A DNA stretch of 62,314 nucleotides from Acholeplasmataceae bacterium. GTDB lineage: Bacteria > Bacillota > Negativicutes > Acidaminococcales > Acidaminococcaceae. The notes below the pieces were generated by a model. That model ran no database searches and had not been told where the DNA came from. It was given only the letters and a program-made list of their open reading frames with translations. This document shows, piece by piece, positions 1 through 62,314 of the stretch (within the stretch, counting starts at the first letter, position 1; each line of letters opens with the position of its first letter). Position numbers and translations under genes: made by a program. Location: positions 1 to 62,314 of the forward strand of contig JAAYVM010000136.1 of NCBI GenBank assembly GCA_012517145.1, given 5' to 3'.

Positions 1-1210
1 CCAAATCAGAAGGATAGGTCGGCAATACGAAATAGCCATAGGCAGCCGGCATAAAACCAACAATGATCAGAGGATCAACGCCAACGCTGAGAGCCATTGG
101 TACGATAACAGTAACAGCTGCTGCCTGCGAGTTAATTAGCTTGGAAACCAGGAACAGCACAATAGCGTACATCCATGGATAAGCAAGAACTACAGCACTA
201 AGAGATTTTTTCATGACAGGCAGGTAAGCACTGAAATAAGTATCAGCCATCCAGGCAACACCGTAAACGGAAACAATAGCTGTCATACCTGACTTAAATA
301 CAGAACCGGAAGCGACATCGGAAGTCTTGACGTTGCAGACAACCATGATGATAGCTGCAATTGTCAGCATCATTAACTGGATGGTTGGAGTCATGGAGAA
401 AGTTTTCATAACGCCTTTAGCATCGGCAAATTTAGGCAGCAACTGTGGGAAACTGCCGAAAATAGCAATTACGGCGATACCCATAAGGAAGATGACAGCA
501 GCCTTGTAAGCCGTGGCAGGTAACTTTCTGTTAACTAAACTTTGGTCTGCAAGATCACCATAAATATATTCTTTCTGCTCTGGATCCGCAATTTTGGCCT
601 GAAACAGTTCGTCTTGATCAAGATCTTTACCTCTGTTCAGGCTCCACAAACCGGCCATGATGACACCGATAAAGGTGGCCGGAATAGAAATTGAGAGAAT
701 TTGCATTACACCGAAAGGATGCGGGCTGGCACCGAGGATTGCCACGACTGATACAACCGCAACTGAAGCCGGAGAAGCACAGACACCCATCTGGGAAGCG
801 ATGGAAGAAACAGCCATCGGACGTTCCGGACGGATATTCTGTTTAATAGCGATATCATAAATAATAGGGAACATAGTATAAACAACATGGCCTGTACCGC
901 ACAAGACTGCTAATGTCCAGGTGGTAATAGGAGCTAAAATAGTAATATACTTTGGATTGCTGCGCAAGAATTTTTCCGCATATTTCAGCATTACATCAAG
1001 GCCTTTGGAGGCTTGCAGGAAGGCTGAACAAGTAACTACTGCCATGATGGTCAGCATTACGTCAACAGGTGGTTTGCCGGGATTAAGATGCATAACAAAG
1101 ATGAAGAACACAAGGCCGATAGCAGAAACGGCAGCCAAGCCAATACCGCCACGACGCACGCCAATAACAAGGCAGGCAATTAAAACGATAAAACCTAATA
1201 ACATTAACAT
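1..1210 (-). CDS. Anaerobic C4-dicarboxylate transporter, DcuA/DcuB family (3' end beyond window)
   Basis: This is a multi-spanning membrane carrier; the family exchanges fumarate, succinate, malate or aspartate in anaerobes. The minus frame stays open from the ATG at 1210 to the window edge (403 codons). The N-terminus is a run of hydrophobic helices. Near residue 100 it reads GTGHVVYTMFPIIYDIAI followed by IRPERPMA, a hallmark stretch of Dcu carriers, and later SQMGVCASPASVAVV. A cytoplasmic loop with LDQDELFQAKIADPEQ follows. A G-rich stretch (GGGGGTG) upstream of the ATG can serve as the ribosome site. The gene stands alone at this end, with a 388-bp gap before it. Which dicarboxylate it moves, and in which direction, cannot be read from sequence. 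The stop codon is not in the window. Confidence 0.85.
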   Translation of the reverse strand, partial: MLMLLGFIVLIACLVIGVRRGGIGLAAVSAIGLVFFIFVMHLNPGKPPVDVMLTIMAVVTCSAFLQASKGLDVMLKYAEKFLRSNPKYITILAPITTWTLAVLCGTGHVVYTMFPIIYDIAIKQNIRPERPMAVSSIASQMGVCASPASVAVVSVVAILGASPHPFGVMQILSISIPATFIGVIMAGLWSLNRGKDLDQDELFQAKIADPEQKEYIYGDLADQSLVNRKLPATAYKAAVIFLMGIAVIAIFGSFPQLLPKFADAKGVMKTFSMTPTIQLMMLTIAAIIMVVCNVKTSDVASGSVFKSGMTAIVSVYGVAWMADTYFSAYLPVMKKSLSAVVLAYPWMYAIVLFLVSKLINSQAAAVTVIVPMALSVGVDPLIIVGFMPAAYGYFVLPTYPSDL

Positions 1211-1598
1211 CAAGACACCCCCGCAAAAAAATAAAATAAATAGTAGGTTCTTACTGATTGGCTGAAATTCCAGATGCAGCAAGAGAATTTTTATATCTAA
1301 CGACCTATGTCATCCATGTGTATTGCTTTTTGTGATGGATTAGCAAGACATAGTCGGAGATGCTGAAACTTCAACCAAGATAGCGTATTCTGTTAAGAAA
1401 TATACAGTGCAATTTGCTTCAATATTAGACATTAAACTACGCTTTTTATATGCGTGTGCGAATATTAGTATACACTATTCCAAAAAGGAATACCACTATT
1501 TAATTTGAATTGTATTTAAATTGCGAAAATTAAACCCGCATCAATCTGTCTCTCATTACATAGACAGGAAAAATGCGGGTTTTAAGTCTGGTAATATT
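1211..1598. other. Intergenic region upstream of the dicarboxylate carrier
   Basis: This 388-bp AT-rich gap must hold the promoter of the Dcu-type carrier and, at its right end, the terminator of the YeeE genes (1532-1582). I see no convincing open frame, RNA gene or repeat in the rest. Confidence 0.5.
1532..1582 (-). terminator. Terminator after the YeeE/YedE pair
   Basis: AAACCCGCAT at 1532-1541 pairs with ATGCGGGTTT at 1573-1582. An inner CTGTC/GACAG pair extends the stem. On the minus strand the stem is followed by a TTTAATTTT tract. Confidence 0.75.
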
Positions 1599-2138
1599 TT
1601 ATAATCCGTTTTTTTCAAACCAGTTAAATAAGGCTCCAACTAAAAAAATGAAAGGGATAATCACGAACCAATGGTTTACACCCAGTAATTGAGGTATGGT
1701 AATTTTTCCGTAATTACCCCATGTCAGTACGGTTTTCAGCAGGTAGGGGTAGGCCTCGGCATAGATGGCGGCACCTACTAACATACCGGCAATGCCCCAG
1801 ATAGCATCTGTGCGGCCTTCGCCCAAGGCTCCGAGGGATGTGCCCGGGCAATAACCAAGAAGACCCCAGCCAAAACCAAAAATAAGTCCGCCGATAATAA
1901 CCGAGCCAAGAATGGTCGGCTTGAGAGATAATTGGACGAGACCAAGATCAAGCAGAAAATAAACGCCAATCATCGCAACGACAATATGAGAAAGCATGAA
2001 TTTTACTATGGTCATGTCCTCCAGCAGCAAAGCAGCTATTTGTTTATCATAGCGTAAGACGCGTCCTTTCTGAAGGAAGAAGCCGAAGAGTATGCCTGTA
2101 ATTAAGCCATACATAAGAGTAGCCATTACTCGTCGCAT
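1599..2138 (-). CDS. YeeE/YedE family membrane protein, second half of a split sulfur transporter
   Basis: A 179-residue membrane protein with about five hydrophobic helices. The motif GYCPGTSLGALGEG carries the conserved cysteine of the YeeE/YedE (TsuA) family, whose characterised members move thiosulfate across the inner membrane by passing it between cysteines. It starts 13 bp inside the preceding gene (2126-2641), so the two are translationally coupled. TsuA-type proteins are normally one chain of about 350 residues; here the two halves are separate genes, which is common in anaerobes. No sulfurtransferase or TusA-like partner is adjacent, so the sulfur substrate is uncertain. Confidence 0.8.
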   Translation of the reverse strand: MRRVMATLMYGLITGILFGFFLQKGRVLRYDKQIAALLLEDMTIVKFMLSHIVVAMIGVYFLLDLGLVQLSLKPTILGSVIIGGLIFGFGWGLLGYCPGTSLGALGEGRTDAIWGIAGMLVGAAIYAEAYPYLLKTVLTWGNYGKITIPQLLGVNHWFVIIPFIFLVGALFNWFEKNGL

Positions 2139-2641
2139 CCCTTATAGATAATATTGGCAGAAAGCATACCGCCAATAAAGAAGCAAACCAAAGCAATATA
2201 ACCACTTACGGCCAATTGCAGACCGCCGCTAAGGCCGTGGCCGCTGGGGCAGCCGTCAGCCAGACGGGCACCAAACATCGCAATGATACCGCCGATGAAA
2301 GCGATAACAGCTCTTTTTTTAATACTTGGGCCAAACTTGGCTTCCCACATGTCGGGTAAAGGCTTAATTTGAAAAGTACCGGATGTAACGGCAGCTATAA
2401 ATGAGCCAATTGCAATTCCTATTACTACCATCCATTGCCAGTCTATGATAGGTGCTTCCTTAATAAAATAGGGCATTTTGGCAACTCTTTCCGGTGTAAA
2501 TATTTTTTCCATCATGCCGGCACTTCTGACAAAAGTTGTCGAGGCGCCAAGGTATTTGCCGACAAACCAGACAGAACCGATAGATACAAGTCCGCTCAAG
2601 GCACCTGCAAGATAAGGACTCCAACCATCATTAACCTTCAT
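2126..2641 (-). CDS. YeeE/YedE family membrane protein, first half of a split sulfur transporter
   Basis: A 171-residue membrane protein. The signature GARLADGCPSGHGLSGG contains the family cysteine in a re-entrant loop between helices, matching the first half of TsuA-like thiosulfate carriers. The ATG at 2641 is preceded on the minus strand by AAAGGAGG at about 10 nt, a strong ribosome site. It is followed directly, with a 13-bp overlap, by the second half at 1599-2138, and the two probably form a heterodimeric channel. The long loop after the second helix (TTFVRSAGMMEKIFTPERVA) is typical of this subgroup. Function is inferred from family only. Confidence 0.8.
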   Translation of the reverse strand: MKVNDGWSPYLAGALSGLVSIGSVWFVGKYLGASTTFVRSAGMMEKIFTPERVAKMPYFIKEAPIIDWQWMVVIGIAIGSFIAAVTSGTFQIKPLPDMWEAKFGPSIKKRAVIAFIGGIIAMFGARLADGCPSGHGLSGGLQLAVSGYIALVCFFIGGMLSANIIYKGCDE

Positions 2642-2898
2642 AATACGCTCAACCTCCTTTAATCCTTAAAGCCAGAGGCATCAGGGTTACTCTAAGGGGG
2701 TAGTTCTTCTTATGTACACAAATATCCTTCTCGTTTATTGAGGGCAAATTTGCAAAAAATGGAAGGATTTACCTGTATTGCGGCGAATGTAGTTACGGAA
2801 AAGTTTTGTGTTGCGGCATTTGGAGAAAAAGTGTTAATTGTAATTGGCAGCACTCGGACTTAACAGATGATAAGCAATGCAAATGGGGGGATTTAACA

Positions 2899-5058
2899 TT
2901 GGATAATAATGATGGTGACCTACAAAATGATAGCAAACTGCAAGAATTGCCGCTTGAATTGCTTGAAGGGTATTTCCCTACTCATTTTAGTGAAGGCAAA
3001 ACAACAAGTATAATAAAATTCAACATCAATACCCAAAGGTTATTACTAAAAATATTCTATAATTTCACTAAGATTACTGATGATAAAATTGATAGTCTGA
3101 TAAATATTACACTAAAAGGTATCTGTGAAATATATGATGCTGATCGCTGCAATATATTCAGGGTTTCCGAGGACGGAACCAAGATGTGCAGAACTTATAC
3201 CTGGCAGCAAGAAGGACTTGGAGAGGATTTTCATAATTTAAAATATGGCGAAAAAGAAACATTTCCGTGGGGAAGGAACAAACTCTCAAATTTGGAAATT
3301 ATTAATATCAGTAGTTTAAAGGAAATGCCCGAAGAAGCTGCCAAAGAGCGAGAAATATTAAGAAACTGTGGTATTAAGTCGATAGTTAGCGTACCGATAG
3401 CCTGTAATGATAATTTATTGGGATGTATCGCTTTTGATTCCCTTAGATACGAGAGAAAATGGTCGAAGGAGATAATAGCGGTTTTAACGATTCTTGCTGA
3501 TATTTTTGGCAGTGCTTTTAAAAGGAAGGCACAAATTGAAGAATTGGAACAATTAGAAAAATATTATCATACGGTTTTTGAGAATACGGGCTTGCCAGCA
3601 TTTATTATCGGTGAAAATATGGAAGTCTTGCAGTCCAGCATGAATTGGGAAGGAATTTTTGGCTATTCACGCAAAGAATTAGAAGGTAAAAACTGGTTGG
3701 AATGTTTACCTAAAGAAGAAATAGAGAAAATCAAAAATTATCATTATGCACGACGTGAGGAACATAATGATGCTCCTCAAAAATATACAGCTCATGTCAT
3801 AGACAAATTTGGCCGTGTGAAGGATTGTCTGCTCAACGTATCATTAATTCCTGGTACAAAAAATTCTGCTGTTACTGTCTCTGATATTACGCAATACAAT
3901 AGGATAGGGCGAGCTTTAAAAGTTACAACAGCTATAAATACCGCACAATTGCATGCTGAAAATGAACAGACACTATTAGAAAACGTCTGCCAAAAAATTG
4001 TCGATATAGGGCGTTATCGCTTTGCCTGGATTGGTTACATCACTAGTGGTGAGCAGCAAACAATGATGCCTGTCGCACATGCCGGTTTCGAGGATGGTTA
4101 CCTCAGCCTGCTAAAAATCAATTGTAAACGAATGATAAATTTTGATGATTACTATACTCCTAACCAGATAGGAAAACCTTATGTTTGCCGCAATATAGAG
4201 AAAGATTCGGACTTCCCGCCATGGAAGGAAGAGGCCTTGAAGCGGGGGTATAAAGCCTTTATATGTATTCCTTTAAACCTTGGTGGAGAATCTGAACGAG
4301 CAATACTGGTTATATATTCTGGTGACGAGGATGTTTTTGATAAAGAAGAGGTTACACTTATCAAAGAAACTGCAGATGATCTTGTTTTTGGTATTAAATA
4401 TTTGCGCAATCGTATTGCCAGAGCTAAAACAGCAGAGAAGCTGGAAAACAGTTTGCAACAAAAGGACAGTTTGCTACTGGAAATAGTAGATGCGCTTGCT
4501 GCTTCCGTCGAAGCAAAGGATCCTTATACTGCTGGCCATCAAAAAAGAGTAGGTGCATTGGCCGGTGCGATTGCCCAAAAAATGGAATTGGCTCCGGATG
4601 ATGTAAAGGGCATTGGCATTGCCGGTACTATTCATGATATCGGCAAGATTCAAATACCGGGAGAAATTTTGTGCAAGCCACGCAAACTGCTTCACGAAGA
4701 ATTTAACCTTATCAAAACCCATAGCCAGGCAGGTTATGATATAATCAAAAATATTGAGTTTCCTTATCCCGTTGCGGATGTTGTACTGCAGCACCATGAA
4801 AGGCTTGACGGTTCCGGTTATCCACAAAGTTTATGTGGAGATGAGATTTTATTAGGAGCACAGATTGTAGCAGTAGCTGATGTAGTAGAAGCGATATCTT
4901 CTTACAGACCATACCGGCCGGCACTCGGTATTAATAAGGCACTGGAAGAAATAGAGAGGTTAAAAGGCATTCAGTTTGATGCGCAGGTGGTTGAAGCCTG
5001 CCTAAGTCTTTTTAAAGATGATGGCTTCCAGCTTTTCGGAGATTGTAAAAATAAGTAA
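2899..5058 (+). CDS. GAF-PAS-GAF-HD-GYP signalling protein, probable cyclic-di-GMP phosphodiesterase
   Basis: A cytoplasmic sensor-output protein of 719 residues. I place the start at TTG 2899 because GGGGGG lies 8 nt upstream. An in-frame ATG at 2806 exists but has no ribosome site and would add an unlikely Cys-rich leader. Order: GAF (about 40-215), PAS (220-335), second GAF (345-525), short coiled linker, HD-GYP (540-700). The catalytic signature is intact: HDIGK near residue 577 and HHERLDGSGYP near 631, as in enzymes that hydrolyse c-di-GMP. There are no membrane segments, so the signal is probably soluble. It is transcribed alone and shares a bidirectional terminator with the PII gene. 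The ligands of the GAF and PAS domains are unknown. Confidence 0.85.
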   Translation: MDNNDGDLQNDSKLQELPLELLEGYFPTHFSEGKTTSIIKFNINTQRLLLKIFYNFTKITDDKIDSLINITLKGICEIYDADRCNIFRVSEDGTKMCRTYTWQQEGLGEDFHNLKYGEKETFPWGRNKLSNLEIINISSLKEMPEEAAKEREILRNCGIKSIVSVPIACNDNLLGCIAFDSLRYERKWSKEIIAVLTILADIFGSAFKRKAQIEELEQLEKYYHTVFENTGLPAFIIGENMEVLQSSMNWEGIFGYSRKELEGKNWLECLPKEEIEKIKNYHYARREEHNDAPQKYTAHVIDKFGRVKDCLLNVSLIPGTKNSAVTVSDITQYNRIGRALKVTTAINTAQLHAENEQTLLENVCQKIVDIGRYRFAWIGYITSGEQQTMMPVAHAGFEDGYLSLLKINCKRMINFDDYYTPNQIGKPYVCRNIEKDSDFPPWKEEALKRGYKAFICIPLNLGGESERAILVIYSGDEDVFDKEEVTLIKETADDLVFGIKYLRNRIARAKTAEKLENSLQQKDSLLLEIVDALAASVEAKDPYTAGHQKRVGALAGAIAQKMELAPDDVKGIGIAGTIHDIGKIQIPGEILCKPRKLLHEEFNLIKTHSQAGYDIIKNIEFPYPVADVVLQHHERLDGSGYPQSLCGDEILLGAQIVAVADVVEAISSYRPYRPALGINKALEEIERLKGIQFDAQVVEACLSLFKDDGFQLFGDCKNK

Positions 5059-5072
5059 ATCGAGCAGAAAAT

Positions 5073-5118
5073 ACAAGAGAAGAAGCCCAGCGCTTTAGCG
5101 CCGGGCTTCTTCTCTTGT
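5073..5118. terminator. Bidirectional terminator between the HD-GYP gene and the PII gene
   Basis: A 16-bp perfect stem: ACAAGAGAAGAAGCCC at 5073-5088 pairs with GGGCTTCTTCTCTTGT at 5103-5118, with an inner GCGC-type extension. It lies between two convergent genes. Confidence 0.85.
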
Positions 5119-5135
5119 GTGTGCAATTACTTATA

Positions 5136-5498
5136 TCAATCTTCAGGGTCGATAATAGCTATTTCGCCTTCTTCGCCAGTACGGATTCTGACGGCATTGG
5201 CAATCGGATAGATGAAAATTTTGCCGTCACCTACACGACCTGTATGGCAGATTTTTTTGGCTGTATCTACTACCAGTTGTACAGGTATTTCGCAAACAAC
5301 GATTTCGACTTTTATGTTTGGCAGTAAGGTTACCGTAACCTCTTTACCACGATAAACCTCTTTATGTCCTTTGGAAAGTCCACACCCATAGACTTGCGTT
5401 ACTGTCATGCCTTGTACGCCAATTTCATGCATGCCAGCTTTCAGTTCTTCCAATTTTTCTGGGCGTGTAACAATTTCAATTTTAGTTATTGGTTTCAT
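5136..5498 (-). CDS. glnK: Nitrogen regulatory protein PII (GlnK/GlnB family)
   Basis: A 120-residue trimeric signal protein that binds ATP/ADP and 2-oxoglutarate and gates the ammonium channel. The N-terminus (KIEIVTRPEKLEELK) and the C-terminal stretch HTGRVGDGKIFIYPIANAVRIRTGEEGE are typical PII. The T-loop keeps the tyrosine (EVYRG) that is uridylylated in proteobacteria, though whether this host modifies it is unknown. Its ATG overlaps the amt stop codon by 4 bp, the classic amt-glnK coupling, which argues for a GlnK-type role: plugging Amt when nitrogen is plentiful. Confidence 0.93.
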   Translation of the reverse strand: MKPITKIEIVTRPEKLEELKAGMHEIGVQGMTVTQVYGCGLSKGHKEVYRGKEVTVTLLPNIKVEIVVCEIPVQLVVDTAKKICHTGRVGDGKIFIYPIANAVRIRTGEEGEIAIIDPED

Positions 5499-6925
5499 TT
5501 TTTACCTCCCTCAGCTAAAGCCACCTTAAAGTTGCTTACTTCTGGATTTGCTGCTTCAACGCTCATAAAAGCAGGGCCACCGGTGAAGTCAGTAATGAGA
5601 TCCTGGTAAGCGTAAGCTTTTTCACCGTGTTCAGCGATATCAAGACCGCTGTTTTCTTCATCTTCTGTAGATCTGATCGGCATAAATACACTGATAATTT
5701 TGATCAGAGCATAGGTCATGATGATAGCTACTGCCCAGCTGGCAACAACACCAATTACCTGAGTAAGGAGTTGTTCCGGGTTGCCGAAGAAGAGGCCGTC
5801 AGCACCTGCCGGGTTGATTTCTTTGGAAGCAAACAAGCCGGTTGCGATAGCACCAAAGGTACCGCCTACGCCATGTACACCGAAAGCATCCAAAGCGTCA
5901 TCATAACCAAGCTTTGCTTTCATAACGCTGACAGAGAAGAAACAGATGACGCCGCCAGCCAAACCGATGATTATTGCAGAGAGTGGGCTGACGAAGCCTG
6001 CACCAGGAGTAATTGCAACGAGACCGGCAACACAACCACTGACTGCACCCAGAACAGTAGGTTTGCCGCTATAAAGCCACTCGACTAATACCCAGGAAAC
6101 GGTGGCAGCTGCGGCTGAAGCGTTGGTAGTTACAAACGCAATAGCGGCTAAGCCATTGGCACCTAAGGCACTGCCGGCATTAAAACCGAACCAGCCAAAC
6201 CAGAGAAGGGCGCCGCCAATGAGAACCATTGGCAGGTTGTGAGGGATAATCGCTTTTTTGCCATAATCTTTTCTTTTGCCAATCATCAAAGCGATTACTA
6301 AACCGGAAACACCGGAAATAATGTGTACAACTGTACCGCCGGCAAAGTCGAGAACGCCCATTTCACGTAACCAACCGCCGACGCCCCAGACCCAGTGAGC
6401 AACAGGATCATATACAAAGGTTACCCAAGCGAGGGTGAATACCAGAAACGCAGGAAATTTCATTCTTTCAGCAAAAGCACCACTGATCAAAGCCGGGGTA
6501 ATAACTGCAAACATACCTTGGAAAACCATGAAGGCCAAATGAGGGATAGTAGCAGCATAATCAGCGTTTGGTTCCACACCGACACCATTAAGGCCCAACC
6601 AGGATAAAGAACCGACTAAGTGGTTGATGTCAGGACCGAAGGCAATGGTATAGCCCCAGAGTACCCATTGTACGGAAATAAGACCGACGATAAAGAAGCT
6701 TTGCATAAGAGTACTTAATACGTTCTTGGTTCTGACCATACCACCGTAGAACAAAGCGAGACCAGGGGTCATCAGCATTACAAGAGCGGCACTCATCAGG
6801 ACAAAACCTGTGTCACCTGTGTCAATTTTAGCAACTACTGCGGCAGGGTCTTCTGCAAAAGCAGTTGGCAAGGCCATGAGCAGGGACATTAAACATAAAC
6901 TTACAATACGTAACATTTTTTTCAT
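5495..6925 (-). CDS. amt: Ammonium transporter Amt
   Basis: A 476-residue Amt/Mep/Rh channel. It begins with a signal peptide (MKKMLRIVSLCLMSLLMALPTAFA) followed by about eleven helices. Family signatures include FYGGMVRTKNVLST, the region DPVAHWVWGVGGWL, DFAGGTVVHIISGVSGLV and GVHGVGGTFGAIATGLFA, which carry the pore histidines. The cytoplasmic tail (SGLDIAEHGEKAYAYQD) is the conserved allosteric segment. An AAAGGAGGA ribosome site precedes the ATG. It is followed with ATGA overlap by the PII gene. A strong hairpin in the leader (7014-7041) may attenuate transcription. Confidence 0.95.
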   Translation of the reverse strand: MKKMLRIVSLCLMSLLMALPTAFAEDPAAVVAKIDTGDTGFVLMSAALVMLMTPGLALFYGGMVRTKNVLSTLMQSFFIVGLISVQWVLWGYTIAFGPDINHLVGSLSWLGLNGVGVEPNADYAATIPHLAFMVFQGMFAVITPALISGAFAERMKFPAFLVFTLAWVTFVYDPVAHWVWGVGGWLREMGVLDFAGGTVVHIISGVSGLVIALMIGKRKDYGKKAIIPHNLPMVLIGGALLWFGWFGFNAGSALGANGLAAIAFVTTNASAAAATVSWVLVEWLYSGKPTVLGAVSGCVAGLVAITPGAGFVSPLSAIIIGLAGGVICFFSVSVMKAKLGYDDALDAFGVHGVGGTFGAIATGLFASKEINPAGADGLFFGNPEQLLTQVIGVVASWAVAIIMTYALIKIISVFMPIRSTEDEENSGLDIAEHGEKAYAYQDLITDFTGGPAFMSVEAANPEVSNFKVALAEGGKK

Positions 6926-7013
6926 TTGAAAATCCTCCTTTTGATAGCTTTTGCAGTCTGAAAATTAATGATTACTAACCTGAATTGTGATACCAACCTC
7001 CAGAAAAACAGAA

Positions 7014-7041
7014 AGATGCCTTGAGATAGTTCTCAAGACAT
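7014..7041 (-). promoter_or_regulatory. Hairpin with T-rich tail in the leader upstream of amt
   Basis: On the minus strand GATGTCTTGAGA pairs with TCTCAAGGCATC across a 4-nt loop, with one mismatch, followed by TTTCTGTTTTTC. It is either a second terminator for the azl genes or an attenuator in the amt leader; the sequence alone does not decide. Confidence 0.45.
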
Positions 7042-7056
7042 CATTGTCTTTTAGAC

Positions 7057-7089
7057 AGAAAAAGCCATCACAAGTATCTGTGATGGCTT
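7057..7089 (-). terminator. Terminator after azlCD
   Basis: AGCCATCACA (7063-7072) pairs with TGTGATGGCT (7080-7089). On the minus strand it is followed by a TTTTT run at 7062-7058. Confidence 0.85.
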
Positions 7090-7233
7090 CATTGCCAATA
7101 AAATATTAGAATTATGGATTTAAATATAACAAGTTTTTTTTACCTTGTCAATAAAAATATTCTAAAAAAAGATATGTTTTTTCCAAAACGGAATAAACGG
7201 AATATAGGGATATATAAGCACAAAAAATGTATT

Positions 7234-7539
7234 TCAGAAAAAGAGATTAATAATGAAGGAACCAGCGATGCCACCGGCCACCACCAGAATAAGATTAGTA
7301 CCGAACCATGCGAGCAGGATGGCCAGGCTACAGCCCATGACAGCGGCACCCATATGGTCAGCACCGGCAGAGGTTAAGGCGCCTGGGAAAATAAGGGCAC
7401 CGAGAGCCGCATAAGGAATAAGTTTCATGAATGCCTTGACATAAGCCGGCAGTTTAACATTTTGCAGCAGAACCATTGGCAGCATACGTGGTATATAAGT
7501 GACGAGAGCCATGGCTATAACGAGATAGACGAGATTCAT
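7234..7539 (-). CDS. azlD: AzlD family branched-chain amino acid exporter, small subunit
   Basis: A 101-residue membrane protein with four hydrophobic segments. The start MNLVYLVIAMALVTYIPRMLP contains the TYxPRxLP motif of AzlD. Together with AzlC it forms a two-component exporter for branched-chain amino acids or analogues such as azaleucine. It overlaps the azlC stop by 4 bp (ATGA), so it is translated with it. It ends upstream of a strong terminator. Substrate is inferred from family. Confidence 0.9.
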   Translation of the reverse strand: MNLVYLVIAMALVTYIPRMLPMVLLQNVKLPAYVKAFMKLIPYAALGALIFPGALTSAGADHMGAAVMGCSLAILLAWFGTNLILVVAGGIAGSFIINLFF

Positions 7540-8255
7540 TCAGTTTCCTCCAATGCACAGAACTTGGCACCAATAGCAGCGCTGACAACAGTTGCCAGAA
7601 TAATGCCCCAACCACTTGAGAGATTCCCTGTGACTGGCAGCCAGGAATACAAACAATTGATGATAACAGCCAAAGAAGAGACAATCAGGGCCGGCCTATA
7701 TTTCTTTATCTGAGGAACTAAGAGGCCAATAAACATTGCGTACAAAGCTATGCCCATGCTGCTTTTCAATAAATCCGGGAAGCCGTCGGCAAAAAAAAGC
7801 CCTATCCAGGTACCGAAGTTCCAGGAAGCAAAAGCGACAGTATTCAGGCCGAAGGAATAATATCTGGATAAGGTTGTCTCGTTCTGAAAAGAAGTAACTG
7901 AAAAAGTTTCATCGGTGATGCCAAAAGCCAAGAGGAAGCGCCATTTAGTTGTGGCCTTTGCTTCCAGTTTCTGCGCGATAGTGGCAGTCATCAGGAAATG
8001 ACGGAGGTTAAGAATAAAGGTCGTGATGATGATTTCCCACCAGGAAGCACCCAAGACAAGCAGATTAACACCGATAAACTGGCTGGCACCGGCATAAATC
8101 AAAAAGGACATCAAAGCACTTACGTAACTAGGTACACCAACTGACTTGGCCAGAAGGCCGAAGGCAATGGCAATCGGAATATAGCCGACGGCAATCGGCA
8201 TTGCTGCCTTAACGCCGCGCATGAAGTTTTCTTTGTTGGAAAGAGAGTCAGACAT
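7536..8255 (-). CDS. azlC: AzlC family branched-chain amino acid exporter, large subunit
   Basis: A 239-residue inner-membrane protein. The motifs AMPIAVGYIPIAIAFG, SFLIYAGASQFIGV and a helix-rich C-terminal half are those of AzlC. RBS AGGAGGT precedes the ATG. The gene follows the TrmB-type regulator by 66 bp in the same direction. A 10-mer (ATAACTACTA, plus strand 8283-8292) sits 28 bp from its start and at the identical distance from the regulator's own start, which suggests shared control. Confidence 0.9.
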   Translation of the reverse strand: MSDSLSNKENFMRGVKAAMPIAVGYIPIAIAFGLLAKSVGVPSYVSALMSFLIYAGASQFIGVNLLVLGASWWEIIITTFILNLRHFLMTATIAQKLEAKATTKWRFLLAFGITDETFSVTSFQNETTLSRYYSFGLNTVAFASWNFGTWIGLFFADGFPDLLKSSMGIALYAMFIGLLVPQIKKYRPALIVSSLAVIINCLYSWLPVTGNLSSGWGIILATVVSAAIGAKFCALEETE

Positions 8256-8282
8256 AGATACCTCCTATTAGAAGTTGGTTAG

Positions 8283-8292
8283 ATAACTACTA
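8283..8292. promoter_or_regulatory. Putative shared TrmB-type operator upstream of azlC
   Basis: ATAACTACTA here matches exactly the 10-mer at 9159-9168 in front of the regulator gene, each 28 bp from the start codon. It may be a regulator site or part of similar -10 elements. Confidence 0.4.
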
Positions 8293-8310
8293 AGATCGAG
8301 TGCTAAATTA

Positions 8311-8335
8311 AGCAGTCCGCATTATTCGGACTGCT
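8311..8335 (-). terminator. Hairpin enclosing the stop codon of the TrmB-type regulator
   Basis: AGCAGTCCG (8311-8319) pairs with CGGACTGCT (8327-8335) and the TAA lies in the loop. The T-tract after it is weak (TTAATTTAG), so it may only partly stop transcription into azlC. Confidence 0.6.
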
Positions 8336-9131
8336 TACCTTCGACCACAAAACGTAAAACAGGATTATTACGCCATAACTTGTCAAGCTTTTCCGGGCCG
8401 AAATGCCTCGTAATTGCCTCAATCATAATATCATGGCGGATAAATTCTGTGGCAATTAAGACCAGAGCGGGGTCAGTAGTTTTTACGGCCCAGGCAACTT
8501 CATCATTAACAAAGTTGGCAATAATTGCTTCTTCTTTATCACGCGCTATGGTAGTAAGTCTGCCGCCGATACGCTCTTTGACTACTTCAGCTGTCATATA
8601 ATCGTGGTGGAAGGTGGAGCCAAGTGTGCAATTTTTATCGCCGAAGATCATGGACAGCACATTTACTTTGCGGCTTTCAGCCTGATTTACTTTTTCTGCC
8701 AGCTTAGCAGCCTGTGGATGCCACACTGACAACCATAATTCGCTTTTAGCTTCGTCGATTAAACTTAAAATTTCCGCTGTAACCAGTTCAGCGCCATTAA
8801 TATGCGATACCACATCAACTTCCCTGAGCTGCTCAAGATTAAGCAGAGAAGATTCCAAAAAGTTTAGCGTACCATCAATATTATTACGAATTCGTGCTAA
8901 GAGCTTTTGCGCCGGTACCGGCGAATATTTCATTGGATCAGCCGGAATCGTATAAATAGCGCCTTTGTCATTCAACTTGTTGATGACTTCATAAATCATG
9001 GAGCGCGGCACACCGGAACGCTTACTTAGTTCATAGCCTGTAACGGGAGAATTTTGCAGGAGAGCAATATATGCTTTTGACTCATACTGTGAAAACCCCA
9101 GTTTTTGTATTTCGTTATAAATTTTATCCAT
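8322..9131 (-). CDS. TrmB family transcriptional regulator
   Basis: A 269-residue regulator. Residues 1-80 form a winged helix typical of TrmB (LGFSQYESKAYIALLQNSPVTGYELSKRSG, split by the turn at SPVTG). The rest is the TrmB C-terminal region with a phospholipase-D-like fold that in relatives binds small ligands. It lies just upstream of azlCD in the same direction and probably controls them. An inverted repeat ATTATA-ACTAC-TATAAT (9156-9172) precedes its start and contains the 10-mer also found before azlC. The effector is unknown; a branched-chain amino acid is a guess from the neighbours. Confidence 0.85.
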   Translation of the reverse strand: MDKIYNEIQKLGFSQYESKAYIALLQNSPVTGYELSKRSGVPRSMIYEVINKLNDKGAIYTIPADPMKYSPVPAQKLLARIRNNIDGTLNFLESSLLNLEQLREVDVVSHINGAELVTAEILSLIDEAKSELWLSVWHPQAAKLAEKVNQAESRKVNVLSMIFGDKNCTLGSTFHHDYMTAEVVKERIGGRLTTIARDKEEAIIANFVNDEVAWAVKTTDPALVLIATEFIRHDIMIEAITRHFGPEKLDKLWRNNPVLRFVVEGKQSE

Positions 9132-9155
9132 AGTCCCGTCTCCTTAGGGGTTATT

Positions 9156-9172
9156 ATTATAACTACTATAAT
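9156..9172. promoter_or_regulatory. Inverted repeat upstream of the TrmB-type regulator
   Basis: ATTATA-ACTAC-TATAAT is a perfect inverted repeat 25 bp upstream of the ATG. It holds the 10-mer shared with azlC. It overlaps what could be the -10 region, so it could serve autoregulation. Confidence 0.4.
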
Positions 9173-9330
9173 GCCGATGTTTTTTGTTGTCAACAATTTA
9201 TTGGACATCTATTATTTTTTGTGCTTAGTAATTATCTTCGGAAGTCATATTGCTATATATTTTTACCAATGTTACTATTTATTTAATAATTATGCATGTT
9301 TTCAACAGCTTAACGAGGGAGATGAGCGCT

Positions 9331-10398
9331 ATGCATTTTTTTAGACGATTATTTGGTGTCCTAAGTTTTAGTTTGGTTATTTTCGCCAATGCTTCTCTTT
9401 GTTCTGCTTACAAATTTTCTTATGACTGGTATCAGCCTAAACCGATGGCTTCCACTGATGAGGCTATTGCCGCAATTAAAGAGATGGCGGGTTTTGTTTC
9501 ACTTGGCGGCGATGTTATGACTACAAGCTTCAAAGTTGATGAAGATAGCCTGCAAATTACCGCTGCCGGCCAGAATCAGAATAAAAGCAGTGTTGTCGTT
9601 TTCAATCAGCTATTAGCTGTCAGTCAAAGTGTTGATTTGGATAAAGGCTTTTATGGTAATGTCTACTTTTTATCCAATAATACATCTACCAGTATAATGG
9701 TTGACTACCCGGAGCACGGCCGCAAAATAATTGATGCGGTTGTGACGCTAGCGCTTGCGCATAAAATTAATTTAGTGCCATATTATGATTTTACAATTTT
9801 AACCGGCAGCCAAGGCGCAATAGATAATATCATTAAAAAAGCTAAGGTACCGGGTGGGGCGGTCGTGCATATGGGCAATCCTAATACTTCCCTGCTTACT
9901 TCTAATGATGTTATTACCCAAATTTCTTACGATGGCAAAGTTTTTCCTATCAATAATAAAGAAGACTGGTATGCGGTTTGTCGTGATGCAGTGATTGGCA
10001 AGCCGGAAGAAACCATTTTGACTAAAGTTATTCGCAATGGCACCGTAATTGAAAAAGAAGTAAAGCTCATAAATTATGGATTTAATGTTACCATTAGTGA
10101 TAAGCAAACAACTTCATACAAAACAGATCAAGCGGGTTTTGGGTTAATGCTGCAGGAGCTTAGTGAGGAAGAGGCAAAAACTCTTGGCTTTGAGAAAGCT
10201 TTTCGGGTTGTTGGTGTACGTCAAGGCAGCCAGGCTGGTATTTTGCAGATCAAGCCGGAGGATATTCTGACTGCGATAAATGGTGTGCCTATTACTTCGG
10301 CTGCTCAACTGCAGGAACTTTCCAAAGCACAAATTTTCTCAGTAAATGTTCTACGCGCAGGTGTGAATACATTTTTAAGCATACCATTAATAATTTAA
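9331..10398 (+). CDS. Exported protein with C-terminal PDZ domain
   Basis: A 355-residue secreted or membrane-anchored protein. The start at ATG 9331 is chosen because GAGGGAG ends 9 nt before it; longer versions begin without a ribosome site. Residues 1-22 are a signal peptide ending near SLCSA. The middle (about 25-260) matches no family I recognise. A PDZ domain follows (about 265-345), with GFGLMLQELSEEEAKTLG, then GSQAGILQIKPEDILTAINGVPI, the usual peptide-binding fold of HtrA-type proteins. No protease triad is visible, so it is more likely an adaptor or scaffold. It is a single-gene unit ended by the hairpin at 10423-10462. Confidence 0.75.
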   Translation: MHFFRRLFGVLSFSLVIFANASLCSAYKFSYDWYQPKPMASTDEAIAAIKEMAGFVSLGGDVMTTSFKVDEDSLQITAAGQNQNKSSVVVFNQLLAVSQSVDLDKGFYGNVYFLSNNTSTSIMVDYPEHGRKIIDAVVTLALAHKINLVPYYDFTILTGSQGAIDNIIKKAKVPGGAVVHMGNPNTSLLTSNDVITQISYDGKVFPINNKEDWYAVCRDAVIGKPEETILTKVIRNGTVIEKEVKLINYGFNVTISDKQTTSYKTDQAGFGLMLQELSEEEAKTLGFEKAFRVVGVRQGSQAGILQIKPEDILTAINGVPITSAAQLQELSKAQIFSVNVLRAGVNTFLSIPLII

Positions 10399-10422
10399 TT
10401 TTAGTGGCTGCATTTTAAGCTA

Positions 10423-10462
10423 AAAGCCGTACAAGGTTTAAAGGTAAACCTTGTACGGCTTT
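10423..10462 (+). terminator. Terminator after the PDZ protein gene
   Basis: An almost 18-bp stem, AAAGCCGTACAAGGTTTA at 10423-10440 with its complement at 10445-10462, and a tiny AAGG loop. Confidence 0.85.
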
Positions 10463-10578
10463 GCCATTAGATAAGATTTATCCGAGGTTAAAGGTTTTGA
10501 TGTTGATGGATGTTACGTAGTGCAAAGTAAGCGTATTTTTGTTAAGATAGGGTTGTGAGAGAAAAGAGGCGTTGAAAA

Positions 10579-11439
10579 ATGGCAGTGGATTTGCATATAC
10601 ACACTGTAGCAAGCGGTGACGGCGAATTTTCACCGCAGGCAATCATCAGTTTTGCCAAAGAAAAGGAATTAGAGACCATTGCTATTACTGATCATGATTC
10701 AGTAGAGAGCGTTGAAGAAGCTATTTATTTAGGCGAAAAATATGGCATTGAAGTTATACCGGCCTGCGAATTTTCTTCCAGGTATCAGGATACCTGGCTG
10801 CATATTCTAGGTTATTTTCTGGATTATAAAAGTCCTGAAATTAGTGATTGGTGTGCTGCTATAGCAAAAAACCGCCTGGATAACGTTGATGCACAGATTG
10901 ATAAACTGCAAGAGGCGGGCCTCTATATTGACAAGGAAGCATTTCTTCAGGATAATCCACAGCCGATGCCGATTTGTTATGGCAAGGCCCTTTTTGAAGA
11001 TACCAGGAATAAGAATAACAAGCTATTAGAACCGTACAGAGACATGGATAATCGCCTGGTACAATTTGCTTTGGATTGGCTGGTCAGCGGACAGCCCTAT
11101 AATGTACCGCAGGAATTGCCGGCTGTTGAGGATGTCATCAATCTGATCATAAACAACGGCGGCATTCCCGTGCTTGCCCATCCTGCAGTTACGCTTGGCA
11201 CCAGAAGCGACGATGCTATCGACAAATTTTTGAGTCTTGGCATTCAAGGCATAGAAGCGTCAACATCCTGGCATAAGCAGGAGGAACAGGATTACTATCT
11301 GCAATTTTGTAAGGAGAGGGATGTTCTGGCTACCTGCGGCAGCGATTTTCACGGCAGAAGCAAACCCCATATCGCGATTGGTCAGGTAGAAAACAATAGT
11401 AATGATGTCGTTGAACAATTAAAAAGGTTAAAGAAGTAG
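10579..11439 (+). CDS. PHP domain metal-dependent phosphoesterase
   Basis: A 286-residue soluble enzyme of the PHP family. Metal-site motifs are in order: DLHIHTVASGDGEFSP at the N-terminus, AITDHDSVES, the acid in ACEFSS, LHILGYF, LAHPAV and the terminal CGSDFHGRSKPHIAIG. This architecture matches the YciV/TrpH (RnaAM) group, which hydrolyses 3',5'-bisphosphonucleotides and short 5' RNA ends. Substrate is inferred only. The ATG at 10579 sits after a GAGAGAAAAGAGGCG stretch that can act as ribosome site. It is monocistronic. Confidence 0.88.
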   Translation: MAVDLHIHTVASGDGEFSPQAIISFAKEKELETIAITDHDSVESVEEAIYLGEKYGIEVIPACEFSSRYQDTWLHILGYFLDYKSPEISDWCAAIAKNRLDNVDAQIDKLQEAGLYIDKEAFLQDNPQPMPICYGKALFEDTRNKNNKLLEPYRDMDNRLVQFALDWLVSGQPYNVPQELPAVEDVINLIINNGGIPVLAHPAVTLGTRSDDAIDKFLSLGIQGIEASTSWHKQEEQDYYLQFCKERDVLATCGSDFHGRSKPHIAIGQVENNSNDVVEQLKRLKK

Positions 11440-11447
11440 ATAAGAAG

Positions 11448-11484
11448 AAAGACTAACAGTTGCCGTCAGCACTTGTTAGTCTTT
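11448..11484 (+). terminator. Terminator after the PHP gene
   Basis: AAAGACTAAC (11448-11457) pairs with GTTAGTCTTT (11475-11484). The T-tract beyond it is interrupted. Confidence 0.7.
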
Positions 11485-11566
11485 AATGTTATGTTTTTTA
11501 AACTCTACGGTTCGTTTATTGTAGAAAATTCATGGATACTCTAAACTATGTTGTGAGGTGATAACA

Positions 11567-12151
11567 GTGGATTTAAGTAAAGTAGGTAAATTAATCTATA
11601 CCTTACGCAAAGAAAAAGATATGACCCAAAAGCAGGTAGCCGATCTGATGAATATCAGCGATAAAGCTATCAGCAAATGGGAACGTGGATTGGGCTGCCC
11701 GGATGTTTCTCTGCTGCCGGAGCTGTCGCAAATACTTGGCGTTAATATAGAAGGAATTCTTCTGGGTACAATGCAGCCTAACGAAACCGTAGGAGGAAAT
11801 ATGAAAAAAATAAAATTTTATGTTTGTCCGCAGTGCGGTAATTTATTGACTTCAACTGGTGAAGCTGATATTTCCTGCTGTGGGAAAAGGGTAGAAGCAC
11901 TGGTGCCGATGAAAGCAGATGAAGAACATCGACTGACCATAGAGCCGGTCGAGGATGAACTTTATATAACCTCTCCGCATTCTATGCGCAAGGATCATTA
12001 TCTGACTTTTGTCGCCTATGTAACCGGTGATAAGGTTTTTCTGGCTAAACAATATCCGGAATGGGATATGCAGTTTTGTTTCCATAAATATGCCCACGGC
12101 AAACTATACTTTCATTGTTCAAAAGATGGGCTGTATTATCAGTTGATATGA
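11567..12151 (+). CDS. XRE regulator fused to a desulfoferrodoxin-like domain
   Basis: A 194-residue two-domain protein. The start is GTG 11567, with GAGGTG 6 nt upstream. Residues 1-70 are a Cro/C1-type helix-turn-helix (MTQKQVADLMNISDKAISKWE). From about residue 84 there is a CPQCGN...CCGK zinc- or iron-ribbon as in desulfoferrodoxin. A beta domain follows that looks like superoxide reductase: PHSMRKDHYLTFVAY and a terminal FHCSKDGLYYQL. In true superoxide reductases the end reads CNxHGLW, so the ligand histidine is aspartate here while the cysteine remains. This suggests a redox- or metal-sensing repressor rather than an enzyme. Confidence 0.75.
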   Translation: MDLSKVGKLIYTLRKEKDMTQKQVADLMNISDKAISKWERGLGCPDVSLLPELSQILGVNIEGILLGTMQPNETVGGNMKKIKFYVCPQCGNLLTSTGEADISCCGKRVEALVPMKADEEHRLTIEPVEDELYITSPHSMRKDHYLTFVAYVTGDKVFLAKQYPEWDMQFCFHKYAHGKLYFHCSKDGLYYQLI

Positions 12152-12174
12152 AAATTGGATAACCGCAAAAATTG

Positions 12175-12217
12175 AAAAAGGCTGTAACACTAAGAATTAG
12201 TGTTACAGCCTTTTTTT
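12175..12217. terminator. Bidirectional terminator between the XRE gene and the M20 hydrolase gene
   Basis: AAAAAGGCTGTAACACTA (12175-12192) pairs with TAGTGTTACAGCCTTTTT, with A- and T-runs on both sides, between convergent genes. Confidence 0.9.
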
Positions 12218-12227
12218 GTGCATTTTT

Positions 12228-13460
12228 TTATTTTGAAGCCAAAATTTTTAGCGCACCATCTAAAACTTGCGTTGCTTTTTCGATGGCCGGCCACTCAGAT
12301 AATTCCAAAGGTGAATGGCTGATGCCGTTGATGCTGGGTACGAAGATCATAGCGGTCGGCATATGGCGGCCGATGATCATGGCATCATGACCAGCCCAGC
12401 TGGGCAGTATTTGATACTCGATGCCAAGACCTTCGCTGGCAGCTGCAATTACTTTGATTAATTCTTCATCCATAGGCATAGGGGCCAAGTTGTTTTCTGC
12501 AATTGTTTCTATCGTAACTTTATATTGTGTACTGACTTGTGTGTATTTGCGCATAATTTTTTCTTTAACTGCTTCTACTGTAGCCATATCAGCGGAACGT
12601 ATTTCAATGGTCATTTGCACTTTGCCGGGGATAACATTTTCGGCATTAGGGAAAACATCCAATTTGCCGACAGTTGCAACATAACTGCCGCCTGAGGCAA
12701 GCGCGTCTTCATAAATTTGCGAAATAAGAGATGATGCGGCAACCAAAGCATCCTGCCGTCTGTGCATAGCGGTGCTGCCTGCATGGTTTGCTTTGCCGCA
12801 GATGGTGATGGTAAGGCGTTTGATGCCTACTATTGCTGAGACTATGCCGACACTATGACCACTTTCGTCTAAGGTGGCTCCTTGTTCAATGTGCAGTTCA
12901 ATAAAAGAGGCGCTCTTCTTTAAGGCACTAGCCTCATTAAAGGAAGCAAAATCAAGATTACAATTGGTAAGAAGTTCAGGGAGCGTGTGACCGTCACTTG
13001 TTTTGAAGTCTGTAAGTTCAATACATTGAAGTTCACCTGTCATAGCCCGGCTTCCTAAACAGCCGCTGCCAAAGAGGGTGCCTTCTTCTTCGACAAAGGC
13101 GATCACTTTCACGGGCCTTAGCGGCTGCCAATTTTCTTCGTGCCAGCTGCGTATGCATTCCAGAGCGGTGACAATGCCCAAAGCACCATCAAACATTCCA
13201 CCGTTAGGCACACTGTCCAGGTGGGAACCGCAGCAGACAGGCGGTAAGGAATTATCACGTCCTGGATAGGTGCCGATGAGGTTACCAATGGCATCAATAT
13301 CAACTTTCATACCGATATTTGTCATAAATTCAGACAGCATTGTCTGTGCCGCCAGAAATTCTGATGAATAAGATATTCTGGTCAGCCCGCCTTCATTGTT
13401 TTTGCCGAAGGCGGCAAGTTTTGTGAAAAGGAGTTCTAATTTTGCTAAGCTGATGCTCAT
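12228..13460 (-). CDS. M20 family Zn hydrolase, N-carbamoyl-L-amino acid hydrolase / allantoate amidohydrolase type
   Basis: A 410-residue cytoplasmic amidohydrolase. Di-metal ligands are in place: CGSHLDSVPNGGMFDGALG, the acid pair in FVEEEGTLFGSGCLGSRAM, ELHIEQGATLDESG, and GISHSPLE at the end; NHAGSTAMHRRQDAL marks the dimerisation region. This subfamily cleaves N-carbamoyl-amino acids, allantoate or ureidoglycolate, releasing CO2 and ammonia. It is transcribed after the IclR gene with a 14-bp gap. The divergent operon contains an ATC-hydrolase-family gene. In the Pseudomonas thiazoline pathway the N-carbamoyl product is hydrolysed by an enzyme of this kind (AtcC), so that role is possible here but not shown. 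Confidence 0.85.
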   Translation of the reverse strand: MSISLAKLELLFTKLAAFGKNNEGGLTRISYSSEFLAAQTMLSEFMTNIGMKVDIDAIGNLIGTYPGRDNSLPPVCCGSHLDSVPNGGMFDGALGIVTALECIRSWHEENWQPLRPVKVIAFVEEEGTLFGSGCLGSRAMTGELQCIELTDFKTSDGHTLPELLTNCNLDFASFNEASALKKSASFIELHIEQGATLDESGHSVGIVSAIVGIKRLTITICGKANHAGSTAMHRRQDALVAASSLISQIYEDALASGGSYVATVGKLDVFPNAENVIPGKVQMTIEIRSADMATVEAVKEKIMRKYTQVSTQYKVTIETIAENNLAPMPMDEELIKVIAAASEGLGIEYQILPSWAGHDAMIIGRHMPTAMIFVPSINGISHSPLELSEWPAIEKATQVLDGALKILASK

Positions 13461-13474
13461 TTTAAAACCTTCTT

Positions 13475-14263
13475 TTAACCTTTATTTTTCTGGATATTGC
13501 AAAAATTGTCAGAAACAGTAGCCGCAATATTTTTGAGATCGATAAGAAGACTATCTCTGATGGCTGGCAGACTATGCACAAAGAACGTGGCACTGACAGT
13601 GGCAATTAATTGGTTACTGAGATCAAAGATCGGTACCGCCATACTGCCTACGCCGAGAGCAAATTCTTCTAATTCGCAGGCATATTTATTTCTGCGTACT
13701 TCCTCGAGATTAGCTTTTAAAGTTTCGGCATCCATGATAGTACGCGGTGTGAATTGCTTGAATTCAAGATTATCAAAGGCATTTTCATCATTGTCATAGA
13801 GATTATACAGCATCAGCAGCTTGCCGGAAGAAGTGGCATATTTCGGCAAAATTGAGTACTCGGACAGAATGATATAGTAAGCAGTGTTGATAGGATAAGC
13901 GCAATAGATGGAATAGATCTGATTCTGGTTGACCATCTGCAAGCTGGCAGAAATGTGATACTTGTTTGCTATGGCATCAACCAGGCCTTTGGACATGGTG
14001 ATGTAGCTTTCCACCTGCTTCTGGATGACGTTAGCCTTGCCCATAAAATAGAAGCCCAAGCTATAGATGTTATTTGTTTTGTCGTGAATCAAAAGGCCGT
14101 TAGCAGTCAGTGTATTGATTAACCCGCGGGTCGTATTGATGTTTAAATCAACACGCTGGCTTATTTCATTAAGGGATAGACGCGGTGAAGCGTCTGTAAA
14201 GCAATTAAGAATATCGATGGACCTTTGGACCGATTGGATTAATTTAACCGATTGTTTTTCCAT
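13475..14263 (-). CDS. IclR family transcriptional regulator
   Basis: A 262-residue regulator. The N-terminal winged helix reads SIDILNCFTDASPRLSLNEISQR followed by the recognition helix LNINTTRGLINTL. The C-terminal IclR effector domain contains the conserved stretch EEFALGVGSMAVPIFD. It is the first gene of a two-gene unit with the M20 hydrolase. It diverges from livK, whose promoter is covered by palindromes (14341-14396), so it most likely controls both directions in response to the transported compound. Confidence 0.9.
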   Translation of the reverse strand: MEKQSVKLIQSVQRSIDILNCFTDASPRLSLNEISQRVDLNINTTRGLINTLTANGLLIHDKTNNIYSLGFYFMGKANVIQKQVESYITMSKGLVDAIANKYHISASLQMVNQNQIYSIYCAYPINTAYYIILSEYSILPKYATSSGKLLMLYNLYDNDENAFDNLEFKQFTPRTIMDAETLKANLEEVRRNKYACELEEFALGVGSMAVPIFDLSNQLIATVSATFFVHSLPAIRDSLLIDLKNIAATVSDNFCNIQKNKG

Positions 14264-14320
14264 AGGCTGCCTCCCTGTAAAAAACTTATATTAATTTAAA
14301 AGGACATTTAAATAATATTA

Positions 14321-14349
14321 TTGACAAACATAATTTAGCATGTTATAAC
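14321..14349 (+). promoter_or_regulatory. Sigma-A promoter of the livKHMGF operon
   Basis: TTGACA at 14321-14326, 17 bp, TATAAC at 14344-14349. The -10 lies inside the palindrome TGTTATAACA. Confidence 0.8.
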
Positions 14350-14396
14350 AAGCTTGTCAACGATACTGTAGAAATAAAAACGACAATGTCGTCGTT
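14341..14396. promoter_or_regulatory. Cluster of palindromes over the livK promoter, probable IclR operator
   Basis: Three palindromes are packed here: TGTTATAACA (14341-14350, over the -10), ACAAGCTTGT (14349-14358, near the start point) and CGACA-A-TGTCG (14381-14391), the last inside the wider AACGAC/GTCGTT pair at 14379-14396. They lie between iclR and livK. Confidence 0.55.
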
Positions 14397-14481
14397 AACG
14401 GTCGGAGGTGCAAAGGAAAAGCGGAATAAAAATTTATAACGGCTTAAACAAAACCAAACATTTATGGAGGGGAATAAAATT

Positions 14482-15609
14482 ATGAAAAAATCTTTGGCAA
14501 CAGTACTTTCAGGTTTTATGTTAGTTGGTTCTTTGTTTGCATTTGGCTGCGGTTCTGCTAAATCCGATGTTATTAAAGTTGGTGTGGCTGTACCTTTGAC
14601 TGGCGCGAGCGCTGAAGACGGCAATGCTATTAAAAACGGTGTCAATCTTGCGGTAAAAGAAATTAATGCCAAGGGCGGCATTAATAATAAAAAAGTTGAA
14701 CTTGTAATTACAGATGATAAAGGTGATCCTTCGGAAGCAGCTACTGTTGCTAACAAATTGGCTCAGGACAAGAGTGTCCTGGCTATCGTAGGTCATTTCA
14801 ACAGTTCCTGCACACTTGCAGCTGCTCCTATCTATAACCAAGCCGGTGTAGTAAGCGTATCACCGGGTTCCAGCGCTGCCGCAGTTACTAAAGCCGGCCC
14901 TTATACTTTCCGTGTTATCACGACTGATGCTGTACAAGGCGCTTCCCTGATGGATTGGGCTGTTAAAGACCTTGGTTACAAGAATATCGCTGTTCTTTAT
15001 GAAAACACTGATTATGGTACAGGCTTGGCTGAGGTTGTTACTAAAACTGCCGGCAAATTGAATGCAAAAATCGTTGCTGAAGAAGCATATGAAGTAGGCG
15101 CTACTGATTTCAGCACAGCTTTGACAAAGGTTGCTAACAGCAAAGCTGACGTTATTATTGTCGGTGGTCTCTACAATGAAACAGCTTTGATTGCTAAACA
15201 AAAGAATAACTTTGGCCTGGAAAAAATGCAGATCATGGGCGTTGATGCCATTTACTCCGATGCTTTGTTGAAACTCGGTGGTGCTGCAGCTGAAGGTATC
15301 AAGATGACTGGTTATTTCTCTGAAGTAAGCAAGGATCCTGTATCTCAAAACTTTGTTGCTAAATACAATGAAGAGTACAAAAAAGCTCCAAGCACATATG
15401 CTGCTTATGGCTACGATGCTGCTCTCGTAATTTTTGAATCCATTAAAAATGGTGGTACTGACCGTAAAGCTATCTGCGATTTCATGACTAAACTTAAAGG
15501 CCTGAAAGGTGCAACCGGCGTTAATACCTTTGATGAAAATGGCGATGTAATTAAACAACCTTTGCGTCTGATCATTAAAGACGGCAAATTTGTTGTTACT
15601 GAGAAATAA
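14482..15609 (+). CDS. livK: ABC transporter substrate-binding lipoprotein, LivK type
   Basis: A 375-residue lipoprotein that captures the solute outside the membrane for LivHMGF. I set the start at ATG 14482 behind GGAGGGG. The signal peptide ends in a lipobox-like AFGC, with Cys near residue 23. The mature protein begins IKVGVAVPLTGASAEDG and continues with EINAKGGINNKKVELVI, the standard Leu/Ile/Val-binding fold. The binding-pocket motif SPGSSAAAVTKAGPYTFRV is present. LivK relatives bind branched-chain amino acids, amides, urea or aromatic acids. The neighbouring amidohydrolases make a ureido- or guanidino-compound plausible. Confidence 0.9.
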   Translation: MKKSLATVLSGFMLVGSLFAFGCGSAKSDVIKVGVAVPLTGASAEDGNAIKNGVNLAVKEINAKGGINNKKVELVITDDKGDPSEAATVANKLAQDKSVLAIVGHFNSSCTLAAAPIYNQAGVVSVSPGSSAAAVTKAGPYTFRVITTDAVQGASLMDWAVKDLGYKNIAVLYENTDYGTGLAEVVTKTAGKLNAKIVAEEAYEVGATDFSTALTKVANSKADVIIVGGLYNETALIAKQKNNFGLEKMQIMGVDAIYSDALLKLGGAAAEGIKMTGYFSEVSKDPVSQNFVAKYNEEYKKAPSTYAAYGYDAALVIFESIKNGGTDRKAICDFMTKLKGLKGATGVNTFDENGDVIKQPLRLIIKDGKFVVTEK

Positions 15610-15642
15610 GATAGTTAGTTAAAAGGGGGCTTCTGCATCTTT

Positions 15643-16515
15643 TTGCAACAAATGATTAACGGTATCACCGTTGGCGGGAGTTACGCCCTGATAGCCCTTG
15701 GCTACACAATGGTTTATGGAATTTTAAGAATAGTAAATTTTGCCCATGGTGATGTCTTTATGATGGGATCGTTCTTTGGGTTGTTCTGTATGCAGTTTTT
15801 GGGGATGCCATATTATGTGGCATTCCCAATTGCCGCCATTGCTACTGCTATCATGGGTATTATCATGGAAAGAATCGCTTATCGTCCAATCCGTACCGCG
15901 GATAGTTTAACGGTTATGATAAGTGCTTTGGGCGTATCTACTTTTTTAGGAAATCTTGCCATGGTGCTGTGGGGATCAGGCACACATGCTTTCAGCGGTT
16001 TCAGTGGTATTACTGTTTCTGTTTATAAATTCGATAACGTAGTTTTATCCAATATCCAGATAGGATTCATCGTACTATCTGTTTTATTGATGATGGCTTT
16101 GTATTTTATTGTTAACAAAACTAAAATTGGTATCGCCATGCGCGCAACTTCTCATAATATCAAGACGGCTAAGCTTATGGGTATTAATACCGACCGGATT
16201 ATTTCTTTTACCTTTGGTATTGGCTCGGCTTTGGCTTGTGTTGCAGGTCTGCTTGTCGGTATTTATTATGATGCCGTTTATCCTCTGATTGGTTACTCCT
16301 ATGGCTTAAAAGCTTTCGCGGCCGCTGTTTTAGGTGGTATCGGCAGCATCCCGGGTGCTATGTTGGGCGGCTTTGTGATGGGTATCGTGGAAACTCTCGG
16401 TGCCTCCTACATTTCAGCCGGCTATAGAGATGCTTTTGCTTTCGCTATTTTGATTATTGTGCTTATTTTCCGTCCAGCAGGTATTTTGGGCAAAAAGGAA
16501 ATTGATAAGGTATAA
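15643..16515 (+). CDS. livH: ABC transporter permease, LivH type
   Basis: A 290-residue inner-membrane permease. It begins at TTG 15643 (MQQMINGITVGGSYALIALG, the standard LivH N-terminus), with AAGGGGG upstream at a rather long 13-nt spacing; ATG 15652 is the alternative. The hallmark GYTMVYGILRIVNFAHGDVF and the ATPase-contact loop RATSHNIKTAKLMGINTDRI are present. It is the second gene of the liv operon, 33 bp after livK. Confidence 0.92.
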   Translation: MQQMINGITVGGSYALIALGYTMVYGILRIVNFAHGDVFMMGSFFGLFCMQFLGMPYYVAFPIAAIATAIMGIIMERIAYRPIRTADSLTVMISALGVSTFLGNLAMVLWGSGTHAFSGFSGITVSVYKFDNVVLSNIQIGFIVLSVLLMMALYFIVNKTKIGIAMRATSHNIKTAKLMGINTDRIISFTFGIGSALACVAGLLVGIYYDAVYPLIGYSYGLKAFAAAVLGGIGSIPGAMLGGFVMGIVETLGASYISAGYRDAFAFAILIIVLIFRPAGILGKKEIDKV

Positions 16516-16577
16516 AAATTCCGGAACACAGAAATTGCGGAAATCAATTTTATACCAGTCATTGGATGGAGGACAGA

Positions 16578-17573
16578 ATGAATAGGAAAATACAGCAATT
16601 TGTTTTTGAACATAAAAAAGTGGTAATACCAATCGCAGCCTTAATTTTCTTGGGTTTGCCGTTCTTTGTTACCAATAGTTATTTTTTACATATACTTATC
16701 ATGGTTTGCATCTACATTTGCCTGGCGTTGAGTCTCAACCTCGTCACCGGCTACGCCGGACAACTGGTTTTGGGCCATGCCGCTTTTTATGGCATTGGTG
16801 CCTATGCCGGTGCTTTATTGATGCTGAAACTGCATGTCAATTTCTTCGCAGCGTTGCTTTTAAGTGCGGCAATCACCGGATTTTTTGGCTTTCTGCTTGG
16901 TATGCCGGCACTCAGACTGCGCGGAGACTATTTGGCGATAGTTACCTTGGGTTTTGGTGAGATCGTGCGTCTTGTCTTCGTCAACTGGAAAGGTCTTACG
17001 CGCGGACCGGCAGGTTTGCCTGGTATTCCTTCGCCGCAAATCTTTGGCTTTGCAATCAGCGGTCGTACGGAGTTTTATTATCTCGCCTTGATTCTTGCCT
17101 TGTTTACCATATTCTTTATGGTCAAACTGATTAATTCCGGTGTTGGCATGGCTATGCAGACCGTAAAAAATGATGAAATTGCGGCGGAAGCCATCGGCAT
17201 CCAACCGCGCAAGTACAAAATAATGGCTTTTGTAATTTCCTCGGCTTTTGCCGGCATGATAGGATGCTTCTTTGCTTCCTATCTCAGCTATATCAGCCCA
17301 ACTGCTTTTGTTTATAATACTTCGATGACGATTCTTACTATGGTTGTTCTGGGCGGCTTAGGCAGCATCATGGGTTCTGTCCTGGGTGCCTCCATCCTGG
17401 TCATTGTACCGGAAATGCTGAGATTTCTGAATGATTATCGGATGCTTATATTCGGTGCCTTGATGGTATTCATGATGATTTTCAAACCTGAAGGTTTCTG
17501 GGGCGCAGGCAAGAGGCGCAGAAATATTTACAAGATTAATTCGGAGGTACCGGACCATGGCTCAAATTCTTAA
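16578..17573 (+). CDS. livM: ABC transporter permease, LivM type
   Basis: A 331-residue inner-membrane permease. The start ATG 16578 follows GGAGGA. The signatures ALSLNLVTGYAGQLVLGHAA, PALRLRGDYLAIVTLGFGEI and the loop AEAIGIQPRKYKIMAF are those of LivM. Its last 17 bp overlap livG. With LivH it forms the translocation pore. Confidence 0.92.
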   Translation: MNRKIQQFVFEHKKVVIPIAALIFLGLPFFVTNSYFLHILIMVCIYICLALSLNLVTGYAGQLVLGHAAFYGIGAYAGALLMLKLHVNFFAALLLSAAITGFFGFLLGMPALRLRGDYLAIVTLGFGEIVRLVFVNWKGLTRGPAGLPGIPSPQIFGFAISGRTEFYYLALILALFTIFFMVKLINSGVGMAMQTVKNDEIAAEAIGIQPRKYKIMAFVISSAFAGMIGCFFASYLSYISPTAFVYNTSMTILTMVVLGGLGSIMGSVLGASILVIVPEMLRFLNDYRMLIFGALMVFMMIFKPEGFWGAGKRRRNIYKINSEVPDHGSNS

Positions 17574-18339
17574 TACCGTCAACGTTACCATGCAATTTGC
17601 CGGTCTGACTGCGGTTGATAATGTAAATATCGATCAAAAAGAAGGCGAAATATTAGCCTTGATTGGGCCGAACGGTGCCGGAAAAACCACTTTGTTCAAT
17701 ATGCTGACAGGTGTTTATAAACCGACTTCCGGTGAAATCTTTTATAAAGGTGAGAACATCACCGGACTCCGACCTTTTCAGCTGGTAAGAAAAGGCATTA
17801 CAAGGACTTTTCAGAATATCCGATTGTTCAAAGATATGACAACCTTGGAAAATCTTTTGGTAGCCAGTCCCGATTGTAAGGATGAGAATATACTGGCAGC
17901 AGTATTTGGCGGTCGCAGCCTGCGTCAAAAACGTGGTCTTGTTGTGGAGCAATGCGAGAGCATTTTGGAAATACTGAAGCTGCAGGATAAACTGGAAGAA
18001 CTGGCCTGCAATCTTCCTTATGGCAAACAGCGTCTCTTGGAAATAGGCAGAGCGCTCGCTACAGGCGCTGACTATCTGCTGCTCGATGAACCTGGTGCCG
18101 GCATGAACAGCATGGAAAAGGAAGAACTTGCACAGGTAATTCGTTATCTTACCAAAGAAATGCATAAAAACATTTTGTTAATAGAACATGATATGCCATT
18201 TGTCATGGGCATTTCAGACCGCATAGTTGTACTGGACCATGGCGTAAAAATTGCCGAAGGCCTGCCTAGCGAAATTCAGAATAACCAACAGGTAATTGAA
18301 GCTTACCTGGGCAAGGGCATTCCTGAAGATGATGACTAG
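17557..18339 (+). CDS. livG: ABC transporter ATPase, LivG type
   Basis: A 260-residue cytoplasmic ATPase. Walker A GPNGAGKTT, the Q-loop in GITRTFQNIRLF, Walker B YLLLDEPGAGM and the switch histidine in LLIEHDM are all intact. The signature loop reads LPYGKQRLLEIGRAL, the usual LivG variant of LSGGQ. It overlaps livM and precedes livF by 33 bp. Confidence 0.93.
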   Translation: MAQILNTVNVTMQFAGLTAVDNVNIDQKEGEILALIGPNGAGKTTLFNMLTGVYKPTSGEIFYKGENITGLRPFQLVRKGITRTFQNIRLFKDMTTLENLLVASPDCKDENILAAVFGGRSLRQKRGLVVEQCESILEILKLQDKLEELACNLPYGKQRLLEIGRALATGADYLLLDEPGAGMNSMEKEELAQVIRYLTKEMHKNILLIEHDMPFVMGISDRIVVLDHGVKIAEGLPSEIQNNQQVIEAYLGKGIPEDDD

Positions 18340-18372
18340 GCAGTGAATCAGTGAAAAATAGGATGTGAAAAG

Positions 18373-19092
18373 ATGGCACTACTGGAAATAAAGGATTTAC
18401 AAGTTAAATATGGCGTTATTCCGGCTCTGAAAGGTATCTCCTTTGAAGTGGAGCTGGGAGAGGCAGTAGCTATTATCGGTGCCAATGGTGCCGGTAAAAC
18501 AACGACATTGCACGCTATTTCTGGTATAGCAGACAAATGCGGCGGCCAAGTGTTTTTTAACGGAGAAGATATTACCAAGATGCCTGCCCACAAAATCGTG
18601 TCTCGCGGTATTTCACAGGTACAGGAAGGAAGGGGTGTCTTCCCCAATTTGTCGGTTGCAGAGAATCTGTCTCTGGGGGCTTATTTGCGCAATGACAAAG
18701 CTGAGATTGCCAAAGACTATGAATTTGTGTATGAGGTGTTCCCAAGACTCCTGGAAAGACAGAAACAGATGGCTGGTACCTTGTCGGGCGGCGAGCAGCA
18801 GATGCTGGCTATCGGCAGGTCACTGATGGCCAGACCGAAATTGCTGCTTCTGGATGAACCTTCTATGGGCCTGTCACCGCTGATTACGGAAAATATTTTT
18901 AAAACTATTAAGAAGCTCAATAAAGAAAGACAGATGACTATTCTGGTAGTCGAACAAAATGCCCAGATGGCTTTGTGGGTTTCTCACCGTACCTATATTA
19001 TGGAAACCGGCAATATTGTTTATGGCGGTGCGTCCAAAGAATTAAAAAATCAGGATTTTATCCGAAAATCATATTTGGGACAGAAAGACTGA
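18373..19092 (+). CDS. livF: ABC transporter ATPase, LivF type
   Basis: A 239-residue ATPase pairing with LivG. Walker A GANGAGKTTT, the LivF-specific stretch SQVQEGRGVFPNLSVAENL, the signature LSGGEQQMLAIGRSL and Walker B LLLLDEPSMGLSP are intact. The next gene starts 15 bp after its stop, so the hydrolase-like gene belongs to the transport operon. Confidence 0.94.
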   Translation: MALLEIKDLQVKYGVIPALKGISFEVELGEAVAIIGANGAGKTTTLHAISGIADKCGGQVFFNGEDITKMPAHKIVSRGISQVQEGRGVFPNLSVAENLSLGAYLRNDKAEIAKDYEFVYEVFPRLLERQKQMAGTLSGGEQQMLAIGRSLMARPKLLLLDEPSMGLSPLITENIFKTIKKLNKERQMTILVVEQNAQMALWVSHRTYIMETGNIVYGGASKELKNQDFIRKSYLGQKD

Positions 19093-19107
19093 AGGGAGCT
19101 GCGTTTT

Positions 19108-19578
19108 ATGGAAGATCAGAAAATGAAGGAACCTGTTTCCATGTTTGTTTTGTTTGCCAGGATGTTCTCTATTACGGCAAAAAACTTAGAAAAAGAGTTT
19201 GGCGAGAAAGGTTTGGAAGTTCTTGCTGAGTCTGTACGCGAATTCGGGATGGCACGCGGGCGTGATATTGCTGAACGCGCCAAAGCCAATGGCGAAGATA
19301 ATTCTTTGCATAACTATTTGAAGAACTACGACATGGAGCGTAGTGACTTATTCGGTTATACGAATGAATATACACCTGATGAAATACACCAGGAGTTTAC
19401 TCGTTGCGTTTTCGCTGAAACCTGGATGGCAGCCGATGAAGAAAAGTACGGCAGAATTTACTGCGAAAATATAGATCCGGCGATTGCTGCCGGTTTTAAT
19501 AAAGACATGGAATGCATTCATGACGAAATTATGTATAAGGACAAACGCTGTACCTTCTGCTTCAGAATGAAAAAATAG
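19108..19578 (+). CDS. L-2-amino-thiazoline-4-carboxylate hydrolase family protein
   Basis: A 156-residue soluble protein. The helical N-terminal half (LAESVREFGMARGRDIAERA) and the C-terminal signature (TRCVFAETWMAADE, YGRIYCENIDPAI, then CIHDEI and CTFCF) match the ATC-hydrolase family as I know it. The founding member opens the thiazoline ring of L-ATC to give N-carbamoyl-cysteine. Homologues are widespread in gut Firmicutes and mostly uncharacterised. It lies 15 bp behind livF and 104 bp before the ureohydrolase-like gene. An M20 carbamoylase, the next enzyme in the ATC pathway, is encoded in the divergent unit. Family assignment is good; the substrate is open. Confidence 0.75.
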   Translation: MEDQKMKEPVSMFVLFARMFSITAKNLEKEFGEKGLEVLAESVREFGMARGRDIAERAKANGEDNSLHNYLKNYDMERSDLFGYTNEYTPDEIHQEFTRCVFAETWMAADEEKYGRIYCENIDPAIAAGFNKDMECIHDEIMYKDKRCTFCFRMKK

Positions 19579-19681
19579 TTTGTTTGCGGCATGACGACAC
19601 AAAGTCTGCTGAAATATATAATGTTGAGACCGTGGCTGATGGGAACTCATAAGCCAGGTCAAAAATCAGAAAGGTGATAAC

Positions 19682-20662
19682 ATGGAGACCAGACCAGTGA
19701 TTTATGATCCTGTTGGGAAACCAAGAGAGATTTACAGCGGTGTGCCAACGTTTCTCGGCTTGCCGATTGCTAAAACAAAAGAGGAATTAAAAGAGTACGA
19801 TTTTGCAGTTTTGGGAGTGCCTTGGGAGGGCGGCTGCACAATTGGCGGCTATTCTTCCGTTGTCCTGGCACCTAAGGCTATCCGTTCCGTGTCTATCAGA
19901 TACAGCGGCTACCTGCCTGATTATGATGTTGATACTTTTGATGCTTTAGCGGGCTGTGATTATGGTGATACCGTCGTGCAAAATGGTAATTACGACCTCA
20001 CCTTTGATTCTATCAGAGAAAAATATAACGATCTTATTGAAGCCGGTCAGATTCCAATCGTTTTTGGCGGCGACCATTCGATTGCCTATCCTTTGATTCA
20101 GACTTTGGCAAAAAAACATAAGAAAAGAGTAGGCGTCATTCATTTTGATGCTCATCTGGATAACTATCCTGCATTTGGCGATGACCCGTATTCCAGATGT
20201 TCTCCGTTTAACCGTCTTTACCAGGATGAAAATATGGATCCGACAAAGATCGTGCATGTCGGTATTCGCGGTGCCAGAAACCATCCGCAGGAACGTAAGG
20301 AAGCCAAAAAATACGGTGCAACCGTTATTACTGCCAAAGAAATCAAAGAGACCGGTTACATGGCAGCTGTCAAAAAGGCTTTGGAAATTGCCCAGAAGGA
20401 TACTGACGTCCTTTATGTCACTATTTGTTCTGATGTTCTGGACGGAGCTTCTAATCCTCAGGGACCAATTGATCCTTGCGGCCTGACTTCTTTTGAACTG
20501 TCCATGATGGTCAATGAATGTGCCTATGCGGGTGCTAATTCCTTCGATTTTGTAGAAATTTACCCGGAAACCTGCGGGGCACATATTTCTGCACACATGG
20601 GAACTTGCCTGGCCTTGTACTTCTTAAACGGTATAGCCAGAAAGCGTCTAGAAACAAAATAA
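19682..20662 (+). CDS. Atypical ureohydrolase (agmatinase/arginase family) with changed active-site residues
   Basis: A 326-residue protein of the arginase fold. The start ATG 19682 follows AAAGGTGAT. Metal motifs GGDHS (about 129-133) and HFDAHLDN (about 155-162) are intact, and the late acid in FVEIYP is kept. Two positions differ from arginase and agmatinase. The S-x-D-x-D motif reads TICSDVLD, so the first metal-bridging aspartate is Cys249 while Asp251 remains. The catalytic SHG motif reads SRC, with Arg172 where a histidine is expected. Classical enzymes use two Mn or Ni ions to release urea from guanidines. This one may use one metal, act on another C-N bond, or be non-catalytic. Confidence 0.8.
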   Translation: METRPVIYDPVGKPREIYSGVPTFLGLPIAKTKEELKEYDFAVLGVPWEGGCTIGGYSSVVLAPKAIRSVSIRYSGYLPDYDVDTFDALAGCDYGDTVVQNGNYDLTFDSIREKYNDLIEAGQIPIVFGGDHSIAYPLIQTLAKKHKKRVGVIHFDAHLDNYPAFGDDPYSRCSPFNRLYQDENMDPTKIVHVGIRGARNHPQERKEAKKYGATVITAKEIKETGYMAAVKKALEIAQKDTDVLYVTICSDVLDGASNPQGPIDPCGLTSFELSMMVNECAYAGANSFDFVEIYPETCGAHISAHMGTCLALYFLNGIARKRLETK

Positions 20663-20675
20663 TACTAATAAATAA

Positions 20676-20719
20676 AAAACTGCTGTTTGGCGAAAAAATC
20701 GCCAAACAGCAGTTTTTTT
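20676..20719 (+). terminator. Terminator of the liv/ureohydrolase operon
   Basis: AAACTGCTGTTTGGCGA pairs with TCGCCAAACAGCAGTTT around an A-rich loop and is followed by TTTTTTT. Confidence 0.92.
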
Positions 20720-20951
20720 GTTGTGTCATTTCGAACACAGCGCAGCAAAGTTGAGAAATTATGCGTTTTAAAGAAACCAAAACAGTAAGACATACACAAA
20801 GAACGCTGGAAAATATGACACTATAACTTTGATGAAATAATTACTGACTTTGCTTCGATATACGTTATAGGAAAGCGAAATGTAGTATAATAAAGAAAAT
20901 AGAAAGAATATTTCGAAAAAATACAACAATAAAAAACGGGGAGGGTTTCTA

Positions 20952-21593
20952 ATGAATAAGAAGGTGTGGCTTGTTTTACTTTTAGCAGCCGGCATATTAT
21001 TGTCATACAGTACAATGTCATTCCATGATGGAATGTTTGGTTATTACGGTAATCAGAGGGGTTGGTATTTCGGCAGAATGATGGGTGGCGGCGGAGGAAT
21101 GATGGGTGGTTACAGCGGTCAGTATTCAATAGTTGATGACAAAACTGCTGAAGCCGATATGAGTTCTTCGTTGAGTAATGCAGCGGTCGATAAGACAAAC
21201 AACACTGTAACCTATAGCGGAAAGAATGTGAAGATAGTAATGCTTGCCGGTCCGGAGGCTGCCGATGAAAAATTTGTTGTAGGCGGTCTGGTCAACCCAA
21301 CCTTGAAGATAAGTAAAGGCGCAAATGTTATACTGGAAATGATCAATGAAGACGAAGGCATGCCGCACGGCGTTGTGGTTACCGAGACACCTCCGCCATA
21401 TGCTGATATGGCAATGATGCAGGTCAATCTTTATCCAGGTGCACTCGTCCGACCGGTTCCGCGGGCAAAAGATGGAAAATATCCGAAAAATGAGGCTTTC
21501 TTTAAGGCTGACCAGTCAGGCACATATTATTATCTGTGCCAATATCCTGGTCATGCTGAAGAAGGAATGTATGGTAAATTTATAATTGAGTGA
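20952..21593 (+). CDS. Exported cupredoxin-domain protein
   Basis: A 213-residue envelope protein. Residues 1-20 are a hydrophobic signal or anchor. A Gly/Met/Tyr-rich stretch with RMMGGGGGMMGGY follows. The C-terminal 110 residues form a cupredoxin with type-1 copper ligands: His in GMPHGVVV, then the C-x4-H-x4-M loop CQYPGHAEEGM. It probably binds or oxidises copper outside the cell. It sits 166 bp upstream of a CopB-type ATPase in the same direction, which fits a copper-handling pair. A TATAAT at 20886-20891 is a likely -10, without a clear -35. Confidence 0.85.
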   Translation: MNKKVWLVLLLAAGILLSYSTMSFHDGMFGYYGNQRGWYFGRMMGGGGGMMGGYSGQYSIVDDKTAEADMSSSLSNAAVDKTNNTVTYSGKNVKIVMLAGPEAADEKFVVGGLVNPTLKISKGANVILEMINEDEGMPHGVVVTETPPPYADMAMMQVNLYPGALVRPVPRAKDGKYPKNEAFFKADQSGTYYYLCQYPGHAEEGMYGKFIIE

Positions 21594-21759
21594 TATTCTC
21601 TTGTTACATTGTCAAAAACCATAACATATTGCCATCAGCGACCAAGACAGCTTTTTTTCTATCATTGCAAGCTTAATATTAAATGCTTTCATGATTGAAA
21701 GATATGGGGTTCAGTAAAAAATAAACGCCCAAGGAATTTTTCGAAAGAAGGTGTTTACA

Positions 21760-23889
21760 GTGGATAACCATTCTCATATGAAAGATGATAATAACCAAAT
21801 GAAGCATGAACATATGATGCATGAAGAAGGCCATATGCATAAACATAATGCAGATAATATGGATATGGATCACGCTGAACACATGAATATGGGAAATAAC
21901 AATGATCACATGCAGCATGGCTCCGAGCATACAGGCGGACATCATGACCATCATGCAATGATGGTCAAAGATTTCAAAAAGCGGTTTTTCATATCACTAA
22001 TCATAACAATACCGGTGCTTATTCTTTCACCAATGATACAGAGCTTCTTGCATATAGATTTGCGGTTTGCTGGGGATTCATATATTTTATTTGCTCTTTC
22101 AACACTTCTTTTTATTTATGGCGGCAAACCGTTTTTTACAGGAGCAAGAGACGAGCTTAAACAGAAATCTCCGGCTATGATGACGTTGATAGCCTTTGCT
22201 ATTTCAGTTGCCTATATATATAGTTCATTAACCATATTCGTTTTAAAGGGCAATGATTTTTTCTGGGAACTTGCGACACTTATTGTTATTATGCTTCTTG
22301 GACACTGGATAGAGATGAAGTCCGTTATGGGTGCTTCTCAGGCACTTGATGAACTTGTAAAGCTGATGCCGCAAAATGCTCATCTTATTAAATCAAGCGG
22401 AGAAACAGTGGATATTTCCGTAGAAGAATTGAAAAAGGGCGACAAAGTGCTGGTTAAACCAGGTGAGAAAATCCCAATAGACGGCATAGTGTTTGAGGGA
22501 AAAAGCGATGTTAATGAATCTATGGTAACCGGAGAATCCGTTCCTGTAGGTAAAAAAGTCAATGATGACGTTATCGGAGGTTCTATTAACGGCGAAGGCA
22601 TACTTAAATTCGAAGTAGAAAAAACGGGAGAGGACACCTTCCTTTCACAGGTCATCAGGCTGGTAAAGGAAGCCCAGGAATCTAAGTCAGGAACACAGCG
22701 ACTGGCGGACAAAGCAGCACGGATGCTTTTCTATATTGCGATGAGCGCAGGCATCATAACAGCAATAGCCTGGACACTTATCGGCAAAGATATAAATTTC
22801 GTAATGGAAAGAGCGGTAACCGTTATAGTAATATGCTGCCCGCATGCTCTTGGCCTTGCGATCCCACTGGTTACTTCAGTTTCTACAAGTATTGCAGCCA
22901 AGAATGGTCTGCTTATAAGGAACCGGGCAACTTTCGAAAATGCGAGAAAAATTAGTGCCGTTGTTTTTGACAAAACAGGGACATTGACTGAAGGAGAATT
23001 TGGCGTAACTGATGTAGTAGAAATGGGTATTTCAAAAGACGAGCTCTTATCAATAGCTTATTCGGTTGAGGCGAATTCGGAACATCTTTTGGCAAGAGGG
23101 ATTGTCAAAGAGGCACAAAAATTAAATCTGCAGCTAAAGAAAGTGTCTGATTACAAAACGATTCCCGGTGTAGGACTGAGCGCAGATGTTGAAGGCAACG
23201 AAGTCATGGTTGTCAGTCCAGGCTACATTATGAGCCATCAGATAGAATTTGATAGCGAGAAGTATAATAAACTTGCATCGGAAGGCAAGACGGTTATATT
23301 TGTATTAATTGCCGGGAAGCTTATTGGCATGATAGCTCTTGCGGATATTATACGCGAATCTGCAAAACAGGCTGTTGATATGCTCAAAGAAATGAATATT
23401 GAATCAATTATGCTGACAGGTGATAATGAAAAAGTAGCTCAATATGTCGGCAAGGCAATAGGTATTAGCAGAGTAATCGCGCAGGTGCTGCCACAACAAA
23501 AAGCCGATAAGATTGATGAAATTAAAAGTGAAGGCAAAATTGTCGCGATGACGGGAGATGGCATCAATGATGCTCCGTCGCTTGCTAAAGCGGATTTGGG
23601 GATTGCAATTGGCGCTGGAACAGATGTGGCGATTGAGACTGCCGATGTTATACTTGTGAAGAGTAATCCTCAAGATGTTGTCAATATAATCAAGCTCTCA
23701 AAAGCGATATACAAAAAAATGGTGCAAAACCTAGTGTGGGCAACAGGGTATAACGCAGTGGCTCTTCCTCTTGCCGCAGGTGTTCTCTATCATGCAGGTA
23801 TTACACTTAATCCTGCAATGGGAGCAGTATTAATGTCATTAAGCACTATCATTGTTGCGATAAATGCCCGTCTATTGAAAATTCAATAA
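21760..23889 (+). CDS. copB: Copper-exporting P-type ATPase, CopB (CPH) type
   Basis: A 709-residue P1B ATPase. GTG 21760 is chosen because AAGAAGGTG lies 6 nt before it. The first 70 residues are an extreme His/Met/Asp/Asn-rich tail (MKHEHMMHEEGHMHKHN and similar) in place of HMA domains. The membrane metal motif is CPH (near 360) instead of CPC, which marks the CopB/P1B-3 subgroup. DKTGT (near 403), [13 protein letters not shown] and the HP-loop equivalent SEHLL are present; the usual HP dipeptide reads HL. It exports copper, by family. The partner cupredoxin lies upstream. I see no CsoR-like site in front of it. Confidence 0.9.
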   Translation: MDNHSHMKDDNNQMKHEHMMHEEGHMHKHNADNMDMDHAEHMNMGNNNDHMQHGSEHTGGHHDHHAMMVKDFKKRFFISLIITIPVLILSPMIQSFLHIDLRFAGDSYILFALSTLLFIYGGKPFFTGARDELKQKSPAMMTLIAFAISVAYIYSSLTIFVLKGNDFFWELATLIVIMLLGHWIEMKSVMGASQALDELVKLMPQNAHLIKSSGETVDISVEELKKGDKVLVKPGEKIPIDGIVFEGKSDVNESMVTGESVPVGKKVNDDVIGGSINGEGILKFEVEKTGEDTFLSQVIRLVKEAQESKSGTQRLADKAARMLFYIAMSAGIITAIAWTLIGKDINFVMERAVTVIVICCPHALGLAIPLVTSVSTSIAAKNGLLIRNRATFENARKISAVVFDKTGTLTEGEFGVTDVVEMGISKDELLSIAYSVEANSEHLLARGIVKEAQKLNLQLKKVSDYKTIPGVGLSADVEGNEVMVVSPGYIMSHQIEFDSEKYNKLASEGKTVIFVLIAGKLIGMIALADIIRESAKQAVDMLKEMNIESIMLTGDNEKVAQYVGKAIGISRVIAQVLPQQKADKIDEIKSEGKIVAMTGDGINDAPSLAKADLGIAIGAGTDVAIETADVILVKSNPQDVVNIIKLSKAIYKKMVQNLVWATGYNAVALPLAAGVLYHAGITLNPAMGAVLMSLSTIIVAINARLLKIQ

Positions 23890-23915
23890 CCACGTTTATA
23901 TAAAAACTTAGATTG

Positions 23916-23944
23916 TTGACGATAGTCATTATGTTTGATATAAT
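23916..23944 (+). promoter_or_regulatory. Sigma-A promoter of the riboswitch-arsAB unit
   Basis: TTGACG at 23916-23921, 17 bp, TATAAT at 23939-23944, directly upstream of the cobalamin riboswitch. Confidence 0.85.
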
Positions 23945-23967
23945 GACAAAAATTAAACAGAATATTG

Positions 23968-24122
23968 CAGTTAAGGTGCCACATTTAGTGGAGAATAGGG
24001 AAGTCGGAGCATAGTATATGCAGAAGCGCGGGCCCACCACTGTACCGAAGAGAACTTACCATGCCACTCGCGAGGGGAAGGCGTAAGCAATCGATGAATC
24101 GGGAGCCAGGAGACCTGCCTTA
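23968..24122 (+). ncRNA. Cobalamin riboswitch
   Basis: The leader carries the conserved landmarks in order: GAATAGGGAAG, the GCGGGCCCACCACTGT core near 24028-24043, and the B12 box AGCCAGGAGACCTGCCT at 24104-24120. It lies between a strong promoter and a terminator and should shut off arsAB when cobamide is plentiful. Confidence 0.93.
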
Positions 24123-24148
24123 CACTGTTAAAATGTCCTTGAGGAAAG

Positions 24149-24191
24149 AAGGCTTTTTTGGGTATATTACCCAAAGAGCCTTTTTATTTTT
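24149..24191 (+). terminator. Riboswitch expression-platform terminator
   Basis: AAGGCT and GGGT (24149-24163) pair with ACCC and GAGCCTT (24169-24183), followed by TTTATTTTTTT. It is placed between the B12 box and the ATG of arsA. Confidence 0.85.
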
Positions 24192-24246
24192 TTAGTATCA
24201 AATTTAAAAATTTAATTATTATGAGAATAGTCATCGGAGGTTAACT

Positions 24247-25284
24247 ATGCGCTTATTAGAGGAAGCTTTACAGAAAATTTCAGCCCCAAATCTTGAGGTA
24301 ATGCATAAAGTTCAAGAAAAGCTAGCGGTGCTTGATTTACCGCAAGGAGGCCTTGGACGATTAGAAAATATGGTGCAAAGGTATGCCGGCATTATGGGTC
24401 AAATATCGCCGGCAGAGCCGAAAAACTGTATGGTTATCACATCAGCAGATCATGGAGTAGCCAAGCAGGGCATTAGTGCCTATCCAATTGAAACTACTAT
24501 GCATATGACGGCCAATTATCTGATTTCCAAAGGCGGTAGTGCCAATGCCTTTGCTAACTATTGCGGAGCGGATATGGTGGTTGCTGATATGGGTGTGGCA
24601 GGTGATTTATCGCATGTACCGGGACTTTTGCACAAAAAAATTGCTTATGGAACAGAGGATTTTACGCAAGGACCGGCAATGACGCGTGAACAAGCAATTC
24701 AGGCAATTGAGACTGGCATTGAAATTGTAAATGAGAAAGTAAAGCAAGGATATACTTGTTTCAGCCTGGGTGAGATGGGTATCGGCAATACGACGGCAAG
24801 TGCTGCTATAGTAGGCGCATTTACCGGTCTTCCGCCGGAAACAGTCACCGGTCCCGGTACAGGTATATCAGATAGCAGACTACAGGTAAAAATTGATGTA
24901 GTAAGACGTGGTTTGGCAATTAACATACCAGACGTGCAAGATGGTATCGACGTTTTATCTAAGGTTGGTGGTTTTGAAATCGGCGGGTTAACAGGAGTTG
25001 TGATCGGGGCGGCAGCCAATGGCTGTGCAGTGGTGATTGATGGCTTAAATACCACAGCGTCCGCTTTGATTGCCAATGCTATGCATCCGATGTGCAAAGA
25101 GTATATGTTTGCCTCCCATTTGTCCGGAGAACCAGCGCATATCATCGCTCTGAATCTTTTAAATTTAAAACCTTGTGTGGATATGAAGGTTCGTTTGGGA
25201 GAAGCAATCGGCGCTTCCGTAGTAATGGAAATGCTTGGTTGTGGTACAAAACTATTAAATAGAATGTCTGTAGATAAAGAGTAG
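24247..25284 (+). CDS. arsA: CobT-family base phosphoribosyltransferase, ArsA-like
   Basis: A 345-residue enzyme that attaches ribose-phosphate from nicotinate mononucleotide to the lower base of a cobamide. CobT motifs include LDLPQGGLGRLE, SADHGVAKQGISAYP, FSLGEMGIGNTTASAA, GPGTGISD and the segment MKVRLGEAIGAS, which holds the catalytic glutamate. A second CobT paralogue follows after 12 bp. This tandem is the arrangement of ArsAB, the Sporomusa ovata heterodimer that activates phenol and p-cresol; ordinary CobT is a homodimer from one gene. I therefore prefer ArsA over plain CobT. The upstream riboswitch ties it to cobamide status. Confidence 0.8.
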   Translation: MRLLEEALQKISAPNLEVMHKVQEKLAVLDLPQGGLGRLENMVQRYAGIMGQISPAEPKNCMVITSADHGVAKQGISAYPIETTMHMTANYLISKGGSANAFANYCGADMVVADMGVAGDLSHVPGLLHKKIAYGTEDFTQGPAMTREQAIQAIETGIEIVNEKVKQGYTCFSLGEMGIGNTTASAAIVGAFTGLPPETVTGPGTGISDSRLQVKIDVVRRGLAINIPDVQDGIDVLSKVGGFEIGGLTGVVIGAAANGCAVVIDGLNTTASALIANAMHPMCKEYMFASHLSGEPAHIIALNLLNLKPCVDMKVRLGEAIGASVVMEMLGCGTKLLNRMSVDKE

Positions 25285-25296
25285 GAGGCATTAAAA

Positions 25297-26157
25297 ATGT
25301 TTAAAGATGTTATTTCACGTATCAAACCGTTAGATATTGAATCTATGGATAAATGTCAGCTAAGATTGGATAATTTAACAAAACCGCTCAACAGCTTGCT
25401 TTATTTTGAACAAATTGCCAGGCAAATGGCAGGAATTACGCACAATCCCAGGCCGCGAACTGTGAAAAAAAGCATAATAGTTCTAACTAGTGCCGGAACT
25501 AAACCCAGTATTGCTGCCAACGTTTTTGCCGAACATGTCGGTGCGCAAATAGTTACAGCCGATATAGCAACTATTGCGAAAGGACAGACTGTACAGCAAG
25601 AAATACTTGGTGCTATTGAATGGGGCATCAATATTGTCGGCACGGAAATTGCTAAGGGCACACAGGTTATAGGGTTGGGGCAAATATATATCGGCAGCGC
25701 TAAAGATAGTAAAGAAATACTTGCATGCTTCAGTGAAGAACAAGCAGAGCCACTGGAAGTATTGGCTAAAGTAGGAAATAAGGCGATAGCGGCTCTCGTT
25801 GGAATTATATTAGGCGCTGCTGCAGGTGGGGCAGCGGTGGTATTGGATGGCCTGAGTACAACGGTAGCTGCTATGCTTGCTGTCAAAATTGTTCCTGGTG
25901 TCAAAGAATATTTAATAGGTTCACATTATGCCACTGTTCCAGAACATAAAGTTGCTTTAGATATGATAGGTATTCCGGCATATCTATACCTGGATATGAA
26001 CTCCGATGATGGTACCGGCGCGGCAATGGGCATGTCGATTATTAAGGCCTCACTGCATGTGCTAAATGATATGAAAACTTTTGGTGAAGCTGAAGTTGCA
26101 GTGGCGCAAGATGGCCCGGGGGCACTCAAGCAAACAAAAGACGTCAAAGATATATAA
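25297..26157 (+). CDS. arsB: CobT-family paralogue, ArsB-like partner subunit
   Basis: A 286-residue CobT homologue, shorter than ArsA. Fold motifs remain (SIIVLTSAGTKPSIAAN, VIGLGQIYIGSAKDSKE, GIILGAAAGGAAVVLDG), but the TTAS loop (GNTTASAA in ArsA) is replaced by GSAKDSKE and the glutamate region reads MNSDDGTGAAMG, with Asp instead of Glu. Loss of these residues fits a non-catalytic partner completing the active site of ArsA. It is 12 bp behind arsA and certainly in the same operon. Names refer to the phenolic-cobamide enzymes, not to arsenic resistance. Confidence 0.78.
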   Translation: MFKDVISRIKPLDIESMDKCQLRLDNLTKPLNSLLYFEQIARQMAGITHNPRPRTVKKSIIVLTSAGTKPSIAANVFAEHVGAQIVTADIATIAKGQTVQQEILGAIEWGINIVGTEIAKGTQVIGLGQIYIGSAKDSKEILACFSEEQAEPLEVLAKVGNKAIAALVGIILGAAAGGAAVVLDGLSTTVAAMLAVKIVPGVKEYLIGSHYATVPEHKVALDMIGIPAYLYLDMNSDDGTGAAMGMSIIKASLHVLNDMKTFGEAEVAVAQDGPGALKQTKDVKDI

Positions 26158-26242
26158 GGGAATAATCGGGGACGTTCCTTTTGATACGCCAGTTGCTCTT
26201 TCAATTTCTCGAATAGAAAGCCCCGCTTATCTCGCTTGTATC

Positions 26243-26271
26243 AAAGTGCTGTTGCAACAGCACTTTTTTCT
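26243..26271 (+). terminator. Terminator after arsAB
   Basis: AAAGTGCTGTTG pairs with CAACAGCACTTT without a loop spacer and is followed by TTTC. Confidence 0.75.
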
Positions 26272-26407
26272 ATTATTCGGCAAAAATTTTATTGCTTGAG
26301 AAGTGTGAGAACAGACTGTTTTGTTTGGTACTTTGCTATTTTGGAGGGAATTATAGAATATCGCCACTTGTTTTACCAAAAAAATAATGTTAGACTAAAT
26401 ACAAAAA

Positions 26408-26423
26408 GTGAATTAACATTCAC
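26408..26423. promoter_or_regulatory. Palindrome upstream of the YbhG-like operon, probable TetR operator
   Basis: GTGAAT-TAAC-ATTCAC is a perfect 6+6 inverted repeat 57 bp before the ATG of the adaptor gene. The operon ends with a TetR gene, so autoregulation through this site is likely. Confidence 0.55.
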
Positions 26424-26479
26424 AAAGCAATTATGAACTTTGGCTATGGGCAATTACAAAGCTAAGCGGGGGTAATAGA

Positions 26480-27475
26480 ATGGAAAAGAAATTTAAGGTT
26501 TTGATTCCGGTTTTGATTATATTAATAGCGGCGGGAGCATATTTTCTGCTTACCAGAAAGCAAGCTGATCCAAATCTTATCAAGGTATCGGGTAATATCG
26601 AAACAACGACTGTCGGCGTAGGCTTTAAAGTTGCCGGCCATGTTCTCGAACGGCCGGTTGATGAAGGAGACAGGGTCAAGAAAGGGCAGCTGATAGCTAA
26701 TTTAGAAACTGCTGATCTTCAGTTAGATGTTGCCAAGGCCAAGGCCCAACTGCTTGCCGCTCAGGCTACTTTGACACAACTAATGAACGGATCTCGGCAA
26801 CAGGATGTTTCTGCAGCAAAGGCGGCGTTCAACAGTGCTATCGCAGATAAGCAAAATGCAGAAGCAGAGTATCGTCGGAGCGAGGAATTGTTTGCGCAGG
26901 GAGCAATATCCGCGCAGTCCAGGGAAAGGGTTCAAACCACATATACAACTATGATCGCACGTGCTGACCAAGCGGAACAGCAACTCAGTCTGGTAGTTGA
27001 AGGGCCGAGACAAGAGGAAATTGCTTTGGCCGCAGCCCAAGTCGAACAGAATCGACAAGCCCTGAACTTAGCGCAGACTAGATTGGCATATGCGCAGGTA
27101 ACAGCACCAATAGATGGCGTTGTCTTGTCAAAAAATATTGAACCTGGTGAATACGTATCGCTGGGAACACCCGTAGTTACAATTGGCGAACTCGACAAAG
27201 TCTGGCTTAAGGCTTATATTGCTGAAACAGACTTGGGTAAAATTCAGTTGGGACAAAAGGTTTCTGTGACAACTGACACCTATCCGAACAAAAGCTATAG
27301 CGGAACTATAGGCTATATTGCATCGGAAGCTGAATTTACACCTAAAAATATTCAAACAGCGGAAGAACGGGTAAAACTTGTTTATCGGATTAAAATCATG
27401 ATTGATAATACTGCTCATGAATTGAAACCAGGGATGCCTGCCGATGCAGTCATTAAGTTAGGAAGGAATGAATGA
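26480..27475 (+). CDS. HlyD/YbhG-type membrane fusion adaptor of an ABC exporter
   Basis: A 331-residue periplasm-side adaptor. One N-terminal membrane anchor (VLIPVLIILIAAGAYFLL) is followed by a lipoyl-like half (VGFKVAGHVLERPVDEGD). A long coiled coil (about 75-190) is rich in Ala/Gln. The second lipoyl half contains APIDGVVLSKNIEPGEYV, and a beta-barrel follows. It matches YbhG of the E. coli YbhGFSR exporter. The four downstream genes encode the ATPases and permeases, with overlaps or gaps of 3 bp. It probably links the pump to export of drugs or other amphiphiles; substrate unknown. Confidence 0.88.
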   Translation: MEKKFKVLIPVLIILIAAGAYFLLTRKQADPNLIKVSGNIETTTVGVGFKVAGHVLERPVDEGDRVKKGQLIANLETADLQLDVAKAKAQLLAAQATLTQLMNGSRQQDVSAAKAAFNSAIADKQNAEAEYRRSEELFAQGAISAQSRERVQTTYTTMIARADQAEQQLSLVVEGPRQEEIALAAAQVEQNRQALNLAQTRLAYAQVTAPIDGVVLSKNIEPGEYVSLGTPVVTIGELDKVWLKAYIAETDLGKIQLGQKVSVTTDTYPNKSYSGTIGYIASEAEFTPKNIQTAEERVKLVYRIKIMIDNTAHELKPGMPADAVIKLGRNE

Positions 27476-27478
27476 GTC

Positions 27479-28417
27479 ATGGAAACCATTCGAACCGTCG
27501 GCTTGACCAGGGCATTTGATGGAAAAACAGCAGTGGATAATCTGAACCTGTCAGTTCAGCAGGGCGAGGTCTACGGATTAGTAGGGCCTGACGGTGCCGG
27601 CAAGACGACAATCATGCGGCTTCTCGCGGGAGTGATGAAACCAACCGCAGGTGATGCCTGGGTTAACGGTAATAATACAATTAGTGATTCGCGAGAACTT
27701 AAAAAGCAGATTAGCTATATGCCGCAGCGGTTCGGACTTTATTCAGACCTGACTGTTCAAGAGAATATAGACTTCTATGCTGACTTGTACAATGTCCCAA
27801 AAAAAATAAGAGAACAGAAGATTACTGAACTTCTGGCTTTCAGCAATATGGAACCATTCAGAGATCGTCAGGCAGGCAAACTGTCTGGCGGTATGAAACA
27901 GAAATTAGCCCTGGCCTGTGCCCTTGTCCATACGCCAAAAGTTTTATTGCTGGATGAACCGACAAACGGTGTCGATCCTTTATCGCGACGCGACTTTTGG
28001 AAAATTTTGTACAAACTGCTCGAGGAAGGAGTCACTATTTTCGTTTCTACAGCATATCTAGATGAAGCCGAGCGCTGCACACGGGTGGGGCTTTTGCACC
28101 AAGGAAAGTTAATTATTTCCGGTACGCCGGATGAAGTAAAGAATAACATGCGTGGAGTACTCGTTGAAGTTCTTTGTAAGTCGCCGAGAAAAGTTATGGA
28201 TGCGCTCATTTCCCGTCTAAAGCCGTTATCAGCGGGGCTATTCGGGGCCAAAATTCATCTCTTGTTGGAAGGGGAGGCGACGGACGCGCTGCGGTCAGTC
28301 AAAGACAGTCTAAGGGATATGGCAGTTGATGCTGAGGCTGCAATTGTCCTGCCTTCATTGGAAGATGTTTTTATTTCTATGTCAATGCCACAGGAGGGAA
28401 GTGGTTCCCATGGCTGA
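27479..28417 (+). CDS. ABC exporter ATPase, equivalent to the N-terminal half of YbhF
   Basis: A 312-residue ATPase. Walker A GPDGAGKTT, signature KLSGGMKQKLALACAL, Walker B VLLLDEPTNGVDP and the D-loop are intact. The switch position reads STAYLDEAERC, with Tyr where the usual histidine stands, a feature also known from YbhF-like first domains. In E. coli both ATPase domains are one 578-residue chain; here they are two genes overlapping by 8 bp. It couples ATP hydrolysis to the two permeases at 29384-31641. Confidence 0.9.
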   Translation: METIRTVGLTRAFDGKTAVDNLNLSVQQGEVYGLVGPDGAGKTTIMRLLAGVMKPTAGDAWVNGNNTISDSRELKKQISYMPQRFGLYSDLTVQENIDFYADLYNVPKKIREQKITELLAFSNMEPFRDRQAGKLSGGMKQKLALACALVHTPKVLLLDEPTNGVDPLSRRDFWKILYKLLEEGVTIFVSTAYLDEAERCTRVGLLHQGKLIISGTPDEVKNNMRGVLVEVLCKSPRKVMDALISRLKPLSAGLFGAKIHLLLEGEATDALRSVKDSLRDMAVDAEAAIVLPSLEDVFISMSMPQEGSGSHG

Positions 28418-29387
28418 TAATCTTGAGTCGTCTGAATATGCTGTTACAGTAGAGAATCTCGAAAAAAGGTTTGGAACTTTTCAAGCTGTCGACAAAGTTT
28501 CTTTTCAAGTGAAAAGAGGCGAAATCTTCGGCTTTCTCGGTCCTAACGGCGCAGGAAAGTCAACTACTATCAGGATGCTTTGCGGTATCGTTACACCGAC
28601 GGCTGGCAAAGCCAGCGTACTAGGTTTTGACGTATTTAATGATGCTGAAAAAATCAAGGCTAATATTGGTTATATGTCGCAAAAGTTTTCGCTTTACGAA
28701 GACCTTACGGTTGAAGAGAACATCGATTTTTATAGCGGTATTTATCAAGTTCCGCAGGCTGTAAAAATGGAGCGCAAAGAATGGGTTATAGCGATGTCAG
28801 GCTTGGAAGAGCACCGCAACAGCCTCACTTCAGTGCTGGCGGCCGGATGGCGGCAAAGACTGGCTTTAGGCTGTGCCTTGCTTCATAATCCCTCAGTGAT
28901 TTTTCTTGATGAGCCGACATCAGGTGTTGACCCCATATCCCGCCGTAACTTCTGGAGTCTTATTTATGAGCTTGCAGGTAAGGGCGTTACGGTCTTTGTG
29001 ACGACTCACTATATGGACGAAGCGGAGTATTGTGACCGGTTAGCGATGATTTATCGCGGGGAACTTGTTGCCATGGGTACGCCGGAGGAAATGAAAAGCA
29101 GGTATATGCCGACAGACATCCTGAGTTTAGAATGTCCGGAGCCGTTTGTAGTCCTGCAAAAAATCAATGAAATTCGTGAAGTCAAGGAAGCTGCGTTATT
29201 CGGACGTGGTCTTCACCTTTCCGTGCAAGAAGCGGAAAAGGCATTACCTATAATTGCCGACTTTTTGATAGGCAGCAAACTTTCTTATACCAGATTGGAA
29301 CAGATCAAACCTTCGCTTGAGGATGTATTTGTTTCCATAATTGAGGCGCGGGACAATCGGACCAGCGGGCAAGGGGTGACGAAATGA
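28410..29387 (+). CDS. ABC exporter ATPase, equivalent to the C-terminal half of YbhF
   Basis: A 325-residue ATPase, start ATG 28410 behind AGGAGGGAA. Walker A GPNGAGKSTT and Walker B VIFLDEPTSGVDP are intact, with the switch histidine in TTHYMDEAEYC. The signature loop is degenerate: VLAAGWRQRLALGCAL replaces LSGGxxQ, so one of the two ATP sites may be weak. This asymmetry, with an altered switch in the partner and an altered signature here, fits a heterodimer with one consensus and one degenerate site. It overlaps both neighbours. Confidence 0.9.
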   Translation: MADNLESSEYAVTVENLEKRFGTFQAVDKVSFQVKRGEIFGFLGPNGAGKSTTIRMLCGIVTPTAGKASVLGFDVFNDAEKIKANIGYMSQKFSLYEDLTVEENIDFYSGIYQVPQAVKMERKEWVIAMSGLEEHRNSLTSVLAAGWRQRLALGCALLHNPSVIFLDEPTSGVDPISRRNFWSLIYELAGKGVTVFVTTHYMDEAEYCDRLAMIYRGELVAMGTPEEMKSRYMPTDILSLECPEPFVVLQKINEIREVKEAALFGRGLHLSVQEAEKALPIIADFLIGSKLSYTRLEQIKPSLEDVFVSIIEARDNRTSGQGVTK

Positions 29388-30520
29388 ACTTTCAGCGTGT
29401 ATTCGCCATCATCCGAAAAGAATTCGTTCATATTATTCGTGATCCGCGAAGTCTTGCCATGGCTATTGCTATGCCGGTTCTTCTGATCTTTCTCTTTGGT
29501 TCATCGCTAAGCCTGGATGTTGATAAGGTTCCACTAGTCATCTGGGATCAGAATAGAACCAGCGATAGTCGTGAGTTTATTGGCCGGTTTACCGGTTCAC
29601 GTTATTTCCTGTTGTCTGGTTACGTAAACTCTTATGAGGAAATTGAGCAGTCGATCGACAAGCGCGAAGCTATGCTGGCGCTGATAATACCCACTGATTT
29701 CAGCCGAAAACTGGAAACCGGACGTAAAGCAGATGCCCAATTGATTGTTGATGGCAGTGATTCAAATACTGCGACCATAGCGATTGGCTACGCCAAAACG
29801 GTAACCGACAGTTATACAAGTTCTTTGATGCTCAAAACAGCGCAAAGGCAGGGCGAAAAAAAGGTAGGCATCCCGCTTGAAGCTAAGCCGCGGATATGGT
29901 TCAACCAAAATATGCAGGCGAAGAATTATATTATACCTGGCTTGATTGCGGTAATCATGATGGTTATTGCTGCCTTGCTTACCTCATTAACCATAGCACG
30001 CGAATGGGAAAACGGAACCATGGAACAACTGCTGACTACTCCTTTGCAGCCAAGGGAATTGATTTTGGGTAAACTGGTCCCTTATTTCGCCATTGGCATG
30101 TTTGATGTTTTACTGGCGGTTTTAATTGGCGAGTTGCTTTTTCAGGTTCCCCTGCGAGGCAATGGAGCCCTGGTCTTTTGCATGGCAGCATTGTTTTTGC
30201 CGGGAGCCCTTACGATGGGTATGCTTGCCGGCATTATAACGCGTTCGCAGCTTGTTGCAAGCCAGTTAGCGATGGTGTTGACTTTCCTGCCCTCATTCCT
30301 GTTATCGGGCTTCATGTATTCTATCGCCAATATGCCTCCTTTCCTACAAGGCCTGACCTACGTGGTGCCGGCTCGTTTCTTTGTGGCAATTTTAAAAAGG
30401 ATTTATCTCAAGGGGGCTGGCTTGGAGATGTTAATCATGGAGGCTGTGGGTTTACTTGTTTTTGCGGTTGTGCTGATAGTAGTTGCCAATATTAAGCTGA
30501 AAAAAAGTTGGTGTAGCTGA
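29384..30520 (+). CDS. ABC-2 type permease, YbhS-like
   Basis: A 378-residue permease. One N-terminal helix (ILFLFG-type, MPVLLIFLFGSSL) is followed by a roughly 150-residue extracytoplasmic domain and five C-terminal helices. The segment REWENGTMEQLLTTPLQP is the coupling helix region of ABC-2 permeases. It overlaps the upstream ATPase by 4 bp and the downstream permease by 1 bp. It pairs with the next gene as a heterodimeric channel. Confidence 0.9.
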   Translation: MNFQRVFAIIRKEFVHIIRDPRSLAMAIAMPVLLIFLFGSSLSLDVDKVPLVIWDQNRTSDSREFIGRFTGSRYFLLSGYVNSYEEIEQSIDKREAMLALIIPTDFSRKLETGRKADAQLIVDGSDSNTATIAIGYAKTVTDSYTSSLMLKTAQRQGEKKVGIPLEAKPRIWFNQNMQAKNYIIPGLIAVIMMVIAALLTSLTIAREWENGTMEQLLTTPLQPRELILGKLVPYFAIGMFDVLLAVLIGELLFQVPLRGNGALVFCMAALFLPGALTMGMLAGIITRSQLVASQLAMVLTFLPSFLLSGFMYSIANMPPFLQGLTYVVPARFFVAILKRIYLKGAGLEMLIMEAVGLLVFAVVLIVVANIKLKKSWCS

Positions 30521-31641
30521 TGGCATATGAGCGCTTGAAACAAATGATTCGCAAAGAGTTTATTCAGGTCTTTCGCAATAAGAAGATGCGGGCGATCGTT
30601 TTTGTCATGCCTGTTATCCAGAGCTTGATTTTCGGCTACGCAGTCACGACCGATGTTAAGGACGTTAAGACTGCCATATATGACCAATCTGCGACTCCTG
30701 AAAGTCGTGAATTGTTAGATAGGTTTACGCGATCGGGCTATTTTACCATTACAGAAAGACTTCGAAGCGACCGAGAAATAGACGATATTCTTAATCGTGG
30801 GGCGGCAGCAGCCATCATAAAAATTCCGCCTGATTACAGCAGGCAAATAGCTTCCGGTGATACAGCCTTTGTTCAAATCATTGTAGATGGAACGGACTCT
30901 AACACTGCCGGCCTGGTTTTGAACTATGCAGGCAGCATCATTCAAAAGGACGCTTTGCAAATTTTGGAACAAAGGTCTGGAGCTGCCGGTAAGAAAATAG
31001 GTGTCGAGCTTGAAACACGAGCCTGGTTTAATGAAAACCTGACAAGCAGGAATTTTTATGTGCCGGGGGTCATTGCAGCTATCGTCATGCTCGTTACGTT
31101 GTTATTGACCAGTATGTCTGTAGTCCGGGAAAAAGAGATGGGCACAATGGAGCAGATTGTTGTGACGCCGATAACATCACTTGAATTCATTTTGGGCAAA
31201 ACAATGCCGTCAATTATCTTAGGTTTCGCTAATATGCTTTTTGTTACGCTGATCAGCATTTTTTGGTTTGACATACCGGTTCGGGGTAATATCATGACAC
31301 TGGCGGTTGCTAATGGTGCCTATTTGATGACGACTATCGGCATTGGCTTACTTATTTCAACCTTATCGGAAACTCAGCAGCAAGCTATGATGTCGACTTT
31401 CTTCTTTTATCTTCCGGCGGTGCTGCTGTCCGGCTTCATGTTTCCTATTGCGAATATGCCGGCTGTGGTACAAGTTATAACCTATTTAAACCCCTTGCGA
31501 CATTTTTTGGTGATTATCCGGGGTGTTTTTCTGAAAGGTCTGGGCTTTGCGATATTGTGGCCGCAAATAATGGCGTTATTTATAATTGGCGTCTTGGTAT
31601 TGGCCTTGGCCGTCAGGAAGTTCAGCAAAAATATAGCTTAG
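30520..31641 (+). CDS. ABC-2 type permease, YbhR-like
   Basis: A 373-residue paralogue of the upstream permease with the same plan. It shows VMPVIQSLIFGYAVTTDV, an external domain with IIVDGTDSNTAGLVLNYAG, the coupling segment REKEMGTMEQIVVTPI, and a C-terminal helix bundle. Its first base is the last base of the previous stop codon (TGATG), so translation is tightly coupled. It completes the YbhGFSR-like pump. Confidence 0.9.
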   Translation: MAYERLKQMIRKEFIQVFRNKKMRAIVFVMPVIQSLIFGYAVTTDVKDVKTAIYDQSATPESRELLDRFTRSGYFTITERLRSDREIDDILNRGAAAAIIKIPPDYSRQIASGDTAFVQIIVDGTDSNTAGLVLNYAGSIIQKDALQILEQRSGAAGKKIGVELETRAWFNENLTSRNFYVPGVIAAIVMLVTLLLTSMSVVREKEMGTMEQIVVTPITSLEFILGKTMPSIILGFANMLFVTLISIFWFDIPVRGNIMTLAVANGAYLMTTIGIGLLISTLSETQQQAMMSTFFFYLPAVLLSGFMFPIANMPAVVQVITYLNPLRHFLVIIRGVFLKGLGFAILWPQIMALFIIGVLVLALAVRKFSKNIA

Positions 31642-31665
31642 AAATAATAAAAAGGAGTGATTAAA

Positions 31666-31890
31666 ATGGCAAAGATTTTTATTAACAGGGAAGAATGTAT
31701 CAGTTGTGGGGCATGCTGGTCGACCAGCCCCGAAGTTTACGAACAAAACATGGACGATTCGAAAAGTCAAATAGTAAGTGAACTAAGAGTAGATGGCAAC
31801 AATGCTGTAGGAATGGCTTAAGGTAATTTGGCTGAAAAGGCCCAACAGGGAGCAGACAGCTGCCCCATTCAAATAATCACAGTAGAATAA
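31666..31890 (+). pseudogene. Ferredoxin-type [4Fe-4S] protein interrupted by an in-frame TAA
   Basis: ATG 31666 has a good ribosome site (AAAGGAGTG). The frame encodes a small ferredoxin: C-x2-C-x2-C in ECISCGACWS, and the fourth cysteine in SCPIQIITVE near the end. A TAA at 31819-31821 splits it after residue 51. The same frame then continues for 22 more codons to TAA 31888 and contains the required last cysteine. The uninterrupted product would have 74 residues, the normal size of a one-cluster ferredoxin. It is either a recent nonsense mutation, a sequencing error, or a two-part product. It lies in the pump operon, 24 bp behind the last permease. Confidence 0.75.
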
Positions 31891-31988
31891 GCCGTAAAGC
31901 TTAATTATGGTGAGAACCAAATATCTGCAAATAACAGGTGAAATAAGTCTGCCAGAAGCAGCTGCGGTGAATTGCCAGGAGGGTTGAT

Positions 31989-32576
31989 GTGAGAGAACGC
32001 AAATGTACAGAAATCAGAAAAGAAGAAATCGTGCGCGCGGCCCTATCGCTAGTCGAGCAGAACGGCTTAGATAAACTGAATATCAATGATATTGCCACAA
32101 AAATCGGGCTCGTACCAGCCTCTATCTATCGCCATTTTAAAGGTAAAGATGAGATAATAATGGCTCTTATTGAATTTGCGGACAGCAGTTTAAAAGATAA
32201 CCTGATTCGGGCAAAGGCTTGTGACGGTACGGCAATAGATAAATTAGAATTGCTTTTTAGGCTGCATGTCAAATTGCTTAGAGAGGAAGCAGCAATACCT
32301 AGAATACTTTTTTTCCTTATGAGCAGCAATCGTAATCCTGAAATTAAAGCTGATATGCTGACAGCAGTCGGTTCCTATGTTCAGCAGGTAAAAAAACTTT
32401 TGCAGCAAGGACAAAAGCAGGGTGAAATAAGCCCAAATGTCGACGCTATGGCAGCCGCGATGCTGTTTTTAGGTATGGTTCAGCCGTTAGTCATCCTTGG
32501 GCAGGTTAATCCTAAAATATTGAAGGATTATCCAGCGAAGCTCTGGCAAAATTATCGACGGTCAATAGCATTATGA
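31989..32576 (+). CDS. TetR family regulator of the export operon
   Basis: A 195-residue repressor starting at GTG 31989 behind GGAGG. The N-terminal helix-turn-helix reads KLNINDIATKIGLVPASIYRHF, with the recognition helix at ASIYRHFKGKDE. The C-terminal helical part is the ligand pocket. E. coli YbhGFSR is preceded by the TetR-type CecR (YbiH); here the regulator closes the operon. The palindrome at 26408-26423 is its most likely target. Ligand unknown, possibly a drug-like substrate of the pump. Confidence 0.88.
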   Translation: MRERKCTEIRKEEIVRAALSLVEQNGLDKLNINDIATKIGLVPASIYRHFKGKDEIIMALIEFADSSLKDNLIRAKACDGTAIDKLELLFRLHVKLLREEAAIPRILFFLMSSNRNPEIKADMLTAVGSYVQQVKKLLQQGQKQGEISPNVDAMAAAMLFLGMVQPLVILGQVNPKILKDYPAKLWQNYRRSIAL

Positions 32577-32638
32577 TTGTTTAAAAGGGCAATTTGCATA
32601 GGAAACCATTTTCATGAAAAATCAAAGGAGGCGAGCGT

Positions 32639-33196
32639 ATGAAGGCAACCGGTGCTCTAAAACACGAACATGAAGCAATCAGACTTATGCTGCAAATTAT
32701 GGAGGCGGCCTGTGTTAAAATCGAAACCGAAAAAAAGGTCCACGTAGCTGATGTTGACGAAATGATTGACTTTCTTAAGGTTTTTGCGGACCAATGTCAT
32801 CACGGGAAAGAAGAAAACATCTTATTCCCTTGTCTGGAAAAGGCTGGTATACCGAGGGAAGGCGGTCCAATTGGCGTCATGCTTGCGGAGCATGAGCAAG
32901 GCAGAAAATATATCGCCAACATGGGCAGAGCTCTGACCGATTATGAGGACGGAGCTGCTACCGGATTGACCGACTTGGTTGAAAACATCAGGTCTTATGC
33001 TGAACTGTTGGAACAACATATTAACAAGGAGAATAATGTGTTGTTTGCTATGGCAGATAGGGTTTTGACGGAAGAGACACAGGATGGATTGTTTGAGGAG
33101 TTCGAAGAACTCGAAGAGGATGTTATCGGAAGAGGCAAACACGAAGAATTACACAAACGGTTGGAAAGATTAAGCGGAACATATTTAAAAGACTAG
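32639..33196 (+). CDS. Hemerythrin HHE domain protein
   Basis: A 185-residue four-helix protein. Diiron ligands appear in order: LKHEHEAIR, HHGKEENILFPCLE, AEHEQGRKYI and HINKENNVLFAMAD. Such stand-alone proteins bind O2, NO or iron and are common in anaerobes. The start ATG 32639 follows AGGAGGCG. It lies 62 bp behind the TetR gene and may be read through from that operon. The exact role cannot be read. Confidence 0.88.
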   Translation: MKATGALKHEHEAIRLMLQIMEAACVKIETEKKVHVADVDEMIDFLKVFADQCHHGKEENILFPCLEKAGIPREGGPIGVMLAEHEQGRKYIANMGRALTDYEDGAATGLTDLVENIRSYAELLEQHINKENNVLFAMADRVLTEETQDGLFEEFEELEEDVIGRGKHEELHKRLERLSGTYLKD

Positions 33197-33221
33197 TTTT
33201 GCTAAAAACTAGTTAAGACGA

Positions 33222-33266
33222 AAAAAAGGAACCATGCTAGTTTAGATACTAGCTTGGTTCCTTTTT
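33222..33266. terminator. Bidirectional terminator between hemerythrin and HAD genes
   Basis: AAAAAGGAACCATGCTAGT pairs, with one bulge, with ACTAGCTTGGTTCCTTTTT between convergent genes. Confidence 0.85.
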
Positions 33267-33272
33267 GCTATT

Positions 33273-34049
33273 TCAGACTGTTGCAATATCACCGACGCCG
33301 TCGAGTATTAGCCTTGGCCGATATGGATACTGTTTGATACCTTCTCTGGAAGTTACTCCGGAAAGGACAAGAACAGGGTCGAGGCCGCTTTCGATACCGG
33401 CGATGATATCAGTATCCATGCGATCACCAATCATTGCTGTTTCAGCCGAATGAATGCCCAATATTTGTAAACCTGTCCGCATCATCAATGGGTTTGGTTT
33501 GCCAACATAATAAGCTTCTTTGCCGGTAGTCATCTCAATGGGCGCAACAAGTGCGCGGCAGGCTGGTATGATTCCCGTTTCTGAAGGGCCTGTCAGATCT
33601 GAATTGGTGCCTATCAATCTGGCACCATTCATTACATGGTGCATGGCTCGGCAGATATGTTCATAATTGTAGTTGTTGGTTTCACCAACGACCACATATT
33701 CAGGGTCAACGTCATTAAAAGTTATTTTGGCATCATGCAGCGCATTGAAGAGGCCGGGACCGCCGATTACATAAGCGGTGCAGCCAGGAGACTGGCGGTG
33801 CAAAAATTTTGCTGTTGCCAACGCACTGGTGTAAAAGTGGCTTTCGTCAACATCAAGCCCCATTCTCTTGAGTTTTTGCTGCAGCTCTCTGGGTGTTCTG
33901 CTGCTGCTGTTCGTGAGGAATAAGAACTCTTTATTTTCACGGTATAACCATTCGACAAATTCTTTAACGCCAGGCAGGAGATCGTTACCTTTGTAGATAA
34001 CACCATCCATATCACAGATAAAGCCTTTTTTTGCTCGTAATGTTTCCAT
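33273..34049 (-). CDS. HAD-IIA family hydrolase (NagD / p-nitrophenyl phosphatase type)
   Basis: A 258-residue phosphatase. The four HAD motifs are ICDMDGVIYKG (nucleophile Asp), FLTNSSSRTP, KPNPLMM (Lys) and MIGDRMDTDI (acid pair), with the C2 cap between II and III. Family members dephosphorylate nucleotides or sugar phosphates, or clear damaged metabolites. It diverges from the PfkB kinase gene across a 234-bp gap. Substrate not deducible. Confidence 0.88.
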   Translation of the reverse strand: METLRAKKGFICDMDGVIYKGNDLLPGVKEFVEWLYRENKEFLFLTNSSSRTPRELQQKLKRMGLDVDESHFYTSALATAKFLHRQSPGCTAYVIGGPGLFNALHDAKITFNDVDPEYVVVGETNNYNYEHICRAMHHVMNGARLIGTNSDLTGPSETGIIPACRALVAPIEMTTGKEAYYVGKPNPLMMRTGLQILGIHSAETAMIGDRMDTDIIAGIESGLDPVLVLSGVTSREGIKQYPYRPRLILDGVGDIATV

Positions 34050-34283
34050 AATATTATTCCTTTCTGTTGCTTCTAATATATGTATTCAAGAACATCATAC
34101 AAAATTAAATGCAAATTAGCCATAGGAATACATTAATTTCCTGTAAATTTTTTAGTATTATTATAAATTGAACATAAGAAATAGCGTTCAAGATACTAAG
34201 GCAGGAAATATTCAGCAGACAGCGAAGAGTACAGCAGATTAGAAATATTGTGTTTTATTGCAGAACAGAAAGGAAAGAAGCAA

Positions 34284-35363
34284 ATGCTTGATATTATTGG
34301 CATTGGTTCACTCAATCTGGATTATACGTTAACAACTGAAAAACTGGAAGCGTTGCCAGCTGCGGTCCATAAAGAACTGATGGCGAAGATAGAACGCGGG
34401 GCGGAGAGGTTTGCCGCGGAAGCAGCTATCAAAGAAATCATCGAGTTTCTGGACAATGATTATTTCAGAATAACTTTAGGAGGTTCCGCTTTCAATACTT
34501 GCAGCGCGATGGCGGCGCTTGCTTCAGGGCTTGAGGTGGGCTGCATAGGTGTGGCTGGTAGTCATAAAAGCGGTGCACCTGATTTTATAGATAGCATGAA
34601 CGCACTGGGAATTGACCATAGGTATGTAAACCTGCGAGAGGGTAAAGATAGCGGACTTTGCCTCTCCTTGAATCACGATGGTATACGGTCATTTCTTTTT
34701 GCGCCGGGAAGTAACAACGATATGGCGACCTATCTTAAGGATAATTACCAGACAATCTTAGAATATGTCGCTAAGGCCAGGCTTGTGCAGATTACTCAAT
34801 TTGCTGATGAAAGGATTGCGGTTTTGCTCATGCAGCTTCTTCTTGATGCCAGAATACGCAACCCGTTGCTGAAGATAAGCTGCGACCCCGGGTATTGTTG
34901 GTTGGAAAATCTTACACCTGCTGTTAGGAATATAATAAGGAAGTCAGATTATCTTTTTCTTAATTCAATTGAGCTGAATAAGCTTGCCGGCAGGCAGAAC
35001 ATAAAAACGGATCTGGCTAAGGCGAAAAAAATTCTGACTGATGGAGCCGAAAAATTAACCATTATAGTCAAAGCAGAAACAGAAATCAAAATTTACCAAT
35101 TGGAAAATAAAGAAATTATTGAGCAGATTTTTCCGATCGACGTTCTCTGCAATGAAGAAATTGTCGATGCTACCGGTGCCGGGGATGTTTTCGCCGCGGG
35201 CTTCTTAACAACTCTTCTTATGTATGGCGATAGAGCTGTCACAGAAGCGGTTGATCTCGGGATGCGTTTTATGCGGGCTAAATTACTGTTGCCGCCGGAA
35301 AAATTATATACGGAACTAGCTAAAATATTTGAGCTAGTTCAAGAAAACCTCAACCATAAATAA
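34284..35363 (+). CDS. PfkB family sugar or nucleoside kinase
   Basis: A 359-residue cytosolic kinase, start ATG 34284 behind AAAGGAAAG. The N-terminus IIGIGSLNLDYTL and the glycine-rich LGGSAFNTCSAMAAL are PfkB signature 1. The C-terminal DATGAGDVFAAGFL is signature 2, with the catalytic aspartate. The insert after residue 20 and the long helical N-terminal part set it apart from ribokinase proper. It is a single gene ended by a bidirectional terminator. Its substrate cannot be named. Confidence 0.87.
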   Translation: MLDIIGIGSLNLDYTLTTEKLEALPAAVHKELMAKIERGAERFAAEAAIKEIIEFLDNDYFRITLGGSAFNTCSAMAALASGLEVGCIGVAGSHKSGAPDFIDSMNALGIDHRYVNLREGKDSGLCLSLNHDGIRSFLFAPGSNNDMATYLKDNYQTILEYVAKARLVQITQFADERIAVLLMQLLLDARIRNPLLKISCDPGYCWLENLTPAVRNIIRKSDYLFLNSIELNKLAGRQNIKTDLAKAKKILTDGAEKLTIIVKAETEIKIYQLENKEIIEQIFPIDVLCNEEIVDATGAGDVFAAGFLTTLLMYGDRAVTEAVDLGMRFMRAKLLLPPEKLYTELAKIFELVQENLNHK

Positions 35364-35372
35364 CATAAAAAA

Positions 35373-35418
35373 CCTCCCTTTGTAGTTTTATTGTCTAACA
35401 AAGGGAGGCCTTTTGTTT
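35373..35418. terminator. Bidirectional terminator between the PfkB and hydrogenase genes
   Basis: CCTCCCTTTGT (35373-35383) pairs with ACAAAGGGAGG (35398-35408), followed by CCTTTTGTTTTTT on the plus strand and AAAAAA-flanked on the other. Confidence 0.85.
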
Positions 35419-35419
35419 T

Positions 35420-38400
35420 TTAAGAGTTAAATTGCTTTATCGCTTTGTAGATATCGTCCAGCGCAGCTTCTTCGATTTGTTTGCCGTTAAGAGTTATATA
35501 GATTCCAGTTCCCGGATGATTTTCCTTGAGCCGAATGGTTCTGATTTCAACAAATGAATTCAGCTTTTGTTGCTTTATGCTATCTGCAGTGCGTGCGTAA
35601 AGAGCCTTAGAACCCTTGCTCGAACAAATATCACAGGTGCAAATAGCAAACTTGTAATTCATGAATGCTGAATTAGCCTTTTTCCAAACAATCTTCCGCG
35701 AGAAGTCGCCGCCAATTTTATGGCAGAAAGTGTGCAGTAATTTATGGGCGAGAGGAGAATCGGCTTCTCCGTAATAATCTTTATAAAGTCTGAGAATGTC
35801 AGGGTTTTCCTGTGATTTACGGTATTTTGACGTTTTGTCGATATTAATAAGAACATTCTGGCGTTTTTCCAGGTCATCGACTTTCTCAGGAACGGGATGA
35901 CCTGCTCCTGAAATACAGCCACCGGGGCAAGCCATTACTTCGATCAGGTCATAGCCAACATCAACGCCTTGTAGTGTTTTTTCAATAATCGGTTCAGCAT
36001 TGTGCAAGCCGCTAATAACTGCAACACGAACTTTTTTGCCATTTGCTTCAATGGCAGCTTCTTTGACACCTCTAAAACCGTGCATTTCTGAACATTCCAG
36101 ATGATCAGCAATTACGTGCCCGGTAAGTTTTTCGACTGCCATACGCAGGGCTGCTTCCGCAACTCCGCCGGAAGCACCAAAAAGGATACCGGCACCGGAG
36201 ACTTGTTTGTAGGGATCATCAAATTCCTGCGGTATGATTTCATTTCTATCAATACGTTTCTGATTAAACATTTCAAACATATCGCTTGTGGTGAGGACGG
36301 CATCGATATCACGTATTCCGTCTGGTGCAAATTCCGGACGGGCAGCCTCATACTTTTTAGCAAGACAAGGTACGATAGAGACGATGTAGAGATTCTTTTT
36401 ATCAATACCAGTCAGCTCTGTATAGTGATTAGTTACTGTTGCGCCCATCATCATTTGGGGAGATTTGCAACTTGAAAGGTGAGGAATAAGTTCAGGATAA
36501 CGTCTTTCCACAAAATTCACCCAGCCAGGGCAGCATGACGTGAATTGCGGCAGTAAAATATTTTCATTGAGCCTCTTGAGGAATTCGGTTGTTTCTTCGA
36601 CTATAGTTAAATCTGCAGCAAAAGAAAAATCGAAAAATTTATCAAATCCTAATTTTTTCAGGAGACCGGCCATAAAAGCAGACGCTTCATTAAAAGGAAT
36701 ACCAAAATGTGATGTAATGACACTGCGTACGGCCGGCGCAACAAATGCCACAACTGTTTTATTCGGGTCATTGATTGCTTTATATACCTTTCCTATTTCA
36801 GTGGTGTATGTTAGCGAACCGCAAGGGCAGGCGTTAACACACTGACCACAACTGACACAATCCGTATTATGCAAGGGAAGACCGCTCTTGGTGCCAATAA
36901 GCTGTCGGCCATTTTTCATATAAAATGTCAGGATATCCGGACCTTCAATTTCAGCACAGGCATCAATGCAGCGGCCACAGGAGAAACACTTATTGTGGTC
37001 GCGCACAATAAAGCGGTGATCATGGACGATGGGGATGTACGGGCGTTTATGAACAGGTTTGTGATATTGGATCTTATGCGCGGTTGCTTCATTGCGTAGA
37101 TCGCAACTATACCGTTCACTGCAGCCGCATTGGAGGCAGCGGGCAGCTTCAGCTATAGTTGTTTGCTCATCATAACCTAATTCCACTTCATTAAAATTAT
37201 GCTTGCGTTCGTCAATTGGGATTGATGGCATAACACCTCTATCTATTTTCGGCATATCCTCAAATTCCCATTTCGGCAGTTCTGTAAGCTCCCCACGGCT
37301 GCAGCTATATTCGATTGTCGGGCTGTTTACATAACCGCGCATTAAAAAGCTATGCATGCGATCAGCAGCTTGATGCCCATCGGCTATAGCTTCAATGACT
37401 ATTCGGGAACCCATAACGCAGTCACCGCCTGCAAATATCTTGTCTTCAGATGTCTGGGAGGTTTCTGCGTTGATTATAATATTACCGTGGTTGTTCAGTT
37501 TAAGTTGTAAGTCATCACTGGGAAGCACAGTGGCTGGTCTCTGACCTATGGCTACAATAATAGTATCGGCCTCCATTATCATGTCACTGCCTTGGACAGG
37601 AACATAATGGCATCGACCGGAAGAATCTGGTTTACTAGGAATGATTTTGCTATAATGGAGCAATTTTTTATTGCCGGCAGCAGTAATTTTGGTAGGGGCG
37701 TTCGAACAGAGTATCTCAACCCCTTCAGCTACTGCTTCTTCTATTTCCAAAGGTGTTGCTGGCATTTCCTCTATGGATTCGAGGCATATAAGCTTAACGT
37801 TTTCATAACCTTGCCGCAATGCGGTACGGGCGCAGTCTAAGGCTGTGCCACCGCCGCCGATTATCACGACATCATCGTAAACATTCGTAGATAAATGCTC
37901 AATTTGGTTTTTCAGATATTGGATACCGGATAAAACACCGGGGAGATTTTCACCTTCAATTTTGAGTTGTTTCGACTGCCATGAACCAATGGCAATATAA
38001 ACTGCATCGAAATCTTTTTTTAAAGCATCCAGCCGCAAATTTTTCCCAAGGGTTTTTCCTGTCAAAATCTTGACACCGAGATTTTTGATTATATTAAGTT
38101 CTTTATCCAGTGTAGTCTTAGGAAGGCGATATTCAGGAATTCCATAACGCATCATGCCGCCAGCATGCTCATTCTGTTCAAAAACGGTTACATCATGGCC
38201 GTTGATAGCACTATAGTAGGCTGCTGTCAGCCCTGCCGGGCCAGCACCGACAATAGCGATTTTCTTGCCGGTTGCAGGCGACTTTTTGGGCATCCAAGGC
38301 CGTTCTCGTGCCATGTCCCAGTCGGCAACAAACCTTTTGACATTATTAATTGCAACGGGTAAATCTACTAGGTTGCGGCGGCATTTTGCCTCGCAGGGGT

Positions 38401-38872
38401 GCGGGCAAACGTGTCCGCATACTATAGGAAAGGGAATTCTATCCCTGATTATGCGCAAAGCAGTTTCAAAATTCCCATTAGCCACTTCACTGAGATAAGC
38501 TTGAATATCTATGTGAGCAGGGCAAGTTAATACACAGGGAGCAATGCAGTCTGCATTGTGGTCAATAAGAAGTTGTTCAAGACGAATTTTGCGATAGCTT
38601 TCGAGTTGAGGACTGTTTGTACAGATTACCATGCCTTCTTTAATGGGCGTATGGCATGCTTTTACCTCTCTCTGCCCTGTCTCATCTTTTAATTCGACTA
38701 CACATAGCCCGCAATTACCGTTAGGCTGGTTGATTCTGATATCATAGCAGAGATGAGGAATATGGATGTCTTCTTGCAGCAAAGCCTGTAAGATTGAGAG
38801 GGACTCATAAACCTCAATCTCGCGCTGATTGACAGATACTTTGACCCTTTTTAAATTATTTATTGTTTGCAT
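35420..38872 (-). CDS. Giant [FeFe]-hydrogenase fused to a GltD-like flavin/NAD(P) module
   Basis: An 1150-residue soluble redox enzyme. Order: N-terminal [2Fe-2S] plant-type ferredoxin (1-80, C-x10-C-x2-C); Fe-S domain of glutamate-synthase small-subunit type (about 105-170); FAD site VGAGPAGLTAAYY near 206; NAD(P) site IIGGGGTALDCA near 334; extra Cys-rich CLQCGC near 580; two [4Fe-4S] clusters near 626 and 670; the H-cluster domain with TSCCPGW (near 777), VPCLAKKYE (near 832) and ACPGGC (near 980). The end (CTCDICSSKGS near 1076) looks like a thioredoxin-type [2Fe-2S] domain. It probably couples H2 with NAD(P)H and ferredoxin in one chain. The P2 motif has Val where Met is usual. Confidence 0.9.
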   Translation of the reverse strand: MQTINNLKRVKVSVNQREIEVYESLSILQALLQEDIHIPHLCYDIRINQPNGNCGLCVVELKDETGQREVKACHTPIKEGMVICTNSPQLESYRKIRLEQLLIDHNADCIAPCVLTCPAHIDIQAYLSEVANGNFETALRIIRDRIPFPIVCGHVCPHPCEAKCRRNLVDLPVAINNVKRFVADWDMARERPWMPKKSPATGKKIAIVGAGPAGLTAAYYSAINGHDVTVFEQNEHAGGMMRYGIPEYRLPKTTLDKELNIIKNLGVKILTGKTLGKNLRLDALKKDFDAVYIAIGSWQSKQLKIEGENLPGVLSGIQYLKNQIEHLSTNVYDDVVIIGGGGTALDCARTALRQGYENVKLICLESIEEMPATPLEIEEAVAEGVEILCSNAPTKITAAGNKKLLHYSKIIPSKPDSSGRCHYVPVQGSDMIMEADTIIVAIGQRPATVLPSDDLQLKLNNHGNIIINAETSQTSEDKIFAGGDCVMGSRIVIEAIADGHQAADRMHSFLMRGYVNSPTIEYSCSRGELTELPKWEFEDMPKIDRGVMPSIPIDERKHNFNEVELGYDEQTTIAEAARCLQCGCSERYSCDLRNEATAHKIQYHKPVHKRPYIPIVHDHRFIVRDHNKCFSCGRCIDACAEIEGPDILTFYMKNGRQLIGTKSGLPLHNTDCVSCGQCVNACPCGSLTYTTEIGKVYKAINDPNKTVVAFVAPAVRSVITSHFGIPFNEASAFMAGLLKKLGFDKFFDFSFAADLTIVEETTEFLKRLNENILLPQFTSCCPGWVNFVERRYPELIPHLSSCKSPQMMMGATVTNHYTELTGIDKKNLYIVSIVPCLAKKYEAARPEFAPDGIRDIDAVLTTSDMFEMFNQKRIDRNEIIPQEFDDPYKQVSGAGILFGASGGVAEAALRMAVEKLTGHVIADHLECSEMHGFRGVKEAAIEANGKKVRVAVISGLHNAEPIIEKTLQGVDVGYDLIEVMACPGGCISGAGHPVPEKVDDLEKRQNVLINIDKTSKYRKSQENPDILRLYKDYYGEADSPLAHKLLHTFCHKIGGDFSRKIVWKKANSAFMNYKFAICTCDICSSKGSKALYARTADSIKQQKLNSFVEIRTIRLKENHPGTGIYITLNGKQIEEAALDDIYKAIKQFNS

Positions 38873-38886
38873 TGAGCCCTCCTAAT

Positions 38887-38941
38887 ATTTGGCGAATTAG
38901 CAAGGAAAAGCAAAACGAGGGATACCTTGAATTCGCCAAAT
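38887..38941 (-). promoter_or_regulatory. Long inverted repeat in the hydrogenase leader
   Basis: ATTTGGCGAATT (38887-38898) is perfectly repeated in inverse at 38930-38941 with 31 nt between. It ends just upstream of the ribosome site (AGGAGGG) of the hydrogenase gene. It could be a leader hairpin or a pair of protein half-sites. Confidence 0.5.
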
Positions 38942-38946
38942 TCGGA

Positions 38947-38990
38947 CGTGTTAAACACGATTATTTAAAACTTTCCGATACATATCACAA
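38947..38990 (-). promoter_or_regulatory. Promoter and palindromic operator of the hydrogenase gene
   Basis: Read on the minus strand: TTGTGA (38990-38985), 17 bp, TAAATA (38967-38962). The palindrome CGTGTT-A-AACACG (38947-38959) follows at once and would cover the transcription start. Confidence 0.5.
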
Positions 38991-39005
38991 GTTTAAGAAG
39001 AGGAG

Positions 39006-39467
39006 CTATTGGTTAACTTTGATAATAAACCAGAGGTTGTTGAAGCCTTGGCCTTTAGTATCACCAGGCGTTTCATCTTTGCTGAAATAATAGAGTGGCC
39101 AATTTTTGTAGGTGGTTTGCATCATGCCATCTTCCCGAGTAATCATGCCGAAATCTTGGGGATTCAACATTTGAGGAACAGTAGCTTTTTCAACATAAAA
39201 TGGTGGCCATACTTCGGCGCATTTACCTTTGCAATTGCTAACCATGGGCATGTCTTTCATAAAATAGTAGAGAGTTCTGCCTTGACCGTCGACCAGGAAA
39301 GAACCGAGCTCCGGAGTCATCGCGATCTTAACCGTGTAATCATCTTGCATCATTTGCCCCTCTGCGGGCATTTTGTTATAACCATCATTCATTGCGGCAC
39401 TTGCGCTGCTCGTTAACGTGATTACGCACAATAACACAAATATTATTGATAATAATTTTCTTAACAT
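39006..39467 (-). CDS. Exported COG4315-type protein with two YxFxxD repeats
   Basis: A 153-residue secreted protein. Residues 1-24 are a signal peptide ending in SSASA. The mature part has two copies of the family repeat, TLYYFMKD and PLYYFSKD, each followed by a Gly/Pro-rich strand; CKGKCAEVWPPF lies between them. The family (Lipoprotein_15) is found in many bacteria without an assigned function. An AGGAGG ribosome site precedes the start. The identical 10-mers CCGTAATTAT at 39581 and 39599 lie upstream. Confidence 0.82.
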   Translation of the reverse strand: MLRKLLSIIFVLLCVITLTSSASAAMNDGYNKMPAEGQMMQDDYTVKIAMTPELGSFLVDGQGRTLYYFMKDMPMVSNCKGKCAEVWPPFYVEKATVPQMLNPQDFGMITREDGMMQTTYKNWPLYYFSKDETPGDTKGQGFNNLWFIIKVNQ

Positions 39468-39741
39468 TTTTAAACCTCCTTACACAAACCTTTTAAAAAC
39501 GGTGCTGTCCGTTAAGAAATCAAGGATTACATTGCCTATAAATAAAACATCAGTAAACCCTCCTCTCTTTAAATTTAAACCCGTAATTATTTCTTGTACC
39601 GTAATTATACTATTACAAAGATTTAGTGTATAGACGTATTAACGAAATATTCTGAATAATATTTTCCTGCAAGATTTGTCAAAAATAGCCCGACCACGTA
39701 AAAGCGGTACGGGCTTATTAATTTAAAAAGGTGACTTAATA
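39468..39741. other. Intergenic region between COG4315 and alpha/beta hydrolase genes
   Basis: It holds the promoter region of the COG4315 gene, a direct repeat of CCGTAATTAT at 39581-39590 and 39599-39608 (18-bp period), and the hydrolase terminator at 39681-39715. No gene is seen. Confidence 0.5.
39681..39715 (-). terminator. Terminator after the alpha/beta hydrolase
   Basis: AGCCCG (39687-39692) pairs with CGGGCT (39710-39715), with an inner ACC/GGT pair and ATTTTT on the minus strand. Confidence 0.7.
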
Positions 39742-40725
39742 TTAACTCCGTGCTTCAACTGCTTGAATAAAATTTTGGACAATTTCTTTGTAGCTTTTTT
39801 GATCATCAAAAATAGCTGAGCCGTGTGTTGAGTTGGTAAAGATGAAAACTTCACTGGGACCCTTGGTTGCTTCTTGCAGTTCCAGGGACATATAAGCAGG
39901 GACGAGTTCATCGGCATCGCCATGAATGTAGAGGATCGGTGTTGTCACGTGCTGTACAGCTCTCAGAGGTGAGGCTTGCTGAAAGGTTGAACGGGAATGA
40001 AAATAAGAAATGACATTGGCATATTGCAGCAAAAATTTAGCGATTTCCGAGTTATTTGAATCTAGATAACGATTTATCTGGAGCTCCATTAAGGTTTCAA
40101 AATCAGAATAAGCACTGTCTGCAATATAGAAGGCAACACGCTTATTGCTTTCATTAAGTTCCGCATGCAGCAAAGCAGTTGCGGCTCCCATGGAGATACC
40201 GTGGACACCGATAGTGCCATTGGGGAAATGCTGCTGGACCCAACTGATCCATTGGTCTAAATCATATTTTTCTAAATTGCCCCAGGTAACGGAATCACCA
40301 CCGCTTTCACCGTGATCTCGTGAGTCGATAAGCAGCAGATTAAAGCCTGCCTGCATGTATATACTCATATAATTAAGGCCTACAGTACGGTTTTCCATAA
40401 ATCCATGCACAAAAACGATAGTTTTGTTTGTCGGTTCAGGGTTGGGAATAAAGGTGCCGGATAAAGGATAGCCATAAGGAGATTTAATAACAACATTCTC
40501 CTTTGGCATTTCTCTGCCCTTATATTTTAAAGATTGCTGCAGCCTCTGAGTCGCCAGGGGGTGTGAATAGGCCGGTAATAGGCTGGCTTCTTCGTAGATG
40601 ATACTGCCGATAATCAGACCTATTGCGTTTATACTCAGGATAAGTGTCAGTATCAGTACGGCAAAGCTCCTCCACCATACTTCTCTTTTTGATTTAGAAA
40701 GGTCTGTATCTGTGTATTTAGACAT
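39742..40725 (-). CDS. Membrane-anchored alpha/beta hydrolase
   Basis: A 327-residue protein with one N-terminal membrane helix (AVLILTLILSINAIGLIIG), so the enzyme domain likely faces outward. The catalytic triad is readable: Ser in GVHGISMGAATA, Asp in IHGDADELVPAY and His in NSTHGSAIF, with the oxyanion segment VFVHGFMENR. It belongs to the serine-aminopeptidase-like/BEM46 group of lipases and peptidases. It diverges from the MBL-fold gene at 40943. Substrate unknown. Confidence 0.87.
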   Translation of the reverse strand: MSKYTDTDLSKSKREVWWRSFAVLILTLILSINAIGLIIGSIIYEEASLLPAYSHPLATQRLQQSLKYKGREMPKENVVIKSPYGYPLSGTFIPNPEPTNKTIVFVHGFMENRTVGLNYMSIYMQAGFNLLLIDSRDHGESGGDSVTWGNLEKYDLDQWISWVQQHFPNGTIGVHGISMGAATALLHAELNESNKRVAFYIADSAYSDFETLMELQINRYLDSNNSEIAKFLLQYANVISYFHSRSTFQQASPLRAVQHVTTPILYIHGDADELVPAYMSLELQEATKGPSEVFIFTNSTHGSAIFDDQKSYKEIVQNFIQAVEARS

Positions 40726-40842
40726 AACATTCTCCGCGGATTTTTATATATTTATGGAAGTAAATTAATTATTTTACGTTATCTATAATACAACTTTAAG
40801 CAGGCTTAAAGTCAACAAATGTTGTGAAGTTTTTGTAAAATA

Positions 40843-40876
40843 CTTGACCTGGAGTTTGCTCCAAGTGTTATTATAC
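40843..40876 (+). promoter_or_regulatory. MerR-type promoter/operator 1 (before the MBL hydrolase)
   Basis: TTGACC at 40844-40849, 19 bp, TATTAT at 40869-40874. The spacer holds CTGGAG-TTTG-CTCCAAG. The 19-bp spacer is characteristic of MerR-activated promoters. Confidence 0.75.
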
Positions 40877-40942
40877 TTGCAAACAGAGGAACGCATTATT
40901 GACGATAGCGGCGGAAATCCTCAAAAATGAACGGAGAAATTC

Positions 40943-42061
40943 ATGAAAGCGTGGTTTAGAAAAATGTTGTCAGTATCTTTAATGGGTATTGTTGCTTTAC
41001 CTATCGGAGCAGTCTTTTACTTGCAACAGCCCAAGTTTGGCAAAGCTCCTGAAGGGGCAAGGCTTCAAAGAATAGAAGAATCACCAAATTACGTCGACGG
41101 GCAGTTTCAAAACCTGGTCGCGACACCTCAAATTGTTGGGGAGAGTCGTTCTTCTATTTGGCTGAAGTTTTTATTTACCCAAAAAGAACGCCCTGCACCG
41201 ATTGATTCCATTCCAACTGTCAAAACAGACTTGAAAGCACTCGATAAAAATAAGGATTTCGTGATTTGGCTTGGTCATTCTTCTTATTACATACAATTTG
41301 GCGGTAAAAGAATTTTGATTGATCCAGTTTTCAGCTCTTCAGCGGCACCGGTTGACTTTGCAAATAAAGCTTTTGCGGGGACAAGCCTGTATTCCGCAGC
41401 TGATATACCGGAAATAGATTATTTGCTTGTTTCCCATGATCATTGGGATCATTTGGATTATCCGACTATTACGGCTCTAAAGCCGCAGATTAAAAATGTC
41501 ATTTGTGGTTTAGGAGTAGGCGCGTACTTTGAACAATGGGGATTTACCAAGGAAATAATACATGAGGCTGATTGGTTTGATTCCTTGGAAATGGATAAAG
41601 ATTTTGTGGTGCATGTATTGCCGGCGCGGCATTTCTCGGGGCGCTTGTTGAGCCGCAATAAAACGCTGTGGACTTCCTTTGCGCTGGAAACACAAAATAA
41701 GCGTATTTTTTACAGTGGCGACGGTGGCTATGGACCGCATTTCAAAGAAATCAGGGAAATGTTCAATAACTTCGATCTGGCAATTATGGAGAACGGGCAA
41801 TACGACAAAAGCTGGCCTTATATTCACATGATGCCGGAAGAAGTAGCACTAGCTGCCGAGGAATTGAATGCGAAGGCTCTCCTGCCAGGACATTCAGGCA
41901 AATTTTCCATAGCTAATCATGCCTGGGACGAGCCTTTTAAAAGGATAACGGAGGCGAGTAATGATAAGCATTATAGGCTGTTGACCCCTAAAATAGGTGA
42001 AGCGGTAGAATTGGAAAATAAACAGCAAACATTCTCTCATTGGTGGGAAGGACTTAAATAA
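40943..42061 (+). CDS. MBL-fold metallohydrolase, NAPE-PLD/UlaG-like, membrane-anchored
   Basis: A 372-residue protein. An N-terminal hydrophobic segment (VSLMGIVALPIGAVFYL) anchors or exports it. The metallo-beta-lactamase fold begins at WLGHSSYYIQFGGKRILIDP. Metal ligands are HDHWDHLD, His in LPARHFSGR, Asp in YSGDGGYG and the late His in LLPGHSGKF. The preceding YVDGQFQN is typical of relatives of N-acyl-phosphatidylethanolamine phospholipase D. It is driven by MerR-type promoter 1, so it belongs to the local stress regulon. Substrate may be a lipid or phosphodiester; not shown. Confidence 0.87.
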   Translation: MKAWFRKMLSVSLMGIVALPIGAVFYLQQPKFGKAPEGARLQRIEESPNYVDGQFQNLVATPQIVGESRSSIWLKFLFTQKERPAPIDSIPTVKTDLKALDKNKDFVIWLGHSSYYIQFGGKRILIDPVFSSSAAPVDFANKAFAGTSLYSAADIPEIDYLLVSHDHWDHLDYPTITALKPQIKNVICGLGVGAYFEQWGFTKEIIHEADWFDSLEMDKDFVVHVLPARHFSGRLLSRNKTLWTSFALETQNKRIFYSGDGGYGPHFKEIREMFNNFDLAIMENGQYDKSWPYIHMMPEEVALAAEELNAKALLPGHSGKFSIANHAWDEPFKRITEASNDKHYRLLTPKIGEAVELENKQQTFSHWWEGLK

Positions 42062-42065
42062 TAAA

Positions 42066-42095
42066 AAAAGAGAGCCGTTCGGCTCTCTTTTTACT
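42066..42095. terminator. Bidirectional terminator after the MBL hydrolase
   Basis: AAAGAGAGCC-GTTC-GGCTCTCTTT with A/T runs on both sides, between convergent genes. Confidence 0.9.
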
Positions 42096-42768
42096 CATCA
42101 AAAGTATTTTCTTTACAATATATTATTGCAAGATCATCAGACAAAAAAGCATCAAGATGTTTTTTGAATAATTTCATAATGCAGTTCAAAACAGCTCCAA
42201 CCAAAATTGCGGAAAGTATCGTTCCAACTCCAACGCTTCCAAATCGTTGAAGAACAAACCAGCAAGTAATAGCGGAAATCAGAACCATGGCAATATCAAA
42301 GCCTATCTTTACTTTTGGAAATGCGATGCCATTTTTTTGAGATACAGCCTGCATCGCGCCTTCACCTGCAAGAGGCACAATGTCGGACGGCAGATAAAGA
42401 AAAATTCCTATAGCAACAAGTATTATGCTTAAGAACAAATACATAAGACGAAAAGCGTAAACTTCAGTTGTTGGTAAAAATGTTATTAAAGTATTTGAAA
42501 ATGTGGTGAAATAGCCGAAAATAATGGCGACTACCAGTTGGTTAATATTTTTTCTTTTGAAATCTTTCCTTAAAATTAGAATTTGCATCAGTATAAGTAC
42601 AATGTGAAATAAAATTGTGGCTTTTCCCATTTCGATACCCGACAGTAAAGTAATAGTATAGGGAATTGAACTTACAGGCGATACGCCTAGATTTGACTTT
42701 ATTGAAAAACTTACGCCTATAGTCATTATGAATAGGCCTAAAACATATATAAATAACCTTTTTGTCAT
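42091..42768 (-). CDS. YitT/YczE-like integral membrane protein
   Basis: A 225-residue protein with about five or six membrane helices, starting RLFIYVLGLFIMTIGVSFSI then NLGVSPVSSIPYTI. This N-terminal pattern and the later PLAGEGAMQAVSQKNG are typical of the YczE/YyaS/YitT group (DUF6198), of unknown function. It follows the MarR gene by 46 bp in the same direction and is probably under its control, which is a frequent arrangement for exporters. Confidence 0.78.
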   Translation of the reverse strand: MTKRLFIYVLGLFIMTIGVSFSIKSNLGVSPVSSIPYTITLLSGIEMGKATILFHIVLILMQILILRKDFKRKNINQLVVAIIFGYFTTFSNTLITFLPTTEVYAFRLMYLFLSIILVAIGIFLYLPSDIVPLAGEGAMQAVSQKNGIAFPKVKIGFDIAMVLISAITCWFVLQRFGSVGVGTILSAILVGAVLNCIMKLFKKHLDAFLSDDLAIIYCKENTFDE

Positions 42769-42814
42769 GCTAATTTACCATATCCTTCCCATGGGTTTTT
42801 GATATTATCTTAAA

Positions 42815-43237
42815 CTATTTGCAGTTTCTTACAGTATTTTCCATAACTTTTTCCATTAATTTTTCAAAAACATCACGTTCTATCTCACTCAGATTTTCCG
42901 TCATTTTAAGATGCCACTCAGCTTTTATTTCTAATATTTGGGGATAAACAGCCAGGGCTTTAGCGGTGGGGAAAATATTGAATGCTCGCTTATCGTTTGC
43001 ATTTAGGGTCTTAGTAATATACCCATTTCTTTCAAGTTGTGCCAGCGCTTTTGTTACCGTGCTTTTATCTATAATCAATCGCTTGGATAAATCGTCCTGC
43101 GTTTGACCTGCATTTTCGCAGATAAAAACTATATACATAAACTGATTGCTGTTGATGCCAATTTTTTGCAGTTGTTCTGTATAAAACATTTGTGTCCGGC
43201 GATATGCCACGGAAATGAACTTTGTTAAATCACTCAT
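42815..43237 (-). CDS. MarR family transcriptional regulator
   Basis: A 140-residue winged-helix regulator. The core reads AGQTQDDLSKRLIIDKSTVT followed by LERNGYITKTLNANDKRAFN, the wing. It heads a two-gene unit with the YitT-like membrane protein. A strong promoter on the minus strand (TTGACA-17-TAGAAT, 43310-43282) is followed by the inverted repeat TAGTT-n8-AACTA (43256-43273). A second related copy lies at 43376-43393. The ligand is unknown. Confidence 0.9.
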   Translation of the reverse strand: MSDLTKFISVAYRRTQMFYTEQLQKIGINSNQFMYIVFICENAGQTQDDLSKRLIIDKSTVTKALAQLERNGYITKTLNANDKRAFNIFPTAKALAVYPQILEIKAEWHLKMTENLSEIERDVFEKLMEKVMENTVRNCK

Positions 43238-43255
43238 GTTATTTCAACCTCAAGA

Positions 43256-43310
43256 TAGTTTCTCGTGCAACTAATATTGCTATTCTAAATGTTTGTAAAA
43301 AGTATGTCAA
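43256..43310 (-). promoter_or_regulatory. MarR gene promoter with downstream operator
   Basis: Minus strand: TTGACA (43310-43305), 17 bp, TAGAAT (43287-43282), then the operator TAGTTGCACGAGAAACTA (43273-43256), placed to block initiation. Confidence 0.7.
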
Positions 43311-43375
43311 TATTTTTTTAAATGGGCAAATACCGTGTTTAAAGGCACAGGACTAAAATATAATAATCAAATTAA

Positions 43376-43393
43376 TAGTTGCGAATGAAACTT
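43376..43393. promoter_or_regulatory. Second copy of the MarR-type operator
   Basis: TAGTTGC-GAAT-GAAACTT differs from the copy at 43256-43273 only in the 4-bp centre and the last base. It lies about 90 bp before the MerR-type promoter of the phosphoesterase. Confidence 0.5.
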
Positions 43394-43481
43394 ATTGACG
43401 AAAAATACTCTTCCGCATTAGCCGTATTTTAGGTTGGCAAAACAGTAAGCTCAACTGCTTTGGCTATTTACAAAAATAGCG

Positions 43482-43513
43482 CTTGACTTAGAGTAAACTC
43501 TAGGGTTTACTAT
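43482..43513 (+). promoter_or_regulatory. MerR-type promoter/operator 2 (before the phosphoesterase)
   Basis: TTGACT at 43483-43488, 19 bp, TACTAT at 43508-43513. The spacer palindrome is CTTAGAGT-AA-ACTCTAG. Confidence 0.8.
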
Positions 43514-43618
43514 TTATTTAATAGAGAAATAATTATTTTGTAATATAAAATCTGTTTTAAATTTATACCTATAGATTTGTTCAAGTTATTTTTTCGATAA
43601 TATTTTGGAGGGAATTTT

Positions 43619-44914
43619 GTGAAAAGAGTTTTGAGAATTTTAATACCATTAGTTTTAATTTTATGTGCCGGTGCCTATGCTTTTCTTCCAGGTGCGCAGT
43701 CATTGTCACAGCAGCCTTTCGCTTTTTCGAAGAACGTAGCAGGAGCTTATTCTTCCATGAGCAAAAATGAGGCAATGTATATTCGCCAGATTATTGCTGC
43801 TGACAGCACCAAGTCGCGTACGATTATGTGGCAGTCAGAAGCAGTAGAAAATGGTGCTATTGTAGAGTACAGGGTCAAAGGAAATGAACAAATAAGTTCA
43901 GCACCGGCGACGAACGAGCCATTTACAGATGATAAAATAACTACTTATTTGCATTCTGTTACGCTGTCAAATTTAACAGCAAATACTAAGTATGAATATC
44001 GAGTTGGCTATGGTGATAAGCGCAGCGAGTGGCATGATTTTGCCACGGCTGGCAGGGGAAAATTCAAGGCACTCATTTTCCCAGATTCCCAGTCTAATGA
44101 TTACAGGGGCTGGGCTAGCCTGGTACAGTCTGCGGGCAAGGCAAATCCGGAGGCGTCTTTCTTCATCAATATGGGTGACTTGGTCGACAATGGTGAAGAT
44201 CATACACAATGGCGTGCATGGTTTGATTCTGTACAGGGAATGATAGACAGAATCCCAGTTGCACCGCTATTGGGAAATCATGAGACTTATGATCTGAATT
44301 GGAAGGTTCGTATGCCGACGGCGTACTTAAACCTGTTTTCTCTGCCGGCTAATGGTAGCCAGGAACGAAAAAATCAGTATTATTCCTATGATTATGATGA
44401 TGTGCATTTTATTGTTTTAAATACACAAATGGGAGAGATGGAACAATTTCAACCATGTTTGCTTGAGACGCAGATAGAATGGTTTAAAAACGATATTAGT
44501 AAGACGAATAAAAAATGGAAAGTCGTTCTAATGCATAAGGATGTTCTGACTTATGCCTTTAAGAACAGGACGGACCGTCAAGCCGGTATTTCTGATATCG
44601 GGCAGGCTTTCATGCCGTTGTTTGACCAATATGACGTGGATGTTGTGCTTACTGCTCATTTGCATACTTATCGTAATCGTGGGCATATCAAAAACTTCGA
44701 GCGTGATGCACGCGGACCATTATATATTCTTACCGGTGTGGCAGGGAATGTCCGCTATCCTGAATTGTGGGCGGACCATTCGCTTGATGTTAAGGTAGCT
44801 CCGCAGCCGGAAACAGACAATTATATGACGCTGGAAGTAAGCGGTAATACTTTAAAATTGGCTGCCTTTTTGCCAGATGGAAAACAAATTGACAGTGTAG
44901 AAATAAAGAAATAA
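43619..44914 (+). CDS. Exported metallophosphoesterase with purple-acid-phosphatase-like N-terminal domain
   Basis: A 431-residue protein starting at GTG 43619 behind GGAGGG. An N-terminal hydrophobic segment exports it. Residues about 50-145 form a fibronectin-like domain with SRTIMWQSEAVENGAIVEYR, as in purple acid phosphatases. The calcineurin-like core has FPDSQSND, NMGDLVDNGEDH, LLGNHETYD, LMHKDVL and TAHLHTYRNRG. The first motif lacks the usual D-x-H histidine (DSQ). It is the first gene behind MerR-type promoter 2, with two flavin proteins downstream. Substrate unknown; nucleotides or phospho-monoesters are possible. Confidence 0.85.
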   Translation: MKRVLRILIPLVLILCAGAYAFLPGAQSLSQQPFAFSKNVAGAYSSMSKNEAMYIRQIIAADSTKSRTIMWQSEAVENGAIVEYRVKGNEQISSAPATNEPFTDDKITTYLHSVTLSNLTANTKYEYRVGYGDKRSEWHDFATAGRGKFKALIFPDSQSNDYRGWASLVQSAGKANPEASFFINMGDLVDNGEDHTQWRAWFDSVQGMIDRIPVAPLLGNHETYDLNWKVRMPTAYLNLFSLPANGSQERKNQYYSYDYDDVHFIVLNTQMGEMEQFQPCLLETQIEWFKNDISKTNKKWKVVLMHKDVLTYAFKNRTDRQAGISDIGQAFMPLFDQYDVDVVLTAHLHTYRNRGHIKNFERDARGPLYILTGVAGNVRYPELWADHSLDVKVAPQPETDNYMTLEVSGNTLKLAAFLPDGKQIDSVEIKK

Positions 44915-44963
44915 AAATTCGGTATGTATGGATTTTAAAATTGATAAAAACAGGTGATTAATT

Positions 44964-45500
44964 ATGGGTAAAAAAGCTTTGATATTGTCTTCCAGTCCTA
45001 GGAGAGGCGGCAATTCTGATATACTATGCGACCAATTTATGCTCGGCGCGCAAGAAGCCGGCAATCAAGCCGAAAAGATTTTTTTAAAAGATAAAAATAT
45101 TAATTATTGTCTAGGGTGTGGTGCTTGTCAAAAAACTGGCAGTTGTGTCCAGAATGATGATATGGATGAAATTCTGGACAAGCTGGTTGAGGCAGATGTA
45201 ATCGTCATGGCAACACCTGTTTATTTCTATAGCATGTGTGCACAGATGAAGACACTGATCGATAGAACATGTCCTGTATATACAAAAATCAGCGACAAAA
45301 AATTCTATATTATCGCAACAGCAGCAGACGGCAGCAAGGATGCATTGGATGAGACAATTACTGGTTTCAGGGGATTTTTCCGCTGTCTTGATAATCCGGA
45401 GGAAGCAGGCATTATCGATGGTCTCGGAGCATGGAAGATTGGGGACATTAAAGGGCATCCGGCAATGAAGCACGCCTATGAAATGGGAAAGAATATATAA
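44964..45500 (+). CDS. NADPH-dependent FMN reductase / flavodoxin-fold oxidoreductase
   Basis: A 178-residue cytosolic flavoprotein. The FMN phosphate loop is SSSPRRGGNSDIL, the cysteine-rich segment LGCGACQKTGSCVQNDD may hold an Fe-S cluster or reactive thiols, and ATPVYFYSMCAQMKTLIDR is the second flavin contact. Members use NAD(P)H to reduce flavins, quinones or electrophiles. It lies 49 bp behind the phosphoesterase without a terminator, so it belongs to the MerR-type regulon. The next gene starts 13 bp after it. Confidence 0.85.
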   Translation: MGKKALILSSSPRRGGNSDILCDQFMLGAQEAGNQAEKIFLKDKNINYCLGCGACQKTGSCVQNDDMDEILDKLVEADVIVMATPVYFYSMCAQMKTLIDRTCPVYTKISDKKFYIIATAADGSKDALDETITGFRGFFRCLDNPEEAGIIDGLGAWKIGDIKGHPAMKHAYEMGKNI

Positions 45501-45513
45501 AAGGGATGATTTT

Positions 45514-46149
45514 ATGAAAAAAGTATTAGCATTGGTTACTACTCTGATTATGGCGTTTACTCTTATTGGCTGCGGAGGGAATGGCGGTTCTAAGACAAAA
45601 ACCGAGTCTAAAGCTGATGTTGCTGCGCCAAATGTGAGCAACCAGGTAAAACCGGATAGTGTCAAAACCGGCAAGATTTTGATTGCCTATTTCTCAAAAA
45701 CCGGCAATACTAAGAGCGTTGCTCAAGAAATTCAAAAAAATGTTGGCGGCGACCTCTTCGAAATCAAGACTACAAATACTTATCCAGAAGAATACCAAGC
45801 CGCTACAGAGCAGGCTAAAACTGAAAAAAATAATAAATTCCGCCCACAGCTTGCAACTCAGGTTGCTGATTTTGCTTCCTATGATGTAATCTTTGTTGGC
45901 TATCCTATCTGGTGGGGAACAATGCCGATGGGCGTATTTTCCTTCCTGGAGCAAAATAATTTTGCCGGTAAAACTGTTATCCCATTTTGTACTCACGGAG
46001 GCAGCGGCCTCGGCGACAGCGTAAGTGAAATCAAGAAGACCTTGCCACAAGCGAATGTTCTTTCAGGCTTGGCAGTGCGTGGTTCTGAGGCTGGTAAAGC
46101 CCAAACAGAAATCGCAAATTGGCTGAAAAATATCGGCATGGCTAAATAA
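45514..46149 (+). CDS. Lipid-anchored flavodoxin
   Basis: A 211-residue flavodoxin, start ATG 45514 behind AAAGGGATG. It carries a lipoprotein signal with lipobox LIGC and a Gly/Lys/Ser-rich spacer, so the flavin domain should sit outside the membrane. The FMN-binding loop reads IAYFSKTGNTKSVA, followed by VGYPIWWGTMPMGVFSFLE and PFCTHGGSGLGDS. Flavodoxins are normally cytosolic; an exported one implies electron exchange on the outer face. It is third in the unit behind MerR-type promoter 2. Confidence 0.87.
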   Translation: MKKVLALVTTLIMAFTLIGCGGNGGSKTKTESKADVAAPNVSNQVKPDSVKTGKILIAYFSKTGNTKSVAQEIQKNVGGDLFEIKTTNTYPEEYQAATEQAKTEKNNKFRPQLATQVADFASYDVIFVGYPIWWGTMPMGVFSFLEQNNFAGKTVIPFCTHGGSGLGDSVSEIKKTLPQANVLSGLAVRGSEAGKAQTEIANWLKNIGMAK

Positions 46150-46158
46150 AAAATAGGG

Positions 46159-46190
46159 ATTGACTTGGGGTCAACTCCAAGTGTTAAAAT
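46159..46190 (+). promoter_or_regulatory. MerR-type promoter/operator 3 (autoregulatory, before merR)
   Basis: TTGACT at 46160-46165, 19 bp, TAAAAT at 46185-46190. The palindrome CTTGGGGT-CA-ACTCCAAG (46164-46181) has one mismatch. Confidence 0.85.
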
Positions 46191-46214
46191 TACTGCTACA
46201 GGAGGTGTTAAACA

Positions 46215-46601
46215 ATGACAATTACCGAAGTTGCTAAATTATATGATCTTTCGGCAGATACTTTGCGTTATTATGAACGTATAGGCATTATCCCGAATGT
46301 AAATCGTAATCCCAATGGCATCAGAAATTATACTGAAAACGATTGCGGCTGGGTAGAATTTGCCAAATGCATGCGTAACGCAGGCCTGCCGGTTGAGGTA
46401 CTGATTGAGTATGTTGCCTTGTTTCAAAAAGGTGATGATACAGTTGAAGCAAGAAAAGAAATACTGATTGAACAACGTGATAAGTTGAAGGAACGTATAG
46501 AAGAAATGCAGAAAACACTGCAAAGACTGAATTATAAAATAGAGAATTACGAAAACGGCTTCAGACAAGCGGAAGCCAATCTAAAATTAGATAACAAATG
46601 A
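46215..46601 (+). CDS. MerR family regulator, AdhR/NmlR-like
   Basis: A 128-residue activator. The DNA-binding domain starts TITEVAKLYDLSADTLRYYE and continues with RIGIIPNVNRNPNGIRNYTE. The stretch VEFAKCMRNAGLPVEVLIEY closely resembles AdhR of Bacillus, an aldehyde-responsive MerR protein; the cysteine in KCMRNAG is the conserved sensor candidate. The C-terminal half is the dimerisation coiled coil. AGGAGGTG precedes the ATG. It is preceded by a promoter of the same class as five others within 11 kb, so it is very likely the activator of them all. The inducer is presumably a reactive carbonyl or other electrophile. Confidence 0.87.
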   Translation: MTITEVAKLYDLSADTLRYYERIGIIPNVNRNPNGIRNYTENDCGWVEFAKCMRNAGLPVEVLIEYVALFQKGDDTVEARKEILIEQRDKLKERIEEMQKTLQRLNYKIENYENGFRQAEANLKLDNK

Positions 46602-46606
46602 TATTT

Positions 46607-46644
46607 ATACCGATTCGGAGCAAAATCCGGGTCGGTATTTTCTT
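46607..46644 (+). terminator. Terminator after merR
   Basis: ATACCGA and TCGGA pair with TCCGG and TCGGTAT, followed by TTTTCTTG. A near-copy stands at 48047-48081. Confidence 0.8.
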
Positions 46645-46652
46645 GAAAAATA

Positions 46653-46684
46653 CTTGACTTAGAGTAAACTCCAGATGATATTCT
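46653..46684 (+). promoter_or_regulatory. MerR-type promoter/operator 4 (before DUF362-ferredoxin)
   Basis: TTGACT at 46654-46659, 19 bp, TATTCT at 46679-46684, with AGAGT-AA-ACTC in the spacer. Confidence 0.8.
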
Positions 46685-46745
46685 CTGTTTATATATAAAA
46701 AATTTTTGAAAAGAAGCACTAGACAATTGTCATTGGAGGGTAAAA

Positions 46746-47870
46746 ATGGATAAATCAAAGGTTTATTTTACAGATTTTCGTGTAGGATTGGGAACGAATC
46801 TATTGCAGAAGCTGCAGAAACTTTGCAAGGTAGCAGGAATCAAGAATATTGATATGGATGGAAAATTTGTAGCCATTAAAATGCATTTTGGCGAGCTCGG
46901 CAATATGGCCTTTTTGCGTCCTAATTATGCTAAGGCTATCGCAGACCTAGTTAAAGAACAAGGCGGTCTGCCATTTCTTACAGATTGCAATACACTTTAT
47001 CCGGGTAGCCGTAAACATGCTTTGGAGCATATGGACTGTGCAAATATCAACGGTTTTAATACAACGACGACAGGATGCCAGATTATCATAGGTGACGGCT
47101 TAAGGGGGACAGATGAAGTTTCGATTCCGGTGAAGAACGGCGAATATGTTAAGGAGGCCAAGATTGGCCGCGCCATCATGGATGCAGATGTATTTATCAG
47201 TCTCGCCCACTTCAAGGGTCATGAAATGACTGGATTTGGTGGTGCTATAAAAAATATCGGTATGGGCTGCGGCAGTCGTGCTGGCAAGATGGAGCAGCAT
47301 TCATCAGGCAAGCCGGATATTCATGAAGAACTTTGCCGTGGCTGTCGCCGCTGTGGAAGAGAATGCGGTTCAAATGCAATAACCTACGAAAATAATAAAG
47401 CAAAGATTAATCAGGATCTCTGTAAAGGTTGTGGCCGTTGCATAGGTGCTTGTGCTTATGATGCAGTCTATAATCCGCAGTGGGATGCAGGCGATCTTCT
47501 GGATCGGAAAATGGCAGAATATGCTCAGGCTGTGTGCCAGAACCGTCCATGTTTCCATATTAATCTTGCTATGGATATATCACCAAATTGTGACTGCCAT
47601 GGTGAAAATGATGCTGCGATTCTGCCGAATATTGGCATGTTTGCTTCTTTTGACCCGGTAGCTTTAGACCAGGCTTGTGTAGATGCCTGTCAACAGCAAG
47701 AGCCAATGCCAAACAGCCAGCTTTCAGATAACCTGGCAAAACCAGATTGGGAGCATTACCATGATCATTTCATGGATAGTAATCCGAATGTGCATTGGAA
47801 AGAAACACTGGAGCATGCAGAGAAAATTGGCATGGGAACACGTGAATACGAGCTGGTAAAACTTAAATAA
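46746..47870 (+). CDS. DUF362 protein with two inserted [4Fe-4S] clusters
   Basis: A 374-residue cytosolic iron-sulfur protein. The DUF362 fold is seen in KMHFGELGNMAFLRPNYAKA, LTDCNTLYPGSRKHA and SLAHFKGHEMTGFGGAIKNI. Between its halves (about 195-260) lies a two-cluster ferredoxin: C-x2-C-x2-C-x3-C in CRGCRRCGREC and again in CKGCGRCIGAC. The function of this family is not established; redox chemistry is likely. It is driven by MerR-type promoter 4. A paralogue lacking the ferredoxin insert lies at 51764-52756 in the same regulon. Confidence 0.85.
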   Translation: MDKSKVYFTDFRVGLGTNLLQKLQKLCKVAGIKNIDMDGKFVAIKMHFGELGNMAFLRPNYAKAIADLVKEQGGLPFLTDCNTLYPGSRKHALEHMDCANINGFNTTTTGCQIIIGDGLRGTDEVSIPVKNGEYVKEAKIGRAIMDADVFISLAHFKGHEMTGFGGAIKNIGMGCGSRAGKMEQHSSGKPDIHEELCRGCRRCGRECGSNAITYENNKAKINQDLCKGCGRCIGACAYDAVYNPQWDAGDLLDRKMAEYAQAVCQNRPCFHINLAMDISPNCDCHGENDAAILPNIGMFASFDPVALDQACVDACQQQEPMPNSQLSDNLAKPDWEHYHDHFMDSNPNVHWKETLEHAEKIGMGTREYELVKLK

Positions 47871-47970
47871 GCTCGATTTACTGAACTGAATAAGTCGTTA
47901 CGCGTACGTATTCATAAAAAAGCTTTTATTGTTGCCTTAAAACATAATCGTAATTGCCACAATACATATG

Positions 47971-48045
47971 CTTATTTTTCAGAAGTTTACTGAGCCGGTA
48001 TTTTATAAGCAGAAGCTAAACCGAAATTAGATAATGAGTGATATT
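47971..48045 (+). pseudogene. Remnant of a second merR 3' end
   Basis: The last codons match the end of the merR gene in frame: L-stop-AEAKPKLDNE-stop here against RQAEANLKLDNK-stop at 46566-46601. An internal TAA at 48010-48012 and the loss of everything upstream show decay. The homology continues without a gap through the following terminator; I count 49 of 60 identical bases between 46581-46640 and 48021-48080. It marks a duplication of merR 3' end, terminator and promoter. Confidence 0.75.
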
Positions 48046-48046
48046 T

Positions 48047-48081
48047 ATACCGACCTGGAGTAAAATCCAGGTCGGTTTTTT
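48047..48081 (+). terminator. Duplicated terminator before the flavodoxin promoter
   Basis: ACCGACCTGGA (48049-48059) pairs with TCCAGGTCGGT (48066-48076), followed by TTTTTT. It is the copy of the merR terminator and now ends transcripts from the DUF362 gene. Confidence 0.85.
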
Positions 48082-48091
48082 ATAAAATAAG

Positions 48092-48123
48092 CTTGACTTC
48101 GAGTTAGCTCCAGATGATATTCT
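48092..48123 (+). promoter_or_regulatory. MerR-type promoter/operator 5 (before the anchored flavodoxin)
   Basis: TTGACT at 48093-48098, 19 bp, TATTCT at 48118-48123, with GAGT-TA-GCTC in the spacer. Confidence 0.8.
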
Positions 48124-48166
48124 CAGTTTGTACATAAAAATCATTTAGGAAAGGAGAAGAATTTTG

Positions 48167-48814
48167 ATGAGGAAAAAATTCATATTATATGTTTTATGCA
48201 TAATCTGTTTTTTATTAATGATATCCTTCGCTTTAATCGCTTATGCTAAAACCTGCAGTACAGCTATCAATGCTAAGAATTACAAAGCTGAAATGCAAAT
48301 GCTGAATGATTTTATTGACAAAGAACAGCAGGTCAGGAAGGCCGATAAGACATTAATTGTTTATTATTCTTATACGGATGACACGCGCAAACTTGCTAAT
48401 ATGATTCATGAAAAAATAGGCGGTGATATCTTGGAAATTCAGCCGTTGGAACTTTATCCTGATGACTATAATGCAGCTTATGCGCAAGGGCGTAAAGAAG
48501 TCGAAGAACGCATCAAACCCCAACTCAATAATAATTTCAAGGATATTTCTGAGTACGGTACTATCTACTTAGGCTCGCCAATTTGGTTCGGAACTATTGC
48601 CCCGCCGGTTGCCAGTTTTCTTTATGGGCAGAGTTTGGCCGGCAAAACAATTATCCCGTTCTGTACTTATGACGGCTTAGGCGCTGGACAAAGCATCGAA
48701 GAAATTGCTCATCTTAGTCCTAATGCCAGGGTTACCGAAGGTTTTGCCGTTAAACGCACGGAAGTCGAAAAATCGCGGGAAGCACTTGCTAAATGGTTAA
48801 AAAGAATAGATTAA
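48167..48814 (+). CDS. Membrane-anchored flavodoxin
   Basis: A 215-residue protein, start ATG 48167 (a TTG directly before it is in frame) behind AAAGGAGA. An N-terminal helix (FILYVLCIICFLLMISFALI) anchors it with the flavodoxin domain outside. The FMN loop is VYYSYTDDTRKLA, then GSPIWFGTIAPPVASFL and PFCTYDGLGAGQS. It is a diverged homologue of the lipid-anchored flavodoxin at 45514 and has its own MerR-type promoter. Two surface flavodoxins in one regulon suggest an extracytoplasmic electron-transfer or flavin-based detoxification role. Confidence 0.86.
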   Translation: MRKKFILYVLCIICFLLMISFALIAYAKTCSTAINAKNYKAEMQMLNDFIDKEQQVRKADKTLIVYYSYTDDTRKLANMIHEKIGGDILEIQPLELYPDDYNAAYAQGRKEVEERIKPQLNNNFKDISEYGTIYLGSPIWFGTIAPPVASFLYGQSLAGKTIIPFCTYDGLGAGQSIEEIAHLSPNARVTEGFAVKRTEVEKSREALAKWLKRID

Positions 48815-48919
48815 CAATAAAGGAAGTTAAATGAATAAAAATTTTGTAATTGGCAGGTATCTTTTTAGTAATAAAGACTTATAAAAATTAATATAAATCT
48901 GTAAGAAGGAGAGATAAAA

Positions 48920-49336
48920 ATGAATAATTTAAGTGAAAGCGTAATTTTTAGCAAAGGCGGCAAAATGCCGGAACCATATAATCAATACTTTGTTGGACAA
49001 GCTTATCTGCAAATGTTGGTAGCTGGGGACAAGGAGTTTAACTGCCCTATTGGCAATGTAACATTTGAACCGGGGTGCCGTAACAATTGGCATAGGCATC
49101 CGGGTGGCCAGATTCTTTTAGTTACAGGCGGCCGTGGATGGTATCAGGAAGAAGGGAAAGAAGCTCGTGAACTCAAGGCTGGCGATGTGGTAAAGATTCC
49201 GGCAAATGTGAAACATTGGCATGGCGCCGCAAAAGACAGTTGGTTTGTACATCTTTCTGTGGAAACCAATGCCCAGGCAGGTCCTGCAGAGTGGTTTGAA
49301 CCAGTTAATGAAGAAGAGTACAATAAGCTGAAATAA
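48920..49336 (+). CDS. Small cupin protein
   Basis: A 138-residue single-domain beta-barrel protein. Cupin motif 1 reads CRNNWHRHPGGQILLVTGG (His-x-His and Gln in place of Glu) and motif 2 reads AGDVVKIPANVKHWHGA. It is likely metal-binding. It is close to cupins encoded beside aldo/keto reductases and flavodoxins in anaerobes. It lies 105 bp behind the flavodoxin with a good ribosome site (AAGGAGAG) and no terminator between, so it is probably co-transcribed from promoter 5. Confidence 0.83.
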   Translation: MNNLSESVIFSKGGKMPEPYNQYFVGQAYLQMLVAGDKEFNCPIGNVTFEPGCRNNWHRHPGGQILLVTGGRGWYQEEGKEARELKAGDVVKIPANVKHWHGAAKDSWFVHLSVETNAQAGPAEWFEPVNEEEYNKLK

Positions 49337-49523
49337 TAAATGTATTGGTTTGCATGATCTCCAACGACACGGTAAAAAATAGGATATTAACAAATCCCAA
49401 TTTATATATAAATTGGGATTTCCTAATTTTTGCAAGTAGTATGAGTAAAAGGGCAAAAGCTTTATAATATATGTAGATATGATTTACGTATCCTAAAAAT
49501 GACAATAAAGATAGGTGAGTGTC

Positions 49524-50594
49524 TTGAAAAAATATATTGAAAGCATAGATTTGCTTAGAGGTATTTGCCTTATATTGATGGTTTTCATCAATTTTTTTGA
49601 TGAAATTGCCGATGTCAGCATCCTGGAATCAAAGCAGGGTTTTCACATTGACTTTTTTGTTACCTCGATGGTGCCTAACGTTTTTATGACACTGATGGGT
49701 TTTCTGCTTATTCTGAGTAATGGCTACAAAGCTAAACATGTTTTCGAGAAAGCAATTAAGATTTTATTTATTGGCTTCGCGGTCAACCTCATTCGCGTTC
49801 CGCTTCCACAACTAATCGGCAATCGCTTGGGTATTACTGAATATGGTGACTTGCTTGGCAATGCCATTTACCACTTGACCATGATTGATATCTATTCGTT
49901 TGCCGGGTATGCCTTGCTGACGATAATACCTTTGACGTTCTTTAATTTTCCCTATCAAGTTTATTTTGTCTTCAGCGGCTTGGCAATGATGCTTACCAGC
50001 TTCGGGGATGAGATACTCGACTGGCTGCCCCTGGAACTGGAGTTTGTTTTTGGCTATCTTTTCATTGGTGAGGAAAAGAATGTCTACTTCCCTCTCTTAC
50101 CATGGCTTTCATATATTTTCCTGGGGATTGGCCTCGGACTTTTTTATTTAAAACATGGCAAGGATTTGTTGTACAAATTGTTAGCGGTTGTAGGGCCGGT
50201 ACTCTTAGGTATTGGTTATACCATTTTCAAATCGAACTACGATTTTAACAAGGGTTTTTCTATGCTGAATGATTTTTATCAGCATGATTATACTGTCGGC
50301 ATTTATTTGATTGGCATGGCAATGCTATTGATCTTTTTGGCGGATATATCTTTGCCAAAATTGCCGAAGTTTGTTAAAATGCACCTTGCTTTTACTAGCC
50401 GTAACATCATGAAATTCTATTTTTTCAGCTGGATATATACAGGGTGGTTTGTGACTTTGCGCGGCTACAACAATGACTTTAGCGTGGAGGAATGCATTCT
50501 TGGTGCAGTTGTTATTTATCTTCTTTCATATATTAGTTCGATTGTCCTGGTAAGACTTCTGTCAGTTGGCTCGGATGGAGAAAAAAAGGGTTAA
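49524..50594 (+). CDS. Polytopic membrane protein, acyltransferase-like (heparan-acetyltransferase/DUF1624 type N-terminus)
   Basis: A 356-residue protein with about ten helices. I take TTG 49524 as start because AGGTGA lies 6 nt before; GTG 49515 is possible. The start ESIDLLRGICLILMVFINFF matches the membrane acyltransferase pattern SxDxLRGxxxxxMVxxN found in DUF1624/DUF5009 proteins. The rest has few charged residues and no recognised catalytic set. It may transfer acyl groups to surface glycans, but this is weak inference. It is a single gene. Confidence 0.7.
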   Translation: MKKYIESIDLLRGICLILMVFINFFDEIADVSILESKQGFHIDFFVTSMVPNVFMTLMGFLLILSNGYKAKHVFEKAIKILFIGFAVNLIRVPLPQLIGNRLGITEYGDLLGNAIYHLTMIDIYSFAGYALLTIIPLTFFNFPYQVYFVFSGLAMMLTSFGDEILDWLPLELEFVFGYLFIGEEKNVYFPLLPWLSYIFLGIGLGLFYLKHGKDLLYKLLAVVGPVLLGIGYTIFKSNYDFNKGFSMLNDFYQHDYTVGIYLIGMAMLLIFLADISLPKLPKFVKMHLAFTSRNIMKFYFFSWIYTGWFVTLRGYNNDFSVEECILGAVVIYLLSYISSIVLVRLLSVGSDGEKKG

Positions 50595-50619
50595 GGCAAT
50601 AGATTTTTATAATCTGCCC

Positions 50620-50648
50620 TTGACTTTTCGTAAAATTCATACTAAAAT
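50620..50648 (+). promoter_or_regulatory. Sigma-A promoter before larE
   Basis: TTGACT at 50620-50625, 17 bp, TAAAAT at 50643-50648. There is no palindrome in the spacer, so it is unlike the six MerR-type promoters nearby. Confidence 0.7.
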
Positions 50649-50777
50649 ACTATAGATTAAACATCAATATTATATAAGGAAAGATATCATCAAAATTATT
50701 TACAGAGGAATCAATATTTAATAGTGATCAGATGCTTTGGCAAGAGTAATGTAATAGATGATTATGAGGTACTAAAA

Positions 50778-51593
50778 ATGACTATAGAAAGAGCACAAAA
50801 ACTAAAAGATTATTTACAAGAGTTAGAGAGTGTCGTGGTAGCTTTTTCCGGCGGCGTAGACAGTTCTTTTCTGGCGGCTGCTGCTTATAAGGCTCTTGGC
50901 GACAAGGCGGTAGCAGTTACGGCAGTTTCTGAAACTCTCTCCGAAACGGAGAAAATGGAGGCGCGTAAGACAGCGGCTGCCATTGGTATCAAGCATGAAG
51001 AACTTTGGATCAGCGAATTGGAGGATTCTGATTTTGTAGCGAACAATGGCGACCGCTGCTACCACTGCAAGCATACACGTTTCAGCGCCTTGATTGCTTG
51101 GGCGCAGGAACACGGATATAAATGGGTAATCGATGGTTCTAATGTAGACGACCTGTGTGACTATCGTCCGGGTATGAAAGCCATTAAGGAATTGGAGGGT
51201 GTCTGCAGTCCTTTGCTGGAGAATGGTTTGGGTAAAGAAGATATCCGCAGTTTATCCAAGGTATGGGGATTGCCAACCTGGAATAAACTCAGTATGCCCT
51301 GCTTGTCTTCACGTATTGCTTATGGAGAAAAAATTACACCTGAGAGATTGCGTCAGGTAGAACAAGCGGAAGAAATCATTCGCAAATATGTCAAAGGTCC
51401 TGTGCGTGTTCGCCATCATGGTGTTCTGGCCAGAATCGAAGTTGATGCGCAGTCGCTGGGCATTCTGGTGATACCTGAAGTGTCAGCATATATTAATAAA
51501 GCAATCAGAGATTTAGGTTTTAAATATGTTACTTTGGATATGGGCGGCTACAAGACAGGCAGCCTGAATCAAGAATTGGAAAATATAAATTAA
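50778..51593 (+). CDS. larE: LarE family ATP-dependent sulfur transferase
   Basis: A 271-residue PP-loop enzyme, start ATG 50778 behind GAGGT. The ATP loop is VVAFSGGVDSSFLAAAA. LarE inserts sulfur into the nickel-pincer cofactor precursor (pyridinium biscarboxylate). Cysteines appear in DRCYHCKHTRFS and in MPCLSSRIAYGEKITPE. The three-cysteine set is that of the [4Fe-4S]-type LarE, as in Thermotoga, which reloads sulfur instead of sacrificing its own cysteine. LarB and LarC are not in this window, so the target could also be another pathway. It ends at a terminator (51620-51657). Confidence 0.87.
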   Translation: MTIERAQKLKDYLQELESVVVAFSGGVDSSFLAAAAYKALGDKAVAVTAVSETLSETEKMEARKTAAAIGIKHEELWISELEDSDFVANNGDRCYHCKHTRFSALIAWAQEHGYKWVIDGSNVDDLCDYRPGMKAIKELEGVCSPLLENGLGKEDIRSLSKVWGLPTWNKLSMPCLSSRIAYGEKITPERLRQVEQAEEIIRKYVKGPVRVRHHGVLARIEVDAQSLGILVIPEVSAYINKAIRDLGFKYVTLDMGGYKTGSLNQELENIN

Positions 51594-51619
51594 GTGCAAA
51601 AATAAATATGTGTTTTATG

Positions 51620-51657
51620 TTCGCCTGGACGTAAAGTTCAGGCGAATTTTCTTTTTA
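51620..51657 (+). terminator. Terminator after larE
   Basis: TTCGCCTGGAC (51620-51630) pairs with GTTCAGGCGAA (51636-51646), with one G-T pair and TTTTCTTTTTA after it. Confidence 0.85.
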
Positions 51658-51700
51658 TTGGAGTCGAACAGAGCAGGTATATATTTACTCGTTTCAAAAG

Positions 51701-51732
51701 CTTGACTTGTAGTTAACTCCAAGGAATAGAAT
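51701..51732 (+). promoter_or_regulatory. MerR-type promoter/operator 6 (before the second DUF362 gene)
   Basis: TTGACT at 51702-51707, 19 bp, TAGAAT at 51727-51732. The spacer carries CTTGTAGT-TA-ACTCCAAG. Confidence 0.82.
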
Positions 51733-51763
51733 GTAAATAATTAAATCTTGGAGGCGTATTTTG

Positions 51764-52756
51764 ATGAAAGAAATAAATTGTTGTGATTCTGTAACAATGA
51801 CAACTGCTGATGGATTTGGACAGGGCTTTAAGCAGGCTCCTGTTATTGGCAGTACTTATGTACCCAAAGCTGATGGCAATGGATCATGTGCAAAGGTTTA
51901 CTTTACGAAGCATATTGATGCTGAGCACTTAATCAAGCTGTATGAAATCATCAATGAAGGAATTTATGGTAAGGTGGCGATTAAGCTTCATACTGGTGAA
52001 CCGCATGGGCCGAATATTTTACCGCAAGCTATGGTGAAAGCTTTCCAGGCAAATGTGCCTGACAGTACAGTAGTTGAAACGAACACGCTTTATCAAGGGG
52101 GCCGTTATACGACCGAGGATCATAGAAAGACACTCGAAACAAATGGCTGGACTTTCTGCCCGGTAGATATCCTGGATGAGGAAGGTGACGTATTACTTCC
52201 GGTGCGTGGCGGCAAACATTTAAAGGAGGTCGCAATGGGTGGGCACATTACCAATTATGATTCGATGATTGTGCTCACACATTTCAAAGGACATGCTATG
52301 GGCGGATTTGGCGGCTCGTTAAAGAATATTGCGATTGGCTGCGCCTCGGGACAAGTTGGTAAACGGCAAGTCCATGGTGTAGTAGAGGACATGCCGGCGA
52401 ATTTCGAAGAGTGGCCGATGCAGGATTATTTCATGGAACTGATGGTAGACTCCGGTAAAGCGACTGTAGACTATTTTGGTAAACACATTGTGTTTTTAAA
52501 TGTTATGCGCCGTATGTCGGTTGATTGTGACTGTGCCGGTATTAGTGCAGCTGAGCCGACGATTGGTGATATCGGTATTGTGGCATCCACGGACATTTTG
52601 GCAGTTGACCAGGCATGTATTGATATGGTTTATCAGCGGACAGATAATCATGACCTTGTAGAACGCATCGAATCGCGCAGTGGGCTTCATCAGCTCACTG
52701 TTATGAGCGAACTTAAGATGGGCAATGAGAAGTACCAATTAGTTTCCATTGACTAA
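51764..52756 (+). CDS. DUF362 protein without ferredoxin insert
   Basis: A 330-residue protein starting at ATG 51764 behind TTGGAGGCG. Conserved segments parallel those of the paralogue at 46746: AIKLHTGEPHGPNILPQAMV, ETNTLYQGGRYTTEDH and LTHFKGHAMGGFGGSLKNIA. The two-cluster ferredoxin domain is absent; a short Cys pair (DCDCAG) remains near residue 255. It has its own MerR-type promoter (6). The role is not established. Retention of two versions in one regulon suggests different redox partners. Confidence 0.83.
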   Translation: MKEINCCDSVTMTTADGFGQGFKQAPVIGSTYVPKADGNGSCAKVYFTKHIDAEHLIKLYEIINEGIYGKVAIKLHTGEPHGPNILPQAMVKAFQANVPDSTVVETNTLYQGGRYTTEDHRKTLETNGWTFCPVDILDEEGDVLLPVRGGKHLKEVAMGGHITNYDSMIVLTHFKGHAMGGFGGSLKNIAIGCASGQVGKRQVHGVVEDMPANFEEWPMQDYFMELMVDSGKATVDYFGKHIVFLNVMRRMSVDCDCAGISAAEPTIGDIGIVASTDILAVDQACIDMVYQRTDNHDLVERIESRSGLHQLTVMSELKMGNEKYQLVSID

Positions 52757-52793
52757 TTTTTGCGACTTGATTATATAATTAAAAACATCGGAG

Positions 52794-52829
52794 GACTTGC
52801 AACGATTAAATTCGCTGCAAGTCTTTTTT
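52794..52829 (+). terminator. Terminator after the second DUF362 gene
   Basis: GACTTGCA (52794-52801) pairs with TGCAAGTC (52816-52823), followed by TTTTTT. Confidence 0.85.
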
Positions 52830-52843
52830 AAAATAATGAAATC

Positions 52844-52884
52844 TTCATAATTTCTTCACAACTTTTTCATAATATATTCATAGT
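52844..52884 (+). promoter_or_regulatory. Four 11-bp-phased direct repeats before the two-component operon
   Basis: TTCATAAT (52844), TTCACAAC (52855), TTCATAAT (52866) and TTCATAGT (52877) are spaced exactly 11 bp apart. This is the layout of PhoB/PhoP/OmpR-type binding arrays. A -10-like TAGAAT follows at 52884-52889. Confidence 0.7.
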
Positions 52885-52924
52885 AGAATAGTATGATAGC
52901 ATCATCGAAAGGGAGGTGGCTCAA

Positions 52925-53104
52925 ATGTTTGGAGCATGTGGATATGGAGGAACAGCAGGTTTTTATGGAGGCCCAATAAGTTGGTTGGGTATGTCTTTTG
53001 GAATTATTACACATCTGGCTTTTACGGCATTGTTGCTTTTAGCTGTTGTCTGGATGTTCAAGACTGTTTTTCGCAAGAATGACGAAAGCAGCACTAAGCA
53101 ATAA
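52925..53104 (+). CDS. Small membrane protein upstream of the two-component system
   Basis: A 59-residue protein. The start ATG 52925 is set by GGGAGGTG 6 nt upstream. A Gly/Tyr/Phe-rich N-terminus (MFGACGYGGTAGFYGG) precedes one membrane helix (ITHLAFTALLLLAVVWMF) and a charged cytoplasmic tail. I do not recognise a family. It is first in the operon with the response regulator 38 bp downstream and lies behind the phased repeats, so it may be a sensor accessory or a target of the system. Confidence 0.65.
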   Translation: MFGACGYGGTAGFYGGPISWLGMSFGIITHLAFTALLLLAVVWMFKTVFRKNDESSTKQ

Positions 53105-53142
53105 AAGAAAGTAATTTTTAAGATAAAAAAGGAGGAGTCCGG

Positions 53143-53838
53143 ATGTCACAGTATTCAGTGTTGTTAGTCGACGATGATGTCAAACTGGTAAGACTATTGC
53201 AGTCGTATTTTGAAAAAGAAGGATTTTTGATTTACTTCGCTCATAATGGGCTGGATGCTCTGCAAATCGTGCGTCAGCGCAACCCGAATATTGTGGTTCT
53301 GGATTTAATGCTGCCGGGATTGGATGTGCTTGAAGTCTGCCGGAAAATCCGCAAGGATAATGATGTGCCTATTCTTATGCTGACTGCGAAAGATGAGGAA
53401 GCAGATCGACTAGTTGGATTAGAAATCGGTGCTGATGACTATGTTACCAAACCTTTCAGCCCTAAAGAAGTCGTAGCAAGGGTCAAAGCTATCCTGCGCC
53501 GTGAGCATAAGCAGGTGGTGCAGTATAAACCTATTCAAGTTGGAGCAATAACTATTGACCTCGAACGTCACCAAGTTTTGTATAATCAGAATCCTGTGCA
53601 GTTGACACCTACGGAATTTAAAATTCTTGAGCTTTTGGCAGGTAATATCGGCAAGGTTTTCAGCAGAGCCCAAATTGCTGAGCAGGCGCAAGGCTATACC
53701 TTTGATGGTTATGAACGGACGGTTGACGCTCATATCAAAAATCTCAGGCGAAAAATTGGTGATCAATCCAAGGATTCGGGCTATATCCAGACGGTTTATG
53801 GCATCGGCTATAAATTAGAGGGTGAAAACTATGAATAG
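53143..53838 (+). CDS. OmpR/PhoB family response regulator
   Basis: A 231-residue regulator. The receiver domain has the acidic pocket LLVDDDVKL, phospho-acceptor Asp in VVLDLMLPGLD, LTAKDEE and the lysine in VTKPFSPKE. The C-terminal winged helix reads LTPTEFKILELLAGN, with the recognition region in YERTVDAHIKNLRRKIG. It overlaps the kinase gene by 8 bp. The 11-bp-phased repeats 260 bp upstream are an obvious autoregulatory target. Confidence 0.93.
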   Translation: MSQYSVLLVDDDVKLVRLLQSYFEKEGFLIYFAHNGLDALQIVRQRNPNIVVLDLMLPGLDVLEVCRKIRKDNDVPILMLTAKDEEADRLVGLEIGADDYVTKPFSPKEVVARVKAILRREHKQVVQYKPIQVGAITIDLERHQVLYNQNPVQLTPTEFKILELLAGNIGKVFSRAQIAEQAQGYTFDGYERTVDAHIKNLRRKIGDQSKDSGYIQTVYGIGYKLEGENYE

Positions 53839-54949
53839 TATCACCTACCGTATTACAGGCTTGGTTTTTTCAGCAATAGTTCTGACGGTTTGCATTTTGA
53901 TCTATTTGGCGAATGTGCAGATGACGGGCTTGTTTCAGGAATACCTGATGGGTCAGCATATGATGGGAAGGGCAGGTATGAGCCGCCTCGCTATTATGGG
54001 ACAGCAGGAAGAGGCGTTTTTGGCTTCCGTGCATCATTCATTACTTTGGGTTGGACTGGCAATTCTTATCGTAGGGCTGGTAGTAAGTTATTTACTGGCT
54101 CGCAGTATAACTGTGCCTCTGCGCAAACTGAGTCAGGCTGCAGAACAAATTGAGCAGGGTAATTTTGAACAGCAGGTATCTGTAGCAACAAAAGATGAAA
54201 TTGGTCATCTTGGCAAGGTTTTCAATCGGATGGCAGAAACATTAGCAACCAATAATAACCTGCGTCGTCAGCTTTTTGCCAATATTGCACATGAACTGAG
54301 AACGCCGCTGGCAATTATCCAAGGTAATCTTGAGGGCATGGTAGACGGTGTTATTGAACCTAGTAAGGATCAGCTAAGGTCGCTGCATGAAGAAGCAGTA
54401 CGTCTGAATAGGCTCATCAAAGATTTAAGGGATTTATCCCTGGCAGAAGTGCGGCAGCTTAATCTCGAGAAGGAACCTACTGATATAAATCAACTTGTCA
54501 CACGGACGGTGCTGATGCTGAAACCAATGTCCGATGCGAAACAAATCAGCATCGAATGTGCGTTGGCGGACCAACTGCCGGAGATAGCAGTAGACGCCGA
54601 TCGTATCAGCCAGGTTTTCTACAATATTATAGTAAATGCTATCCGTTATTCGCCAAATGAGGGAGTTGTGAGGATTACAACTGCGTTAACTGAATTTAAT
54701 GGCAAACAAAATTTGCAAATATCCTTTGCCGACGCTGGCTTAGGCATTTCACCCGAAGATGAGCCTTATATATTTGAGCATTTTTATCGTGGCGATAAAT
54801 CACGTGATCGCAAGAGTGGCGGCTCCGGTATAGGGTTGGCCATAGTCAAGCAACTGGTAGAAATTCATGGCGGACAAGTAATGGTGACCAGCAAGCCTGG
54901 AGAAGGGAGCACCTTCATAGTGCTGCTACCGGTTGTGCTTTCAGAGTGA
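53831..54949 (+). CDS. Membrane sensor histidine kinase
   Basis: A 372-residue kinase, start ATG 53831 behind GAGGGTG. Two membrane helices (about 8-28 and 73-95) flank a short external loop rich in Met and His (MGQHMMGRAGMSRLAIMGQQ), which hints at metal sensing, perhaps copper. HAMP follows, then the phospho-acceptor box ANIAHELRTPLAII and the ATPase boxes NIIVNAIRYSPN, DAGLGISPEDEPYIF and GGSGIGLAIVKQL. It pairs with the overlapping response regulator. The ligand is inferred only from loop composition. Confidence 0.9.
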   Translation: MNSITYRITGLVFSAIVLTVCILIYLANVQMTGLFQEYLMGQHMMGRAGMSRLAIMGQQEEAFLASVHHSLLWVGLAILIVGLVVSYLLARSITVPLRKLSQAAEQIEQGNFEQQVSVATKDEIGHLGKVFNRMAETLATNNNLRRQLFANIAHELRTPLAIIQGNLEGMVDGVIEPSKDQLRSLHEEAVRLNRLIKDLRDLSLAEVRQLNLEKEPTDINQLVTRTVLMLKPMSDAKQISIECALADQLPEIAVDADRISQVFYNIIVNAIRYSPNEGVVRITTALTEFNGKQNLQISFADAGLGISPEDEPYIFEHFYRGDKSRDRKSGGSGIGLAIVKQLVEIHGGQVMVTSKPGEGSTFIVLLPVVLSE

Positions 54950-55327
54950 GGCGAGTGTGCAAATAAAGGCAAAGGCTAAAGAGTTCCTCTAGCTGCTTCC
55001 ACAAGCGAGAGAAGTCGTTGTATTCAATGTCTATCGGTAAGAATTTAATAGTTCCTCTGGACCATTCCACACGCGTTAAACGGCCGCAATAAATTCGGCC
55101 GAACGCTGATGTATATGAGTCCCGTCACTTCTTAAATTCTTGCCTCTTTGTTTGTTCTAAATAACTCTGTTTGAATAGCATCCCACCCGCGACTATTCGG
55201 TTGCAAGCAGCCGGTCGCTGATGTGCAGCAAGCCCGTCACTTCTTTAGCCCTTGCCGTTAGATCGGGATTTTGAATAACCGTTTTCAGCATAAATAAATT
55301 ATCAATTATTAAGGATGGTAGACATAG
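54950..55327. repeat. Unexplained imperfect tandem repeats of about 110 bp
   Basis: No gene fits this 378-bp gap. Two similar units begin near 55052 and 55162. Their ends are most alike: 55096-55144 and 55208-55256 share CGCTGATGT, CCCGTCACTTCTT and CTTGCC. A partial third copy of the unit start (GTTCCTCTAG, then TTCCACAAGCG) lies near 54986. CGGCCG is repeated at 55081 and 55096 and can form a stem. Both strands show stops in all frames. It may be a structured RNA, a protein-binding array, or a decayed element. Confidence 0.55.
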
Positions 55328-55825
55328 ATGAGTATGACACATTATATGGAATTATTGGCAACAAACCAGCCTTGGAATCTTATCATGTACATGGTGATTC
55401 CGGTAGCGTTGGCCGAAGCCCTTGTAGCAACTGAATTTTTTACCGTTTTTCTGCATGGCACTAAAGATACTGCCTGGAGAACATGGAATAAATGGATCGG
55501 CATAGTACTAGGTTTTTACTTCTTGGGCATCTTCCTTAACCTTACTATCACTGTTGTGCCCAATATCGAGTGGCGTGGCACAGCTGACATCTTAGCAGTT
55601 GGTTCCTATTTGGCTGGCGTCATACCTCTTTTTAGTATCACACTGCTAGAATTGGGTTTCATTGGCAAGGGTAAAAGCGAAAACGACAAAATGAAAATGC
55701 ATTTTGTACTGCTGACAGTTTTTCTTGTTGTTGCGCATGTGGCCATGATATTTGGCATGGTCGATCCTACGATTATGGGGTGGAGTGCAGACAATACAAT
55801 GGAGAATATGCAGCATAATATGTAA
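55328..55825 (+). CDS. DUF6803-like four-helix membrane protein
   Basis: A 165-residue membrane protein with four to five helices. It starts MSMTHYMELLATNQPWNLIM, contains an acidic and aromatic helix (VALAEALVATEFFTVFLHG), and ends in a Met/His-rich tail (MENMQHNM). The pattern fits DUF6803, whose function is unknown; I hold this with moderate confidence. Its tail and its position between a Met-loop kinase and copper genes suggest a metal link. It ends at a strong terminator. Confidence 0.7.
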   Translation: MSMTHYMELLATNQPWNLIMYMVIPVALAEALVATEFFTVFLHGTKDTAWRTWNKWIGIVLGFYFLGIFLNLTITVVPNIEWRGTADILAVGSYLAGVIPLFSITLLELGFIGKGKSENDKMKMHFVLLTVFLVVAHVAMIFGMVDPTIMGWSADNTMENMQHNM

Positions 55826-55828
55826 AAA

Positions 55829-55870
55829 AATACTATCGATACAAATTTATTTTTGTATCGATAGTATTTT
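55829..55870 (+). terminator. Terminator after the DUF6803-like gene
   Basis: AATACTATCGATACAAA (55829-55845) pairs with TTTGTATCGATAGTATT (55852-55868), then TT. Confidence 0.9.
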
Positions 55871-55916
55871 GTACATTAGCTATTGAATTAAGAGTATGAA
55901 AAGTGGTTTAATTAGA

Positions 55917-55946
55917 TTAAGAATTATAAATAATAATAATTCTTAA
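55917..55946. promoter_or_regulatory. Perfect inverted repeat before the dioxygenase gene
   Basis: TTAAGAATTAT (55917-55927) is repeated in inverse at 55936-55946, just before the ribosome site GGAAAGG. It may be an operator or a leader hairpin. Confidence 0.5.
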
Positions 55947-55968
55947 CTTCGGAAAGGACTGCAAAAAT

Positions 55969-56742
55969 ATGACGCATAAAATGCCGGTATTATTTGTTGG
56001 ACATGGTTCTCCGATGAATGCAATTGAAGATAATAGTTTTACAAGAAACTGGGAAAAAATAGCAGTTAAAATTCCTAAACCAGAGGCAATCTTATCTGTT
56101 TCAGCGCATTGGTATACCAAGGGCAGCAAGATTATGGATTCTGCGAGCCCGAGACAGATTTATGACATGTATGGTTTCCCGGATGCCTTGTATAAGCTGA
56201 TTTATGCTCCTGCCGGAGCTCCGCTTCTTGCGCATCAAACAAAGAATTTGATTAGTACGGAAGTTCAGATTGATAATAGCTGGGGGATTGACCACGGCTC
56301 ATGGTCCGTTCTCTGCAAAATGTACCCCAAGGCTGATATCCCAGTTTTTCAGCTAAGTATTGATGCACATGCCGACGCAGCGATACATTTCAAAATCGGA
56401 CAGGAGCTGGCTGCTTTACGCGAACAGGGCGTCCTGATCCTCGGCAGCGGTAATGTTGTTCATAATCTTGCCCTGATTAATTGGGATATGGAAGATGCAG
56501 GCTATTCCTGGGCCAACGAATTTGATGAATATATTAAAGATAAAATAAACCAAAGAGAATACGATGATGTTATTCATTACCGCAATGCAGGCAGATCTTC
56601 GGCATCAGCTTTTGTGACGCCTGACCATTTCTACCCCTTGCTTTATGTGCTCGGGGCATCTGAAAAAGATGACAAATTGACTGTTTTTAATGATTCCTGC
56701 CTGTTGGGTTCACTTTCTATGACTTGTTACTTATTTGAATAA
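55969..56742 (+). CDS. Class III extradiol ring-cleavage dioxygenase-like protein (YgiD/LigB type)
   Basis: A 257-residue enzyme of the YgiD/4,5-DOPA-dioxygenase family. Metal-binding signatures are FVGHGSPMNAIEDN, SVSAHWYTKGSKI and WGIDHGSWSVL, and ILGSGNVVHNLALINW is the usual later block. Such enzymes use a non-haem metal and O2 to open catechols, which is odd for an anaerobe; several family members have other roles. It forms an operon with a 71-residue protein 21 bp downstream. Confidence 0.85.
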   Translation: MTHKMPVLFVGHGSPMNAIEDNSFTRNWEKIAVKIPKPEAILSVSAHWYTKGSKIMDSASPRQIYDMYGFPDALYKLIYAPAGAPLLAHQTKNLISTEVQIDNSWGIDHGSWSVLCKMYPKADIPVFQLSIDAHADAAIHFKIGQELAALREQGVLILGSGNVVHNLALINWDMEDAGYSWANEFDEYIKDKINQREYDDVIHYRNAGRSSASAFVTPDHFYPLLYVLGASEKDDKLTVFNDSCLLGSLSMTCYLFE

Positions 56743-56763
56743 AATCTTAAAGGAGATGTTATT

Positions 56764-56979
56764 ATGGGAAAATTCGCCAATGCGGAAAAAGTTGGTTTAC
56801 GTGACAAAAAAACACAAAAATTGATAGCCGTTTATCCGCTTAAAGTTACTGGTACCGATGAAGAAATCAGTGAAACCGTGCGTGATTGGTTTTATAAACA
56901 AAGTTGTGCCGCAGAGGACAGACTTTTGACTGCCTATGTAGATGTTTTGAGTGAAGCAGAACTGAAAGAGCATAAATAA
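56764..56979 (+). CDS. Small conserved-looking protein of unknown function
   Basis: A 71-residue soluble protein with a strong ribosome site (AAGGAGATG). It reads GKFANAEKVGLRDKKTQKLI at the N-terminus and has a single Cys in the middle (YKQSCAAEDR). Predicted strand-helix content and the acidic, lysine-rich character suggest a compact fold. I do not recognise a family. It is co-transcribed with the dioxygenase-like gene and may modify or assist it. Confidence 0.65.
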   Translation: MGKFANAEKVGLRDKKTQKLIAVYPLKVTGTDEEISETVRDWFYKQSCAAEDRLLTAYVDVLSEAELKEHK

Positions 56980-57002
56980 AAAATTCAAAAAAAGCAGTAT
57001 GT

Positions 57003-57059
57003 AAAAGACGGCTATCTTTCCCGAATAATTTAGTTTGGGCATAGAGAGGCCGTCTTTTT
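57003..57059 (+). terminator. Terminator after the dioxygenase operon
   Basis: AAAAGACGGC (57003-57012) pairs with GCCGTCTTTTT (57049-57059). An inner CCC/GGG pair stabilises the loop. Confidence 0.8.
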
Positions 57060-57078
57060 GTATCTACCAATTCATATA

Positions 57079-57135
57079 TTGACCAAAGAGATTAATTGTT
57101 TTACAATTAAGACATACAGTACTGGGGTAGGGTAT
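57079..57135 (+). promoter_or_regulatory. Copper-responsive promoter with CsoR-type operator
   Basis: TTGACC at 57079-57084, 17 bp, TACAAT at 57102-57107. The G-tract pseudo-palindrome ATACAGTA-CTGGGG-TAGGGTAT (57114-57135) lies at the start point, in the style of CsoR boxes. Confidence 0.75.
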
Positions 57136-57152
57136 ATTGGGGGAGAAAAATA

Positions 57153-57422
57153 ATGTTAAATGAAACTGAAAAGAAGGACGTCAGGCAGCGCTTAAAGAAG
57201 GTAGCCGGACAGATTAATGGCATAGATAAAATGGTTGAAGAGGGGCGTTACTGCGTCGATATTGTTCAACAAATCGTGGCAGCGAGGGCAGCTCTCAACA
57301 AAGCGGCGATGCTTATCTTGGAAAGCCATGCGAAAAGCTGCGTTATTAAGGCAATCAAGGAAGACCACGGCGAGGAAAGCATTGATGAGCTAATGCAGGT
57401 ATTGAAACATTTTACGAAGTGA
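57153..57422 (+). CDS. csoR: Copper-sensing repressor CsoR
   Basis: An 89-residue all-helical repressor of the CsoR/RcnR family. The Cu(I) ligand set is seen as Cys in EGRYCVDIVQQI and His-x3-Cys in LESHAKSCVIKAI, the C-H-C triad of true CsoR. The N-terminal RLKKVAGQINGIDKMVEEG is the DNA-binding face. It heads the csoR-copA-copZ operon behind a promoter with a matching operator. Copper binding releases DNA and induces export. Confidence 0.93.
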   Translation: MLNETEKKDVRQRLKKVAGQINGIDKMVEEGRYCVDIVQQIVAARAALNKAAMLILESHAKSCVIKAIKEDHGEESIDELMQVLKHFTK

Positions 57423-57491
57423 TATTTCGTGTAGCTAGCAGTCGCTTAGAAAATATGTCAGTAGGTGATTGGGAAAAAGGAAGTGGTTTCT

Positions 57492-59924
57492 ATGACGGAA
57501 AATAACCAAACGACATCGCGTTCGGTACAATTGAAAATTTCCGGTATGACTTGTGCAGCATGCTCTGCACGGATTGAGAAAGGTTTGTCCAAGTTGCCTG
57601 GCGTTGAAAAGGCTGCTGTTAATCTTGCGTCGGAAAAAGCCGCTGTCACCTATGATCCGGCACAGATCAATCCTGAAGCGATGGCGCAAAAAATACATGA
57701 TCTTGGCTACGAAGTTGTGAAAGATAAAGTCGAGTTTGCGATTACCGGTATGACTTGTGCAGCCTGCGCCACGCGCATAGAAAAAGGTCTGCAAAAATTA
57801 CCGGGAGTATATGCTGCCATGGTTAATCTGGCAACGGAAAAGGCTGTTATAGAATACAACAGCAGTGAAATTACAGCTGCCGATATGAAGGCCAAAGTAA
57901 AGCAATTAGGCTATGAAGCTCATGATATGGCTGATGCAGGTGGGGAAGACAAGGAAAAAGACTTGCGTGAGGCAGAGATTAATAAACAAAAAAGGCGCTT
58001 TATACTCTCAGCAGTATTATCGTTTCCCTTGTTGTTGGCGATGATTTCCCATTCTCTTGGCGTATTCCATGGCTTCAGCAGCTTTTTTATGCAACCGGTC
58101 GTACAGCTTGGGCTGGCAACGCCAGTACAGTTTCTCGTTGGCTGGCCTTTTTATAGGGGTGCCTATAATGCTTTAAGGAATGGCAGTGCCAACATGGATG
58201 TCCTTGTTGCACTTGGTACGTCATCTGCGTATTTTTTTAGTTTGGCCAATATGTTCACCGGTAAAGCTGATTTGTACTTCGAAAGTTCTGCTGTGCTGAT
58301 TACCCTGATTATTCTGGGCAAACTGTTAGAGGCAAGGGCTAAGGGTCAAACCTCGGCTGCTATTAAGGCCCTTATGGGGTTGCAGGCGAAAACAGCTCGC
58401 GTGGTGCGACAAGGGCAGGAATTGGATATTCCGATCGAAGACGTTGTGCTCGGTGATATTCTTGTTGTAAGACCCGGTGAAAAAATACCGGTAGATGGTG
58501 TAATCACTGAGGGTAATTCGACAATTGACGAATCGATGCTGACGGGCGAGAGCCTGCCGGTCGACAAAAAAATAGGTGACACGGTGGTTGGTGCTACTAT
58601 CAATAAGTTTGGCGCCTTTAAATTCGAAGCTACAAAGATTGGCAGAGACACGGCACTGGCACAAATTGTGCGCATTGTAGAAGAAGCACAAGGGTCCAAA
58701 GCTCCTATACAGCGTTTTGCCGATGTGGTTTCCGGATATTTCGTGCCAGCCGTGGTAGCGATTGCTGTAATTACTTTCTGCGTCTGGTATTTTATTCTTG
58801 ATCAAGGCAATTTTACCCGTGCTTTAATTAATTTCACGTCGGTCATGGTTATTGCCTGCCCGTGTGCTTTGGGACTTGCGACACCGACCTCCATCATGGT
58901 AGGGACGGGTAAAGGAGCAGAAAGCGGTATTCTTATCAAAAGTGCAGAGCATCTGGAGAACGCCCAGAAACTGACGACGATTGTTCTCGATAAAACCGGT
59001 ACTATTACCAAAGGGCAGCCAGAAGTAACAAATGTTATTGCCATGACAGGTTTTAGCGACACTTCAGTTGTACAGGCAGCTGCAAGCGTGGAAAAAAATT
59101 CTGAACATCCGCTGGCACAGGCCATCGTCAAATATGGACAAAAAGCAGGTACAGCATTTTCGGAAGTTGAGGAGTTTGCGGCCACTCCGGGACATGGTGT
59201 GCAAGGCCGTCTTGATGGGAAGATAGTGCTCGTGGGTACCAACAGGTTCATGCAGGAAAACAATATAGACCTTGTAATGGCTTCCAAACAGAAGGAACAA
59301 TTGGAGCAACAGGGCAAAACAGTCATGTTGGTTGCTATAGACCATGTTTTAGCTGGGATGATAGCAGTTGCCGATACTGTCAAAGAAACATCCGCACAAG
59401 CGATAGCTGAGCTAAGATTATTAGGAATTGATGTCTGGATGATTACAGGCGATAATGTCCGTGCGGGCAAGACAATTGGCGACAGCGTAGGCATTAAGAA
59501 TGTTTTGGCAGAAGTATTGCCGGAGCATAAGGCGGAAAAAGTGGCGGCTCTCAAAAAAGAAGGCAGGATTGTAGGTATGGTCGGTGACGGCATCAACGAT
59601 GCGCCGGCCCTGGCAACCGCTGATGTAGGTTTCGCAATCGGTACCGGTACAGATGTAGCGATTGAGGCAGCCGATATAACCCTGATGCGTGGTGACCTGA
59701 TGGGTGTGGTTGCAGCTATCAGATTAAGTAAGGCTACGATGCGCAATATCAAACAAAATCTATTCTGGGCCCTTTTCTACAATGCTTTGGGCATTCCAGT
59801 TGCTGCCGCTGGCTTTTTGTCACCAATCTTAGCGGGTGGCGCGATGGCCTTCAGCTCCGTCTCAGTTGTGACGAATGCTTTGAGGCTCAGGAATTTTAAA
59901 CCATATGAAGTAAAAAAAAAATAA
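57492..59924 (+). CDS. copA: Copper-exporting P-type ATPase CopA
   Basis: An 810-residue P1B-1 ATPase, start ATG 57492 behind AAGGAAG. Two N-terminal heavy-metal domains carry [14 protein letters not shown] and [14 protein letters not shown]. The membrane site is CPC ([15 protein letters not shown], near 454). The phosphorylation motif DKTGT lies near 500; SEHPLAQAI and GDGINDAPA complete the set. It pumps Cu(I) out of the cytoplasm. It is followed after 15 bp by the chaperone CopZ. It differs from the CPH-type CopB at 21760, so the cell has two distinct copper pumps. Confidence 0.96.
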
Positions 59925-59939
59925 AGGGAGTGAAAGATT

Positions 59940-60137
59940 ATGCAAGAAACTATTATCAAAATTGAAGGTATGTCCTGTGGACACTGCAAGGCCGCAGTTG
60001 AAAAAGCTTTGAAAGCAGTTCCCGGAGTGGAGACAGCAGTTGTTAGCCTGGAAGAAAAGCAAGCCGTCGTTACAGGCAATGCAACTATGCACGCCATGCG
60101 TGAAGCGATTGAAGATGCCGGTTATGAAGTATTCTAG
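59940..60137 (+). CDS. copZ: Copper chaperone CopZ
   Basis: A 65-residue heavy-metal-associated domain with the ferredoxin-like fold. The metal loop is GMSCGHCKAAVEKAL, whose C-x2-C binds Cu(I) and whose internal His is typical of CopZ. It hands copper to CopA or CsoR. It is the third gene of the operon, with AAAGGGAGTG as ribosome site. Confidence 0.95.
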   Translation: MQETIIKIEGMSCGHCKAAVEKALKAVPGVETAVVSLEEKQAVVTGNATMHAMREAIEDAGYEVF

Positions 60138-60203
60138 TATGCAGAAAAGAATAAGTTTATAGAGTATGGTATTGGCTCTTTGGTTTAAGGAGGAGTATTG
60201 GGT

Positions 60204-61055
60204 ATGAGTGACTTAAGAACCATCAATAAAATTGTTACGGGTATGCACACTCGGGACGGAGCAGGCGTAAAACTGGTACGGGTTATCGGCAGAAATGACA
60301 CAGCTGATTTTGATCCCTTTCTGATGCTGGATGCTTTTGATTCGGGCAATCCTGACGATTATATCAAAGGTTTTCCTTGGCACCCGCATCGCGGCATTGA
60401 AACAATCACTTATTTACTGCAGGGAGATATTGAACACGGCGACAGCTTAGGCAACAAGGGCAGCATTCTGGACGGCGAGTGTCAATGGATGACCGCGGGT
60501 TCCGGTATTATTCATCAAGAAATGCCGAAAGCCAGTGAAAGGATGCTGGGCGTTCAGTTATGGTTGAATCTGCCGGCCAAAGACAAGATGGTGCCGCCAA
60601 AATATCATGGTATAACGAAAGCGGACATTCCCGTAATTGATGAAGGAAGCAGCAGGATTCACATTATCGGCGGAATTTATCAAGGCACAAAAGGCGCTGC
60701 AGAAGGGGATTATATCAAACCGCTTCTGCTTGATGTGGAAGTTAAGCCCGGATCTGAATGGACTATCGATACCAAAAGAACCGATACCTTATTTATCTAT
60801 ATTATTCAGGGAGAAGGCGCTTTTGACCCAGCTGAAGAAACATTTATCGCAGAAAAGCATGCAGTACTATTTAATGAAGGAAGTCATCTGCGGGTTAAAG
60901 CTTCGGATAAGGGCGTGAGATTTTTGCTGATGGCGGCAAAGCCATTGCACGAACCGGTTGCCTGGGGCGGGCCGATAGTTATGAATACCAAGGAAGAGCT
61001 GGATTATGCTTTTCAAGAATTGAAAGAAAATACTTTCATCAAACATAAAGTTTAA
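60204..61055 (+). CDS. Pirin family protein
   Basis: A 283-residue bicupin. ATG 60204 is preferred over TTG 60198 because AAGGAGGAG lies 8 nt before it. The metal-site segments are HPHRGIETITYLLQGDIEHG and, near 95, WMTAGSGIIHQEMP, which hold three histidines and a glutamate. Bacterial pirins act as quercetin dioxygenases or as redox-sensitive cofactors. It is monocistronic, 66 bp behind copZ without a clear terminator, so read-through from the copper operon is possible. Confidence 0.9.
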   Translation: MSDLRTINKIVTGMHTRDGAGVKLVRVIGRNDTADFDPFLMLDAFDSGNPDDYIKGFPWHPHRGIETITYLLQGDIEHGDSLGNKGSILDGECQWMTAGSGIIHQEMPKASERMLGVQLWLNLPAKDKMVPPKYHGITKADIPVIDEGSSRIHIIGGIYQGTKGAAEGDYIKPLLLDVEVKPGSEWTIDTKRTDTLFIYIIQGEGAFDPAEETFIAEKHAVLFNEGSHLRVKASDKGVRFLLMAAKPLHEPVAWGGPIVMNTKEELDYAFQELKENTFIKHKV

Positions 61056-61070
61056 TTATTGCTTTAAATA

Positions 61071-61117
61071 AAATGAGACCATGCTTCCAATAATTTGGAA
61101 ACAAGGTCTCATTTTTT
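61071..61117. terminator. Bidirectional terminator between pirin and MBL genes
   Basis: AAATGAGACC (61071-61080) pairs with GGTCTCATTT (61105-61114). The inner TTCCAA-TAAT-TTGGAA extends the stem. Confidence 0.88.
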
Positions 61118-61134
61118 ATGTGATTTATTTTTAC

Positions 61135-62037
61135 TTAGTTAGTATATTTTAAGAATCCGTCAACAAGTATTAATTTTATGCGATTCTTTTCATCGAGATA
61201 TTCAAGATAGGAGCGTAACATTCTTTCTATCAGATTATATTTATACATGTCAGCTACATGAATGTTAAAGCTTTTGATAACTTTCTGCATGAGCTCCTGC
61301 AAGGTCATTTCTTTTTCAATGAGATCATATATTTTTTCTGCTCTTAGCTGATAAAAGTTGATGTTATCAGTTATGAGTTCGTTGATATCATCGTAAATGC
61401 CTTTGTGAGCTATTACGTAACGGCTGCAACGCAGCTCGTAGAGTTTTTCCTTGCTTTCCAGATCTTTAGTAAGGATGGAAGCGTATGGCATTTTGGCACC
61501 TCGCATTACGTCGTGGCTGATGAGGGCATCACCGACATAAGCGACATCATCCGGCGTGATAAGGCAGATGTGCCCAAGGCTATGCCCGGGCGTGTGCATA
61601 ATTTTAAATTCAACCCCGCACATTTCAACGCTTGTCTGGTTATCGGCAATCGGAAAATCAACAGGGCAGACCATGTGTCCAAGGTGTTCCTCTATTTCTG
61701 TGAGTGCGAATGTATTGTAATATAGCTTAAGGTTGATGGAAGAGCTGCAGATCATAGCTTCGCAGGCCGGCATGGCAATTTGGCAGCCATATTTTTCTCT
61801 GAAATAGGAATTATTGCCACTGTGGTCGATATGAGCATGGCTGTTAATTATGCCGACTACTTTTAAAGCATTTTTCTGTAAAGATTCTGTAATCCCTTTT
61901 TGCTCCCCTGCTGCCCAACCGGTGTCCAGCATGATTATTTCCTCATCATTAATTTTATAAAAAGGAATGTAGGTCATACCTGTATCAATACAAAAGGTAT
62001 GACCCTTTATTTTTATAATTTCCACTGAACAGTGCAC
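61135..62037 (-). CDS. MBL-fold metallohydrolase
   Basis: A cytosolic zinc hydrolase of about 300 residues. GTG 62037 follows GGAGAGG; GTG 62025 and ATG 62118 are alternatives in the same frame, the last adding a hydrophobic leader that looks artificial. Metal ligands are NSHAHIDHSGNN, His in MHTPGHSLGHICL and Asp in YVGDALISHD. The C-terminal 90 residues are helical (LMQKVIKSFNIHVADMYKYN), as in glyoxalase II/lactonase relatives. It converges on pirin. Substrate unknown. Confidence 0.85.
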   Translation of the reverse strand: MHCSVEIIKIKGHTFCIDTGMTYIPFYKINDEEIIMLDTGWAAGEQKGITESLQKNALKVVGIINSHAHIDHSGNNSYFREKYGCQIAMPACEAMICSSSINLKLYYNTFALTEIEEHLGHMVCPVDFPIADNQTSVEMCGVEFKIMHTPGHSLGHICLITPDDVAYVGDALISHDVMRGAKMPYASILTKDLESKEKLYELRCSRYVIAHKGIYDDINELITDNINFYQLRAEKIYDLIEKEMTLQELMQKVIKSFNIHVADMYKYNLIERMLRSYLEYLDEKNRIKLILVDGFLKYTN

Positions 62038-62227
62038 TTCCTCTCCGACAGTTCTTAAAATAGCAAAAATGGGGTTGCATAAGAAGTATACGACTAAACA
62101 GCGGCATTGGCACTGCATCCTATCTGCGAATAATTATAGCTGCAATTCTATGCAGGAAAGAACTAATAATTGAAGAATACTTCCTTGTCAGATAAAGTCA
62201 ACGCGGTAATTATTTGGGGGTGCCAAG

Positions 62228-62314
62228 ATGATAAAAATAACGGACAAAGCAGGGTGTGTTGGTTGTGGAGCTTGTGTCAACCGCTGCCCGGTTCATTGCA
62301 TAGCCATGTTGGAA
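62228..62314 (+). CDS. Start of a [4Fe-4S] ferredoxin-type protein (cut by window end)
   Basis: ATG 62228 follows a GGGGGTG ribosome site. The 29 visible codons read a ferredoxin loop, C-x2-C-x2-C-x3-C-P in GCVGCGACVNRCPVHC. Whether it is a small ferredoxin or the N-terminus of a larger oxidoreductase (for example a coenzyme F420 hydrogenase beta-subunit-like protein) cannot be told. Confidence 0.75.
   Translation, partial: MIKITDKAGCVGCGACVNRCPVHCIAMLE

Follow-up and report, generated by a model that had tools for sequence, protein, structure and literature searches.

A conserved clade of ureohydrolase-type proteins with a cysteine at the position of the metal-bridging aspartate

Proteins that carry a cysteine (Cys249) in place of the metal-bridging aspartate, together with an arginine (Arg172) in place of the histidine of the SHG motif, constitute an old, conserved and monophyletic branch of the ureohydrolase superfamily. 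The member that we studied is encoded in the window, the 62,314-nucleotide stretch of DNA analyzed here (contig JAAYVM010000136.1 of the Acholeplasmataceae bacterium assembly GCA_012517145.1; Table 1). Judged by its sequence and its relatives, the window protein is neither an ordinary agmatinase nor an artefact, and the age and conservation of the clade and its link to an amino-acid-type importer make it probable that the protein functions as an enzyme, with altered metal use. We suggest, with moderate confidence, that it is an active metallohydrolase whose metal site includes a thiolate and that its substrate would be an amidino- or ureido-type amino-acid derivative.

Table 1. Positions of the genes, codons and signals discussed in the text, numbered from the first nucleotide of the window.
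Feature	Position	Strand	Basis
M20 amidohydrolase of the hydantoinase/carbamoylase and allantoate-amidohydrolase group	12228..13460	-	NF006771, TIGR01879
IclR-family regulator, divergent from the importer operon	13475..14263	-	annotation; homologues in related loci
LivK-H-M-G-F, branched-chain-type amino-acid ABC importer	14464..19092	+	annotation; Liv beside most homologues
ATC_hydrolase-family protein (PF14196), adjoining the ureohydrolase gene	19108..19578	+	85.6 bits
Ureohydrolase-superfamily protein of the Cys249/Arg172 clade, 326 aa	19682..20662	+	PF00491 and clade conservation
His132 codon, retained GGDH ligand	20075..20077	+	sequence reading and alignment A2
Asp156-Ala-His158-Leu-Asp160 codons, retained ligands	20147..20161	+	sequence reading and alignment A2
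Arg172-Cys173 codons, replacing His-Gly of SHG	20195..20200	+	sequence reading; Arg invariant, Cys in all but one in A2
Cys249-Ser250-Asp251 codons (Cys for metal-bridging Asp, Asp251 retained)	20426..20434	+	sequence reading; Cys and Asp invariant in A2
Glu292 codon, counterpart of the guanidinium-binding Glu of arginase	20555..20557	+	invariant in A2 and A3
Hairpin followed by a T run, likely operon terminator	20680..20719	+	sequence reading

Active-site residues of the window protein

The window protein matches the Pfam arginase family (PF00491) with 204 bits (E=4.2e-60; cut-off 22), and its alignment to solved ureohydrolases places Cys249 at the first Asp of the SxDxD motif and Arg172 on or beside the His of the SHG motif. 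An earlier note on this DNA had read TICSD in place of SxDxD and SRC in place of SHG, and had regarded the other metal motifs as intact. The codons for Arg172 (aga; 20195-20197), Cys173 (tgt; 20198-20200), Cys249 (tgt; 20426-20428) and Asp251 (gat; 20432-20434) read as that note described, and five of the six His/Asp metal ligands (His132, Asp156, His158, Asp160 and Asp251) are indeed kept, the sixth being Cys249. In rat arginase, Asp232 forms a bridge between both metals, while two His and three other Asp ligands serve both metal positions of the enzyme. Cys249 occupies the position of Asp232, and Glu292 presumably fulfils the guanidinium-binding role of its arginase counterpart.

Conservation, phylogeny and distribution of the clade

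Alignment A2 comprises the window protein and 25 relatives from several classes that are between 37 and 88% identical. Eight residues (Arg172, Cys249, Asp251, His132, Asp156, His158, Asp160 and Glu292) are invariant among these 26 proteins, Glu292 being invariant in alignment A3 as well, and Cys173 is found in all members but one, which has an Asn there. Close and distant relatives alike carry both the Arg and the Cys; hence, an absence of these changes from close homologues is excluded. Additional traits extend across the clade beside the cysteine: Trp48-Glu49-Gly50, Asn161, Arg196, Arg199-Asn200, Asp264, His305, and the loss of the GTGTPE loop. Position 249 is an Asp in 33 of the 33 distinct other arginase-family proteins inspected; a profile of the close relatives assigns at least 284 bits to the full-length Cys members and at most 184 bits to the 33 others. 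In maximum-likelihood trees, a branch with support values of 100/99 and 100/100 separates the 26 Cys members from the rest.

The gene is under purifying selection. When the window gene is compared with that of Sporomusa KB1, pN is 0.076 and pS is 0.75, and dN/dS ranges between 0.01 and 0.11 for the closer pairs. Because the active-site changes are conserved and pN lies far below pS, decay of the window gene or a sequencing error can be ruled out, a result that agrees with the earlier view that the gene is not simply decaying. The Sporomusa ovata copy is split by a frameshift (L009 8001-8973 and L038 8203-9220, both from one assembly), which could reflect a sequencing error or a real pseudogene. 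The window gene is 88% identical to its Sporomusa counterpart and 57-66% identical to the genes found in genomes of its own family; since it is thus closer to Sporomusa than to its own family, the gene cluster has probably been exchanged horizontally, or the contig has been misbinned.

Members of the clade are sparsely distributed. Of 300 genomes of the class, 11 (including that of the window) have a member, as do 3 of the 398 genomes in a phylum sample. When 84,980 species genomes were scanned with a pattern, nine close relatives emerged, including those of three Sporomusa species and of Clostridia MAGs, and more members came from profile searches of overlapping sets that covered about 1,100 genomes of the phylum. 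Beyond the Bacillota, the clade was searched for in genome contigs, with short patterns, and in plasmids; 233 plasmid records matched, all with less than 60% identity, and no plasmid-borne Cys member was found among them, as the examined ones keep the Asp.

Comparison with characterized ureohydrolases and the predicted fold

The window protein reaches none of the curated cut-offs of the specific family models: it scores 115.8 against 174.3 for agmatinase TIGR01230, 142.5 against 302 for agmatinase NF002564, 120.9 against 229.15 for formimidoylglutamase TIGR01227, and 72.3 against 227.6 for arginase TIGR01229. We therefore reject an assignment as an agmatinase, a HutG protein or an arginase.

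An AlphaFold2 model built from 41 sequences and without metals (pLDDT 93, pTM 0.93) exhibits the alpha/beta/alpha fold of the ureohydrolases, many structures of which match it with Z scores between 31 and 42; the structure comparison was also run with Foldseek. The top match is the guanidinase 9fek (Z 42.0, rmsd 1.9, 309 aligned residues), followed by the metformin hydrolase alpha subunit (8snf; Z 41.8) and guanidine hydrolase (7esr; Z 41.1), while guanidinopropionase and formimidoylglutamase match with Z scores of about 39. A sequence search of solved proteins found no structure near the clade.

The guanidine hydrolases (7esr, 9fek) and the metformin hydrolase alpha subunits (8snf, 8ryi) thus have the fold of the window protein (Z 41-42) at about 25% identity, and they also share the amidine-binding Glu and most ligands with it, but they carry an Asp where the window protein has Cys249. 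Metformin hydrolase and GdmH are Ni-dependent enzymes (PMC11399263). Among the immediate neighbors of the clade genes, for which only a few families were annotated, none of the nickel genes hypA, hypB and hupE was seen. The guanidinopropionase and guanidinobutyrase of Pseudomonas aeruginosa (3nip, 3nio) possess the same fold and provide a model for guanidino-acid chemistry; they differ through their intact SHG and SFDxD motifs and are 23-27% identical to the window protein. HutG (3m1r) has the same fold and likewise lacks the His of SHG, the Bacillus subtilis formimidoylglutamase aligning Asn-Gly there; however, it keeps the bridging Asp.

When the PDB was probed with an arginase peptide carrying a Cys at this position, the identical engineered sequence was found in 1p8s, beside an Ala variant (1p8n). 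The 1p8s structure is that of a rat arginase I Asp232-to-Cys variant, with the same substitution at the same position as Cys249, but the change is artificial and was made in a Mn arginase. The literature searched yielded no description of a natural ureohydrolase with a Cys ligand.

The best-scoring relative without the Cys (184 bits) is encoded on a Mesorhizobium ciceri plasmid (WP_063170520.1; locus L106). Like the clade members, it has an Arg at the SHG His and a GARGPRN motif. It carries TRASP, however, and its SLDID motif is intact, it falls outside the Cys clade, and it adjoins an amino-acid ABC importer of another type. The gene (3983-4993 of its locus) is labelled 'agmatinase family protein' and lies next to a second SpeB gene and this importer. 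The Arg-for-His change, on which the earlier note had also relied, is present and invariant in the clade but is less diagnostic than had been thought: because the Asp-keeping Mesorhizobium protein has it too, and because formimidoylglutamase lacks that His, the Arg is ruled out as the defining trait and Cys249 is the diagnostic change.

Gene neighborhood

The genes of the window are arranged in the order given in Table 1: the minus strand carries those for the M20 enzyme and the IclR regulator, and the plus strand carries LivK-H-M-G-F followed by the genes of the PF14196 protein and the ureohydrolase, with the hairpin last. The closest solved relatives of LivK bind amino acids, and the glutamate of its GGxxxE motif is retained. 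The M20 protein surpasses the cut-offs of NF006771 (441.9 bits; cut-off 399) and TIGR01879 (393; cut-off 204). Elsewhere in the window, the segment 20952-23889 encodes a rusticyanin-like cupredoxin (E=2e-31 for TIGR03095, under the cut-off) and then a P-type ATPase with a His/Met-rich N-terminus, and 46746-52756 encodes two DUF362-like iron-sulfur-type proteins near a LarE-like protein (50724-51593); the ATPase, the DUF362-like and the LarE-like assignments come from reading the sequence alone.

A branched-chain-type amino-acid importer is the usual neighbor of the clade genes; an IclR regulator, an M20 carbamoylase and an ATC_hydrolase-family protein are often encoded there too. The gene set and its order in Sporomusa are the same as in the window. 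Rearranged versions in which Liv genes are present, with or without the PF14196 and IclR genes, occur in the Clostridia (L003, L004, L006, L007, L008) and likewise in four additional genomes (G153, G210, G326, G559; loci L034, L033, L035, L037). In a more distant class (G656), Liv genes lie beside or near the ureohydrolase gene, and the other partners are OCD-family, SolA-like and Tdh/Kbl proteins. The partners other than Liv thus differ between classes. A single locus (L005) is devoid of Liv genes; its neighbors encode an ATP-grasp protein, AsnA and an ammonium transporter. None of the loci examined has a second ureohydrolase gene linked to it, and the one other arginase-family member of the window's own genome is distant and lies elsewhere.

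In genomes of the window's family, an Nramp-family (PF01566) permease takes the place of the Liv importer between the IclR and ureohydrolase genes (L028 9954-11219 and its equivalents in L030, L031 and L032; the family assignment was tested against Pfam in two of these four). In the one permease whose sequence was read completely, the DPGN and MPHN motifs of metal transporters are replaced by GPGT and VPYN, a change that matches 'orphan' Nramp relatives outside the metal carriers. A role as a metal supplier is therefore disfavored and, with these motifs lost, an organic solute may be the cargo of both types of importer. Among the 59 genomes of the window's family, 6 have the ureohydrolase gene, and exactly these 6 also have a strongly scoring PF14196 gene (more than 80 bits), a coincidence expected by chance once in 45 million when kinship is ignored.

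The linkage of the PF14196 and M20 genes is a feature that would be expected of an ATC utilization pathway, and the pair presumably resembles the route from 2-aminothiazoline-4-carboxylate to cysteine. The enzyme name of the PF14196 protein rests, as we understand it, on few characterized members. Its predicted fold matches V4R/TRAPP proteins, at 11-14% identity in the best rows; consequently, we place less reliance on that name. The ATC_hydrolase family has three invariant cysteines (Cys100, Cys119, Cys148). The window's own genome contains a second PF14196 gene (L081; G000:C177:1-7847) together with LivM-G-F, RidA-family and SDH_alpha-family proteins, an arrangement that suggests a related importer-linked amino-acid pathway, and at L008 an M20/SDH_alpha pair lies near the cluster. 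These SDH_alpha links would be compatible with, although no proof of, a serine- or cysteine-like product. Support for a creatine/guanidinoacetate route was looked for in Sporomusa and not found.

Proposed function and alternative explanations

In the reaction that we envision, Cys249 would act as a thiolate metal ligand, either bridging or terminal, and would shift the preference of the site from Mn2+ towards thiophilic ions such as Fe2+, Zn2+, Co2+ or Ni2+. The earlier note had expected that a change of the bridging residue would alter the number or type of metals and the reaction, which is a reasonable prediction. Arg172 and the GPRN residues Arg196, Arg199 and Asn200 could bind an acidic group near the bond that is cleaved, and Glu292 would still hold an amidine-like group. 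The substrate, which the linked importer would supply, would accordingly carry such a group on an amino-acid skeleton; N-amidino amino acids and cyclic amidines, for example a 2-aminothiazoline, would be candidates. Its hydrolysis would give either the amino acid directly or an N-carbamoyl amino acid, the conversion of which would be completed by the linked M20 enzyme, so that the products would enter the carbamoylase step or general amino-acid catabolism. Only tentatively do we go further and propose a thiolate at the bridging position that holds a metal pair or a single metal, an Arg that stands in for the proton-shuttle His, and a hydrolysis new to the superfamily that acts on an amidine or isothiourea amino-acid derivative.

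Cys249, or Cys173, might instead be a catalytic nucleophile, joined covalently to the substrate in a thiouronium-type intermediate; the enzyme would then hold at most one metal and would convert an N-amidino into an N-carbamoyl amino acid for the M20 enzyme. Such an intermediate occurs in the unrelated arginine deiminase superfamily, two conserved cysteines do lie in active-site motifs, and a carbamoyl product would suit the linked carbamoylase. Nevertheless, the five remaining ligands are invariant and point to a real metal site, Cys173 is an Asn in one member, and we know of no precedent for covalent Cys catalysis in the ureohydrolase fold; we regard this explanation as unlikely. To the same degree improbable is a mononuclear site that lost one ion along with the bridging Asp and performs ordinary amidine hydrolysis with a single metal: one bridging ligand is substituted and the superfamily shows ligand variation, yet every clade member keeps both His and all three other Asp, the residues that serve both metal positions of arginase.

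That the local substitution is harmless and the protein an ordinary agmatinase, guanidinobutyrase or HutG would fit with the shared fold, the E-values, and the hydrolysis of guanidines by the nearest solved proteins. We nonetheless doubt this rather strongly, as all curated cut-offs are missed and the Cys and Arg are fixed together throughout a deep clade, whose members share many further changes, among them the lost GTGTPE loop. The poorest candidate, in our view, is a non-catalytic family member with a structural or regulatory task. The beta subunits of metformin hydrolase set a precedent for it, since they are degenerate and the conserved metal residues are present in the alpha subunits only (PMC11399263). 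Across the clade, however, the amidine-binding Glu and all but one of the six ligands are invariant, and the window protein has neither a linked second ureohydrolase nor, in its own genome, any but a distant, unlinked relative.

Significance

Binuclear ureohydrolases are textbook Mn enzymes and, more recently, Ni enzymes. As far as we could find, an exchange of the bridging Asp for Cys in arginase has been made in the laboratory only, in the variant represented by 1p8s; here, the same swap has been fixed by evolution across a deep clade with a conserved gene neighborhood. The clade therefore offers a ready set of proteins for testing how the swap of one ligand redirects metal choice and chemistry. 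Its members are probably misnamed, because family resemblance says agmatinase, yet the window protein fails every specific model. Solving the function of one member would name a catabolic pathway for a nitrogen compound in anaerobes, including faecal and acetogenic bacteria.
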